Of a DNA stretch of 64,000 bases, positions 1 to 64,000 are shown piece after piece (positions within the stretch are counted from its first letter, which is position 1; each line of letters opens with the position of its first letter). A program made the translations under genes and the position numbers. The notes beneath the pieces are model-generated. The model was not told the origin of the DNA. It searched no databases and saw only the letters and a list, made by a program, of their open reading frames with translations. Source of the DNA: Isoetes taiwanensis (taxonomy: Eukaryota > Streptophyta > Lycopodiopsida > Isoetales > Isoetaceae); NCBI GenBank assembly GCA_021234155.1, contig JAJEKV010000092.1:2492561-2556560 (forward strand). Direction: 5' to 3'.

Positions 1-870
1 ACCAAATCCAACAGACCCTCAGCTCTTACACTTTGACCCTTTGGAAAAGTTTTCCGTCTTTGTTTGCCAAATACACAGGCTTCACAAAATTGTAACTTTC
101 CATGCAAATGAAGGTCCAGTCCGGCCACTAACTGTCTTCTCTTCATCTCCTTAAGAGCTTGAGCATTAAAGTGTGCTAGTCTGTTATGCCATATTTCCAA
201 TTTTGGATCTCCATCCTGTGCTATCAGCATTAAATCTGAAACAGGCTGTTGCAGAATTACACGGGCATTCAAGCGGTACAGTGAAGCATGCCTTACACCA
301 GATGCCACTACTCTCATCTCTCTTGATAATATTTGACATCCCCCACGCTTAAACCACACTGTATACTCCAGATCCGCTAATGCCCCTACTGATAACAGAG
401 TATGAGCAATCCCGGGAACATAACAGACTTTGTGTATTGTCTTGGTGCTGCCATTCTCAAGAGAAACTAGAATGCTTCCTACTCCCAAGATCACCTTTCC
501 AGAATTATCTCCAAGTATCACCCTCCTGGACCCACTGATCGGTTGTATCTTTTGGAAAAATTCCTGCTTTGGACACATGTGCTGTGTGGCGCCTGAATCT
601 ATCCATATAACTGCCTGATCATCATCTGGAAAACTGTGATTGCTGATGCGAGCCATGAAGCCTCTTTCCTCCTCTCTTTCTGCTGCAAATGCCTTCTCCT
701 TTCCTCTTGCAAGGCGTCTTTGGGCATTGGCGTGCAAAATGGCCTTGTTGCTTGCAAATGTTACAAGCACCTTTCCTCTTGCCAAACCGAGAAGAAGATT
801 TCTTGGTAAACTTCTTATTTGAAGTACCCTTGTTCAACTGCTGCTGCTGCTGACTGTTATTTCCTTCCAC
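1..870 (-). pseudogene. copia zinc knuckle, protease and pre-integrase, frameshifted
   Basis: From 870 downward the frame shows a Gln-rich stretch, a basic segment and a perfect CX2CX4HX4C knuckle (CNICKQQGHFARQC). Near 710-720 the sense frame shifts, and continues through KEKAFAAERE to WIDSGATQHMCPK, the aspartic protease active site, around 555-610. Below that come the LLSVGAL-like and WHNRLAHFN segments of the gag-pre-integrase domain and a CxxC pair, then the window ends. The polyprotein would cleave itself and begin integrase here. The copy is non-functional because of the frameshifts. Confidence 0.85.
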
Positions 871-934
871 CTTGCCTCTGTCCTGTTTTGCAAACTGCTT
901 AGAACCTTGAGAAAAAAGCCCGACCCGGTGAACA

Positions 935-1534
935 TCATCGCTTGAAAGCGTCTCCCCACGCCTTTAGCTTTCTCTCTTCTTCCAGCAAAGATGCAATAAT
1001 CTGATCAAGGCTAAGTCCCTGCACAATCTGTAATGTGGTGACTACATTACTGTACGACTGTGGAAGACTGTTAAATAACACAGCCTTAGCATCCTCTTCA
1101 TCTACTTTGGCATTAATTCCGGCCAATTGGTGAAGCACAGACCGCATCTTGTTGATATGCTCGGCCAAATTTCCACCATCCTGCATCTCAAGATCAAAGA
1201 GTTGTTTCTTTAGAAGCACCTTAGAATGCTTGGCTTGGGCTCCAAAAATCTGTTCTAAAGTATCCCAGACTTCTTTGGCATTCTTTGAAAAATCTACATG
1301 ATGAATGTGTGCATCACCAAGACCAAGACCGATCATGGCCATAGCCTTCTTATTCTTCAAATGCCATTTCGCCAATTCTGTAGCATCTTCTGGCTTCTTT
1401 TCTGAATCGTCAACTACTCCAAATAGATCCTTCTCTATGAGATGAAATTTCATTTTCACCTGCCATGTATGGAAGTTCTTCCCGTTGAATTTTTTACAAC
1501 ATACTTTCCACCGGAAATTGCTTCCATGCTTCAA
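935..1534 (-). pseudogene. copia gag (UBN2-type) fragment
   Basis: A 199-residue reading frame with the plant copia gag signature: an N-terminal FNGKNFHTWQVKMKFHLIEK segment, then LAKWHLKNKKAMAMI, a VWDTLEQIF stretch and the KLFDLEMQDG-like region followed by INKMRSVLHQLA. This protein forms the virus-like particle and binds element RNA. The frame ends before the CCHC knuckle, which lies in another frame (622-870), so the gag gene carries at least one frameshift. The start is the first ATG of the frame; residues before FNGKNF look atypical, so the native start could differ. Confidence 0.85.
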
Positions 1535-1698
1535 ATCCAGGCCTAAAACTGCAAACGTTTAAAGACACTGATTCTTTTCTTCTTCTTTAACTTCTTTAGT
1601 CTTCGCTGCACCAATTTTTGATTCAGCCGTTGAATTGCCCTTTGAACCCTAAGGGCTTTATGCAAATTTCGTTGGCTGCGACTAGGCTCCATCGACCT

Positions 1699-1710
1699 GC
1701 TCTGATACCA
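1699..1710 (-). promoter_or_regulatory. Primer binding site of the copia element
   Basis: The minus strand reads TGGTATCAGAGC, complementary to the 3' end of plant initiator tRNA-Met, as in most plant LTR elements. It sits between gag and the putative LTR and fixes the element's orientation. Confidence 0.85.
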
Positions 1711-1721
1711 TCTTAAATAAT

Positions 1722-1935
1722 GGATTGATATATTGATAGACAGAAATGCCTCTGCCGTGGCTCACAGATCATGGATTGAATAGAGAACAAAAATGAAAAG
1801 TCTATTCTAATACATCAGTTACGCCTCTTCAGACCAGACGCGCCTATTGGAGATGATGTGGCTGCCATGTCAGAAGTGCTGACTAAGTGCTGATGAGGTG
1901 CTTATTCAGCAGGACTGCCGAACACTTCTTCATCA
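1722..1935 (-). repeat. Putative 5' LTR of the copia element
   Basis: The minus strand begins TGATGAAGAAGTG at 1935 and runs to shortly before the primer binding site. The distal end is clear because the flanking sequence is a different repeat, homologous to 35.15 kb. The proximal end is uncertain: about ten bases separate the last plausible CA from the primer site. The second LTR lies outside the window, so neither LTR identity nor TSD can be checked. Confidence 0.55.
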
Positions 1936-1936
1936 C

Positions 1937-2175
1937 ATACCACTTTTGGAACCCTCAAAGGTACCTATACTGAGTACTTTCTGTTTTTTCTTTCCATTAA
2001 AATCAATCGAAAAATTTTTAATTGAAGATCAATAACACGTCAATCTATACTATTAGAGGATAACAATACTATTAGAGACTAAAATAAATGAATTAGTTAC
2101 TCTCAAACTTATTGTTTATTGCGGCATTTATACAAGTTTCTAGTACCTAGTGCTGGATACTTTTCTAGGTAGTTT
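1937..2175. repeat. About 235-bp dispersed element, copy 1
   Basis: This segment starts ACCACTTTTGGAACC and ends near CTAGTACCTAGTGCTGGA plus about 25 bases. It matches, in the same order, the two halves of a segment at 35.15-35.53 kb. After the LINE fragment inside that second copy is removed, both are about 235 bp. The ends contain partly inverted AAAGTACCTA / TAGGTACTTT motifs, so a small non-autonomous DNA element is possible. The copia LTR abuts its left end. Confidence 0.45.
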
Positions 2176-2227
2176 CGCACTCCCAAAAAAGTTCTTTAGA
2201 TGGTACACCATAGCATTTCACCCATGT

Positions 2228-2425
2228 TTAACATACAGAAATATATCCTCTTTCCTCAAAAAGACAGAGTGCACTATTTTCCAATCCACGCACATCATGA
2301 GCTGTAATTATAGCCTTCCACGAGAAAGCATCTCTTTCAGGCATTCGATAAAAGGTATATAATGCATCTTCAAGAGCATATGATGTAATTATGGTGTTCC
2401 ATGACACTATATTGTGTCCAAGCAT
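2228..2425 (-). pseudogene. PPR protein fragment (PLS class)
   Basis: A minus-strand frame contains NIVSWNTIITSYA, then ALYTFYRMPERDAFSWKAII, then ENSALCLFEE. This is the VSWNxMI ... MPERDxxSW ... AL.LF spacing of PLS-type pentatricopeptide repeats, an organelle RNA-binding family. Only about two motifs survive and no complete gene surrounds them, so it is read as a relic. It runs opposite to the PPR relic at 2.56 kb. Confidence 0.7.
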
Positions 2426-2561
2426 TTTTCAAATGAGTTTCTTGCATCATCAATGAACACATGCTGCAATCAGGATATTCCAGAAGAATAAATTTCTACA
2501 GATTTCATCAAATATTGCTAATCCATCATTTTACAAGTCGCATTTACCATATGCTTAAGTA

Positions 2562-2800
2562 GGGTCTCGAGAAAGACATTCTTGTTGTCAATGCATTAGT
2601 TGACATGCATGCTAAATGTGGCTCATTTGCAGACTCCCAGGATATCTTCGACAAATTATCAGATCGAAACATAAGATCATGAACTTCTTTAATTGCGGGA
2701 TATACTGAGCATGGATTAGGCCATGAAGCATTTGAGTGTTATGCTAGGATGCAAATTGATTGTGTAACGCCAAATATAATCACATATATGTGCTTAAAGA
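2562..2800 (+). pseudogene. PPR protein fragment (PLS class), with stop codon
   Basis: The plus strand reads DILVVNALVDMHAKCGSF, then ADSQDIFDKLSDRN, a stop, then SLIAGYTEHGLGHEAFE and CYARMQ...VTPNIITY. These are clear PLS-type PPR helices (NALVDMYAKCG, MI.GY..HG...A), with an in-frame TGA near 2690. About two motifs remain. The parent would be an organelle RNA-processing factor. Confidence 0.8.
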
Positions 2801-4232
2801 TCCGCCAACTCCAAGGCAGATATATGATGCTCTTGATAAGTTTGCTCTTGTTCCATGTCGAACACTAAAGATCTCTTCAGGCCAATCCTATAAAGTCATA
2901 ATATCAAATACTATATTGTTTTGAAGTAGCAATTTTTATTCATTGTAAAAACATGACTTTGAAGTATGATTTAAGCCACTTCACCTTTCGGCTATGGAGG
3001 GCAACCCTCCGTGCACAGCACCTTGTTTACTTGAGTTTACTTGTTTATTTTGCTTCTATAATATATCAGACCCTATTGGTCTTATTCAAAGCATTATGTT
3101 CTTGACAAAGAACATAGACAAAGAGCTTATGCTAATATATGATCTATATTTTCATGAAGTATTCCTTAACACTAGAGTTGTCCACTGGACCATCTGTAGT
3201 CCATGGACCAAAATTTGTCCATCGTACCTCTGCCACTTAAACCCATATATCTACAGATAAACTTCTCCATTTTGCAATCTACCACCACCTTTTGAATCTT
3301 CACTTGATTCTTTATAATCTAAAAAATTTTTATGACCAATGGATTCACCCATATCTTGTGGTAATTGTCCAAACCTCATACAATTTAGCAGTTTTCGTAC
3401 TAGTCCAGAATTGCATTCTTCATATTTTCTAGCACAAAGGGGTCCAAACCTTGCTAAAATCAAAAGCAAATGATTTTTTAGGATAAAACATATTGATTTG
3501 TATGCTCCCAAGTTTTTTCACTATTATATGACATTAGATGAAGTCGCCATACCCAATTTTGCTCAAAAGAGCTGTTTGAAGGTATGAATTATTTCTCTCT
3601 TACTATTATAAGTTTTGGCCTAATTCTTATGGTCATAAGTTGTTGACTCTAAGAGCTATAGTTCGATGTTTTTTTGAAGCATTCATAAGTTCTAATGATT
3701 TCAATATTGACTAAAGAATCTCTTATATAGAATTCAGGACAAAAATAAATCTAAAATGATTTAATAAAACTCGTATATCACCTTTAAAAGGGTATTAAAA
3801 GATGCACATTTTTTAGTCCCCCATGTACTCTTTGTATTCTTTTGAGTAATAAAGGTCCACGTTCATCAAAAATTAAAAGATGCACGCTATGCACTACACT
3901 TATATCTACGTAGATTATAATTTTATCAACCTATATGTAGTAGTTAATCATGCATTCTCTACATTTGGTTGTGTTTGTTACTACACCAATTGGAGTTTAA
4001 GTATGCTAATTGTACATATAGTTCATCTTTTAGCAAATGCTATATTTTTTATGCATGCAAGACTTCATTGGCAATATAGATCTAAAATTTGATGTGAAAG
4101 TGACATAGTAGTTGCAAGATTTAAATATAAATATCCAGGGACCATTAATGGTCAATACTTAGACTTGTCAAAATTTGAATCATTTAATCAAGATAACACT
4201 CTTTTTCAACTCATATATCTATCTAACATATA
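2801..4232. other. AT-rich intergenic DNA, no gene seen
   Basis: Short open frames here show no recognisable domain. A stretch near 3170-3210 (CTTAACACTAGAGTTGTC, followed by a TTGTCCAT motif) is found as reverse complement near 11.77-11.80 kb, suggesting an old dispersed repeat. Around 3820-3865 a segment ending in GAGTAATAAAGGTCCACG looks like the 3' end of a retroelement transcript but cannot be assigned. Confidence 0.5.
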
Positions 4233-5334
4233 TATGTTCTTATGTTTGTCCTCTTGATCCGACCGTCCGTTCAAGATCCGACGGCTCACGTGGCTTTGGG
4301 ACGTATCCTACGGCCCAGGTGGCTTGGGAGTTTGTGTATAGACATATGTAAGCGATCCTACGGTCCAGGTTGATCTGATCCTGACCGTCGATCCGAGATC
4401 CTACGGCTCAGGTGACTTGGCACACATCCTACGGTGCACATGGCTTTGGGAATTATATGCAATAGATCCTACGGCCCAGGTTGCTTTTATATGGTGAGAT
4501 CTTGATCGTTGATTGAGTTTAAGATCCTACGGCTCATATTAAATGCTCGTCCCTTAAGGAAAGGCTTTTAAAATATTTTATGTTATTAGGGGATTTGAAC
4601 CCTGGACCTCAACCCCCTAAACCCCCCACTCTAACCACTAGACCAAGCATTAGTTCTATGAATAATTTATGTTTTAAATATACTTAAGGGTAATATTCTA
4701 ATTAAGATAAAATAGAATATAACATTCTAGATAGTTCAAGAAAGTTCTAGAATGTTTTGGAGGATCTGGAAAGTTCTGAAATCTTCTAGAATGTTGAAGA
4801 ATTAAAGGGGATATAAGGAAATTTCATAAATTGTAAGAGAATGTAGGAAAATATTTACAAGTTTGACGGAATCGCTTAAAAACTAGATGAATCTAAGGGG
4901 ATCTTCATAATATCTAAGGGAATCTAAGAAAATCTTGATGAAATCTTAGAGTTTTTTTTTTTAAGATTTTGCAAAGAGCCACGATAGAATGTTCTAAAAT
5001 GTTTCATAATAAAGGTGTACAATATAAATCTTGAAAAAAAAAAGTTCTAGATGCTCAGGGCAAGCGCCTCAGTCTAAAAATAGAAAGTGTTTTAGAGATG
5101 TTGCACAGATCCAAAATAGATTATTTTGGAAGGTTCTAAATGCTCGTGGGTAAGCACCTCAATCAAAATTGAAAATTCTGAGAGAATCTAGGGGAATCTT
5201 CATGAATGCTAAATATAGTACATAGAATGTTGAAGAATATAGAGGAATCACAAGAGAATCTCAGTAGAATCATTGGTTATCTAGAGCACGACAAGGCCTT
5301 GCCCCATGAGAACATGCTAAAACTCGAATATGTT
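4233..5334 (+). repeat. Tandem repeat unit, copy 1
   Basis: The unit starts TTCTTATGTTTGT, contains several degenerate copies of a GATCCTACGGCTCA-centred motif (about 4250-4530), a tRNA-like segment on the minus strand (4545-4660), and then hundreds of bases of degenerate TCTAGAATGTTC / GAATCTAAGGGAATC repeats. The same order recurs from 5335, so this is a roughly 1.1-1.35 kb tandem unit. Confidence 0.75.
4545..4665 (-). repeat. tRNA-like (SINE-type) segment, copy 1
   Basis: On the minus strand the segment reads TGGTCTAGTGGTTAGAG (A-box-like), then a G-rich stretch, then GGGTTCAAATCC (B-box), spaced as in a tRNA gene. The loops do not fold as a proper tRNA and a second copy exists 1.25 kb downstream. 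A tRNA-derived SINE head or tRNA pseudogene carried inside the tandem unit is the best reading. Confidence 0.55.
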
Positions 5335-6690
5335 CTTATGTTTGTAACGCTCAATCCGACCGTTGATCCGAGATCCTACGGCTCACGTGGCTTTGGGATG
5401 TTTGGTACGGTGCATATATGTTTGTCGCGCTCAATCTGACCGTTGATCCGAGATCCTACGGCTCACGTGATTTTGGGAGGTTTAGTACGGTGCATATATG
5501 TTTGATTTGATCCTGACCGTTGATCCGAGATCCTACGGCTCACGTTGGTTTGGGGCAGATTCTACGGTGCACATGGCTTTGGGAATTCTATGTAATCGAT
5601 CTAACGGCCCAAGTTGCTCTTGATCCTGATCGTCGATCCGAGATCCTACGGCTCAGGTGGCTTGGCACATATCCTACGGTCCACATGGCTTTGGGAATTA
5701 TATGTAATAGATCTTACGGCTCATATTGCTTTTATATGATGAGATCTTGATCGTTGATCGAGTCTAAGATCCTAAGGCTCATGTTGAATGCTCGTCCCTT
5801 AAGGAAAGGCTTTTAAAATTTTTTATGTTATGAATTCAAACCCTGGTCCTCAACCCCCTAAACCCCCCACTCTAACCACTAGACCAAGCATTAATTCCAT
5901 GAAGAATTTATGTTTCAAATATACTTAAGGGTAATGTTCCCATTAAGATAAAATAGACTATAACATTCTAACTAGTTCAAGAAAGTTCTAGAATGTTCTG
6001 GAAGGCTCTAGAAAGTTCTAAAATCTTATAGAAAGTTCTAGAACATAAGAGAATCTAGGGGGGATGTAAGAAAATTCTTCCAGAAAGTTCCAAATTGTTC
6101 TAATAAGTTTTAGAATGTTCTAGAATGTAGGGGAATCTACGGGAATGTAAGGAAACCTAGGGAAATACTTCCAGAAAGTTCTAGAATATATTGAAAGTCT
6201 TAGAATGTTCCAGAAAGTCCTAGAATGTTCTAAAAAGTTATAGAACGTAAAGGAATCCAGAAGAATCTAATAGAATTTAAGAAAATCTTATAAAATGTAA
6301 GAGAATCTAGGAAAATATTTATAAGCCTAAGGGAATCTCTTAAAATCTGGGGGATCTAAAGGAATCTTCATAAAATCTAAGAGAATCTAAGAAAATGTTG
6401 ATGAAATCTTAGAGTATCTAAGCGAATCTTTATAGAATCTCTTTGAATCTAATGTAATGTAAGGGAACCTAGGGCAATCTCATAAAATCTAAATGAATCT
6501 AAGAGAATCTAAGGGGATCTTCATAGAATCTTGGAGAATCTAGGGAAATCTAATGGAATCTTATAAATTTAGAGAAATGCTCAGAACCCTCTAACAGAAC
6601 CTTGGTAGAATCTTAGAGAATCTATGAATTTAGAGTATTCTCAAGAGATTCTTTTACAAGAACTTGCACGTAAGAACATGCTAAAACTCG
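5335..6690 (+). repeat. Tandem repeat unit, copy 2
   Basis: Same order of modules as copy 1, with extra GATCCTACGGCTCA motifs (5340-5790) and a longer field of GAATCTAAGGGAATCT-type repeats (5940-6660). Both copies end in a shared ACATGCTAAAACTCGAA motif (near 5311 and 6672), which marks the unit boundary. Confidence 0.75.
5790..5910 (-). repeat. tRNA-like (SINE-type) segment, copy 2
   Basis: Repeat of the tRNA-like segment at 4.55-4.66 kb, with the same A-box-like run and a B-box altered to GGGTTTGAATTC. It was duplicated with the enclosing tandem unit, not inserted independently, because flanking sequence is also shared. Confidence 0.5.
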
Positions 6691-6951
6691 AACATGCACC
6701 GTAGGACGCATTAAATTTCTTTATAATAATACATGTGCATAGAGGTTCTTGATGTCATATATTGCAAAAAACACAAAGAACCCTACTTTTCTCTTGCTAT
6801 CATAAACGTATTCTATGTTTGCTGCCAGAAGTATTGTAGGTAAGTATGATAATAGTGTATGTAGATCATTTTTCATGATGAGCTATATTTTTTATATGGA
6901 TGCAAACCTTCCTTGGTAATATAGATCTCTAATTTCATGTTAAAATAATCA

Positions 6952-8020
6952 TTGGTTCGCAGAAGACAGAAAACAGTTTTGACCCTGTCATGTTTGATGA
7001 ACCCTATCTTCCTTCTCATATCTTGGAATGAGGCGCACGAGCTAAGAGAAGCTACAATCCAACAGGGGAAAGGACTCCATGCCAATGCACACGAGGCCTT
7101 GCAAAATTGTGTATCCGAGTTGGAGCGGCAGAAACAATTCCAGCAGGAGCTGAGCTCTCGGCTTCAGAAGGCGGAGGCAATCTCAGGCACCTCAGCTGCC
7201 ATCCATGCTCAAGCACCCATGCGAAGTCAGTCTAGGCAGGCACCACGATGCCCTACTTCACCATTCCCTCCACGCCAACAGGACCCTCCTAATCATGGAC
7301 ATCGGACAGCGCCTTCAACTCACAGACAGCAGCCGGTACATGCTGTCCTAGCAAACGTTGATCCACGTAAGCTTAGTGAATGCAGACGGAGAGGTCATAA
7401 TTTGGTGATCTGTGGCCTGCCGGAAGAAGAGGGAGAGAATCTCATTCACCGACTCCAGATGCAGATCATCAATCGTATGACATTGCCTGGGCCTGTACAC
7501 ATTGCTCGAGCCAGCCGTCATGGTGCTCGACGTTCTGTCTACAACCGTATTGTCATATTCACGATGAGAATATATGCAAGTACGGGATGCCATACTGCGC
7601 CAGGGCAAGCAATTGAAGGGAACATCCTTGTATGTGGACCGAGACCTCACCCCAGCGCAACAAGAGTCCCGCAGGCGTGAGCTCACCAAGGTTCGAGGCA
7701 TCCGCTGTCAAGGAGGAGCTGCGGGACTAGTTCGAGGCAAGATGCAAATTTTCCGCTCACCGAATGTTGCTGCAGACCCTCCGGGCCATTCAGCTGCAGC
7801 ACCCACCTCCTCTGATCATGCTCCTCCACCGTCTGCTCCAGCCCCATGCCCTGCTGCCACTGCCACTACTCCTCAGTCATATGCCACCCCAACTCCTACT
7901 GCTTCTCACTCTGCCCCAACCCCTACTGCTTCTCACTCTGTCCACATGACTCAGTCTGCTACCGCTTCCCACTCTTCCCCCACAACTCAATATGCACATG
8001 CCTCTGCTGCTAACAAATAG
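6952..8020 (+). pseudogene. LINE 1 ORF1, RRM-type nucleic-acid chaperone, frameshifted
   Basis: An N-terminal coiled-coil-like stretch (ELERQKQFQQELSSRLQKAE) and a Pro/Arg-rich linker precede RGHNLVICGLPEEEGEN, the RRM-like core known from L1-type ORF1 proteins. The frame then shifts near 7565, and continues with VRDAILRQGKQLKGTSLYVD and RDLTPAQQESRRREL, the C-terminal domain that follows the RRM. The tail (7780-8010) is a low-complexity Pro/Ala/Thr/Ser stretch. The stop at 8018-8020 lies three bases before the ORF2 ATG, a normal LINE arrangement. The product would coat LINE RNA. Confidence 0.75.
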
Positions 8021-8023
8021 GGA

Positions 8024-11000
8024 ATGTGCCTTCAGGTGGTCTCCTGGAATTGTCGAGGTTTCCCATGGCAGAAGGGGGATAGTCTCAACTCTGTTGCTGC
8101 AGGTATGGATCTCATCTTCCTCATGGAGACATGGGAGCACGCAGGACACAGGCTACCTGATCTTTTAGGCTATCAACATTTCTCAGTCTTCAATAGCTGC
8201 ACAGGCAAGAGGGGACATGGAGGGGTTGCCTGTTATTACCGGGAGTCTTTGGCACAGTCGGTCTTCCTGCACAAGATTGACAGACACAACCGGTACTTGT
8301 GGGTGCTGGTGTAATTGTAGTGGCAACCCTCTCTTCTTGGTCGCTTGCTACTTTCCACATGCGAGAAAGCAATTTTTTACCATGCCCTTTCGGATGTGGA
8401 TGGCTAGCTCCATATGTCGATCTATATGATGACATACAGCAACATAGACAGTTGGGTAGTGTGATACTCCTTGGGGACTTCAATGCACGGACAGGAGTAG
8501 AGCAGCCCATGAGACTTGATCCTTTGGCTCATGATGTGTTACAGCTGCGCCCCGCGGAGGCGGCTTGGCCACGAACATCAGATGATAGTCAGGTCACGCG
8601 CTTTGGCAGGCAGTTGCTTCTACTATGTGGTGTCTTTGACTTGGTAATTTGTAATGGCCTGGCACAGTGGCCTTCCTCCTGTAAGTGCACCTGCAGACAA
8701 GAGAATCAGGGTGGAGGATCTAGTGTGGTGGACTATCTATTAGTCGCTGAGCAAGATGTACATTTGATCAACCACTTTCGGGTAGGCACAGACAGTAGAG
8801 ATGAGGAGACAGACTCAGATCACCTTCCACTCTACTGCAGGTTGGCTTGGCGGTGCTGCTAGAACCCCTTCTCGGCAACTCCTTGTATACCTCGCTTGCG
8901 ATTGGATTATGAGCGAGGCAAAGGATTATCTTTGATATGCTCATAAATGACCTTTCGGGAATTTTTTGCAGGCCCCCACGCTAGAGCAGCAAACGGGTCA
9001 GCTGATTGAGCTCCTTGGTACTGTTGCAGAAAGATGTTTTGGGATAGCATGCCCGAGAGGTATCACGGGATCGCAACATTCCCCGAATCGGTGGTTTGAT
9101 CTTTGAGTGTAAGGAATACAAATGCCGGCTCTCGCCGGATCCACGATCCGCAATGCGCCCACATGCCACCACACATGATCGTGCTTTCTTGAAGGCAAAA
9201 GAAATCTCGAAGACATTATTGCGTCATCAAAGGGAAATGTTTTCCATGTTGAAAAGCCATCCTAGAATCTTTTGGCGCAAAAGGTTCTTGAGAAAGCCAG
9301 CCCAGCCTACGGGGAACATCACTAATGAGCAGTGGGAACAATACCTGCAGCAACTCTATGATCCTCAAGGGACACGAGCACTCATACCCCCACAGAATGG
9401 TCCGACATTAGAAATCACAGAGGATGATGTTACCCAGGGTCTGCAGCGTTTGGCCAATGGGAAAGCAACGGACCTGGATGGTATGCAGGCAGAGTTGCTC
9501 AAGTGGGCAGGGGAGCCTATGGTACCAGTCCTAACCACTATGTTCAACAGAGCGCTGCAGGAAGGATTCCCCCAGCAGTGGACCACAAGCAGAGTTGTCC
9601 CCATTTACAAGGCAGGAGATCCACATAGTCCAACCAATTACCGAACAATCATGGTCAGTTCGGTGTTTGCCAAACTGCTAGCTGGCATTATTGAGCAACA
9701 GTTGACCAGGTGGGCAGAAGCAACAGGTGTGCGAGCTCTCACACAAGCAGGGTTCAGACCCCGGCATTCAACCATTGATCATATCTTCACATTGAGGACT
9801 TTGGTTGAGGATAGCAGAAACCGTCGGCGGGACCTGTATTGTTGCTTTGTTGACTTTGCGAAGGCTTTTGACACCGTGCCTCGGGAAAAGTTATGGGAAA
9901 GATTGCGGCAACTAGAGGTTCCTGTGGATATGCAAAATGCAAGATATCACGAGGTTATGCGAGAGTTGTACGGGCGGATGCGGATGCCGGGACAACCATT
10001 CACTAGCGAATATTGGGGTCCGCCAGGATGTCCTCTTTCCCCAACATTGTTTGGTGCGTACATTGACCCGGTTGGAACCTTTGGCTCATGGACAATGGGG
10101 GTGGCGGGACCCAACTTTTGCATCAAGTCATCGGACAACTCATCTATGCAGACGATGTTGACCTCTTAGCTCACACTCGGAGGATATGCGGTCTCACTTA
10201 GATGCTCGGATACATTCTCGCCGGAACCCACGGACATGAGCGTCAATCGGCCAAGACCAAGGTGGTCCTAATCTCATCCTCGCGCCATCCAAGGCCCCAT
10301 TCATTCATTTATCGAGGGCAACAAGTGGAGGTGACACCCACCTACAAGTATCGGGAGTGGAGTTTCCTTCTACACTATCTTTGGGACACTTCCATAAGAT
10401 TGCGTGTAGCAAAGCGGCCGGAAAGCACTCTATGCAATGCGAGAACAATAATAACCACGAGCGTAACTATATGATTGGGGCATCGGGCACATTTGTTCAG
10501 GGTATTGGTAGAGCCCGTTCTTTTGTACGGAGTTGAAGTCTGGGGCCCAGTGGTGTCCCTTGCTACTTGGAGCGACTTAGAACAGGTGCAGAAGGCCTTC
10601 TTAGCACGGGCACTCGGAGTGAAATCCACGGTCCCATATCAAATTTTGTTGCAGGAGACAGGTTTCCTGCCACTTCAGCGAGCGGCCCTTGATAGACACA
10701 TCGTCTATTTCCAGAAGGTGGTAAATATGGATGATGATCGTCTACCGCACTTGGCTTATGCAGTGGCAATGGGACCACAACGACTCAAGAATTGTTGGAA
10801 GGATAAAAGAGTGCAGTGGCTAACTAGATGGAATGTCCAGGAGCACATGTGCATTTAGGTAGAAACCGAGGCAGATCGTGACAGCCTGAGATGTTACCTT
10901 GATGCTTGTTTCTCCACCAAGCTTTGGGATTCCAGGGCTCTGGAGCAAGTCAAAACAGCACATTACAAGCAGCACATAAATCCCATATTAGAACGAGGCC

Positions 11001-11330
11001 CACAGCGCTACCTACGTTCACATCTGCCCATGAAAAAGCGCAGGCATATCACCTCCATTCGCACAGGTGCCCACCATCTCCGGATTGAGACAGGTCGATG
11101 GATTGGGGAGCCACGTCGGATAGGGTTTGTCGTCTTTGCCGGGCGAGGCTGTTGAGGATGAGTGTCACACTTTCCGAGCTGCCCAAAGATATGATCGGTC
11201 GGACACGCTATCCTCGGTTGATTAGACCCGATGAGCCGCTACACATGATACTCGCGCGACCCGGTGCGCTCACTTTCGGATCATACATTCGGGAAGTCTT
11301 GGACTTGAGGGCTCGGATATGCCCCTGATC
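8024..11330 (+). pseudogene. LINE 1 ORF2: endonuclease and reverse transcriptase, frameshifted
   Basis: The endonuclease starts QVVSWNCRGF and DLIFLMETW, shifts frame near 8300, and continues to VILLGDFNARTG and TDSDHLPLY, the catalytic motifs of APE-type endonucleases. RT follows: NYRTIMVSSVFAKLLAG, QAGFRPRHSTIDHIFTLR, CCFVDFAKAFDTVPR, and after another frameshift QLIYADDVDLLAHTR, the catalytic box, near 10140. The C-terminal region includes LVEPVLLYGVEVWGP and a SIRTGAHHLRIETGRW segment with a CxxC. The protein would nick target DNA and prime reverse transcription there. At least four frameshifts are visible. Confidence 0.85.
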
Positions 11331-11374
11331 AACCATTTAATTGATGTCGGCTGATCTTATTGTCGCCACGGTTT

Positions 11375-11515
11375 CCCTCGAAAACCCTTCCGGTGAGGGG
11401 TTTTAATTGAGGCGATAATGTATTTACATTGCGCTTTTGTATTGGGTCCCATAGGCCGATTGGTCTCCGTGGACGATAAAAACAATTCTATTCTATTCTC
11501 TAACTTGCATAGAAA
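11375..11515 (+). repeat. LINE 1 3' end with stem-loop and simple tail
   Basis: The conserved LINE end in this window has CCCTCGAAAACCCTTC, a GGGGTTTT return arm, then TTGGGTCCCATAGGCCGATTGG and GTCTCCGTGGACGATAAA, followed by a (TTCTA)-rich tail. This is the reference for recognising 5'-truncated insertions elsewhere. Confidence 0.8.
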
Positions 11516-11520
11516 AATAA

Positions 11521-12119
11521 GAAAATACTGAAAAAAATCAAAAAAATCATTCATTAAGACAGTTTTACCTTATGTAAATATAAGACAGTCTTGGCATGAC
11601 CCCCTTGGATTCACCTAAGCATAACTTCCAAGAATGGAGGTAGGTTGATTTTTAGATATTTTTCACATGGAATATGACTGCCATATATGAACTTCTAGGA
11701 AGGGTTTTATTGAATTTTGAGCCATTGATTTTATATAAATTTTAAAGCGAACAATGCAAATGCACCATTTTTTGTCCATCGCCTGACAACTCTAGTGTTA
11801 AGTTGGTGTTTTATGATCATTAAATGCTAGTTCAATTTTTTATTTCATTGCTTTAATATTTGAGCGATGGTAACTGTATCATTATTATTTGTTCGATTTA
11901 TATTTCTATCTAGATTGTATTTTATCTCACTCTTTATGTTTTCGTGGACGCTAAAAAATCTATTCTATTCTATTCTATTCTTTTCTGTAATGGTTCATAT
12001 AAAGTATTTTGTATTTAATATCATTGTATTTTTGTTGCATATCTCAAACTTAGTCATAATTTCTAAATCCTTGATTCTTTATTCATATCCTATATATATA
12101 TACAAGTGTTTGTAATATG
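11521..12119 (+). other. AT-rich intergenic DNA with a LINE tail scrap and a dispersed repeat
   Basis: At 11943-11985 the sequence CGTGGACGCTAAAAAATC plus (TATTC)n matches the last bases of the LINE family, so it is an extremely 5'-truncated insertion. Around 11995-12100 a TTTAATATCATTGTAT ... TTGTTGCATATCTCAAAC segment recurs at 29.32 and 29.58 kb. No gene is seen. Confidence 0.6.
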
Positions 12120-12299
12120 AGGGACTGCATAAAGCTCGAAGATCCTATGAAGATTCTCCTAGATTCTATGAAGATTCTCTTAGATTCTCTAAAATTCCAT
12201 CAAGATTCTCAAAACTTTTAGAAAGATTCCCCTAGATTCCCCAAAGATTCTATTGAGATTCTCCTAGATTCCCAAAGGTTTTCTTAGATTCTTAATGCT

Positions 12300-13580
12300 C
12301 CATAAAGATTCCCCTAGATTCTTAAGATTCTATGGAGATTCCCCTAGATTTTATTAAGATTCCCAAAGATTCTCTAAAGATTTCCCTAGATTCCAAAAGA
12401 ATACCCCAAGATTCCTCTATATTCTCCAAGATTCTATCAAGATTCTCCTAGATTCTCTGAGATTCCATTAAGATTCCCATAGATTCTTAAAGATTTTATG
12501 AAGATTCCTTTAGATTCTCCTAGATTCCCAAAGATTCATTTGAGACTCCCTAAGATTCTCTAAAGATTCGCCTAGATTTTAAAAGAATACCCCAAGATTC
12601 CTCTAGATTCTCCAAGAGTCTATCAAGATTCTCCTAGATTCATCTAGATTCTCTAAGATTCCATTAAGATTCCTCTAGGTTTTTAAAGATTTTATCAAGA
12701 TTCCCCTAGATTCCCAAAGAAGCGCTTGAGATTCCTATAGATTCTCTTGAGATTCCTCTAGTTCCAATAGATTCTACGAAGATTCCCCTAGACTCCCCAA
12801 GATTACATCAATTTTCCGCTAGGTTCTTAAAGATTTTATCAAGATTCCATTAGATTCCCTTACATTCTCAAAGATGCTCTCTTGAGATTATCATAGATTC
12901 TCTAAGATTCTCATGATATTCCTCTGGACTTCCTAAGATCCTATAAAGATTATACTAAGATTCCCTCAACTTGCCATAGATTCCTTGAAAATCGCACATT
13001 CCAAAAAAATTCTTAGTGTTCGATCATGTTGGCTCCAACTGCAACAAAATAGTGTCAAAGCACCACTCATTGGAAAGCTCTCGACGAGAGGAATCCAATG
13101 GCGTGAGTCCCACCTTCATCCGACCCCTCTACCGCAAGCTACGTGCTTTTGAAGCCGATTAAACAAAAAGAAGCTTCCTAGAATGTCCACTAATAAATGC
13201 TTTGCCACCTCACTACTTCTTTTTATTAATGAGGGTACCACCTCACCTCCTTTAAAAAAAAAACTAATTTAATATTAAAGAGTTAATGGCTAGGATTTAT
13301 GCTCACCTTTTGATCCAATGGTTAAGATCTGCTACACCAAATTCATTTTTTGGCATCTTCCTTGCACCTTCCCCATAAAAATCAAGAAGGGCTAGGATTT
13401 TGCCGTTCCCTTTGATCCAACGGTTCACAGATGGGGTGTATGCCCCCATGTATGACTCATGTATGCCCCCATCAAAATCCAAGGGCTTAAGCTACGCCAC
13501 CTCACCAACTTTTTATCCAAGGGCCAAGATCAAAAATTTATATCCGATATGCCATTTTGTAACTACCCCCATGAGTTTTT
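12300..13580 (-). repeat. 1.28-kb tandem unit, copy 1 (AGATTC field)
   Basis: About 700 bp of degenerate AGATTCCCCTAGATTCT-type short repeats are followed by about 570 bp of unique-looking sequence from TTCGATCATGTTGGCTCC to ACTACCCCCATGAGTTT. The second copy follows directly with a spacing of about 1277 bp at the TTCGATCATG anchor. The short motif is the reverse complement of the GAATCT repeats at 4.7-6.7 kb. More AGATTC repeats of the same kind occupy 12120-12300. Confidence 0.8.
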
Positions 13581-14858
13581 GTAACATCCCTTAGATTCTC
13601 TAAACTTTTAGGAAGATTCCCCTAGATTCTTAAGATTCTATGGAGATTCCCCTAGATTTTATTAAGATTCCCAAATATTCTCTAAAGATTTCCCTACATT
13701 CCAAAAAAATACCTCAAGATTCCTTTAGATTCTCCAAGATTCTATCAAGATTCTCCGAGATTCCATTAAGATTCCCATAGATTCTTAAAGATTTTATGAA
13801 GATTCCTTTAGATTCTCCTAGATTACCAAAGATTCATTTGATACTCCCTAAGATTCTCTAAAGATTCCCCTAGATTCCAAAAGAATACCCCAAGATTCCA
13901 CTAGATTCTCTAAGATTCTATCAAGATTTTTATTGATTCTTCTAGATTCTCTAAGATTCCATTAAGATTTTTCTAGGTTCTTAAAGATTTTATCAAGATT
14001 CCCCTAGATTCCCAAAGAAGCGCTCGAGATTCCTATAGATTCTCTTGAGATTCCTCTAGTTCCCATAGATTCTATGAAGATCCCCCAAGATTCCATCAAG
14101 TTTCCTCTAGGTTCTTAGAGATTTTATCAAGATTCCCTTACATTCTCAAAGATGCTCTCTTGAGATTCCCATAGATTCTCTAAGATTCTCATGATATTCC
14201 TCTAGATTCCCTAAGATCCTATAAATATTCTCCTGGATTCCCTCAACTTACCATAGATTCCTTGAAACTCGAACATTCCAAAAAGATTCTTAATGTTCGA
14301 TCATGTTGGCTCCAATTGCGACAAAATAGTGTCAAAGCACCACTCATTGGAAAGCTCTCGACGAGAGGAATCCAATGGCGCGGGCCTCACCTTCATCCGG
14401 CCCCTCTACCGCAAGCTACGTGCTTTTGAAGGTGATTAAACAAAAGGAAGCTTCCTAGAATGTCCACTAATAAATGCTTTGACACCTCATTACTTTTTTT
14501 TAATTAATGAGGGTGCCACCTCACCTCCTTTAAAAAAAACTAATTTAATAATATTAAAAAGTTAATGGCTAGGATTTATGCTCACCTTTGGTTTTAACGG
14601 TTAGATCTGCTACACCAAATTCACTTTTTGGCACCTTCCTTGCACCTTCCTCATAAAAATCAAGGGCTAGGATTTTGCCTTCCCCTTTGATCCAACGGTT
14701 CACAGATGGGGTGTATGCTCCCATGCATGACTCATGCATGCCCCCATCAAAATCCAAGGGCTTAAGCTACGCCACCTCACCAACTTTTTTATTCAAGGGC
14801 CAAGATCAAAGATTTATATATGATGTGCTATTTTGTAACCACCCCCATGAGTTTCTAT
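13581..14858 (-). repeat. 1.28-kb tandem unit, copy 2
   Basis: Repeats the module order of copy 1, including CTCGACGAGAGGAATCC, the TTGATCCAACGGTTCACAG segment and the final ACCACCCCCATGAGTTTC, with scattered substitutions. The end motif is itself doubled at 14837-14890 together with a short (TA)n run. Confidence 0.8.
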
Positions 14859-16693
14859 ATATATATTAACCACCCCCATGAGTTTCTATATATATATTAT
14901 GATAATAAAATGATACCATATGTCTGTTTTCAATCTCGCTCTAGATCTGACGGTTCAAATCGTTGGGCATAGGTCCGATGGCTGAAAAGTCACGTCGAGA
15001 TAGGTAGCCGTCATGCTCTAAAAATCTTGGAGGCATTGAACCAGGCAGCTTTGATGGAACAACAAGCTCGAAATACTGTCTATGGATTTTACAGGCAGCC
15101 CTTACCTTAAGGATTCGGCTTCTGTACCTCAGGTCTTAGTCGGAATCAATAAATCTTGTTAAGAAAGGCCCATCGAGGTCGCATTTGTGCAAAGGGTTTT
15201 TGTGCCCAATCCTTTTCGAAACAGGAATTCGGGCAAAGCACATGATGCCCATTGATTGTTACAAGGTATATGGATGTAAACGATGCACATTCATGGATGT
15301 TGTTGTGAAAGTAAACTTTTCCCTTCCCTGGCAGCGCGAATGGTAAACATGTTCCAATAGCAGTGGATTTATCATTAATGGTAGAGGTGTTCTTACTATT
15401 GCACATTCACTAGAGCACCATACTAAAGTGAAAGTCAAGAAGCATGACACAACCAGTTATACCTACAAAAATGATCTTCACAAACGCAGGTGTTTGAAGC
15501 ATCAGATTGAAGTGCAGCTTGGGAAACTCAGTCTCAGATATGTTGTTCGGTTGTGAGTGTGCAGGAAATGTTTCTTTGGACTTACTATCAAAGCTTGTGT
15601 TGATATCTCTAGCTCCTAAATCTGAGAACAAGATTTTCCTCCAGCCACAGAGCATCAGAGCGATTTTCACGAGCGAAGTGCTAGTTCTACCTTGAGTTTG
15701 GCTCCAACCAATCATGAACTTGTCATTGTTGTTGGTGATTCTATTGTTGACATAGGCAACATGAATTATGTGCAAACCATTTCAGAACAAATTTCCTTCC
15801 TTATAGAAGAGATCACCATGTTGAAAAGCCTACAAGCTGTTTACCAAATGGGCTTCTCGTTGTAGATTTTCTCGGTAAATCTCTCTCATATTTTTCTTAT
15901 TCCTTTGATCTTATTATATCTATGCTGGAGGCTATAGGTTAATTGAAGGTTCTGTAAAACTCCTTTTGCATGCTTGAGCTCTTGGGATTGGCTAGATTCA
16001 TGGCTGGGAAGGAAGGAGTTATTATTAATTCTGCCAGTGCATTGATATAAAAGTGGATTCAAACTTGTTAGATACGAAACATGTTGTCAAACCTATTATA
16101 CGTACATGGGCTGCAATTACTTTTGCAAATGGTAAACTTGGGCAAGGCCATGAATTGTATTTTATTTTGCATTACAGCAATTGGAATGAGAGATTGCAGG
16201 TATATTTATATTGCTTTACTTAAATGATAAGATCACTTCCACATAGGAAAACAATATATGATCTGGTTAAATTATATCTGGCTATGCCTATATCTATAAA
16301 TTTTTAGAATACTAGTCATGCTGTCCAATCCAGTTTTTCGCAGGGTGCTATGTAATTTAAGGAGTTTTTTGTAGGCTTTTAAGCAAAAGGATATCTGTCA
16401 TTTTTCTTCTAGAAGAATGATAGGTTTGTAATTTCACTTTGCAACTCCAGATAGCAGATAACAGAATGATAGCAAAGATGCTAGCAACACTATAAATTCA
16501 TTTGAAGGTAACATTGTACAAGCATTACTTTTCTTTCCTTTTCCACATGACACTTCTTGGGAACTATAAAAATCTCTATTATAACTACAAAAATCTCCAT
16601 CATAACTGAGAGTCATTAGAATCGTCATTCTAGCTTTGTTGACCAAATGGAAAATTTTATAAATTTAACAGTTCCAAATATATTTTTGCATGT
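14859..16693. other. Intergenic DNA with possible decayed gene fragments
   Basis: No convincing gene. A minus-strand frame at 15410-15775 (121 aa) continues across frameshifts toward 15150 and has protein-like composition, but I recognise no family. The rest is AT-rich DNA up to the LTR of the gag-only element. Confidence 0.4.
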
Positions 16694-16698
16694 GATTG

Positions 16699-17369
16699 TG
16701 ATACACCTGCAAGGTTTTACAGCAAAACAAGAATCAAAGAATGTAAACAACTAACGAAAAACTTCAAGTTCCAGCCTTCACGGCTATGCTCTCCTCCACC
16801 CAATCGGGCCCAGGCTCAGCAAGAAATCGTTATCTTGCCTCCACAACCGCATCCAAGATTTCAAACTCAAAGAAAAGATTCAACCAACTATGACTGCAGG
16901 CAAGGCAGAAGACTTTGCTCAGGATTCAACCGAAGACTCCATGCTAAGATAAGAGGAACAGTTGCGTTTTATAGGCACAGATCTACCTATTTCTGGAATA
17001 ACCTTTTTCTGTTCAAAAATATCTTTCAAAAAGGTGGTTAATCGCTAATAACAGAGGATCGACCAAAAATATCTGAGATTCAACCTTTTACAGCATCAAT
17101 TCGACCTTTTCTTCAAGATCCGGGAGCCTTCTTTGGCTCTGATGTAGTATCGGCCGAATTTTGTCTGTTGGGTTCGCGACCCGTTATCAGCCATGACTCT
17201 ATTATTATAAATTTTAAGCTTTCAATGGTTTATAACTTAAAATAAGTTAACGACCTTGACCCCATCATAATTTAATAAGTGTACTACCCTTGACAAATTA
17301 ATTGCTAGCTTTAAATATTAATTCCAGATGCGTTGGGCCTGAGCCGCTCCCCCGAGCGCCACCATATCA
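16699..17369 (-). repeat. E2 3' LTR
   Basis: A 671-bp LTR with TGATA/TATCA-type ends; its inner boundary abuts the purine tract (plus strand ATTCCTCCCCTTCCCGGG). It is uninterrupted and shows where the LINE fragment entered the other LTR. Confidence 0.9.
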
Positions 17370-17439
17370 ATTCCTCCCCTTCCCGGGATTGATCGTCCTC
17401 GATCAAGGAATTATATGGCAAGTTTAACACAACCAAATC

Positions 17440-17592
17440 CATGGCTGCAACCCTAGTTGAATCCTCAACTAGAAATGTCTACCACAACCAAATCCATGGT
17501 TGCAACCCTAGTTGAATCCACAACTAGAAATATCTACCACAACCAAGTCCATGGTTGCAACCCTGATTGAGTCCACAATCAGAAATATTCAA
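17440..17592 (-). repeat. E2 minisatellite near the 3' LTR
   Basis: Three copies of a ~55-bp unit containing AACTAGAAATATCTACCAC and CCATGGTTGCAACCCTAG. The same unit occurs in E1 at 40.56-40.65 and 53.04-53.17 kb, so it belongs to the family. Confidence 0.8.
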
Positions 17593-17760
17593 GTCCAGCC
17601 CTTTAGGCTAAAAATTGATCCAGCCCTTAAGGCTAAAAGTTTTTCCTTATATACTTTAATAATGAACAATGAAACCAACATCTATGCTGCAGACATAGTT
17701 GTTGTATTTAAACCTTAAAAATTTACCCTATTCTCCTTCATGGAGCTACCATTTAACAAT

Positions 17761-18955
17761 CTATTTCAAATAGGCAATTTGCAGTTTCCCCCTTTCCTTT
17801 TGCACTTCGTTGGCAAAAGTTACTTGTTTATTCGTTTTGGCACTTGGCTCAGCCGTTTGCTCTTCCAACTGAGTCATTTGGGCCGGAGGTCCGCTGGAAC
17901 GAGGATTTGATCTATACTCAGCTCTGTCTGATTCCCTTCGTTCTTCCTTATTGCCCCGATCATTCTGATCTCTTTTTGCATTTAACTTCGGGCAGTCTAC
18001 CTTAAGATGTGGTCCTCCGCAGTAATAACACCCACTTTTCTTGAATGAAGATCTGTCAGACTGATTATCCCACTTTGCTTTCTGAGCTTGGTCTTGATTA
18101 TCACCCACACTTGCTCTAGACCTTTTATTTCCCTTATCAGAATTCTTGCTATTACTCGTTTTTTCAGTGCTTGTCTTATCATTGCCTTTGTCCTCAGGGT
18201 ATCCTTCCCATATACTGCAGTTTATAAAATCAGGATTTAACTTCCTTTCTGCAGCTATCGCTTTCTTTGTTGCTTCTTCCAAAGTCTGAGGATCTATAAA
18301 GCATAATTCTGCATACAAGGAATTTTTAAGTCCCGCTATATATTTTCGTAACAATTCCTTCTCAGTTAACCCATCCATTTGAGTGGACAAATACTGGAAT
18401 TTCGATGTGTACTGATAAACTGATTCGTTGTCACCTTGCTTGAATAAATCTCATTCTCGTTTGACATCATTATGGTAATTAGCTGCCAAAAGTAACCTTC
18501 AAAAGCTTCTTTAAAGTTCTTCCATGTTAAAATCTTTGGGTCCATTCTTTTTCTTCCTTGCCACCATTTCTTGCCATATCTGTCAGATATTTATCCATGG
18601 CCTGCAGCTTCTGCTTTTCGGTAGCTTTTACCAATTCAAAATAACTTTCCCATGTAGAGAGGAATCCAAAGATAGTAGGCGGGTTTCTCTTTTCACCGGA
18701 GAAGGTAGGCAAACCTGCAACTTTCTCTAGCCATTTACAAGAGGATTCTGGAGGCGGGCTGGGTGGATTTGGCTGTACATTCGTTTGCACAGAAGGCTCA
18801 GGTAAAAATTTATATGCCAGACACAGGTATTCCAGTTACCTTTGACGCTCTGCAGGATTGGTAGAAAGAGGAATAGCCATTTGGTCTGCTATGTAGCTGG
18901 TATTGCTCACAGCCTGGGTATACTGATGATCAGGTACGCCGAAGCGATTGGTAGA
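17761..18955 (-). pseudogene. E2 gag with lost start codon, frameshift and stop
   Basis: The retrotransposon gag domain is visible in pieces: SSCKWLEKVAGLPTFSGEKR, FLSTWESYFELVKATEKQKL, then MDGLTEKELLRKYIAGLKNS and a CYYCGGPHLKVDC knuckle, followed by a charged C-terminus. The knuckle is CX2CX3HX4C, one residue shorter than the standard form, as in E1. Compared with E1, the initiator ATG is ACG here. A TGA in the segment NDVKRE*DLF is shared with E1, and there is a further frameshift near 18540. The protein would form particles around element RNA. Confidence 0.85.
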
Positions 18956-18984
18956 CGTTGTCCAGATGTTTTCAAAATCAAGAT

Positions 18985-18996
18985 GCTCTGATACCA
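18985..18996 (-). promoter_or_regulatory. E2 primer binding site
   Basis: Minus strand TGGTATCAGAGC, complementary to initiator tRNA-Met, four bases inside the 5' LTR, as in E1. Confidence 0.9.
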
Positions 18997-19000
18997 AAAT

Positions 19001-19778
19001 TGATACGGCTGCAAGGTTTTACAGCAAAACAAGAATCAAAGAATGTAAACAACCAACGAAAAACTTCAAGTTCTAGCCTTCACGGCTATGCTCTCCACCC
19101 AATCGGACCCAGGCTCAGCAAGAAATTGTTATCTTGCCTCCACAACCGCATCCAAGATTTCAAACTCAAAGAACATATTCAACCAACTATGACTGCAGGC
19201 AAGGCAGAAGACTTTGCTCAGGATTCAACCGAAGACTCTATGCTAAGATAAGAATGAGAATGAGAATGATTTTTTATCGTCCACTGAGGCCAATCGGCCT
19301 ATGGGACCCACAAGGAGCGCAGCAAACTTATTACTGTTCGGGTTAAAAAACCCCCGCCCCGAAGAGGAACAATTGCGTTTTATAGGCATAGATCTACCTA
19401 TTTCCAGAATAACCTTTTTCTGTTCAAAAATATCTTTCAAAAAGGTGATTAATCGCTAATAACAGAGAATCGACCAAAAATATCTGAGATTCAACCTTTT
19501 ACAGCATCAATTCGACCTTTTCCTCAAGATCTGGGAGCCTTCTTTGGCTCTGATGCAGTATCGACCGAATTTTGTCTGCTGGGTTTGCAACCCGTTATCA
19601 GCCATGACTCTATTATTATAATTTTAAGCTTTCAATGGTTTATAACTTAAAATAAGTTACCGACCTTGACCCATCATAATTTAATAAGTGTACTACCCTT
19701 GACAAATTAATTGCTAGCTTTAAATATTAATTCCAGATGCGTTGCGCCTGAGCCGCTCCCCCGAGCGCCACCATATCA
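19001..19778 (-). repeat. E2 5' LTR, interrupted by a LINE fragment
   Basis: Same LTR as 16699-17369 but with 112 extra bases (19253-19364) that are the 3' end of a LINE. It ends at the GATTG target duplication. Confidence 0.9.
19253..19364 (-). mobile_element. LINE 3'-end fragment inside the E2 LTR
   Basis: Starts with a (GAATGA)n-type tail, then ATCGTCCACTGAGGCCAATC, TATGGGACCCA and AAAAAACCCCCGCCCCGAAG, the reverse complement of the LINE 3' end with its stem-loop. The insertion point is clear because the intact LTR reads continuously across it (ATAAG/AGGAAC). Confidence 0.9.
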
Positions 19779-19856
19779 GATTGCCAACTCATATCAGCAT
19801 ATGACCTATAGTCTATGCATTTGTTTCTGTGGCATTTGATCTGGAGAAAGACCCAT

Positions 19857-20045
19857 CTAAACCATCTCTTCCAACAATAATAATGCTTCCTCTACCCTTT
19901 CTCTACCCTGTTGGCCTCTTAGAATTACTCTGCTATATGTTATGGTATCTAGCATAATACCCTCTTTTCCCATCACTCTAACCGAATCCAGAGTTTTTTC
20001 CAGTGCCCCAGCGATAGAGTAGCCGTGGAGGTGAGAAAATTGCAT
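19857..20045 (-). pseudogene. Possible PPR-like fragment
   Basis: A 62-residue frame contains GALEKTLDSVRVMGKEG, then DTITYSRVILRGQQGRERVE and EALLLLEEM, reminiscent of the TYN.LI..L...G...EAL.LF.EM pattern of PPR repeats. It is one to two motifs at most, with no surrounding gene. A chance match is possible. Confidence 0.35.
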
Positions 20046-20716
20046 AAATATTGATGATATATTGCTAGATATCCTTCAATTTGTTGTAACATACAAAACT
20101 GTTATCGATAGGCTCTGCAAGATATGATTGTAACGAATATAGTATGATCACTAACTTAAACTCAAGTTGAGCTTCCAAAAGTTAAACAATGTCTGAGAAG
20201 TAATCCGGCAAATGGCTTGTTGAGATACTTAAGAACTCCAATCTAACCCATTTGAGCCATTTATGAAGCATTTAGATTAATTGAGTTTCATGAAAGAACA
20301 CAAATATGTCGATCCTACATGCAAGAAAGACTGATTGCACTTACCTCTAATGACTGAAACCGGCATTTTAATCTCCAATCCATGCACTCTACACACTCTT
20401 CTAACTAGAGCTCTCTCCCGTTGCATCAAACATAGACAAAATTTGCATTAAATATGTGAATGTTTTGACACAGATGGTGCTATATTGCATTAACGAAAGT
20501 GAAAAAAGTGCGCCAGAAATAGATCCCGCATCAATATTGAAATTATCTCCTCTAGTAAAGCTCTTCTGGCATAAGAATAAATGGGTAGATGCATCATGCT
20601 ACAATTGCTTGCTATAATGTTCAAGGTTGTTATCCCTGACTGCCTTTAAATTGGCTTCTGTCATATAATTGTTGGTCCACAAAAAAGATGTAGGAAGGGA
20701 ATGTGCAAGGCAATGA

Positions 20717-20900
20717 CAAAATGCAGGCGATTCGACACCGTCGGACCGCCATTTTGGGGAGAGACGAGGCTATTTATATGTCCTTTGGGCTTTCCTTCTT
20801 TCCTTATCGGCAACTTCTCACAGCAGTCTCTTTTATAAAAAATAGCCTCGTATCTCCCCAAAATGGCGATCCGACGGTGTCGAATCGCCTGCATTTTGGT
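20717..20900. repeat. Foldback element with ~58-bp inverted arms
   Basis: The left arm starts AAAATGCAGGCGATTCGACA and ends GAGACGAGGCTATTT. The right arm is its reverse complement with two or three mismatches, around a ~65-bp spacer. The spacer (TATGTCCTTTGGGCTTTCC ...) recurs alone at 24.30 kb, and the sequence just right of the arm (GACTCGTCTGGAG ... CCGGCCGATA) recurs inverted at 28.50 kb. Confidence 0.8.
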
Positions 20901-21550
20901 GAGAGACTCGTCTGGAGAAGGAAAACCGGCCGATAAAAAGAGAACTTCCATTTCGAAGCCCATGATCAATATTGAAACACAAGAAAGAGGGCTTATGACA
21001 ATAGACAAGGTGGATATATATTGGGAGGAAAAAAAATTGAGCACGTTAAGAAGAAGAGGAAATGCAAGCAAGACTAAGTTTGACGTATTAAAAGGAAATA
21101 AAAAACTTAACAAGCAGTCAAATAACACAGACGATAGACCAAATCCTGAATGCACCCAAAACAAATACAACAGTAACATCAACACTCAACAAAAACAATA
21201 TGTTTGGAAAGTCTCATTGCTAGAGAACAAAGGCATAAAAATGGTATGATAGAGGAATTGACGGGCATAAGCAACAAGGGCAAAAACAATTTTCAAATGT
21301 GCGATATATTGACCAAAAGATAAAAGGTATCAAGTTATGACAAAAGACGAGAGTGAAAAGGAGACAATATACGATGACAAAAGAATTGAAAGCATAACCA
21401 TAATTTAAAAGCCGCACACCCCATGAAGGGAATATACGATATTAAATGTGAAAAACAAAATATGCCAACACGTGGATTCGAACTCTGAACCACAAGTTTA
21501 AAAACCTCACATAGGCCAACATCTACAACGAAATTAAATTAATAAAGTTC
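20901..21550. other. Intergenic DNA; tRNA-like fragment near the LINE 2 junction
   Basis: No gene seen. On the minus strand, 21468-21535 contains TTGGCCTATGTGAGG and a perfect B-box AGAGTTCGAATCC, spaced like a tRNA gene with a poor fold. It may be a tRNA pseudogene or SINE head. LINE 2 starts immediately to the right. Confidence 0.4.
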
Positions 21551-23515
21551 TTCATGCCCATATACAAAGCAGGGGACCCCCACAGCCCAGCCAACTATCG
21601 TACCATTATGGTCAGTTCTGTCTTTGCCAAGTTGCTTGCCGGGATTCTTGAGCGGCGATTGACACTTTGGGCAGAGGATGGAGAAGTGCGGGCTCTCACG
21701 CAGGCAGGCTTCCGCCCCCGGCATTCTACTATTGACCATATCTTCACTCTGCGAACACTCATAGAGGATAGCGGGAATCGGCCTTGAGGAACTGTCATTG
21801 TTGCTTTTGTGGATTTCGCAAAGGCTTTTGACCACGATTGCCTACCGGGATAAGTTGTGGGATAGATTGAGGCTTCTAGGGACCCCCGTCGACTTACTCT
21901 GAATGCTATATATACAGACTATACGAGGCTTGCTCCGATTCGTCTCACTGCTTGTCGGGAGCCCGTTGTTAGTAGCATTGGGGCGCCCGGGGCTGCCCTC
22001 TATCACCGACGCTCTTCGGGCTTGTACATTGACCAGCTAGAAGAATGGCTAGTCGAGCGCGGGGGAGGTGCTCGGTTGATGCACCACATAATCCGACAAC
22101 TCATATATGCCGATGATGTTGACTGCTGCGCATATACCCGGAGGGACATGCAACGCCACACGGATGCTTTGGACACTTTCTCGCCAATTTACCGACATGA
22201 GAGTTAACTTGGCCAAGACAAGGGTGTTGCTGGTCCCATCATCCGCACCCACGCCTTCCCTCATTCACTTACCGAGGGGTGTGTAGTGGAGGTGGCTCAT
22301 CTTATAAGTATTTGGGCATTGAGTTTTCTACTACCACACACCGGGATGCATCCATCGGGTTCTACGGTCACTAGGCCGGAAAGCCCCTCGTATGCAATGC
22401 AAAACAACGCGATCACAAGGCGTAGTCAGATGCATGGGGTCACCAGGCACACTTGTTCGAGGGCCTTGGTTGAACCGGTCCTCCTCTATGGGGGCAGAAG
22501 TGTGGGGGCCGGTGATATCCCTCACCACTTGGAATCCATCTAGAGCAGGTGCAGAGGAAGGCCTTCTTGGCCCGCACCGGGAGTGAAATCCACGGTCCCC
22601 ATATCAGATCTTGCTCCAGGAGATGGGCTTCCTTCCATTCTGAGAGGGTCGCTACTTGGAACGTCACATTATTTACTTCGGAAGGTGGGGCTATGGATGA
22701 AGCCCGACTGCCCAACCTTGCTTTGGCAGTGGCGATGGGCCCCGGCGACTCAAAGCCCCTGCTGGAAAGACAAAGCAAGCCCGGTGGTTTCGCTATGGAA
22801 TGTGCAGGGCACGATGTGGACCCTGCATACAGGAAGGAACGCTACGCCTTGAAGCAAAGACTTGGATGCTTGCTTCATGGCCAAGCTTTGGGATCTGAGA
22901 GGCCCTGTCACATGTCAAGGTGGCAAATTATCGACAGCGAGGTTAATCCCATGCTCACGAGGGGCCCACACCACTACACGTGCACCCATCTACCCATGAA
23001 AAAGCGCAGGGTGATTGCTTCCATTCGCTGACAGTGCACACCACCTCCGCATTGAGACGGGGGAGATGGATTCGAGGAGCAGCGTGAGGACAGAGTCCCC
23101 AATGTTGTCAACAGGGCGCCATTGAGGATGAAAGTCACGCCTCCAGGGCACGTCCGTACGAGCATATCCGGGCTCGGTATGCTCGGTTAGTTGTGCCCCA
23201 TCGAGGGCCTTGCATGAGCCACCGACGGCCTCAGAGGCTTGTTGGGATCGTACCTCCGTGGAGGTAATGGATCGCCGGACTTCGTTTATGCCCCCCCGTC
23301 CGACATTAACCTCACCGCATACTTGTGATTATGTATATAATGCGGCAAAGATGTCAGCATCCTTATTGCTACTAAGGTTTTTCCCCCGAAAACCCTTCGG
23401 GGCGGGGGTTTTTTAATCCTGGTAGTAATACGCCTGCTGCTCTCTCTTTGTACTTGGGTCCCATAGGCCAGTTGGTCTCCGTGGACGATAAAATCATATT
23501 CTTATTCTTATTATT
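21551..23515 (+). mobile_element. LINE 2: 5'-truncated copy of the same LINE family
   Basis: Begins abruptly inside the RT (PIYKAGDPHSPANYRTIMV) and runs to the LINE 3' end at 23380-23515, with the stem-loop (AAAACCCTTCGGGGCGGGGG), TTGGGTCCCATAGGCCAG-type sequence and a (TTCTTA)n tail. About 2 kb long, the product of an incomplete reverse transcription. Confidence 0.9.
21554..23200 (+). pseudogene. LINE 2 reverse transcriptase and C-terminal region, frameshifted
   Basis: RT motifs NYRTIMVSSVFAKLLAGI, QAGFRPRHSTIDHIFTLR and, in another frame, RQLIYADDVDCCAYTRRDM (catalytic YADD near 22105) are in LINE 1 order. The C-terminal part contains MKKRRVIASIR and HHLRIETG pieces in several frames. At least five frame changes make it non-functional. 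Confidence 0.85.
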
Positions 23516-24954
23516 ATGTCGCAGAATGCAGAAACTACAGACCATAACCTGCGCAAGCGAAAACAGAAAGGGAAGGACGACGTTAGACAGAACGGCATGC
23601 CGCTTGATGACGGCAGAGGGATCAAAGATGAACAAATATGGCAAACCGATAGAAGGCAAAGGGCAAACCGATAGTCATAAGACAACAGAAAAACAGACGG
23701 ATCAAGCCAAGTGACATTAAGAAGAGTAGACCCACAGTGTTAAAGCTATAGGAAACAAAGGAGATTGGAAGGGATGATTTGACCAAACGACCTAATAGGG
23801 AAAATTCGGATTGGGGATCAGATTTAGAGAAATACAAAAAACATAGTAGCTGCAAATCCACAGCAAACCATATTTTATACTGACAACGCCCTATTGATGC
23901 TATCGAAAGTAGATGAAAAGGCTATGCTTAGGCAAAAAAGGAATCGTTGTAGATCAAGAAGCAATCTATGCTTGGCACAATTGACATGAAATAATCCGAA
24001 AATGCCAGAAGAAAATCAATGCATCACAAGAGGAAGCCATCCATGCTATGCTCTGCTATGCCAAAACTGATATACATCCATGCTATACGACAAGAAAATC
24101 GAAAGTGCACAAATCCAAATTTTTCATCAACGTTCTTGTCTCTTCTTGGTGCTATGTCTCTTCGTGGTGCTAGCGGTCGCGCTTATTCTTATCTGGCAGA
24201 TAGATAAATTGTGAATTATTGATATTTGGCTTTTGGCAACGGTTTTGTGATTTTCATATTCTTTTTTCTACAGTGTCAGCTACCTTGTACTGGTTTTTCT
24301 TATGTCCTTTGGGTTTTCTTCTTTCCTTATCGGCATCTTCTCACAGCAGTCTCTTTTTGTCTTAGTTCCCTCCCTATCCACCCTAACTTATTTACCTTCA
24401 TGCTTTTTCATATGTGATTCTACATCGCGTGGCTGCGTGACCAGCCCTTTTTTATGCTTGAAGTATTTGTCATTTCTCGTGTGGCACGCGTGTATAGTCC
24501 CTCTGTAATTAAGCGGTTATGTTGTTTTGCTATATGATGTTCTATCGTGTGGCTCGCGTGACCAGCCCCTCTATTATTGAAGGATTGTGATTTGTTATGA
24601 ACCAGCCTCCGTGGGGGGGCTTCGCCGAGCCAGCGTGATGGCTTATATTTTTGAGTTACGTGCTTATTTTTATGTTGTTTCTTTTCAGGCCATCTCATCC
24701 AACTGTGGGGAACTCGAACTTTTTTGCGTTACTTCCCTCCCATTCTATTCTAATGTCTAATGCATTTTGTTCGTTTTCTTTTTACCTTAAGTTTTTCAGG
24801 TGATCATGGCCATTTGTTTCTTTCTTATGGCGCTCGTGTTGGGTTCGAGAGGAATCGTCTTATTTGCGACCATCTTGTGCTTCCTCGACTTTTTCATCAA
24901 CGATCTCTACTTTGATGCCCCGGGGTTTTCCTTTGGAGCCATCGAACGAAGGTT
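23516..24954. other. Intergenic DNA, no gene seen
   Basis: Contains a copy of the foldback spacer sequence (24297-24358, TATGTCCTTTGGGTTTTC ... CACAGCAGTCTC). It also holds two ~34-bp direct repeats ending GCGTGACCAGCCC (24413-24446 and 24535-24570). No open frame has a recognisable domain. Confidence 0.5.
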
Positions 24955-25029
24955 TACCATTAGGGTTTTCCTCGAAAACCCGAAAGGGCGGGGTTTTTCA
25001 TCCCGGTGATAAACTTTCGTACGTTGCCT

Positions 25030-25520
25030 CCTATTTGCCTCCTGCAACTACGTCTCGCAGAGGCAACCTGGCCACGAGGATCGGATGACAGCCAGGTCAC
25101 TCGCTTTGGCAGACAGTTGCTCCTGCTATGTGGTATTTCTAACTTGATAATTTGCAATGGCTCATCGCGGTGGCCCGCTTCACCGCAAGTGCACATGCGA
25201 GCGGGACAATCGGGGGAGGGTCTAGTGTGGTGGACTATGTGCTCAGTAGGCTGCTAAGATATGCATCTCATCATCGTTTCGGGTGGGCACCGATCCGGGA
25301 TGAGGAGGTCGACTCAGATCACCTCCCACTTTATTTGGACATGGTTTGGCAAGCCGCCAGGGCCCCCACTATGCCAGCCCCTCGCCATCCTCAGTTGCGA
25401 CTAGATTATGAGCAGGCAGAGGACTACGCCGAGATGCTCATGGACGCCCTCCCAGCAATTCTGCGGACCCCCACACTAGAGCAGCAGATAGACCAGTTGA
25501 CTTCGCTATTACGGGATGCA
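25030..25520 (+). pseudogene. LINE 3 endonuclease fragment
   Basis: Contains ATWPRGSDDSQVTRFGRQLL, NLIICNGSSRWP, then VVDYVLS and DEEVDSDHLPLYLDM, matching the C-terminal half of the LINE 1 endonuclease including the SDH catalytic motif. Two frames are used. It stops at the MITE insertion. Confidence 0.85.
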
Positions 25521-25521
25521 G

Positions 25522-25831
25522 CAGTGATGACTTTATCATCCTCTAGCTGCTTCTAAACTATAGAAATGGTGGCGATTGTTTCCTATTTTTCCAACAATTT
25601 TATAGAAACGAATTTAGTAGAATTGGATGTTTTACCATAAAATTGAGGTTTTTCGTAAAATGTCCATTAATTTGGCTTAATTTACTATAATTGGGATGCA
25701 ATATTATCAAATTTTGGCGATTTTATGAAGTTCTTTAAGCGTCACGATCCTAGTAAACCATCGAATTCAGATTTTAAAAAATGGTAAAATATAGCAACTT
25801 TACGAAGTTTCACACCTTAAAGTCATCACTG
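25522..25831. mobile_element. hAT-type MITE (310 bp)
   Basis: Terminal inverted repeats CAGTGATGACTTTA and TAAAGTCATCACTG bound a 310-bp AT-rich, non-coding segment. It is flanked by a perfect 8-bp target duplication GGATGCAG (25514-25521 and 25832-25839). An 8-bp duplication with CA...TG ends is the hAT signature. It interrupts LINE 3, whose coding sequence resumes after it, so it is younger than that LINE. Confidence 0.93.
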
Positions 25832-25839
25832 GGATGCAG

Positions 25840-28100
25840 GTGCTTTTTTGCACCTCCCGCCGCTTTCGTGGTCAGCAACATTTCGCGATAACCGATGGTT
25901 TGATGCGAGTGTAAAACATAGCGCCCGCCACATTCACGATCCGGATCGGTGCCGCTTGCGGGCCACCACCGCATCGCGCCCATCCGGAAAGGAGACAAAG
26001 GCGGCGGTACCTTGCCGCATATCGGGGAGATGTTCGACCTGCTGGACACTCATCCTCGAAGCTTTTGGCGCAGAGAGTGCTTCGAAGGCCAGCCCGACCC
26101 TACGGGGGACATCACACAGGCGGGGGAGCGGTACTTGCGGCTGGCTCTATGACCCACCGAGGGGACGCGTGCGCCCATACCCCCACCGGGATGGCCACCC
26201 ATTGGTTCTCGCGGAGGAGGATGTTGTGGAGAGCACGCAACGGCCGGGCTAATGGGAAGGCGGTGACCTCGATGGTATGCGGGCCGAAGTTACTCAAATG
26301 GGCGTGGCGGCCGCCGGTGCCGATCCTCACTACCGTTTCGCTCGAGCATTGCGGGAAGGTTTCCCGACAATGGACCACAAGCGGGGTTGTCCCCATTCAA
26401 GGCGAGGCGACCCACCTTCGTCCGCCAATTGGGACGATCATGGTCGATTCAATTATTTGCCAAACCGCTATCGGCATTCTCGGCGATGGTTGACCCCCGG
26501 CGAGGCGGCGGATGTCGCGAAACCCTCACACAAGCGGGTTTTAGACCCGCCACTCAACGATTGACTATATCTTTACACCGGGCGATTGAAGACGGCGGGA
26601 ACCATCGGCGGGGACTTGTATTGCCGCTTTGTGGACTTCGCGAAGGCTTTTTTGATACGTCCCCAGGAAAAGCTATGGGCTAGAGGCTGCGTCAGGGGGC
26701 TGCTGCTGCACTGTCGCGAGTAATGCCATATACTGCCGTATGAGAGTTGTTTTGGCAGGATGCAGCCGACGGGCCAAGCATTCACCAGTAGTATCGGGGT
26801 CCGGCAGGGCTGCCCCCTCTCACCAACACTTTTTGGCCTCTACATTGATCAGTGAGAGCCTTGGCTTACTGAGCATGGGGGGATGGCATACAGCTTTTGC
26901 ACCGGGCCATCCGCCGGCTCATCTATGCGGGCGATATTGACCTTCGCCCACCCGAAGCTATGCGGTCTCATCCGGATGCCCGGACACATTACGTGGGGCT
27001 ACAAACATGCGGGTGAATCTGGCCAAGACCAGAGTGGTTCTCATATCCTCTTCACGCCACCCCACGCCTCCTGCACTCACATATCGGGGACAGCCTATGG
27101 AGGTCATGCCTATCTAAAGTACCTAGGGGTGGAGTTCCCCTCCTCGCTCTGTTGGGAGGCGTCCATCCGCTTGCGGGTGACAGCAGGCTAGAAAGCGCTT
27201 TATGCCATGCAGAACAACAATCACCAGGCAGAGCTCTATGATTGGGGCCATCGGTCACATCATTGGCACCGGTCGAGCATGTCCTTAAATGCGGGGTCGA
27301 GGTTTGGGGCCCGCCGTCTCTTTGGCGACTGGAATGACTTGGAGCGGTGCGAGGCATTTCGCACGGGCACTTGGGTGAAACCTTGGTCCCCTATCGATTC
27401 CCGCTGCGAAACCGGATTCTTGCCGCCCGATTGGCAGCCCTTGATAGACACATCGTCTATTTTCAGAAAGTGGTTAATATGGGTGATGCTCGGCTCCCGC
27501 ATCTCGCTTACGCTATGGCAATGGGCCCACAACGGCTCAGAAGGCGTGTTGGAGGGGTAAGAGATATCAGTGGTTCGCCAGATGGAGCGCGGGAGAGCAC
27601 AGTGCGTGCAGTGGTGGACGAGAGCCCGATCGTGGCGTACCGCGGGGAGTACCGGGCGCTTGCTTCCTTGGCAAGCTCCGGGACCCCGTCGCTCTAGAGC
27701 ATGTCAAAACGGCCCATTACAAGGAGCACATCAAACCCGTGTTAGCCCGGGGTCCGCAGCTCTACCTGCTTCCCAGTTGCCCCTGAAAAAGCACAGACTC
27801 ATTGCCTCCATTCGCACAGGTGCCCACCATCTTCACATCGAGGCGGGCGGGTGGATTGGGGAGCCCGCCGGGGACAAGCTGTCGGTCTTTGTCAAGCGGG
27901 TGCCATTGAGGATGAGTCTCACATTTTCGTGAGTTGCCAAAGATTGGTCGGATCCGGGCGGATCACGCTCCCTTAGTAATGCGGCGGACTTGCCCCTACA
28001 TTTGCTGATGAACACACCGTCAGTACGTGCTCTGGGGTCGTACATTCAGGAGGTACTGGATCTGCGAGCTCACCTTTGCCCCCGCCTGGCTGCCCACTGA
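25840..28100 (+). pseudogene. LINE 3 reverse transcriptase remnants
   Basis: Scraps in all three frames follow LINE 1 order: HPRSFWRRECFEGQPDPTGD, VVPIQ, a LCGLREGFF piece corresponding to VDFAKAF, YLGVEFPSSL, LAALDRHIVYFQKVVNMGDA and RLPHLAYAMAMGPQRL. The YADD box is lost (AGDIDL-like). This is the most decayed of the three LINE copies and has a high GC content compared with its flanks. Confidence 0.75.
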
Positions 28101-28325
28101 TCAGGCACTACGGGTGCGGTGCATGAGTGTATATATTTGTGTGTTTTTCCATTTTATATATTAGAACAGTTTGTCAGTAGGCCGATTGCTGCCACGGTTT
28201 TTCCCTCGAAAACCCTTCGGGGCGGGGGTTTTTTAATCCGGGTAGCAATCCGCTTGCTGCGCTTTTGTATTGGGTCCCATAGACCGATTGGTCTCCGTGG
28301 ACGATAAAAATACCTTCCTTCCTTC

Positions 28326-30487
28326 CTTCCTTCCTTCCTTTCTTATTTTACGGCATCTTAAAGGGGCTTGGGTTGTTCCTATGGCAGGTCCCCTTTATTA
28401 TTATTAGTGGGTAGTCAGACCAAATTGGTGTGGTCGACTAGCCCTTTAGATATTTTTCAAAATGTTCATACACTGCTGTGATGAAAGATATGCCTATCTA
28501 TCGGCCGGTTTTCCTCCTCCAGACGAGTCTCTCACCAAAATGCACTTCATATAATGGTGGTCTATATGTTATAAAAATTTTCAATTTTGGTTGTTGCTGA
28601 ATCTTTTGAATTTTTATTCAGCCTAAATTATACATACCACAATCAAACTCAAGAAATTCAACAAAGTCTTTTGGAACCAAACTTTGCAACATAGCAATGA
28701 CATAGCAATTCAGGTCCACATTGCAAGAATCCTATTGTTATAGTGATGTTTGGAGGGGAGGGGGTTTCAAATTCATGTGTCTTTGTCAACATCCCTTCTA
28801 AATCAAAACATCATCCAATATGGTGAGTTAAAGCGAGAGATATGGGGGTAAAAGTGGGAAAAAACAAGAGAAAGGGTTTTTAGGAGGAAAAAAAAAAAGA
28901 AAGTCCATCAAAGCATTTTTGGACTCAATCCAACAACGCCTCCAATGCATTTGCATTGATCTCTAAAGCTACCGATGCTTCCTTTGGTTGGCAGTTATCG
29001 GAGCTTCTTAAACAAGAAAAGGCATCAAGTACGATTATTATTCGTTTCTCTATATACCTCCATAGCATGTCTAATTTATGTATACATCCTGATATGTTAT
29101 GATTTCAAATAGGTTAAGAGGAAGCAAGCATGAAAGACATTAACGAACTTCGTGAATATATCAACAGAGTGTGAAAAACATCTCGGTATCATTGCCGCCT
29201 TATCATTTACAGGTTTTCAAGTTATGCCCAACAACATTGGACACCGTTACTAGTTTTATATAAGTTTTTAAGTCCTTTATGTCTTCATTATTGCATTCAT
29301 TGAGGATAATGGTTCCTAAAAGGGCTTTTGAATTTAATATCAATGTATCCTTAGTTTTTTGTTGCATATCTCAAACGTAGTTCTCATAGCCTCTTGGGAA
29401 GCAACACTTGTTTTGTGGTACTCTGGTGGTTTGATATAAATACAAATCGAAATTTTTGGTATTAAAATTTCAGTTCATATAACAGTAATCCCAGATTCTT
29501 TATTCATATTTAACTAAGTCTTTAAGTTCTTTATGTCTTCATTATTCCATTTCATATTGATGATAGCAATTCCCAAAAGGTCCTTTAGATTTAATATCAT
29601 TGTATCCTTAGCTTTTTGTTAAATATCAAACTTAATCATCATTTCTAAATCCTAGTCATCTAATCTAATGTAAGATTGTATTTGAATAGCTTGCTAGTTC
29701 TATAACTGAATTTTTTGGGCTAAGGTTGTTTATCTAAATGCATTGGGTTCTCTTTTTTTTTTTTTTTTAAATTAAAAAAATTGGTGATCAACTACTCCAC
29801 ATGCATTTTTGTTTCATATTTTTGTCATTTCAATGTTTCTCGTCACTTTCTTCGATCTGCATTTCTGTAATTGCCTGAACACTAAGTGTACTCTACATGG
29901 TATTTCAATTTGAATTTTGGTCAATACCACGATGTCAGAGGCCGAGCCACAACCTATTATCTCTATGCAGGAGCATGCCATTTAACTTGGTTAGTGGGGT
30001 TGACCACCTCAGCAGATTTGGAAGCATTGTGAACTGGTACACTCGTTATTATTTTGTAGTACCTTTCATAACCTTCATGTGTCGCATAACCTTCCATAAT
30101 CTTTCATACGGCATTTGGTGTATCACCACGAGGGTGAAATAGGTTGACAACGGTAAGGAAATGAGGGTACAGAGAAAGTGGATATTGCACGGCGGAGGGG
30201 TGCAAGCACTATTATAATAACGTGTAACGAGACCTTAGTTTTATGAGCCTAACCACTGACGGAAGCCAATCACGCCCAGCTCTGGTGGCCTAACAGCAGG
30301 GCTATAGGGCATTTAGCGAGCGCTCCAATGAATTCTTCTATACGTGAGGCCAATCACGACGGAGGAGCACTATGCAGGCAGAACCCAGTGATGGCTGCCT
30401 GCATGCACGAGTCTGCTACATGGCACAGGGAAGCAGCAAGGCAGACCACTTCAACGATGCGCGTGTTGCAGATCATGACACAATAGG
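28326..30487. other. Intergenic DNA with dispersed repeats
   Basis: 28498-28545 is an inverted copy of the right flank of the 20.7-kb foldback element. Two related ~130-bp segments (29268-29395 and 29516-29655; TTTATGTCTTCATTATT ... TATCATTGTATCCTTAG) form a direct repeat also related to 12.0 kb. Poly-T and poly-A runs occur at 29752-29780. No gene is seen. Confidence 0.5.
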
Positions 30488-31740
30488 TAGTGTTGGAGGC
30501 ATTTCCAGAGGGGCCAGAGGAGTTGATGCACGAGTATAGCTCCCAATACGGGTCCGTGAGACACAGATTGATACCTCTGGATGAGGACAGGCTACGGGCT
30601 AGACGTGACCCTCAACATAGGCCCGAGAGCCAGAGGAGTTGATATAAAAATGCTTCTGCATGATTGGACCATTGCACATAGGGTAGCAGGCTAGCCAACA
30701 ACATCGCAGAAACTTATGAGTTGGCATGGATTAGCGGTATGTACATCTACATGTTTTTCGTCCCTATACCACATCTTCACAATACTCCATCATATGCTCA
30801 TAGTACTCAACTTCTCCATCCTTTTCACACCATTCTGACATGCATCCATCTGCGAGTAGTTCATCCCTCACAGCAGAGCACGAGATGATGGAATTTAACA
30901 GAGAAAAGCTTGTAGAGGCCAAAAGGGAGTTGAAAAGACTGGAAACGCTAGACAAACTAGCAGACCAAGGGAGGTTGTGGACAGAGATAAATCCGGTAGA
31001 GATAGATATTGTAACCCGTAACTTACTATATGGCAGGATAGATGATGTGCACCATATCCCCAGATCTTCCCGTAGCCTTTCAAACCCACCTGACCATAGC
31101 CTTGCTACCCCACCCACTTACTGCTAAGGGATCTTACCATTGACCTCCGCCTCGCCACACCACCACCCTTGTCGAGGCGGTATGGAATAGTTGCATCTGC
31201 TCCGATCAGGGGCTAGCAGGTTTTTGATGATATTTTGTGCAACGCAATAGAGTCAGCAGGTTGAAGACACCTCTTTATCCCACCCTTCTCTCTTGCAGAT
31301 GTCTCTGAGTCTGAGGCAGGATTGTGAGACCACACCCCAGGGTAATTCTTGTACCACTTCGGTGAGTTTGAGAGATATACTGTCTGGAGTTACCTGGTTC
31401 TCTACCAGTTTCATGAATGGCTGTGGGTCAACCGTCGAGATGTGAGCTATTCTATGGACTTGGAGTTGCCTACTTCATTACAACTGCCTGCACTCTTCTA
31501 GGAGGAGGTACATATTTTTAGTCACTTTTATGGGGATGATACCAAAAGTGCTATGATGACTAATGGGGTGAGTCGGATGTATGGTAATGATGCATCAAGC
31601 TGGTGCAAGCAAATGGTGCAGTCCCGCTCGCCTGTTGTCTTGTATAGGGATGCCAACCTGGAGAATCTTATGAGGAGGGATACCTATGGGTCATCGTCAG
31701 GTATGTGTTGCACCTTGTCACTCATTAACTTCGTTCCAGT
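30488..31740 (+). repeat. 1.25-kb tandem duplication, copy 1
   Basis: Starts TAGTGTTGGAGGCATTTCC and is followed immediately by a nearly identical second copy; the spacing is 1253 bp. It carries exon-like coding segments of an unknown protein. Copy differences are few, so the duplication is recent compared with the decay of nearby LINEs. Confidence 0.9.
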
Positions 31741-33720
31741 TAGTGTTGGAGGCATTTCCAGAGGGGCCAGAGGAGTTGATGCACGAGTATAGCTCCCAAT
31801 ACGGGTCCGTGAGACACAAATTGATACCTCTGGATGAGGACAGGCTACGGGCTAGACGTGACCCTCAACATAGGCCCGAGCCAGAGGAGTTGATATAAAA
31901 ATGCTTCTGCATGATTGGACCATTGCACATAGGGTAGCAGGCTAGCCAACAACATCGCAGGAACTTATGAGTTGGCATGGATTAGCGGTATGTACATCTA
32001 CATGTTTTTTGTCCCTATACCACATCTTCACAATACTCCATCATATGCTCATAGTACTCGACTTCTCCATCCTTTTCACACCACTCTGACATGCATCCAT
32101 CTGCGAGTAGTTCATCCCTCACAGCAGAGCACGAGATGATGGAATTTAACAGAGAAAAGCTTGTAGAGGCCAAAAGGGAGTTGAAAAGAGTGGAAAAGCT
32201 AGACAAACTAGCAGACCAAGGGAGGTTGTGGACAGAGATAAATCCGGTAGAGATAGATACTGTAACCCGTAACTTACTATATGGCAGGATAGATGATGTG
32301 CACCATATCCCCAGATCTTCCCGTAGCCTTTCAAACCCACCTGACCATAGCCTTGCTACCCCACCCACTTACTGCTAAGGGATCTTACCATTGACCTCCG
32401 CCTCGCCACACCACCACCCTTGTCGAGGCGGTATGGAATAGTTGCATCTGCTCCGATCAGGGGCTAGCAGGTTTTTGATGATATTTTGTGCAACGCAATA
32501 GAGTCAGCAGGTTGAAGACACCTCTTTATCCCACCCTTCTCTCTTGCAGATGTCTCTGAGTCTGAGGCAGGATTGTGAGACCACACCCCAGGGTAATTCT
32601 TGTACCACTTCGGTGAGTTTGAGAGATATACTGTCTGGAGTTACCTGGTTCTCTACCAGTTTCATGAATGGCTGTGGGTCAACCGTCGAGATGTGAGCTA
32701 TTCTATGGACTTGGAGTTGCCTACTTCATTACAACTGCCTGCACTCTTCTAGGAGGAGGTACATATTTTTAGTCACTTTTATGGGGATGATACCAAAAGT
32801 GCTATGATGACTAATGGGGTGAGTCGGATGTATGATAATGATGCATCAAGCTGGTGCAAGCAAATGGTGCAGTCCCGCTCGCCTGTTGTCTTGTATAGGG
32901 ATGCCAACCTGGAGAATCTTATGAGGAGGGATACCTATGGGTCATCGTCAGGTATGTGTTGCACCTTGTCACTCATTAACTTCGTTCCAGTTAGTTGCAC
33001 TTGCTTGACGAGTTTGTCATTTTATTCCAGTGCTCTGCTTCACATGCTTAACAAACATGAACGTCATGCACTCTTCATTTTTGATCCATGCCTATATAAA
33101 GACTTCAGAATCACAGTGCAGTCCCTTCTTAATAGTGGCATGCTGAATGTGATGGTTTATCCCCTACTTCCCAAGGTCCCTCCAGTTTAGAAAAACCTCT
33201 CAATGAATCTATGGCCGATTGTTACTAGGTAAGTATTCTTATTTTCAACATGGTTTATTAGGCACATTTTTGCTGATTGAACATTTGTGCAGTGGTGCAT
33301 GATCAGGATTTACTATCTTACCTTGGATTGGGTGATGGGCAGGTGCATGGGTGGTGGTACTTCGACAACATGCCCCCGACACCTCTATATCAACTCCATA
33401 CACCTTACCCCATGTGCTCTCAAAAAAGTGTAAGTTCGTCGTTGGGCTGAATATATAAATGATATTAGACCTCTAACATGCAGGGCCACGAGATGAGCCT
33501 TCCACAACTTGGGAGTCTCGACAGAGTTTCTTCAGTAGGGTGAGCAGGTTATATTGTATAAGGCATCATGCCCTATTCAGAAGGATCACAATTTGTGTTG
33601 AATATATATTTTTGAAATCATGCTGCAGCTTGTTCGATGTCTTTGGTACCTGAACTGAGATGCCATCACAATTATCACCCTAGACTGGTACACTGCCCAG
33701 GAAGTGCGAGATATTCGAGC
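30840..33720 (+). pseudogene. Unknown multi-exon sequence, duplicated and broken
   Basis: I do not recognise the family. Coding-like pieces include MEFNREKLVEAKRELKRLE (30894 and again 32145; charged, helical) and an FEWERYTVW-like region read as FGEFERYTVWSYLVLYQFHE. That region continues to FSHFYGDDTKSAMM and DANLENLMRRDTYGSSSG (31350-31700, again 32600-32950), with an in-frame TAG. It ends at a plausible donor (CAG/GTATGTGT), and the acceptor TTCCAG precedes LVLEAFPEGPEELMHEYSS. After the second copy, KHERHALFIFDPCLYKDF (33045-33190) and a WWYFDNMPP piece continue the series. It could be a transposon-borne gene; no function is assigned. Confidence 0.4.
31741..32993 (+). repeat. 1.25-kb tandem duplication, copy 2
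   Basis: Near-identical repeat of 30488-31740 with scattered single-base changes (for example GGAAACGCTAG against GGAAAAGCTAG). After 32993 the sequence diverges into single-copy DNA that continues the exon series. Confidence 0.9.
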
Positions 33721-35140
33721 ATGATGGGCCATTGTATTAGCCTTGCTATATGTTAGAGTGTACTAGCTCGATGAGAGGAGGGCAAGGAGGTCTTAAGCAT
33801 GCATTGTGAACATACCTGTTTGATCAACATTGTTTGTTATTTCAGTGCTTGTCAGATCACTCAGGTGTCTTTTAAATATGAGCACGACCTCGGAGTGATA
33901 AATAAAAATACATCATATTTCGCACTCAAATATATTTAGTTGTCTTTGTACATTCTTGCATATTGTCAATTCTTAATAAATAATCAAACATAGAAGGTTA
34001 CTCAAATATAGTGACATGGGAGCACACTCAGGCAAGAAATGGGCTAGGAAACAGTCAATAGTATCCTCTTGCTCATCGCAGTACTCATTGAAGTCGCAAA
34101 AAACTATAGTCTGCATGCAAGGATGCCACTTGAGTCTTGACTGCATCTATAGATAGATTCTCTAGTGTATTTCGAACCGATTTCTTTCTGTGCAACATCT
34201 TCTAAGGTGCTTGAAGCTGAAAATCACATGCTAAAAGCAATTTGAGAAAAAAAAGTTTAGGAAGTACCAAGTGTTTGTGCTATTATACATGTTTCTAACT
34301 CTTCCATGCAAATGCAGAAGCTATAGGGATCAAAGAAACCCCATAAGCAAGCTTAACTTAAAAGATACGTTTATGTCTACTATGAAATCTTGGATAGTTT
34401 CCTTCTAATTGATGCTTTGTTTTTTGAGTTCTATAATCCACTTCTGCTCAATATCTATCTCCGGATTGGCTGCAAAGATCATGCAGTGAACAAGTATTTT
34501 GTGACACTATTGGACAGTGGCTTTGAAAACCCCTCAGAAATTCAAAAACATAGGTTTCGTATTTTCCATTTACTACAAGAATACGGATACTTGGTACATT
34601 TCTCCAAGACCTGCAACATCACTGAAATGCGTATGTTCTTGATGCATAAGATTAGAGTAGTGAACAAAAGCCAAGAACTAAAAATCTAAATCCTAGTATG
34701 TCAGCCATGAAAAACGCAATTTACACATCTGTTTCTAATGCTGCATGTATATAATATATGAGTGTAATATTATTTTTGCTATAGATCCCGTGGCATGTAT
34801 TGCTTGAGATATCCTCAAACATGACATCTTTGTATTATTGGATGGAACAAATATGACATATTTTAAGGAGCAGACTTTCACATCCTTTGCCACAAGCCAT
34901 AATCAAGATTCTCTGTATATGCTTGAGCTCTAGCATAAAAAGGGTTTATGCTCTTACTCCTCTCTATAGAAGATCTAAGTTGTTACTTCTCTGCATTGTT
35001 GTATTCATCTTAATTCAAGTAGAAAGTTCAATAGTCTCTAACCATTCCGTTCTTAAGCTGGCACTTGTTAAAATGCATGAAGCCGCTGCTACTATCTTTT
35101 TTAAGATCTTTTTTGCACATGCAGTAGAGGGCATAAGCAT
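33721..35140. other. Intergenic AT-rich DNA
   Basis: One plus-strand frame at 34390-34689 (99 aa, starting MDSFLLIDALFFEFYNP) has protein-like composition but no recognisable domain. Nothing else supportable is visible. Confidence 0.4.
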
Positions 35141-35147
35141 GCTACAA

Positions 35148-35530
35148 CCTACCACTTTTGGAACCTGGCAAAGTACCTACACTAGATACTTCTAGATTGG
35201 GCATTGTTTCCTTGTTCTTTACATCAAAACTAATTCAAAAGTTCAAAATAAAAGTTCAAATCATGTTAATATTCAAGTTTAAGATAGAATAGAATAGAAT
35301 AGAATAGAATAGAATATGATTTTATCGTCCACGGAGACCAACTGGCCTATGGGACCCAAGTACAAAGAGAGAGCAGCAGGTTAAAAAACCCTCGCCCCGA
35401 AGGGTTTTCGGGGGAAAAAGGACAATATTATTGGATGCCAAAATAAATGCATAATGCTTATTAATTATTGACATTATACATGTACCTAGTACCCATCGTT
35501 AGGCACTTTTTTAGGTACTTTTATGGTCCG
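35148..35530. repeat. About 235-bp dispersed element, copy 2, split by a LINE end
   Basis: Left half (ACCACTTTTGGAACCTGG ...) and right half (... TACCTAGTACCCATC ... AGGTACTTTTATGG) match the element at 1937-2175. They are separated by a LINE 3' fragment at 35281-35425. Confidence 0.5.
35281..35425 (-). mobile_element. LINE 3'-end fragment
   Basis: Starts with a (GAATA)n tail, then TTTATCGTCCACGGAGACC, CCTATGGGACCCAAG and AAAAAACCCTCGCCCCGAAG, the reverse complement of the LINE end and stem-loop. About 145 bp survive; the insertion is severely 5'-truncated. Confidence 0.9.
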
Positions 35531-38344
35531 TTATTATAACTTTTTATGGGATGTAGCATGAGGATCAATGCAAAATATCTTGTGCCTGTCTTTTCCAATT
35601 ATACTCCAGCTGCCTCCTTCTTTTCTTACTGAGAATTCACTATTTAGTCCAAAGGGCAACAATTTTGATGTTAGATTAAAGTTAGAACATTGTAACTACA
35701 TGGTTGATCTCATTGGTCATGTTAGATGGTTATTCAAGCTACATCTTTAGTCTGCTACTCATTAAAAAGTAGACAAGTGCAATAGATCTTCGTATTTAGA
35801 TAGATCAGCTAGAACAAATGATGGTCTTCAGTATCTGCACATTGAAATTATGCATTATGCACACGGCTCAAATCTTGTTGAATAAGCTTGCAAGGGGAGG
35901 ATGATTGTTAGAAAGCTATTTGCTCCATTCATATACCTGCAAGTTGCACCTTACGTTTATAACATATGTAGATTGTAATTATTTGAATACTATTGCTATA
36001 ACATCTTTCTTATTGAGAACATTACAGTTAAATCTTTAAAATTGGAAAAAATAGGGCCTCTACAGTGTCTACAAAGCTCTTTGTACCCTAGTCTCTAGAT
36101 CATAATGGAAGCCTTTAAGAGCAGGGGTACTGTATTATAGCTGCATATGTCCAACATTAATAGGTTAAAGGCTCTTCCACATTAACGAGTCCTCTTCTTC
36201 ATTTCCATTCTACATTGACCACATGGGGTTGCACATGTAGTCATGAAGGTATCTGATTTTGTAGCACTATTATAGATCCAACTAAAACATGTGTCGACAA
36301 AAGGATGCAATTTACAACATTAAAAATCAGTTCAAATCTTCCTATCATATTTCAGAGTCTTAAATAAGACCAAGAGGCATCATAACTAGCAAAAAGTCAA
36401 CATTATAAGCAGGTATAAAAGGCATCAACTGCAGATTCACTGGCCATAACTTTCAAGATCAGGAAATATATGAAGACTTAGACATACATACTGCGAGATA
36501 ATATATTGCAAAGCTCACTTTTATACTTTAAACTATTATACTGTTAGCACGATCTCAACACTACCAGCAGCAGCCTGTCTCAATAACTTGTTTGATAGTA
36601 AAGAACCATCTACTCTGAGTTATAGTAGATAGATAGATAGATAGATAGTAGATAGGTAGATAGGTAGGTAGGTAGATGAGTTTTTACGTCTGTGGAAGCC
36701 CAAGCAAGTTATGGGATGGTATATTCAAATGGTGACAACCCAACAAAACTTGGGGACTAAGCCCCAGTATAACAATATGGAAAAAAAGAAATATAAATAA
36801 GATGAAATAAGATTCAATGCTTGTTGAGGCAGCTAGAGGTAATCCAACCAGGGGTGAGAGGCCGGTCTCGCACTCGATGGATTCACGAATAACAAAAAGG
36901 ATATGCCATCTGTGTTCACGAGGTGGCCAAAAACACCCCTGGTATACTGACTTATGAAAGCTAATTTAACTCCTAAAGTATATAGTTTATCCCAAATAAT
37001 GGTGAAAAAAACCCTTAATGGTAAGTACGCCAAAGTAAAATGGTCCAAAAAGCCCCCTATAGTTGAACTCACATGTTCTGCATGCCCATCAAACTGCCAT
37101 ATTTATATACTAAACATTTCTTTTGCAATCTCAGTTCTCGAGCCTTACATAGCTCGTTAGGCCTTCCATAGAGCTCCGAGGTGACTTCCATGCTGTAAAA
37201 CATATGATCGGTCCTATCATGTATGAAAATGCACCAAAATATGTCGGGGCTAATTCGACCTATACCAAACCATTTAACTGCATCAATGCTACAGGTTCTC
37301 AAGTGCATGGCACGTATGAAGAAGTGTTCCGCTTCCTCTGTATCCGTGCAATCGCCGGTCTTAGTCACTCCTACTATATATAGGTTCAAGCCTCTGGTTT
37401 GTTTTAGTCGATCTGTATTTAATTCTTGTACACCATCCTGCACCTCTGCCCCTATCTGTATCTCCATGTCCTCCATTTGTGTGCACTATCTCGTATCTAG
37501 CCTATGAGTTACGTCTGATCTGCTGCATTGACGGAAAGCCTGGTATGAAAGTGCAATATTGAAAGAGTTTAATTGGTGAAAAAATGGAGCAAATGGGACT
37601 TCTGGGGGACCAAAAGGGAAGAAAAATGGGCAGGAATGGGGCCGCCACTGCAACACAAGATGGTAAAATGGAGGAAAGAATGGTGACTAATTTCTGTATA
37701 GGGTTGGAATGAATGCTGTGAGCAGAGGTGCAGAGGTAGAGGGAAGGATCGACAGGGCCGAGATGAAGAAGATTAAATGTGAGGGGACAAGGTACTGATC
37801 TACATGCCCAAGATATGATCTGTCGAATTTGCCATAGCCCGAAGGACTACGAGGGAAAATGCAAGCTTAGGGGTTTCTCGCTACAACGAAGAGTTGTGTT
37901 GTAGGGCTGTGCTTCTTATGGGGGAGATAGACGATAGTTCCAACCTAATTTTTTCAGCCCTACACTTTCGTAAATCAAGATTCAATGGTTTAAGATAAGT
38001 CCATGTCAATTTTTAGAACACGTGGATAGCCTAGGCTTTCAGATAAGTTGACACTCAAGGTAGGGTTGTTGCGTTAAAAATACATTGAATACTAGCACTT
38101 TGTTTGGAGAAAGTAAACTATCCTATTGATTTTAAATGTGTTATTTAGTTTCTTGATTCGCCATCCGAGAAAGTGAGGTCATTTGTATTAAGTTTTTTAT
38201 TCACACAAGACAGAGGTCTTCTCTTCATAGAATAATAGGGAAAAAAATGATTGGCACATCCTTTTCGATTGAAATAACAGGGTTCCAAAAAAAGAAAATG
38301 AAAATTGCATGAGCCCCATTTTAATGTAATGCGTCTTTTCTATT
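35531..38344. other. Intergenic DNA with a second retroposon tail and a microsatellite
   Basis: At 36625-36780 a (TAGA)n/(TAGG)n run is followed by TTTTTACGTCTGTGGAAGCC and AACTTGGGGACTAAGCCCC. It resembles the reverse complement of a LINE 3' end of another family with a tetranucleotide tail. A 135-aa minus-strand frame (37069-37476) is noted separately. No other gene is seen. Confidence 0.5.
37069..37476 (-). CDS. Unrecognised 135-aa open frame
   Basis: The frame starts MEDMEIQIGAEVQDGVQELN and has mixed, protein-like composition with several Cys and His residues (DCTDTEEAEHFF, WFGIGRISPDIFW). I recognise no domain. There is no supporting splice or promoter context and the flanks are repeat-rich, so it may be a transposon remnant or chance. 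Confidence 0.25.
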   Translation of the reverse strand: MEDMEIQIGAEVQDGVQELNTDRLKQTRGLNLYIVGVTKTGDCTDTEEAEHFFIRAMHLRTCSIDAVKWFGIGRISPDIFWCIFIHDRTDHMFYSMEVTSELYGRPNELCKARELRLQKKCLVYKYGSLMGMQNM

Positions 38345-38481
38345 CTTCCTCCAGATCCACAAGAAGTGGCTCCTTAGCTTTGGATGGTTCGTGATAGTGT
38401 CAAGAAGGAGCAATTAGTGCATTCGATGTACATTGTTCTGCTTCATCCTGAAGCGTTATCTCCATCACCAAAATGGTCTTT
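38345..38481 (+). pseudogene. Degenerate LINE ORF2 piece left of element E1
   Basis: A plus-strand frame reads WMVRDSVKKEQLVHSMYIVL then PKWSLVILELHQKAVW once E1 and one TSD are removed, continuing at 53894. The right-hand part has a zinc-binding RT C-terminal domain, so E1 landed in an older LINE of a different family. Confidence 0.5.
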
Positions 38482-39143
38482 TGATGTGGTGGTGCTCGGG
38501 GGAGCGGCTCAGGCCCAACGCATCTGGAATTAATACTTAAAGCTAGCAATTAGTTTGTCAAGGGTAGTACACTTATTAAATTATGATGGGTCAAGGTCGA
38601 TAATTTATTTTAAGTTATAAACCATTGAAAGCTTAAAATTTATAATAGTAGATGGCTGATAATGGGTCGCGAACCCAGCAGACGAAATTCGGCCGATACT
38701 GCATCAGAGCCAAAGAAGGCTCCCGGATCTTGAAGAAAAGGTTGATTTGATGCTGTAAAAGGTTGAATCTCAGATATTTTTGGTTGATCCTCTGTTATTA
38801 GTGATTAATCACCTTTTTGAAAGATCCTTTTGAACAGAAAAAGGTTATTCCAGAAATAGGTAGATCTGTGCCTATAAAACGCAACTGTTCCTCTTATCTT
38901 AGCATAGAGTCTTCGGTTGAATCCTGAGCAAAGTCTTCTGCCTTGCCTGCAGTCATAGTTGGTTGAATCTGTTCTTTGAGTTTGAAATCTTGGATGCAGT
39001 TGTGGAGGCAAGATAACGATTTCTTGCTAAGCCTGGCCCGGTTGGGTGGAGAGCATAGCCGTGAAGGCTGGATCTTTAAAGTTTTTGTTGGTTGTTTACA
39101 TTCTTTGATTCTTGTTTTGCTGTAAAACCTTGCAGCCGTATCA
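38482..39143 (+). repeat. E1 5' LTR
   Basis: 662 bp, starting TGATGTGGTGGTGCTCGG and ending GCAGCCGTATCA. It matches both E2 LTRs and the LTR at 53222-53888. Confidence 0.93.
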
Positions 39144-39147
39144 ATTT

Positions 39148-39159
39148 TGGTATCAGAGC
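39148..39159 (+). promoter_or_regulatory. E1 primer binding site
   Basis: TGGTATCAGAGC, complementary to initiator tRNA-Met, four bases after the 5' LTR. Confidence 0.92.
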
Positions 39160-39184
39160 ATCTTATTTTGAAAACCTCTGAACA

Positions 39185-40384
39185 ATGTCTACCAATCGCT
39201 TCGGCGTACCTGATCATCAGTATACCCAGGTTATGAGCAATGCCAGCTACATAGCAGACCAAATGGTTATTTCTCCTTCTACCAATCCCGCAGAGCGTCA
39301 AAGGCAACTGGAATACCTGTGTCTGGCATATAAATTTTTACCTGAGCCTTCTGTGCAAACGAATGTACAGCCAAATCCACCCAGTCCGCCTCCAGAATCC
39401 TCTTGTAAATGGCTAGAGAAAGTTGCAGGTTTGCCTACCTTCTCTGGAGAAAAGAGAAACCCGCCTACTGTCTTTAGATTCCTCTCTACATGGGAAAGTT
39501 ATTTTGAATTGGTAAAAGCTACCGAAAAGCAGAAGCTGCAGGCCATGGACAAATATCTGACAGATATGGCAAGAACATGGTGGCAAGGAAGAAAAAGAAT
39601 AGACCCAAAGATTTTAACATGGAAGAACTTTAAAGAAGCTTTTGAAGGTTACAATTTGGCAGCTAATTACCATAATGATGTCAAATGAGAATGAGACTTA
39701 TTCAAGCAAGGTGACAACGAATCAGTTTATCAGTACACATCGAAATTCCAGTATTTGTCCACTCAAATGGATGGGTTAACTGAGAAGGAATTGTTACGAA
39801 AATATAGAGCGGGACTTAAAAATTCCTTGTATGCAGAATTATGTTTTATAGATCCTCGGACTTTGGAAGAAGCAACAAAGAAAGCTATAGCTGCAGAAAG
39901 GAAGTTAAATCCTGATTTTATAAACTGCAGTATATGGGAAGGACACCCTGAGGACAAAGGCAATGACAAGACAAGCACTGAAAAAGCGAGCAATAGCAAG
40001 AATTCTGATAAGGGAAATAAAAGATATAGAGCAAGTGTGGGTGATAATCAAGACCAAGCTCAGAAAGCAAAGTGGGATAATCAGTCTGACAGATCTTCAT
40101 TCAAGAAAAGTGGGTGTTATTACTGCGGAGGACCACATCTTAAGGTAGACTGCCCGAAGTTAAATGCAAAAAGAGATCAGAATGACCGAGGCAATAAGGA
40201 AGAACGAAGGGAATCAGGCAGAGCTGAGTATAGATCAAATCCTCGTTCCAGCAGACCTCCGGCCCAAATGCCTCAGTTGGAAGAGCAAACGGCTGAGCCA
40301 AGTGCCAAAACGAATAAACAAGTAACTTTTGCCGACGAAGTGCAAAAGCAAAGGGGGAAACTGCAAATTGCCTATTTGAAATAG
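39185..40384 (+). pseudogene. E1 gag, in-frame stops
   Basis: One continuous frame of about 400 codons starting MSTNRFGVPDHQYTQ. It contains the gag core (WLEKVAGLPTFSGEKRN, STWESYFELVK, MARTWWQG, WKNFKEAFEGYN), then VK*E*DLFKQGDNESVYQY, MDGLTEKELLRKYRAG, a CYYCGGPHLKVDC knuckle and a Lys/Glu-rich tail. Two TGA codons (39686-39688 and 39692-39694) interrupt it; the second is also present in E2. Gag packages the RNA; no enzyme is encoded, so mobility depended on another element. Confidence 0.88.
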
Positions 40385-40646
40385 GTTGTTAAATGGTAGC
40401 TCCATGAAGGAGAATAGGGTAAATTTTTAAGGTTTAAATACAACAATTATGTTTGCAGCATAGATGTTGGTTTAATTGTTCATTATTAAAGTATATATAA
40501 AAAAACTTTTAGCCTTAAGGGCTGGATCAATTTTTAGCCTAAAGGGTGGACTTGAATATTTCTGATTGTGCACTCAATCAGGGTTGCAACCATGGACTTG
40601 GTTGTGGTAGATATTTCTAGTTGTGGATTCAACTAGGGTTGCAATG

Positions 40647-42236
40647 TGTGACGTCCCACGTATTTATACGGTATACATATAAATATACTGACACGCCACC
40701 ATGGGGTATTTTAACCTAGGGGGTTGACCTAAAAGGGATTAATTTAGCTATGCTAAATTAATTATTAAAGGATCATTACCTATAATTAAGGAAATAGCAT
40801 TTAATTAACTCAATTAAGTTAATTGATTACTTAGGAAGGTGCCACCTGGCCAAATTCGATTGGCCAGCATGGGAATGCTAATTTGGGGTATCAACATGGA
40901 ACCCTCATCCCAGTTGACCCCAAAATCGAGCCAAGAGGAGGAGCAACTGAGCTCCCAAGTTGCTGAAGCTGTTGCTGAACACCCAAGTTGCTGAAGCTGT
41001 TGCCAAGCACCCAAGTCTTAGAAGATGGAGGCACCCCATGATAATGGATCAAGTCGAAACTTAGGTTAGTGGATAATCTAGTTTGACATCTCTAAGGCTA
41101 GCGCATCAGTCAAGTTCTCTGAGTCTTCTCTGGTTGTTCTTTCTTTGATATTTAGGATTACATTTCAATTATGGATTATGTTTATTATGAATGGATGGAT
41201 GAATCTATGACAGTATCTCTGTTAGCCTTCCGTAAAGCAGGGATTAGAGGGGGGTAGAGACCTCTGTGCCTTATGCTTTAGTATGCTCCTAGTAGCTCCT
41301 TTAATTCCCAATTAATGCGGCCTGTGTACAAGAGACCACCGAGTCGTGGATGCTATGGAATTACTTAGCACCATAGAAGGGACGCAGATGGTGAAGTGGG
41401 GGTGGGGTCTTGCGGGGAACATAAAAGGCTCACAGGACTCTTACAATGGGCTAGGCGATGATAGCCGGTCACGAGGGGCGGGTATGGGTCCGACACTCCC
41501 CGGGTGTAGAGGTGTGACCCATATGGGGTATCGCACTTTGAAGATAAAGTTAGGGGAGTAGGTCGGGTACGGATGCGGGGTCGGCTGATGTGGCGTATTC
41601 TCTAGCTCACCCATGGAACCGCTGTGATCCTGGAAGGGGACACCTCCCTGACCTGCCTCATCGGACCAGGACCTCATGAACCCTGGAGTAGGCTCGAAGG
41701 GTGATACCTTGAGTCTGCATTTCCGGAAGGTTATAGTGATGCCATAGCATGATTCGACTCATCTGCAAAGTGTGCACGGGAGGGGCGGATGGAGTGGACA
41801 ACCCTAGCCGATGTTCTATGCCAGCCAACGCCATGCCAAGATTCGGTCTGCTGATCTCCTGAGACCTAGCCGTCAGTCGACCCTCACTGGAGTCTGAGCC
41901 GGGGTAGAACCATGAGTTTGGGGTGTTTTCTCTAGTATTAAATGTATCCTCTCTGTTGTTATCAGTTGGATGGATGTGCCACCCTTCGTGGTGGTCTTTA
42001 TGATATGATTATGATGTATGCTAACCTTGTATTCACGCTTCCGCGACATAGGAGCCCCATTGAAGGCGTGGGCCAAATGACCCCTCTGTGTCCTTCACTC
42101 GAGCATCTTTTCATAGATGGCCCGAGTTAGACGGAGGGCCCTGCTCATGGCGAGATGGGTGCCATGGAAGGGGAAAGTCCCCGTATGTATACGGCCGAGC
42201 GTCGTATATGTTCTGGGAGCGTCACACAATGGATTT
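40647..42236 (+). repeat. Gypsy element G, LTR 1
   Basis: A 1590-bp LTR with 7-bp inverted ends TGTGACG...CGTCACA. It is flanked on both sides by CAATG (40642-40646 and 42237-42241), so locally it has the structure of a solo LTR. It is not followed by a primer binding site. Near its 5' end is a palindrome, TATTTATAC around GGTATAC. It aligns with LTR 2 over the whole length with scattered differences. Confidence 0.92.
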
Positions 42237-42677
42237 GATTGTGGTAGATATTTCTAGTTGTGGATTTAACTAGGGTTGCAACCATGGATTTGGTTGCGGT
42301 AGATATTTCTAGTTGAGGATTCAACTAGGATTGCAGCCATGGATTTGGTTGTGTTAAACTTGCCATATAATTCCTTGATCGAGGACGATCAATCCCGGGA
42401 AGGGGAGGAATTGATATGGTGGCGCTCGGGGGAGCGGCTCAGGCCCAACGCATCTGGAATTAATACTTAAAGCTAGCAATTAATTTGTCAAGGATAGCAC
42501 ACTTATTAAATTATGATGGGTCAAGGTCGGTAATTTATTTTAAGTTATAAACCATTGAAAGCTTAAAATTTATAATAGTAGAGTCATGGCTGATAACGGG
42601 TCGCGAACTTAGTAGACGAAATTCGACCGATACTGCATCAGAGCCAAAGAAGGCTCCCCGATCTTGAAGAAAAGGTC
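42237..42677 (+). repeat. Duplicated E1 tail and partial E1 LTR
   Basis: This stretch has minisatellite units, the purine tract (GGGAAGGGGAGGAAT) and the first ~266 bp of an E LTR (from TGATATGGTGGCGCTCGG at 42412). It repeats the sequence that follows LTR 2 at 53037-53487. At about 42677 (GAAGAAAAGGTCAAT) it breaks into the coding sequence of the gypsy element. It replaces what should be the primer site and leader of G. Confidence 0.92.
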
Positions 42678-43378
42678 AATCACAGAGGGCAACTCACTTG
42701 ACAGAGGAAGCTGCTAAACTTCGTGAAGATACCCTCCGTGCACAGCAAGTGGAACAGGAGCAAGGGAAAAGAATGCAAGATGACGCGGAGCGGATAGCCA
42801 GAGAAGCAACCGAGTCAGTTAAGGAGCGGCTTAGGAAAGAAGAGCAGGAACGGAATCGTCTAGATAGACAAGACATGCCACCTCCGAGTAATCCTTTTTT
42901 CCACCAAAAGCGAAAGAGTACGGCCCGTAAGTCGGGTGCTCAGTACAAGGATCAACTCAAGACTCGGGGTGGGGTCACTAAGGATGCAGGGGACAATCAG
43001 CGGGATGAAATCATCCGAAAGGCCCGGCATCCAAGGACAGCAGGGAAAACTATTCCTGGAGCCCCGCCGCAACCAAAGAGAAAGCATCGGTACAAACCAG
43101 GTACGGTGGCACTGCGGGAGATACGGAAGTACCAGAAGTCCACTGACTTTCTGCTACGCAAACTTCCTTTCCAATGCCTGGTCCGGGAAATCGCCCAAGA
43201 ATATAAGACGGATCTGCGGTTTCAGGTACATGCAGTCCTGGCGCTTCAGGAAGCGGCCGAAGCTTATCTGGTGGCCCTCTTTGGGGATGCCAATTTATGT
43301 GCCATTCATGCTAAAAGTGTCACGATAATGCCGAAGGGTCTTCAGTTAGCACGCCGGATCCGTGGGGAACGACCGTGA
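42678..43378 (+). CDS. Histone H3 fused to a coiled coil, 5'-truncated, inside gypsy element G
   Basis: The C-terminal 97 residues (130-226, counting from the TTG at 42698) are histone H3: [62 protein letters not shown] and [16 protein letters not shown]. Loop 1 has canonical length, so it is not CENH3. The tail is diverged and longer, but KSTARKSG recalls the K9 region of H3. Residues 1-60 are a charged coiled coil. Visible differences from canonical H3 include Cys for Arg in the LPFQR motif, Gly for Glu in LFEDTN and Ser for Arg in HAKRVT. The frame is open but has no ATG until 42773, and is open leftward to the rearrangement junction, so the native protein was longer. Gag and pol of a chromovirus follow downstream. 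Confidence 0.95.
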
Positions 43379-43692
43379 GGATGTAAACTTGCAAGATGTA
43401 TATACTTTTCTGTGTATCAATTTAAAAACTAAGTTTTTGACTCGTCTTTCTACATTGTAACAATCAAATTTCTTTTCTTATTGATATTACTATTTAAGAT
43501 TCCGAGAAGAATAAAATAGTAATAATAATAATAAAAGAAAAACTTAAAAAAAAAAACAAAGAAAATATAATATAATTAGCTGGCGCATCAAACTCCGTGC
43601 CTCAATAGTTAAAAGTCAGATTCACTTTAAGTTTTTTATTTCCTTCAATCTTCCTTTCCGTTTCGCTCCTCCTTCTTGCTCTCTTCTTTGCC
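43379..43692 (+). other. Spacer between H3 fusion and next coding unit
   Basis: AT-rich, with an A-rich run at 43530-43570 and a pyrimidine-rich stretch before the ATG at 43693. It looks like untranslated or promoter-type sequence; no coding frame is seen. Confidence 0.5.
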
Positions 43693-45101
43693 ATGGATTA
43701 TGAGGGACGTTTTGCCTGGTACATGGGAGGCGAGCAGTGGGATCCTCAGGTTCCCTATCCTCTTCTGATCCCCTGCTGCAGTGCAGGGTTGATCTTATCG
43801 ACAATATGCGGGCACACCCTCATTATGATGAGTTCCTCGAGTTTTACAACGAGGAAATCTTACCGCAGGCAGAACTCTTGGGCGAACCGCCTCAGCCCTA
43901 TCTCCACAGGGACATCTTATGGCAGATGTTTGGGGATGACCATCATGGTGATGCTATACTTAGAGGCATTGTTCGACGTGCAAAGCATGCCCCTATTTTT
44001 TATCGTGGACCTAATCAGCTTTATTTTGAGTCCCAGTTTGCCCTTGCCCTTATCATGGACAGATATATTGAAAGTAGCGACACGCCCTTAGAGCAAACCA
44101 AAGCTCCCCTTTCCCCAGATCCTGAGGAGGATGAACAGATAAGCTATGACGATTTTGTAAGATGGAAGAAGTTGGCCGCAGAGAAGCCTTTACCTCGTAG
44201 TAAGGGCCAAGCACTTGTCGGCTTGAGTTCACTTCCTACTATAAAGGTTGGGGATCAGGATTATTTGTTACTGAGTGATATTCAATGGGCATACCAGCAT
44301 ATCGCCAACAAGGGCAAGCAAAAGACGGCTCATCTCCTTTATGAGTTGGCCGAGTATTGTCAAGGTCAAGATGACTTCATGGATTACTCTCGACCCGTCT
44401 ACCTGCCGGAGATACACCGACTGCTCAATTATCATCCCCTTGATATTAAGACCGTCAACACTCTATTGTCGCTACGACAGTTAATGATCCAGAGTGTTCC
44501 TTCAACAATTCCTGAGTCGGCTTTCCACGCTACGGCCCCACATGTTCCTAACATCAACGATGTCGTAGTCAAGATGGAAGATGACCCAACTACTGAAGAT
44601 CTATGTGATGAAAGCCAGTACGCTCAGGAGGAGAAAGAATTTGTTAAGGAAGAGGAACTGCCGCAGAACTTTGAATCTGAGTTGGCTTCCTTAACCCATC
44701 CGACTGTTGCGGGGTTGAAATGCCATATTACCCGGTTCTTCTTGTCGACTTTTACAAGCAGGCAAGTGCTCTTCTTTGCCAAAGCAATTGCGCCAGAAGC
44801 TGAGGCGGCTGTATGGGCACTTAGGGCACTTTCTACAATAGCCGGCCATAAGAAGTTACCCACTAACCTGGAGCAGGTCATCCTCGTAAATCACGATCTG
44901 GCCATTGCGGTGTTTGACCACGATATCGGCTCTTGGATGAACTTGAGTCTACTGGTTGCAGCGCCATTAGCTACAAATGTTCCTCCAGAGATAGCTTCGT
45001 CAGCTGCTTCATCAATTAGTCCTAGTGTGTTACTTCTTCAGCACCGACCTGAGCCTGAGTTTGATACCCAAGTGCAAGATGGAGCAGGGCCAACCTCTTA
45101 G
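43693..45101 (+). CDS. Accessory protein with H2B-like and H2A-like regions, inside gypsy element G
   Basis: The native start is probably ATG 43693 (MDYEGRFAWYMGGEQWDPQ), with a one-base frameshift near 43760 into the long frame that ends at 45101 (454 residues from 43737). Residues 325-402 align with the histone H2A fold over its full length with about one gap: AGL at the start, a TIAGH matching ELAGN of helix 2, and VILVNHDLAI matching RIVPRHIQLAI. Residues 175-250 resemble H2B: NKGKQKTAHLLYELAEY for helix 2, then RPVYLPEIHRLL and HPLDIKTV matching KPTITSREIQ and LPGELAKHAV. An acidic linker (270-315) separates them. The first 150 residues are unassigned. The basic histone tails are absent. 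An alternative is a chance helical resemblance. Confidence 0.55.
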
Positions 45102-45317
45102 TTCTAGATTTTATCAGACATTGTACTCAGTTCTATGTAATTTTTGGGTTGGCATTTCCTTTAATTAGCCATCATACAATATATATGTTATTTTCTTATG
45201 CTTTATGATTAGTGTATCGTTGAGTACAACTAAATTGTGTCCCTATGATACTTGTTATCTCTTTTAGAGTTGGAGTATAAGAAATTGTTCAATGTTGTAT
45301 ATTCATTCTTACCGTCT
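45102..45317 (+). other. Spacer between accessory coding units
   Basis: AT-rich non-coding sequence ending in a CTTACCGTCTTGCAG stretch that would serve as a splice acceptor for the next unit. No primer site or repeat is seen. Confidence 0.4.
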
Positions 45318-45779
45318 TGCAGACGAGGAACTCGAAGAATTTGAGGAAAGAATCACCAACGAAATACGAAGGGACGATCCGGGACCTCCCGACCAAGACT
45401 ACGGTATGGGGAGTATCCAGACCGGGATGATGACTACGAAGCGGAGGAGCCCGTGGAAGAAGGAGAGCCTTATGATTCAACTAAAGGCTTGCAAATAGTC
45501 AACATTCTCCGTGAACGTGCTTTCGAACATCTACAACAAACTCTCCGTCGTACCTGGGATTACTGGGATATGACCAGGCACGAGGCTTTTGCTGACGCCA
45601 ATGACCATTTATGGCAGATCTTTTATGCGCTAAGAAGCCTCTTCAATCTCCTTATCATTAGCCCCACATTAGACTACCAGCACGTTATCATCCAGGCATG
45701 GGCTCGCTACAAGGTGGTCAGGGCCGTACGGGAGAGCGTTCGCTACTCTATCCTGCAGTACCCTTTTGCGCAGCCTTAG
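45318..45779 (+). CDS. Acidic accessory protein with an H4-like region, inside gypsy element G
   Basis: Two frames joined by a one-base shift near 45405 give an acidic N-terminus (DEELEEFEERITNEI, then DRDDDYEAEEPVEEGEPYD) and a helical C-terminal part to the stop at 45777-45779. The stretch from HLQQTLRR to QAWARYK can be laid on histone H4 helices 1-3: RR in helix 1, DHLWQIFYAL against GVLKIFLENV, and PTLDYQHVII against KTVTAMDVVY. Two short gaps are needed. Identity is low, and the acidic rather than basic N-terminus is unlike H4, so this is a hypothesis supported mainly by its position beside the H3 and H2A-like units. A CAG acceptor precedes DEELEEF, so splicing from upstream is possible. 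Confidence 0.4.
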
Positions 45780-46059
45780 GCCTAATCTCTTTAGTTTTCT
45801 TTTATGCCTAAGTATGTGTTGACTAAAAGTTGTCTAATGTACAGCCTTATGGCTAAATATGTGTGTAATCACTACTTTTGTATGGTATGACCTTAAGTTT
45901 TGTTAAAGATACATTTCCCATGTAACTGCTACTTTGACGTTATAATAAAGATCTTTTCTTTCACTCTCTTGGACTGTCTTTATTATTATTCCCTAGCATT
46001 ACTTAAAATGGTCTTCTTTGTGACACGTGGTATCACGATAATTCTCCTTATACCTTCTT
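45780..46059 (+). other. Spacer before gag, with polyadenylation-like signal
   Basis: AT-rich, with ATAATAAAGATC at 45938-45950 that could end a transcript of the accessory units. No coding frame is seen. Confidence 0.4.
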
Positions 46060-47250
46060 ATGGTCAAGATAGACGGTGCACGTAACGCCTCGTGGCAGAC
46101 ACCCGCAAGTGCTAGCAGATTAACGCCTGAACAGGAACTCCTGTTGATCAAGCGACAGTTAGTAGAGCTGCAAGCTTATGTGTTGAATGCCAACCCACCG
46201 CAGTATATGCAGGAGGATGGGCCGGAGTTACCTCCGTTACCGCCAAGTCCACCACCACAGCAGCCACCTGCACCTGAACCAGGCCCTGTACCCGCACAAA
46301 GGAGGCACCGTTCCAAACGTCGTCGAAGTTCCTCTACGGATAGTGCCACATTCTCACAATCGGCCACTTCTGTGTCCTCTGAGTCGTCTGTATCATCTGG
46401 TGACCATGCAAAGCGCCGGGACAAGGAGTATCGTAAGACGGTTGATACGGCCATAACCAGTATATGGAAAAACAGGAAATTGGCCCAGTTTGATGGGAAA
46501 TCTAGAGGCAGGCTGAATGCAGAGTCCTGGTTGGACGAGATGAAGGAGTTTGGAAAATCCTATGGCATGACAGAAAAAGATACAGGAAAAGTTGCCACCA
46601 CAAACCTTACAGGAGCTGCTCGTATTTGGTGGAAGGGCTATGTCAGAGCCAAGCATCTGGACAGAAACAGGTGCAAGTTCAAAAAGTTTGCCAAAGCTTT
46701 TAAGTCGCATTATGTGCCTCGTGCGCACAAATGCCAACAAATTCAGACTTTTTACAGGTTAGAGCAGAAGGGTATGTCAGTTCAGGCCTACACTGATGAA
46801 TTCATGCGCTTGAGGCTGTACGTGCCCGGAATGAATGAAAAGAGGGCGGTGGAGGGCTATATTGAAGGGTTGGCCCCATCAATTAAACGAATGGTTAAGG
46901 CCATAGACCCGAAATCAGTTGCAGATGCTGAGGCTAAGGCATTGAGCCTTGAAGAGGACGCACCACGAAACCAGTACCAGCGCCCCGCCTCTTACTCGCA
47001 GCCACGCCCATACACACCCTACAAGGCCCGTTCACCAAGTCCTGGGCCTTCTCAACAGAACTCTAACGGTCGCCAGGAAAAGAAAGTCACCTTCAGCATG
47101 TCCGACAAACTGAACAATGTCGGTAAGGAAGTTCGGAACCTCTTACAGTCTATTCCCAAAGAGGCCCGAGAGCATCTCCACAAAGAGAAGGCATGTTACA
47201 GGTGTATACGGCCGGGGCACTTTATGCAGAATTGCCCTTATGTCACCCAG
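46060..47250 (+). CDS. Gypsy element G gag
   Basis: Starts MVKIDGARNASWQTPAS. Residues 50-130 are Pro-rich then Arg/Ser-rich. The retrotransposon gag core is at about 135-290 (FDGKSRGRLNAESWLDEMKE, ARIWWKGYV, FAKAFKSHYVP, LEQKGMSVQAYTDEFMRL). A standard CX2CX4HX4C knuckle (CYRCIRPGHFMQNC) lies near residue 380. Just after the knuckle the sense frame shifts by one base into the pol frame (LAMADLDWDDLEST), so the frame running on to 47409 is artefactual. Gag forms the particle and binds RNA. The frame is otherwise intact. Confidence 0.9.
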
Positions 47251-47640
47251 ACTGCCAGCTGGCCATGGCCGATCTTGATTGGGATGATCTCGAGTCTACG
47301 CTACCTGTCGACGAGGAGGCTCCCGAGTACATTCACGGTGCGTCCCATATCCTTGCAGCCATTGAAACCGGCAATGCTGAAAGTTAGTCTGCCGTTATTT
47401 CTACTATAGGTCAGGTAGACAGTAAGCCTTTCATAATTCTTATGGATACGGGAAGTACACATAATTTTGCTTCTCCTAGAATGGCCCAGGTATTGCAGCT
47501 TGAGACTTTAAGGTCCCGACCGAAACACATTACTTTAGCGGTGGTAAGATCGGACATACTCATGGCGTCGCATTAACCTCAAAATCATTTGCCAGTGCAC
47601 CACTTGCAATCGGTCTTTGAGCTAATGGATAGTGGCAAGT
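47251..47640 (+). pseudogene. Gypsy element G protease region, broken
   Basis: After the shift, DLDWDDLESTLPVDEEAP leads to a TAG (47385-47387). After that comes GQVDSKPFIILMDTGSTHNF, the aspartic protease active site (DTG), and [18 protein letters not shown] in another frame. At least two frame changes and one stop lie between gag and RT. Confidence 0.8.
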
Positions 47641-49210
47641 ATGATCTGATTGTGGGCATGGAATTCTTGGCATCCGCAAAAGCTAATATAGACTGCGAAA
47701 AACGGGAGGTTACCTTCAACGCAGCTAATGGAGCCCGCGTAACCATAAAAGGTGATCCATTCAACCCCATTATGCAGTCTATGTCCATCAGGCAGTTAGA
47801 TAAAGCTATACGCAGGGACAAGTTACTTTGCGTCATCAGGCTTGCGTCCATTGAGTCAGATGCTAAACAGAAGCAAGTAGTTGATGCCTTGCCAGAGAGC
47901 ATTGCTGATCTTCTCAGCGAATTTAGCGATCTCTTCCCAGACGAGATCCAGAAACTTCCTCCAGAGATAGCTTTGGAACCAGGTACTAAGCCTACTAGTA
48001 AGGCCCCGTACCATTTGAGTCCCCCTGAATTGGCAGAGCTTAAGAAGCAACTTCAGGAGTTACTAAACCTAGGTTTCATTCGGCCTAGTGTTTCGCCTTT
48101 TGGCGCTCCTATCCTGTTTGTTAAAAAGAAGGATGGCTCCTTGAGGATGTGTATTGATTATCGGCAGCTCAATAAGCATACCATCAAGAATCGTTATGCT
48201 TTGCCTAGGGCAGACGATCTTATGGACCAGTTGCAAGGGGCCAAGTACTTCTCAAAGATTGATTTACGCTCCGGATATTACCAAATAAGAATTAAAGAGG
48301 AGGACATCCATAAGTCTGCTTTTCGCACTAGGTACGGGCACTATGAATTTACAGTTATGCCTTTCGGATTAACTAATGCCCCCGCAACGTTCATGCGACT
48401 AATGAATGATGTCTTCCGATAATACTTGGATGATTTTGTTGTTATTTTCTTTGACGACATCCTCATCTATAGTAAAACCCTGGAGGAGCATGAGAAGCAT
48501 CTTCGGCTAGCCCTACAAAAGCTGAGACGTCACCAGCACTTTGCCAAGCTCTCTAAGTGTAAGTTTGCCACCCCCAAGGTGGATTATTTAGGCCATGTGA
48601 TTTCAGCCGAGGGAATTGCAACCGATCCAGCAAAAATAGAGGCAGTCAAGGATTGGCCGACTCCAAGTAATGTGTCGGAGGTCCGAAGTTTCTTGGGACT
48701 GGCAGGCTATTACCAGAGATTTGTTAAGGATTTTGCAAAGATTGCAGCACGTCTTACCGACCTTACGAAGCATGAGAAAGTGAAGGATTGGATGGAACAT
48801 TGGAAAGCAAAGGTCCAGGTCAGTTTTCATAAGCTTAAGGATGCTTTGACGTCCGCACCAGTCCTCACATTGCCGGATCCAGAGAAGGATAAGTCAGTAG
48901 CAATAGATGCCAGTAAGATTACTACCGGGGGAGTCCTCATGCAAGAAGGGAGGGTTATCGCCTATGATTCTAAGAAAATGAATGAGACCGAACAGCGATA
49001 CCCTACCCATGATCAGGAATTGTTGGCTGTTGTTCGCGCTTTGCATATATGGAGACACTACCTTCTTGGTAGGAGATTCCAGCTTGATACGGATCATCAG
49101 AGTCTCCGTTATCTAACAACCCAGCCAAATCTCAACCTCCATCAGAGAAGATGGATGGAATTTCTGGAGGAGTATGATTTTGAGATTATGTATAAGCCTG
49201 GGAAACAAAT
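47589..49210 (+). pseudogene. Gypsy element G reverse transcriptase and RNase H, one stop
   Basis: One frame contains the end of the protease region ([20 protein letters not shown]) and then [78 protein letters not shown] follows (48420-48422), then [19 protein letters not shown] with the catalytic Asp pair. RNase H follows ([46 protein letters not shown]). The frame ends at a one-base shift near 49208. Apart from these lesions the Ty3/gypsy RT core is complete. Confidence 0.92.
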
Positions 49211-50803
49211 GTGGTTGCGGATGCGTTATCACGCCATCCCTTGGTAACCCGAACCCATTGTAATGCAATTTCCACACTCACCAGCGAGTTTGGAAAACAA
49301 ATAGAGCAAGCCTTAGCCACGGATCCAGAGTTTCGTGAAGTGTGGGATAGTTTGGCTAAGGAGGCACGCACCGATAAGGAACGTGAAGCTTTCCGTTCGT
49401 ATAAGAAAGACGGCAACTTGTTATATTACAAGGATAAGTTGTGTGTGCCTGAGACTTCAGGAGTACGTAAGCTTATTCTCCATGACACACACAACAGCCC
49501 TATCGCTGGCCATGCAGGTTTTATGAAGACCTACTTTAAAATTCGCTCCAACTATTATTGGCCGTCTATGAAGAAGGACATCGCCAGGTATATAAAGCAG
49601 TGTCAGGTGTGTCAACAAACCAAGGCTGAGCAATTAAGGATTCCAGGAGAGTTGCAACCTCTGGATGTGCCCAACGCTAAGTGGGAAGTGATAACCATGG
49701 ATTTCATTGTGGGCCTTCCACGTACTCTCCGTGGATATGATGCATTGATGGTAGTGGTCGACAAATTGTCGAAAATGGCTCATTTCTTGCCATGTCGTAC
49801 CACAGATACAGCATTCGATACCGCTTTGTTGTTTACCAAGGAGATCTTCAGATTGCATGGAATGCCATGGGTTATAGTATCCGACAGGGATCCCAAATTC
49901 GTGAGTGCGTTCTGGAAAGATTTCTTTGCCACCATCCAAACCAAGCTTGCTATGAGTACGGCATATCATCCTCAGACGGATGGTCAGACAGAGCGTACCA
50001 ATCGTATTATAGAGGATATGCTACGAAGTTATGTGTGGAGTAAGCAATCACAGTGGGCTGACTATATTTATCTGGTCGAATTTGCCTATAACAGCATGAA
50101 ACAGGACTCTTCCAGAATGTCTCCCTTTATGATAAATTATGGTTATCAATGCCTTACTCCAGACACATGGCATAATCCCGTTTCTAAAGTGGAGGTTTCT
50201 CAACAACTTCTCTTGAAAATGCAAGTTTTGGTTGAAGAAGTCCGTGCTTATTTATTGGCTGCACGCAGTCGTCAGAAGAGTGTAGCGGATAAGCACAGAA
50301 CCCCACGGGTCTTCCAGGTGGGCGAATCAGTTTGGCTTAAGATTAAGGTAAAACAAGCCAAGCTTAAGATTGGTAACTGCAAGAAGCTGGCACCCAGATG
50401 GGCTGGGCCGTTCAAAATCATTGAACGTGTTGGAGAACAGGCATATCGCTTGGATTTGCCACCCCGCTTGAAGATCCACAAGGTCTTTCACGTGAGTCTT
50501 CTGAAGCAACATATCCCAGATCCAGGCGAGATCTTGGATACACCCACCCTTCTTGAAATGACAGAAGAGCACCTAGATATAGTGCCTGAAGCTCTTCTTG
50601 ATCGAGCCTATAAGCAGACCAGAAGGAGTCAAATGCTGCAATACTTGGTTAAGTGGAAACACTTGCCAGTTGAGGATGCTACGTGGGTGATGAAGATAGA
50701 CCTTGAGAAGCACTATCCGGACTTCATGCGGGAATCTCAGGGCCGCACCATCAACGATGCTATCAACCCCGCACCTGGCGGTTCGCCGAGAATCATGCAG
50801 TAG
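49211..50803 (+). CDS. Gypsy element G integrase with chromodomain
   Basis: Begins at VADALSRHP, the RNase H-integrase linker. The HHCC zinc site is formed by [11 protein letters not shown] and CQVCQQ. The catalytic core has [19 protein letters not shown] and an [19 protein letters not shown] segment, giving an intact D-D-E triad. A GPF/Y-type module ([15 protein letters not shown]) follows. The C-terminus is a chromodomain ([20 protein letters not shown]), which defines chromoviruses and directs integration by reading chromatin marks. The 530-residue frame has no stop. It is out of frame with RT by one base. Confidence 0.95.
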
Positions 50804-51436
50804 AGGGGTAGATGCATCGTGCTTAATAATAGTTACCGATGATGAGATCACCTTCGTGTTCTCTAGGACGTGGTGCATTGTCAATGTCGGCATGACCGCG
50901 AAGTGCTTGGAAAGCATGTAGTTAATAGGCCGCATTCATCTCGGCTATAATGGGAACTTGAGCATTCCTTACGCCGCAATAAATTGCGAACCATAGGCAT
51001 GATAGGTTCCCTTGTAGATAAATTTTTCCTTTTATTTCTTATAGGGGGGTCCCTTCAACCACAACCTATTTATCTTATCTATATATACTGATGTATTGAC
51101 ATGTGCAGGCCAATGAGCAGTACGTGACCTGCCCATGTATAAAGGGTTGCTGATGGCCCGACTTCTTCAGTTTGATCTTGTCTACATGTGTTGTTTTCTT
51201 TGCCACTGTGATGTTTGAAATTGGACTTCGGTCCTTAAACCTTTTTATGATGAGTATGTGAAATGCACCTTCGTGCTTAAACTCTGATATGTTTTAAACT
51301 TTAATGTTATTACCTTCGGGAATAAGGAATTTCCTCTTTTTCCTTATGTATACGTTCTTCTATTGCAGTTCTTCGATTAACCGTCACTTGTTTAACTAAC
51401 CCCAATGCTGAGGACATCATTATTTCTAGGGGAGAA
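50804..51436 (+). other. Gypsy element G 3' untranslated region and polypurine tract
   Basis: Non-coding sequence between the integrase stop and LTR 2, ending TCTAGGGGAGAATG, a purine-rich tract suited to priming plus-strand synthesis. Confidence 0.8.
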
Positions 51437-53036
51437 TGTGACGTCCCACGTATTTATACGGTATACGTATAAATATACTGGCACGCCACCATGGGGTATT
51501 TTAACATAGGGGGTTGACCTAAAAGGGATTAATTTAGCTATGCTAAATTAATTATTAAAGGATCATTACCTATAATTAAGGAAATAGCATTTAATTAACT
51601 CAATTAAGTTAATTGATTACTTAGGAAGGTGCCACCTGGCCAAATTAGATTGGCCAGCATGGGAATGCTAACTTGGGGTATCAACATGGAACCCTCATCC
51701 CATTTGACCCCAAAATCGAGCCAAGAGGAGGAGCAGCTGAGCGCCCAAGTTGCTGAAGCTGTTGCTAAACACCCAAGTTGCTGAAGCTGTTGCCAAGCAC
51801 CCAAGTCTTAGAAGATGGAGGCACCCCATGATAACGGATCAAGTCGAAACTCGGGTTAGTGGATAATCTAGTTTGACATCCCTAAGGCTAGCGCGTCAGT
51901 CAAGTTCCCTGAGTCTTCTCTGGTTGTTCTTGCTTAGGATTAACCCTTCTTTGATATTTAGGATTACATTTCAATTATGGATTATGTTTATTATGAATGG
52001 ATGGATGAATCTATGACAGTATCTCTGTTAGCCTTCCGTAAAGCAGGGATTAGAGGGGGGTAGAGACCTCTGTGCCTTATGCTTTAGTATGCTCCTAGTA
52101 GCTCCTTTAATTCCCAATTAATGCGGCCTGTGTACAAGAGACCACCGAGTCGTGGATGCTATGGAATTACTTAGCACCATAGAAGGGACGCAGTGGTGAA
52201 GTGGGGGTGGGGTCTTGCAGGAACATAAAAGGCTCCTGGGACTCTTACAATGGGCTAGGCCTGATAGCCGGTCACGTAGAGGGCCGGGTATGGGTCTGAC
52301 ACTCCCTGGGTGTAGAGGTGTGACCCATATGGGGTATCCTGCACTTTGAAGATAAAGTTAGGGGAGTAGGTCGGGTACGGATGCGGGGGTCGCTGATGTG
52401 GCACGTATTCTCTAGCTCACCCATGGAACCGCTGTGATCCTGGAAGGGGACACCTCCCTGACCTGCCTCATCGGACCAGGACCTCATGAACCCTGGAGTA
52501 GGCTCGAAGGGTGATACCTTGAGTCTGCATTTCCGGAAGGTTATAGTGATGCCATAGCATGATTCGACTCATCTGCAAAGTGTGCACAGGAGGGGCGGAT
52601 GGAGTGGACAACCCTAGCCGATGTTCTATGCTAGCCAACGCCATGCCAAGATTCGGTCTGCTGATCTCCTGAGACCTAGCCGTCAGTCGACCCTCACTGG
52701 AGTCTGAGCCGGGGTAGAACCATGAGTTTGGGGTGTTTTCTCTAGTATTAAATGTATCCTCTCTGTTGTTATCAGTTGGATGGATGTGCCACCCTTCGTG
52801 GTGGTCTTTATGATATGATTATGCTGTATGCTAACCTTGTATTCACGCTTCCGCGACATAGGAGCCCCATTGAAGGCATGGGCCGAATGACCCCTCTGTG
52901 TCCTTCACTCGAGCATCTTTCCATAGATGGCCCGAGTTAGACGGAGGGCCCTGCTCATGGCGAGATGGGTGCCATGGGAGGGGAAAGTCCCCGTATGTAT
53001 ACGGCCGAGCGTCGTATATGTTCTGGGAGCGTCACA
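51437..53036 (+). repeat. Gypsy element G, LTR 2
   Basis: A 1600-bp LTR, TGTGACG...CGTCACA, followed by the CAATG target duplication (53037-53041). Compared with LTR 1 it has scattered substitutions and a ~16-bp extra segment (GCTTAGGATTAACCC region near 51931). Confidence 0.95.
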
Positions 53037-53221
53037 CAATGGATTTGGTTGTGGTAGATATTTCTAGTTGTGGATTCAACTAGGGTTGCAACCATGGATT
53101 TGGTTGTGGTAGATATTTCTAGTTGAGGATTCAACTAGGGTTGCAGCCATGGATTTGGTTGTGTTAAACTTGCCATATAATTCCTTGATCGAGGATGATC
53201 AATCCCGGGAAGGGGAGGAAT
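53037..53221 (+). repeat. E1 tail: minisatellite and polypurine tract
   Basis: Resumes E1 after the nested element. It contains further copies of the ~55-bp unit (GTAGATATTTCTAGTTG) and ends with GGGAAGGGGAGGAAT before the 3' LTR. Confidence 0.9.
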
Positions 53222-53888
53222 TGATATGGTGGTGCTCGGGGGAGCGGCTCAGGCCCAACGCATCTGGAATTAATACTTAAAGCTAGCAATTAATTTTTCA
53301 AGGATAGCACACTTATTAAATTATGATGGGTCAAGGTCGGTAATTTATTTTAAGTTATAAACCATTGAAAGCTTAAAATTTATAATAGTAGAGTCATGGC
53401 TGATAACGGGTCGCGAACTTAGTAGACGAAATTCGGCCGATACTGCATCAGAGCCAAAGAAGGCTCTCGGATCTTGAAGAAAAGGTCAATTTGATGCTGT
53501 AAAAGGTTGAATCTCAGATATTTTTGGTCGATCCTCTGTTATTAGCAATTAATCACCTTTTTGAAAGATATTTTTGAACAGAAAAAGGTTATTCCGGAAA
53601 TAGGTAGATCTGTGCCTATAAAACGCAACTGTTCCTCTTATCTTAGCATAGAGTCTTCGGTTGAATCCTGAGCAAAGTCTTCTGCCTTGCCTGCAGTCAT
53701 AGTTGGTTGAATCCGTTCTTTGAGTTTGAAATCTTGGATGCGGTTGTGGAGACAAGATAACGATTTCTTGCTGAGCCTGGGCTCGGTTGGGTGGAGAGCA
53801 TAGCCGTGAAGGCTGGATCTTGAAGTTTTTCGTTGGTTGTTTACATTATTTGATTATTGTTTTGCTGTAAAACCTTGCAGCCGTATCA
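53222..53888 (+). repeat. E1 3' LTR
   Basis: 667 bp, TGATATGGTGGTGCTCGG ... GCAGCCGTATCA, followed by the TCTTT duplication. It matches the 5' LTR. Confidence 0.95.
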
Positions 53889-53893
53889 TCTTT

Positions 53894-54260
53894 AGTTATC
53901 CTTGAGCTCCATCAGAAAGCAGTATGGTAATGGGTATGGGATAAATTGCTCCATCCTAAGATGTTTATCTTATGGTGGCAGATCATCATAGATGCATGCG
54001 AGTAAATATTGTCGTGCATAATTTCAATTAGATGTCTCTGTGATATGCCCTCTCTACATGCAGAGGGATGAGACAATTAAGCACTGCTTCTTCTTGTGTC
54101 AACATGTTCGGCCTGACTTAACAATGGGTTTTAGGTCTTTTTCATTGTGGCAAGTATAGCAGGTCCTATTGTCGCAGCTCTTAGGACAAGCTAGCAAAGA
54201 GGGCATTCCATTTGACATCCGTTTGGATCATCTAGTCCATATACAAGAGATGAAAAGTCG
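53894..54260 (+). pseudogene. LINE zinc-binding RT C-terminal domain remnant
   Basis: Contains WDKLLHPKMFILWWQIIIDA and, after a frame change, CPLYMQRDETIKHCFFLC, the W..L...K...F.W and C..C...E...H..F.C pattern of the zf-RVT domain of plant LINEs. It continues the fragment left of E1 at 38345, so one old LINE was split by E1. It belongs to a different family from LINE 1-3. Confidence 0.7.
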
Positions 54261-54615
54261 CATTTAATTAAAGTGGGTCAGATCCTGACTTTGGGTCTCA
54301 TACTGAAAATGAAACTCATACTAAAAAAAAAAAAATATTGAATTGAATGCATGTATAGAATTACACATCATAGACCAAGAACTAGGTCACTTATTTTCTT
54401 CATAAATATTACAAGTCACGAGTTGAGAAACGTCAGTGTTATAGCATGGAGGTTGCTCATGGCTTTGTCCATCTCTCTTTTGGGGATCTTGTGGGTCTTG
54501 TCCTTTGAAATGTGACAAGTTGGATATGACCATACCACACACTCCACCAATTTCCTCCTTTGAGGATCAGCATGATTTGCCCTCCACTTCTTCTCCTAGC
54601 AGTCGGTGTATTGCT
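54261..54615. other. Intergenic DNA
   Basis: AT-rich with an A-run at 54326-54337. No gene seen. Confidence 0.5.
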
Positions 54616-54617
54616 CC

Positions 54618-54838
54618 TTGGGTCCTGTGGTAAGACGTTAAACTGCCATACCCAAGGTCACGGGTTCAACGCCTCGTTGTGAAAGTGGCCATGCAATGTA
54701 AAGTTGGTGGGGGAAGGACCCACTTCAGCAATGTAAAGTGGTGGGGGCAGGACCCATCTGGGTGTGTTGTAAAGTGTCACATGTCCGATAGGACGCTGCC
54801 TTGTGGCGTGACGTTAAAATCTCTTCTTCTTCTTCTTC
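54618..54838 (+). mobile_element. tRNA-derived SINE
   Basis: Starts near GGGTCCTGTGGTAAGACG (A-box-like), has a B-box GGGTTCAACGCC 40 bases on, an internally repeated AATGTAAAGTGGTGGGGG body and a (CTT)n tail at 54823-54838. Box spacing fits an RNA polymerase III promoter. No clean target duplication was found. Confidence 0.75.
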
Positions 54839-54839
54839 A

Positions 54840-55390
54840 AGTTGCCCCTCTTCTCCATCAGGCATGGTGGTGGTAACTTCAGAGAGTGCCACTCCTAACC
54901 ATATTGGACAGTCCTCATCATCAGGCCTTACTAGCACAAAGTATCCTTCCTTGATGACCTCAAAAGGATCCCACTCAGGAAGATCAAACCACTTAGGCTT
55001 TGAGGCCTTGCTTCCCACAAACCACTTGAAGCCATTGTTAGGACCCAAGTCAACTTTCTTTGATGTGCTTGCTCCATGAGAACCCTCCCATCTAGACTTT
55101 GGTAAGAACCCGTCTCTTAGCTCCCCCCCGCATGGCTGTTCTGTTTCTAAGCATGTCACGACTTTCTCCCAGTAATTGATATTAGGGAGTCCATGTGATT
55201 TTTCTTCAGGAACGAGGTATGCTTTCCATTTCGAACATCCTCCTAGTGCGTTATGTAATCCTTGATGCCCTTCACTAGTTGGACAAACAGTCTTGAAGGG
55301 AGGAAGTGGTTTTGGCTCCCCTCTAGGAATAAGAACTTCACCTGTAGCCCCCTTTTGCCATAACTCGATTCTTTGCACATGCATCCACAA
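54840..55390 (-). CDS. Unrecognised acidic protein fragment
   Basis: The frame starts MWMHVQRIELWQKGATGEVL and has a conserved-looking SRWEGSHGASTSKK ... KWFDLPEWDPFEVIKEGYFV region. LVRPDDEDCPIWLGVAL follows, which resembles a small BAH/Tudor-like beta segment, and then an acidic Glu run. The last ~37 codons of the open frame are SINE sequence, not native. Another protein-like frame lies farther left on the same strand side (55589-55957), so this may be an exon of a decayed transposon gene. No function is assigned. Confidence 0.4.
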
Positions 55391-57400
55391 CTTTGCTCTA
55401 TCAAATCCAGCTTGAATTGCAACAACAAGCTTTAAATATCACGTATTGTGGCTTGAACCAAATGAATTTAGGAGACAGAGCTTGAATATATGAAAATGGG
55501 ATAAATATGCCAAAATGGGCTTAATTCAGAAGGAAAAAATTGCTTCGGACTGTTCGGTTAAAGGGGTCAAAACCCCCATGCTGCCCATTTATTTAGCATT
55601 ATGGCCTCTTGGGGGATTTAACCACTTCATCAGGCTCATATATAACCAAAGGTGAAAAGGTCTCAAGACTAACCCCAAAAAGGTAGAAAGATGAATAATC
55701 CTAGATTGGTTTCTCTCTCTAACTGCATGCCTTTGCCTTCCTTCTAGTTTGGTTGTCATCCCAAGCTTCTTTGTCCTTATTTTGTTATTGCCCATGCATG
55801 ATAGCATCATGGACTTGTTTTTCATGGACCAGGAATCCTTTTTCATTATATCGAGGCATGTGCTCATAGTAGCTTGTTGTGTAACTTGGTCGCTTCTACA
55901 AGTTGCAAGAGGACTAGTACACATTGTACAAGTCAATATACGACAACCCGCCATCAATATCTATTATAAACTTGCATGTAGCCAAGTGTATGCTTATGAT
56001 AGATTGCACAATAGAAAATCAATTTGTTAAAGGTGATTGTAGCACATCAAACCAACCACTGGAGAAGGCAATGTTCCATTTGTTGATGATAATAACAAGG
56101 ATCAATAAGACAATGGTGACATCATTCAGAAACAATGGAGAGAGGCAACAGGCATGTTTATCTTGAAGTGAGAGGATAAAATAGAATAGAGTAGAATGTG
56201 TTTTTATCGTCCACTGATTGAACTTTGACCTCGAACTTTGCAGAGGAAGATCGGAAGTAAGTCTAGGCAGTATGATGTCCAAGTTTTCCTAGAATTGTAT
56301 TGAATTGAACAAAATATATAAGAAGTTAGGGCATCAATTCTATTCCTCTCAGAACTATAAATTGTTGTGTAAATCACAACCCTGTAGCCTAGTGGTAATA
56401 GGTCTGGAACGTTATGTGGCATCTGCATGCAAGGGAAAGTGTAATAGATTTTGTTTGGATTTTAAAAGGGAAACAAAAAGGAAAGAAAAAAAATGTATGA
56501 AGCCACATATACAAAACCTCAATAATGAGAAAAAAAAGTATGAAGCCACATATAGAATTGAAGCTACATTTAAGCCTGTTAACGTGTGGGATGAAGGAAT
56601 AAAGAATATGCATGCGAAAAAAAAAAGAGCTCCAAATTAAACCAGCCAATCCAAAACGAAAAGGGCGGTAGAATTGAAGGAGACACAGCAGAATTAAATT
56701 CAAGGATGGGTTGGTCGTCATCATGATTCATCATTCAAAAAATAATCCATAGCCTTTGTCTCGGAGCGTAGCACATACTTAATATAGGAGGACCCTATTT
56801 CTGTTGCTGAATTTTGTCAGCCTAAAAGATCAGATTTCAGGACGGTTGATGGCAACAAAGACAAATAAAATTTTCGAGGCGGTGCTGCTGCTACCTGTTA
56901 TCAGCACTGCCTGCCACTCTACACAGTCAAATCCGAGCAATACACCGGATTTTTAACAAGTAGCCAAATCAATAAAAGGGCCAGATTCTTCATGTGGGCA
57001 GTTAAATCCCATATTCTTCATTCAATACAGTAAAAAATCCGAGGCAAAAGGCAGTATAAAATCTGCGGCCGGATTCAAGGCAAAAAATAGAGGAGCATGT
57101 GAAGGTTTTCAGCTCAAGCCCAGGACAAAAGTGCCCACGAGTTATGCTGCGGAGTGCAGAAATTTTTTAGGGAAGAAGAGGGTTGGATTGAAAAATGGCG
57201 ATTCGGATGGTAAAAATAGTATAGAAGAGGTAGTTGGGTAGTGGGCTTATAGATTCAGATGCCATAGCTGTGGATTCGACACATGGGGATGGATTGAAAT
57301 GCAAAAAAACTGTGAATTCAGAAGTGGGCGTTCTTTTTTTTTCCCTCTATAATGATGCAGAGGGCTTATTCTTCACAACCGATCACTACCCACTCCGTCA
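55391..57400. other. Intergenic DNA with a LINE tail scrap
   Basis: 56170-56215 (AAATAGAATAGAGTAGAATG then TTTTTATCGTCCACTG) is the extreme 3' end of a LINE in minus orientation. A tRNA A-box-like GTAGCCTAGTGGTAATAGG lies at 56385. No gene is supported; the open frame at 55589-55957 (minus) has no recognisable domain. Confidence 0.5.
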
Positions 57401-58154
57401 AAAAAATTTGAGAAAGGATTTCTCCACCTTCCTCTTCTGGTGAGCCGAAAGAAAAGAAAGAAAAGAAAAGAAAAAAGATGCAGAAGATTCAGCTTCCTTT
57501 TGCTTGATAAACCCCGTTATGGGCGATGGAATACGAAGAATCTGAACTCCGGAATGGCACACGACTCGCTTCCCCTCTTCTATTGCCCCGGTATGGAATC
57601 CATTCTTATACATGTCCTTTCTTTCTTGCAATTTCGAAAGTGCCCAAAATCTGAAGGAAGAAATGTATGTGTTTTTATCTTTTCAAAACATCCGATCCAT
57701 ATGCATTTTTCGCATAGATTAGCCCGTGCATGCAGGGACGAAGTAAATATTTCCTTTTTCAAGCCTCTTGATTCTTTGCATCACCGCCCATTTGCCGGAT
57801 TTAAGCTTATGGGCACGTGGTGCAAATTGCGCTGACAGCATGACATCGCCATAGCTAAGCATGAATCGAGTTTTCCGCGTGGATGAGAGTGAAAAGTGCC
57901 AATATAATCTTCATTTTTCAATACCCATTTCGAATATAGTAACCCGTTCTTTAGATAAGTATTAGGATGGATTGGCTTTCTAAATGTAGCTACTTCTAAA
58001 TATTGCTTACATTTCGTACCACGGTGTATAGATATTAGCCACAGCTTCTTGCGTTTGTTTGATTCTTAAACAAGTGTATAAACAAAATGTTTCTTCTATT
58101 GTATTTAAACAAGTGATGGATTTGTTCTTCAGTTCCTGCTGTTTCACTGCCGGA
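57401..58154 (+). promoter_or_regulatory. Probable promoter, 5' UTR and leader intron of the CCCH gene
   Basis: A pyrimidine-rich leader (CCACCTTCCTCTTCTG) with a GTGAGCC donor-like site near 57440 and a TTGTTCTTCAG acceptor-like site near 58131 suggest a 5' UTR intron. No TATA box is assigned. This is inference from the gene's position only. Confidence 0.4.
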
Positions 58155-60415
58155 ATGGAGCCATACGAGACAACCAGGTTGGTGTACAGCAGAGTCCAAG
58201 CTCTTGATCCCGAGAATGTGTCCAAGATCATTGGGTATCTGCTATTACAGGACAATTGCGAGCACGAAATGCTAAAGCTAGCATTAGGATCAGACATGAT
58301 TTTGCACTCAGTTGTTGGAAAGGCAAAAAAAGAACTTGGATTAATTCCTCGTGCAATGCCTCAGCTTCCCAATCAGAATCTGGCTGGTTTGCAGGTAAAA
58401 TCCAATATGAATGGATCAGTTTCTTCTTCTCAGCTTTCCAAGCAGCTTACAGCCCAGCTTGTTCCACAGCCAGCTTCCCTCTACACTGCATCTCACATTG
58501 TGGCTGATAATGCTAACATAAACGCTCCATATTATGAAAATCCTCTTATCAGCACTAATGCAAATGGCTCTGCAGAACAGATGCTTAAGCTGGCTAGCAT
58601 GCAGGATAAAATTCCACTGTATTGCAAACAATCCTTGCAGTCAGATCAGCTCTTTTCATTGGTTGACATACAAAAGAGCCCTGCATTTTTTGGAGGTGTA
58701 TTTCCTAATGATCATTTCTATCCTGAAACACTTGCATTTCTGAATAGTAGCAGAGCCAGGGCTGAAAGATCAGCTGGCTGGAATTTGCCTGAGATGGGAT
58801 CGTCGCCGGCGTGGAAACCTTGTGTGTACTTTGCTCGTGGATATTGCAAGCATGGAAGCAATTGCAGGTTCTTGCATACATCATTGAAGGATGATAATTC
58901 TGGTCCTTCATCTCCAAACAGTTCACAGTGGGAGCTAGCTGGAGAAGACGGCATCGAAATGAGATCATTAGAAACGCTAGAATCAGAGTTGCAGGAGTTG
59001 CTGTCTGCCAAAAAGGCCCCCATTTCTATAGCTTCATTGCCACAACTCTATTATGAAAGGTTTGGCAGAACTTTACAAGCAGAAGGATATTTGACTGAGA
59101 GCCAGAGGCATGGAAAGGCTGGTTTTAACCTGACAAAGTTGCTTGCGCGGCTGAAGAACACCATTACCCTTATTGACCGGTAAGGACCATACATCCATTT
59201 GTTTTCTCTCTAACCAATTGGACCTAACGTTGTATGCTGGTCAGTCCACATGGACAGCATGCTGTTGTCCTCACAGAGGATGCACACAAGTTCAACATCT
59301 ATCAAGGGGAACGTTTTGATCTAAGCGGAGTCAATCCAAGTTCTCGCCAGATATACTTGACTTTTCCAGCTGAAAGCTTATTTACTGAAGAGGATGTGAA
59401 TACCCATTTCAGGTATAGGCAATTTCTAAAGACTTTCTACATTCTGCATCAAATTTCGTTATTTCACACTTCATGCTGTGCAGAGCTTATGGACCTGTTC
59501 AAGATGTGAGGATTCCTTATCAGCAAAAGCGCATGTTTGGATTTGTTACGTTTGTATACCCAGAAACAGTGAAAACTGTACTTTCTGAGGGCAATCCCCA
59601 TTACATATGTGGAGCGCGAGTTTTAGTTAAACCGTATCGGGAAAGGGGAAAACATGGAGACAAGTATGTTGATAAACACGTAGTCGTTATTATGTTTTTG
59701 AATTGCAGAGTGTTGCACTCACGTAGAAATATGCAGGAAACCTCTTGAGAGAGGAGACAACATGAAATATCTTGCTCAGCAGCAGCTTGATGTTGCAGGT
59801 GACTATCTAAAAACACGGTCATTCTTAGTTGTCGAATGTTAGTGTACCTTCTTCCCAATAAAGGTCATTGGTGTAATGCAGCTGCTTTGATGGAGGAAAG
59901 TCACTCTACAGATTTGGAAAGGAGATTAAGGGAATTGGAGCTGATTGATGCACAAGCAGATGCTTCTGCTTGTTTCCAGAGTCAAAGGGACGAACTACAA
60001 GAGAGAAGGCTATTTACACAAGCCAAGGCCCAAGAAACATGTACTGAAGGTCAGCAACCATTGAGCTACTTGCTTGCACCAAAGATATTTGACTTCTATA
60101 TTAACCAATGCTCTCTAACTTACAGAAATTCAATTTCCTGATGATGAAACTTTTGGATTTCTCAACGTTCTGGACAAAGACAACAGTGATGATGTCGACC
60201 AAAGTAACATTCCTCCTAAAGATTCTCAGCAGCGAAGGTATATAACCTTATTTATATTGTTAAATAGTCTTCTTGGTTTGCTAACAATAATTTCAAATAG
60301 GAATGGTGACATCCTTCCTGAAAGCTTGTTTACAAGTCCCATCAAAGAGAAGATACAAAATTATACAAGAACCTTCATAGGTGGAGCCTCTACCTTAGAT
60401 ACTACCAGTTATTAA
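58155..60415 (+). CDS. CCCH zinc-finger, LOTUS/OST-HTH and RRM protein
   Basis: Seven exons: 58155-59179, 59245-59412, 59484-59663, 59737-59798, 59882-60049, 60126-60237, 60301-60415. All introns are GT-AG and in phase, giving 609 aa. Start [20 protein letters not shown] is the conserved N-terminus of the plant AtC3H18/46/53/55-type family. A CCCH finger ([19 protein letters not shown]) lies near residue 220-240. Then a LOTUS-like segment ([37 protein letters not shown]) and an RRM ([39 protein letters not shown]). A coiled region ([17 protein letters not shown]) and a short tail ending TSY follow. It probably binds RNA in nucleus or cytoplasm; the target is unknown. An in-frame upstream ATG at 58059 is less likely because family members begin at MEPYE/MDPYE. 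Confidence 0.93.
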
Positions 60416-61177
60416 GGAAGGCTGTTGCTAAGACATGGATGACGACATTGAATTACAGTTGCTACATGTGCTAATCTACGGCTGCTATCATATTTAAAAA
60501 GATTAGCTTGCTAACAAGGTGAAGACTAACTGGCAAACAGATCTAAACAGGACAAATCAAAGTTCCAACAGTGAGAAAAAGCTCTCCTCTTTCAGAGAGT
60601 CTTTACTATAGCCTATCATCAAGAAAAGAATTATGATTAAATTAGAATACCAATAGATAGCCAAAATTACATGTGAATATCAGAGGTATAAAGTGATAAT
60701 GACTGCAGTCTTTTAGAGAAATAAAGTCTTTCCAGACATTTGAGCTGAAGGAAACATACTAAAATCCAGTTCATCTTTGTATAAGGGCTATTCTGCCCTC
60801 ACTCGTATATATCAATATATTATTTCTGTAAGGAGACATTTGCTCAAAAGGGTTTCACAAGCCATTTCAGTTTGAATTGCAATATTCTTATGTGTTAGGT
60901 TGATCAGTCCTTTTTATGCGTTGCCAGAAATGCCCTGCAATTAAATCTAAAATGTGATGGTAAATTCCCATCCATGTCTTTTTAATAAACAAGCAGGTAA
61001 ATTACATACATCGATTTTCAGCGGAGAAGAGTGGTTTTCTTATAAAACTGTCAAACATGGGTTTCCAGCAGAGTGGATTTTTCTAATGCTTCACCAGGCA
61101 AAACTGGTATAAGGTTGTAGTCAATTTTCTGATTCTGAACTTCATGATATCTAGATTCACCAGTCAGCATTCTTAAG
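60416..61177. other. Convergent intergenic region (3' UTRs)
   Basis: About 760 bp between two convergent genes, AT-rich, holding both 3' UTRs. Several AATAAA-like motifs occur, none assigned with certainty. Confidence 0.6.
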
Positions 61178-63261
61178 CTAAGTGGCTTCCACTGTAGCAG
61201 CAGTTTCATTTGGTTTAGGTGCTTCTCTCTCTGCTTGTTTTTTCTTTTCTCTGCGAACAATTAGAAAAACAGATAAAATATCTCAACCGTAAAAAAATTC
61301 ACGTAATATAATCTATGATCAAGCTTTAAAGGATAACTACTGGTTATAACTGTCTGAGCAATATGCTACCTTTCAAGATATTCCTTGAGTAGATCCTTCG
61401 CCTGGGCTAACTTTGAAAGCAGATTGCGATAAACATCAAGATCTCTGTCAACACTTAATTTGCTGACGTTTAATGCTTTGCAAAGCTGTACAGAAGAAAA
61501 TATGATTCATGAGCCACCATAGCCAGATGCATGAGAAAGTAACAAGAAGCTATACCTGCTCCAGGACAGCGGGGTCTAAAGCATTTGCACGCTCCGCAAG
61601 CCGGAACAACCCAATTGCAAAGAAACGGCTATAATGGAATGTTCCCTTTCCTCCTGCACGTGCAGCAATATCTTTCAAAATCTGCTCAACTTCGCCTTCT
61701 TGGGAGGGAAATGAGACAATAGAACTAGCATTTTGACCAACAGCCCATTCCTCCAATTTTTTGGCATCCTTCCTGCACATGGGAGTATTCTCTTACCTTG
61801 CTTTTTTTCATTGAAGGCTTCAAATCCTAAAAGTGTTTCTGTACAATTTCTCTGATGGCAAGCCTGATGTTATATATTTGTTGTCATATAAAGATACAGC
61901 AAAGTCCCAAGGGAATGTCCTATCCAGGATTTTCCTTAAAGAATGTTCCTTCTCCCCTTAGAACTCTTTGGCCAGGATGTTTGCATGGAAAAAAAAGAAA
62001 GAGAAATATCGTAGAGAAATAACTACCTACCAAGCATATCAAGGGCATCTAAATTTGAGATGTAAATACCGTATGTGATAGAGGAGTCTTTGTGAAAGAT
62101 GAGGCCGGCAAGTTACTTATTCTAGGGGTGCACTGTGCAGTTTTATACAATGACACTATACGTTTGGTGCAAATAGGCTGCGGAAAACTAAAAACATTGT
62201 TCAATACCTGTATTGATCTGGGTCTTCATTTAATGCACTGATATATGCTTTAAAAATTGTATTCCGGTCTTCTGTATTTGGGTACCCATCCATGAACTGA
62301 TCATACACAGTGACAAACCCAAGTGCAAAGACAGCATCATATTGGTAAGTGGCATTATAACGCATTAAGTGTTGCTGCACTAGAAGCTCCTGTAAGACAG
62401 TGTTGTAAAGACTTGGTATAGGCTTCTTGTAAACTTTTAGAAAGGCTGCCTTTGTATCAGCAACTGTTGGTATGTCTGCAAAACCATAATAGTTTATATG
62501 CAAGGGGAAGGAAAAATAGTGGAATTCTGCAAGTAATTTTCTTTTAATTCTGTAGATAACTGTAATTGCAACATGTTTATATGTTAAAGCATCCACAAAT
62601 AAATGACGAGCTGTTGGTCATGACTGCATGTTTTGTGCCTGGCCTACAACGGGTGTTAAGAAATATCAGGGGGGCAACTACTTAGAACAAAGAATGTTTT
62701 TAATGAAAACAAGTATTTCAGTGGTAAGAACCTATTATTCATAGTTAGTAATTCTGCCAGTTAGCAAATTCATTTTAATTCAAGCCTGCTTTTAAAATGC
62801 CCTCATGTCAAGGTAGTCTGATAATTCCTTATGTCAGCAGCGCTAGCATATTTGATCAGATAGTGTTACCAAAGGATTTCTACATAAATGTTAAAAGAGC
62901 TCCAGGGCAAATAACAATAGACCTAATTTACAGATAGTGAACATCATATGTGAACATGATCGACTAGGAGTCTAAAACATCTAAAAATGAACAAGGAAAG
63001 CTTACCAGTTACAGCACCAGAAGCCGTGCAGCAAACTGTCGATCTCGCAAAATGCCCCCTGCAAGATGAAACAGGTGGTCTAGATCCAGGAAGAGCTACA
63101 GCCCTGGCAGTTGCTAAGATAAAGCCCTCAGCTTCTAAGCATAATCTCCATTTCAGACCTTCGGATCTGCTAGAAAGTCCATTGCATGGGAATGCAGGCA
63201 CGGCCTTCAAATTTACAGACTGTTGCAAGAAAGCTCCGATTGAAGAGGCTGCAACTGCCAT
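61178..63261 (-). CDS. THF1: THF1/Psb29, thylakoid formation protein
   Basis: Five exons on the minus strand: 63261-63006, 62475-62208, 61772-61556, 61485-61370, 61250-61178. All junctions are GT-AG and in phase, giving 309 aa. Residues 1-80 (MAVAASSIGAFLQQSVNLKA ...) are Ser/Ala-rich without acidic residues at the start, a chloroplast transit peptide. The conserved THF1 core follows: DIPTVADTKAAFLKVYKKPI, YNTVLQELLVQQHLMRY, FALGFVTVYDQFMDGYP, IFKAYISALNEDPDQYR, GGKGTFHYSRFFAIGLFRLA, SVDRDLDVYRNLLSKLAQAK. A Lys/Glu-rich C-terminal coiled coil ends at EAT. The protein acts in thylakoid biogenesis, photosystem II turnover and G-protein-linked sugar signalling in Arabidopsis. Length fits the family. 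Confidence 0.96.
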
Positions 63262-64000
63262 TGCAGGGGATTGTTGCTTGGACGAGGCAGTGGATAATAG
63301 AGCAGAAATGAACGGTCAGATAATGCTGCAAGGTTCTTGGAGATCATTCTAGCCCTTCATGTATATTGCGAACACGGATAGATTGCCACGTTCCCCGGCT
63401 TATCTTGGGTGGGACATATGCCAGCCAAGTTTTGGCCACTTGGTTTTTCTCTTATTTATCCAATATGTGTTTGACACGTACAACGGATTTTTTTTTGGGT
63501 TGCCGGCAAACCCTCGCTTAGGTGGGTTCTTCGCATATTCTAAGGATATGCTAGTATATGCCTGGTATATTCTGAAAACTGCTCCAAACCTGCTAGCGCC
63601 CTTAAACTGACGATCACCCTCATTAGTAGGCGAAGCTCTTCTTACCGTGTAACTGGTAGCCGAAACAGGATGTCGACCCTCTCCTCTAATGCATTCATTT
63701 GCAGGAATTGCATTCCATTGGTTCGGGAAATTTTTTGCCTGTGATCGGCAGTTTTCCTACTAGATTTAGAGCAGCCTACCAGCTATGAACACCCTCACCA
63801 TTTTTGCCGGAAGTACCAAGAAAAATGCCTGTTTTTAGCAGGAATTTTTCCTACTGTTTCAAAACTGTGCTGCTAATTTTCATTTCCACACGGTAGCTTA
63901 CAAGGCTTCCGGGGAATTTCCCGAACCAAGCCCATTAGTCCCCTAGAGCTCGAGAAAAGATGCCGAGCAGAGCAACAACCCCGTTTTTTTGCTTGTTTTG
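63262..64000 (-). promoter_or_regulatory. Upstream region of THF1
   Basis: No gene seen. Expected to hold the THF1 promoter and 5' UTR. Short open frames here, including 63359-63610, show no domain. The 63740-63880 stretch has partly repeated GGAATTTTTCCTAC / GGCAGTTTTCCTAC motifs. Confidence 0.4.

Follow-up and report, generated by a model that had tools for sequence, protein, structure and literature searches.

How did a histone H3-like reading frame come to lie between the two long terminal repeats (LTRs) of a chromodomain Ty3/gypsy retrotransposon in Isoetes taiwanensis, and was it a gene of that element? We addressed this question in a stretch of 64,000 nucleotides, referred to as the window. 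The frame lies inside an element denoted E (40647-53036), between its LTRs and on its coding strand. Because both are bounded by exact target duplications (CAATG and TCTTT, respectively), E is recognized as being nested in the 3′ internal part of N1, an older gag-only element (38482-53888, TCTTT on both sides; LTR divergence K=0.047). The features of the locus, in order of position, are:

38477-38481, unstranded: target duplication TCTTT left of N1, matching 53889-53893
38482-39143, + strand: N1 5′ LTR (TGATGTGG...CCGTATCA), from LTR comparison over 38483-39143
39148-39159, + strand: N1 primer-binding site TGGTATCAGAGC, a motif after the 5′ LTR
39185-40384, + strand: N1 gag-like region of two open frames (weak Arc_capsid match, E=0.0099; position; CCHC by eye)
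40642-40646, unstranded: target duplication CAATG left of E, an exact match to the right copy
40647-42226, + strand: E 5′ LTR, TGTGACG...CGTCACA, 97.9% identical to the 3′ LTR
42227-42680, + strand: putative repair scar, CAATG plus the 3′ part of N1 (55-bp repeats, polypurine tract, start of the N1 3′ LTR), from repeat comparison
42683-43378, + strand: H3-like open frame 3′ of the scar, from frame scan and alignment; in-frame ATGs at 42773 and 42875
42704-42871, + strand: N-terminal extension, predicted single long helix, no relatives found (protein search, AlphaFold2)
42908-43084, + strand: remodelled H3 tail with insertions, KSTARKSG kept; limits approximate (alignment)
43085-43375, + strand: H3 core, 82 of 97 residues identical to plant H3.3, with Y41, H87 and L90
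43704-45101, + strand: ORF2, orphan, stop-free, 465 codons; candidate start ATG 43693 in another frame
45345-45779, + strand: ORF3, stop-free, 144 codons, no family (domain search, frame scan)
46060-47409, + strand: E gag, Ty3_capsid by domain search, CCHC knuckle by eye
47577-49247, + strand: E protease end, reverse transcriptase and RNase H by domain search; frame broken by a stop at 48420-48422
49196-50803, + strand: E integrase and chromodomain in a shifted frame (domain search, frame scan)
51428-51436, + strand: E polypurine tract AGGGGAGAA, adjoining the 3′ LTR
51437-53036, + strand: E 3′ LTR, from LTR comparison
53037-53041, unstranded: target duplication CAATG right of E, an exact match to the left copy
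53222-53888, + strand: N1 3′ LTR, from LTR comparison over 53219-53888, followed by target duplication TCTTT at 53889-53893

Judged from its sequence, the frame is histone H3-like, derived from H3.3 and of plant type. A stop-free stretch extends on the + strand from 42668 to the stop codon at 43376-43378, its first codons lying inside the fused flank; the start taken for the frame is TTG, both in-frame ATGs stand 5′ of the core, and the original start may have been lost. The translation from 42698 matched the Pfam Histone family over residues 112-222 with E=1.3e-37, and the top chain among solved structures was histone H3.3 (E=4e-50), which bears out the clear H3 core reported in a preliminary description of this DNA. 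That description put the core matches at about 80 of 97; our alignment of the terminal 97 residues with plant H3.3 is free of gaps and gives 82 (84.5% core identity). Pfam match and alignment together establish a full-length H3 core, and the frame has no intron. The conserved residues include Y41, H87 and L90, which we take to be the marks of plant H3.3 as opposed to H3.1. The 15 core changes relative to plant H3.3 are R42K, E59D, L60F, I62L, R69C, D77E, F78Y, S86V, G102A, E105G, T107A, R116S, D123G, I124L and A135P. Three of them fall at E105, R116 and D123; E105 and R116 are presumably the sites of yeast Sin mutations, which loosen nucleosomes at the dyad, and we assume R116 and D123 to be near the H3-H3′ contact.

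The whole-H3 protein search scored 8000 candidates, all of which passed, and our comparisons rest on the best 120 of these 8000. The motif SHAVLALQ occurs in six of the 120 proteins among the matches listed, all six from named plants. Many of the best 120 of 8000 matches are annotated as 'centromeric protein CSE4', but those whose cores were compared have canonical ones. The hallmark of centromeric H3 (CENH3) is a lengthened loop 1 (CATD) together with a diverged core. As the core of the frame contains no indels, its loop 1 is not lengthened, and the nearest core among the matches listed is that of canonical plant H3.3. A CENH3 origin, already rejected in the preliminary description on the grounds of loop 1 length, is ruled out.

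N-terminal to the core the frame departs from H3.3. The long diverged tail retains KSTARKSG, as had been noted before; 14-18 of its 38 residues are kept, depending on the gap setting, and insertions are present. The frame has no canonical tail with a free N-terminus, and owing to the low tail conservation, the insertions and the extension we do not class it as a canonical H3.3. AlphaFold2 with single-sequence input predicted the charged N-terminal stretch to form a helix (residues 3-58, pLDDT 77-96 by ten-residue blocks), so that of the coiled coil proposed to precede the tail this single-sequence model lends support to the helix; the H3 core was poorly modelled in the same run (pLDDT about 40-56). 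Foldseek with this poorly modelled H3 structure yielded nothing at E<=0.001, and none of the 31 rows listed was a histone. Residues 1-128 of the frame had no relatives at E<=0.1 in a word-based protein search over 55 candidates.

The surrounding element has the organization expected of a chromovirus. E carries reverse transcriptase, RNase H, integrase and chromodomain in pol order, and its LTRs show the corresponding TG...CA ends, 5-bp target duplication and polypurine tract; with LTRs, gag and chromodomain present, the Ty3/gypsy chromovirus context of the preliminary description is confirmed. The LTR pair differs by K=0.0213 (97.9% identity, 7 gap events), and pol is broken by the stop at 48420-48422 and by a frame change near 49.2 kb. 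N1 possesses the motif TGGTATCAGAGC, which we take to be an initiator-Met-type primer-binding site; this sequence is absent from 40647-53036, where the scar occupies the expected site. The chromovirus SM-Tcn1 is reported without a recognised primer-binding site (PMC2864245). By eye, the first and third cage aromatics of the E chromodomain are absent. E resembles in this respect, and in its reverse transcriptase, RNase H and integrase, the group II chromodomain pattern described for plant chromoviruses, for which, in contrast to E, the available text mentions no H3 gene (PMC3350952).

H3 does not lie directly upstream of gag, as first stated: ORF2 and ORF3 intervene, and gag starts about 2.7 kb 3′ of H3. 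None of 1000 simulated sequences reached a frame of 454 codons or more, and because ORF2 exceeds this length and adjoins H3, the presence of a cargo region next to H3 is suggested. A word-based protein search that scored 8000 candidates found no relatives of ORF2 at E<=0.01, and its structure model has a mean pLDDT of 33.5. When viral contigs were scanned with H3, integrase and ORF2, no locus was confirmed in 5, 5 and 1 candidate stretches, respectively; H3 against prokaryote contigs gave 75 stretches, one of them, in a bin of uncultured Verrucomicrobiales, confirmed by a match of 22 residues. Codon usage of the H3 core was fitted best by a uniform model, with no clear attribution to E, and that of the N-terminal extension by the neighbouring C3H host gene. 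About 90 bases 3′ of the H3 stop there is an A/T-rich inverted repeat (43469-43540, 27-nt, 89% complementary); Rfam gave zero matches across 38000-54500, this repeat included. Elsewhere the window contains a 1.26-kb direct tandem duplication (30485-32995, 99% identical), a plant AtC3H46-type CCCH zinc-finger exon at 58059-59183 on the + strand (PABC_AtC3H46, E=2.6e-29) and a LINE-type reverse transcriptase/endonuclease pair.

The 5′ boundary of the H3 segment coincides with a rearrangement. In place of E's leader, the 5′ LTR borders on 454 bases (CAATG plus another 449) that duplicate the N1 sequence flanking E's 3′ LTR, and this scar joins the H3 segment at 42680. The N1-LTR part of the scar is 98.15% identical to the N1 3′ LTR vs 94.70% to the N1 5′ LTR. 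Positions 42227-42680 and 53037-53490 are 97.8% identical; their divergence (K=0.0224) is the same as that of the E LTRs, and the block of LTR, CAATG and N1 flank therefore appears, from these sequence comparisons, to be the product of a single duplication. Most simply, E's leader broke and was repaired: the left end, in the 5′ LTR, would have been extended by copying the 3′ LTR and its flank and then joined to the right end immediately 5′ of H3. The same structure would result if a solo-LTR allele had been joined to a full allele, and under either route E's leader is gone.

Two other interpretations of this junction were discarded. Raw repeats gave an LTR of 2.0 kb ending at 42680; the exact target duplications place the E LTR ends at 42226 and 53036. 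A GT...AG intron by which a small ATG frame of the N1 LTR would be spliced to that of H3 was set aside because the copies of the small frame in the scar and the N1 3′ LTR, as judged by eye, carry stops, and because the scar accounts for the adjacency. The small frame is itself a feature of the N-family LTR: at 38652-39136 a short ATG frame ends in AAAAG/GT, and about 400 bases 3′ of this point, near the LTR end, a pyrimidine-rich stretch ends in TTGCAG, which together have an exon-and-intron-like look. A second, antisense copy of the N family at 16699-19778 (- strand) is bounded on both sides by an exact 5-bp duplication, CAATC. It has an initiator-Met-type primer-binding site, repeats 5′ of the polypurine tract and about 110 extra bases (19254-19361) within its 5′ LTR.

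The number of core changes provides a measure of when H3 diverged. If the LTRs are used to set the neutral rate, 2.05 replacements should have accumulated in the core since the E LTR copies parted, as against the 15 seen (P=5e-9); at the age of N1, an upper bound for anything entering N1, 4.53 are expected (P=8e-5). As the 15 changes exceed neutral expectation even at N1's age, H3 was already divergent before reaching the locus. A fresh retrocopy of canonical H3.3 is ruled out by the same figures, and so is the recent host-gene copy that had been named beforehand as the alternative to capture, insofar as its source was canonical H3.3. The open frame is weak evidence of constraint. That it has no stops is true, as is the break in pol with which the preliminary description contrasted it; since the LTR copies parted, however, only 0.28 nonsense changes are expected, so that the absence of any (P=0.76) proves little. 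Over the time needed for 15 neutral core changes, 2.1 nonsense changes are expected, with P(0)=0.12. A better argument is the conservation of the core against the divergence of the tail (four gap settings, Fisher 2e-5 to 1e-7), from which it follows that constraint was at some time stronger on the core than on the tail. This contrast fits evolution in an element or in a host gene alike.

On balance we favour, by a modest degree, the view that E carried an H3.3-derived accessory gene in a cargo region between its 5′ LTR and gag. The position of H3 within E's LTRs, on E's strand and next to a 465-codon frame suggests an element gene. Against this stand the single copy in the window, the contact with the scar, the lack of relatives for the extension and ORF2 in word-based searches, and a codon usage that gives E no preference. 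Of the capture by a chromovirus that had been proposed, the location between the LTRs, the coding strand and the divergence before arrival thus hold, but the normal leader has been replaced by the scar at 42680.

Since H3 touches the scar, it possibly came with the repair. In that case the repair of the leader would have copied in part of a host H3 variant gene, divergent and with an N-terminal extension, and H3 would never have belonged to the E family. The H3 frame begins right at the scar end at 42680, the scar itself is templated from elsewhere, and a divergent donor accounts for the 15 core changes. Such a donor must be a host H3 with a helix extension, however, and none was scored among 55 candidates (the host possibly being outside the set); the agreement of the H3 strand with E would moreover be due to chance. 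We regard this origin as unlikely. It is more doubtful still that H3 is a nested processed retrocopy, for which LINE machinery would have inserted the transcript of a divergent host H3 gene into E's leader, with an A-rich stretch as its tail. The frame is devoid of an intron, AATAAA and an A-rich stretch follow the stop (about 43507-43570), and the LINE-type pair mentioned above could represent such machinery. Yet the age argument excludes a canonical H3.3 donor, so that a divergent one is needed here too, and the three families of direct repeats in 42600-43800 (9-14 nt) are about at chance level; a 9-nt pair (42774, 43390) flanks most of the H3 frame and stops short of the A-rich stretch. The repeat test is a weak one because the 5′ flank of H3 is lost. 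An assembly artefact, in which the scar is a false join at 42680 between a solo-LTR allele and a full E allele or copy with the H3 neighbourhood itself being right, is improbable: the left side does have the exact structure of a solo-LTR allele (N1-CAATG-LTR-CAATG-N1), but there is no N in the window, the block copies differ by 2.1-2.2% and should be separable by long reads, and H3 stays attached to the 3′ part of E regardless.

If H3 was an accessory gene of E, its history may be reconstructed as follows. A spliced host H3.3 mRNA would have been taken up, consistent with the intronless frame. The frame would then have evolved outside canonical H3, probably within the element, with the core kept, the tail lengthened and the helical extension joined. 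The insertion of E into the older N1 is recorded by the target duplication CAATG, and the scar would reflect the subsequent repair of a leader break by copying of the 3′ LTR and flank, with loss of the leader and perhaps also of the H3 start. In an active element, the H3-like protein might pair with host H4 and enter nucleosomes by the replication-independent H3.3 route. Conceivably, and this is the weakest step, the tail in the resulting chromatin would be poorly read or marked by host silencing enzymes, to the benefit of the element; the changes near the dyad and the H3-H3′ contact would suit a histone that forms unstable or poorly silenced chromatin. The wider proposal, a chromovirus lineage that encodes its own replacement-type H3 with remodelled tail and helical extension and thereby blocks silencing marks on its own or host DNA, we put forward tentatively, considering it possible but with the chances against it.

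Several systems invite comparison, as far as the accessible sections of the respective reports describe them. A hAT DNA transposon of Pyrenophora tritici-repentis acquired an H3-like (H3L) gene by transduplication, with 26 such genes in the reference genome, and its long form contains an unknown central ORF (PMC3538342). The two cases share a mobile element with a divergent H3-like gene and a second frame of unknown kind, the central ORF there and ORF2 here; they differ in that the 26 very similar genes, documented by ESTs, belong to a fungal DNA transposon, whereas E is a plant LTR retrotransposon seen in one copy and known from sequence alone (PMC3538342). Ty3/gypsy elements of Phalaenopsis have captured an AlkB-type RNA demethylase and, like E, are plant elements in which an additional ORF encodes a protein domain taken from the host, but the domain is another one, and many consensus copies and in vitro activity are reported (PMC9289625). 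The same study surveyed the LTR retrotransposons in 121 angiosperm genomes and, after filtering at five consensus sequences per species, found 15 unusual domains; nine of the 15 are named in the available text, histone not among them (PMC9289625).

A further parallel is provided by single viral H3s, found in a xenomavirus, in phycodnavirus- and mimivirus-related contigs and in a sylvanvirus (PMC9145170). Their core identities are 73-87%, the tail is extended in three of six, and all or part of the alpha-2 chaperone site is retained; the reviewers expect nucleosomes with host histones (PMC9145170). The frame in E is similarly a lone H3, 84.5% identical in the core, with the plant H3.3 residues at 87-90 and an altered tail, but the viral genes reside in DNA viruses (PMC9145170). 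In the main text of this viral histone review, the words 'retrotransposon' and 'retrovirus' have 0 occurrences (PMC9145170). A histone gene in an LTR retrotransposon was not encountered in the open-licence literature among the matches listed, in agreement with the preliminary description, which knew of no plant LTR retrotransposon carrying one.

Taken together, the capture of host genes by mobile elements is already known, and a histone in a plant LTR retrotransposon is without precedent among the matches listed. The chromodomain of chromoviruses is believed to be their point of contact with host histone marks. If E indeed carried H3 as a gene, the element would also furnish the histone partner in this contact and would constitute a natural test of which features of the H3 tail and dyad are required for host silencing. 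Were it no more than a single-locus event, the locus would still represent a dated example of an H3.3-derived frame within a retroelement, and also of a rearrangement that copied an LTR together with its flank.
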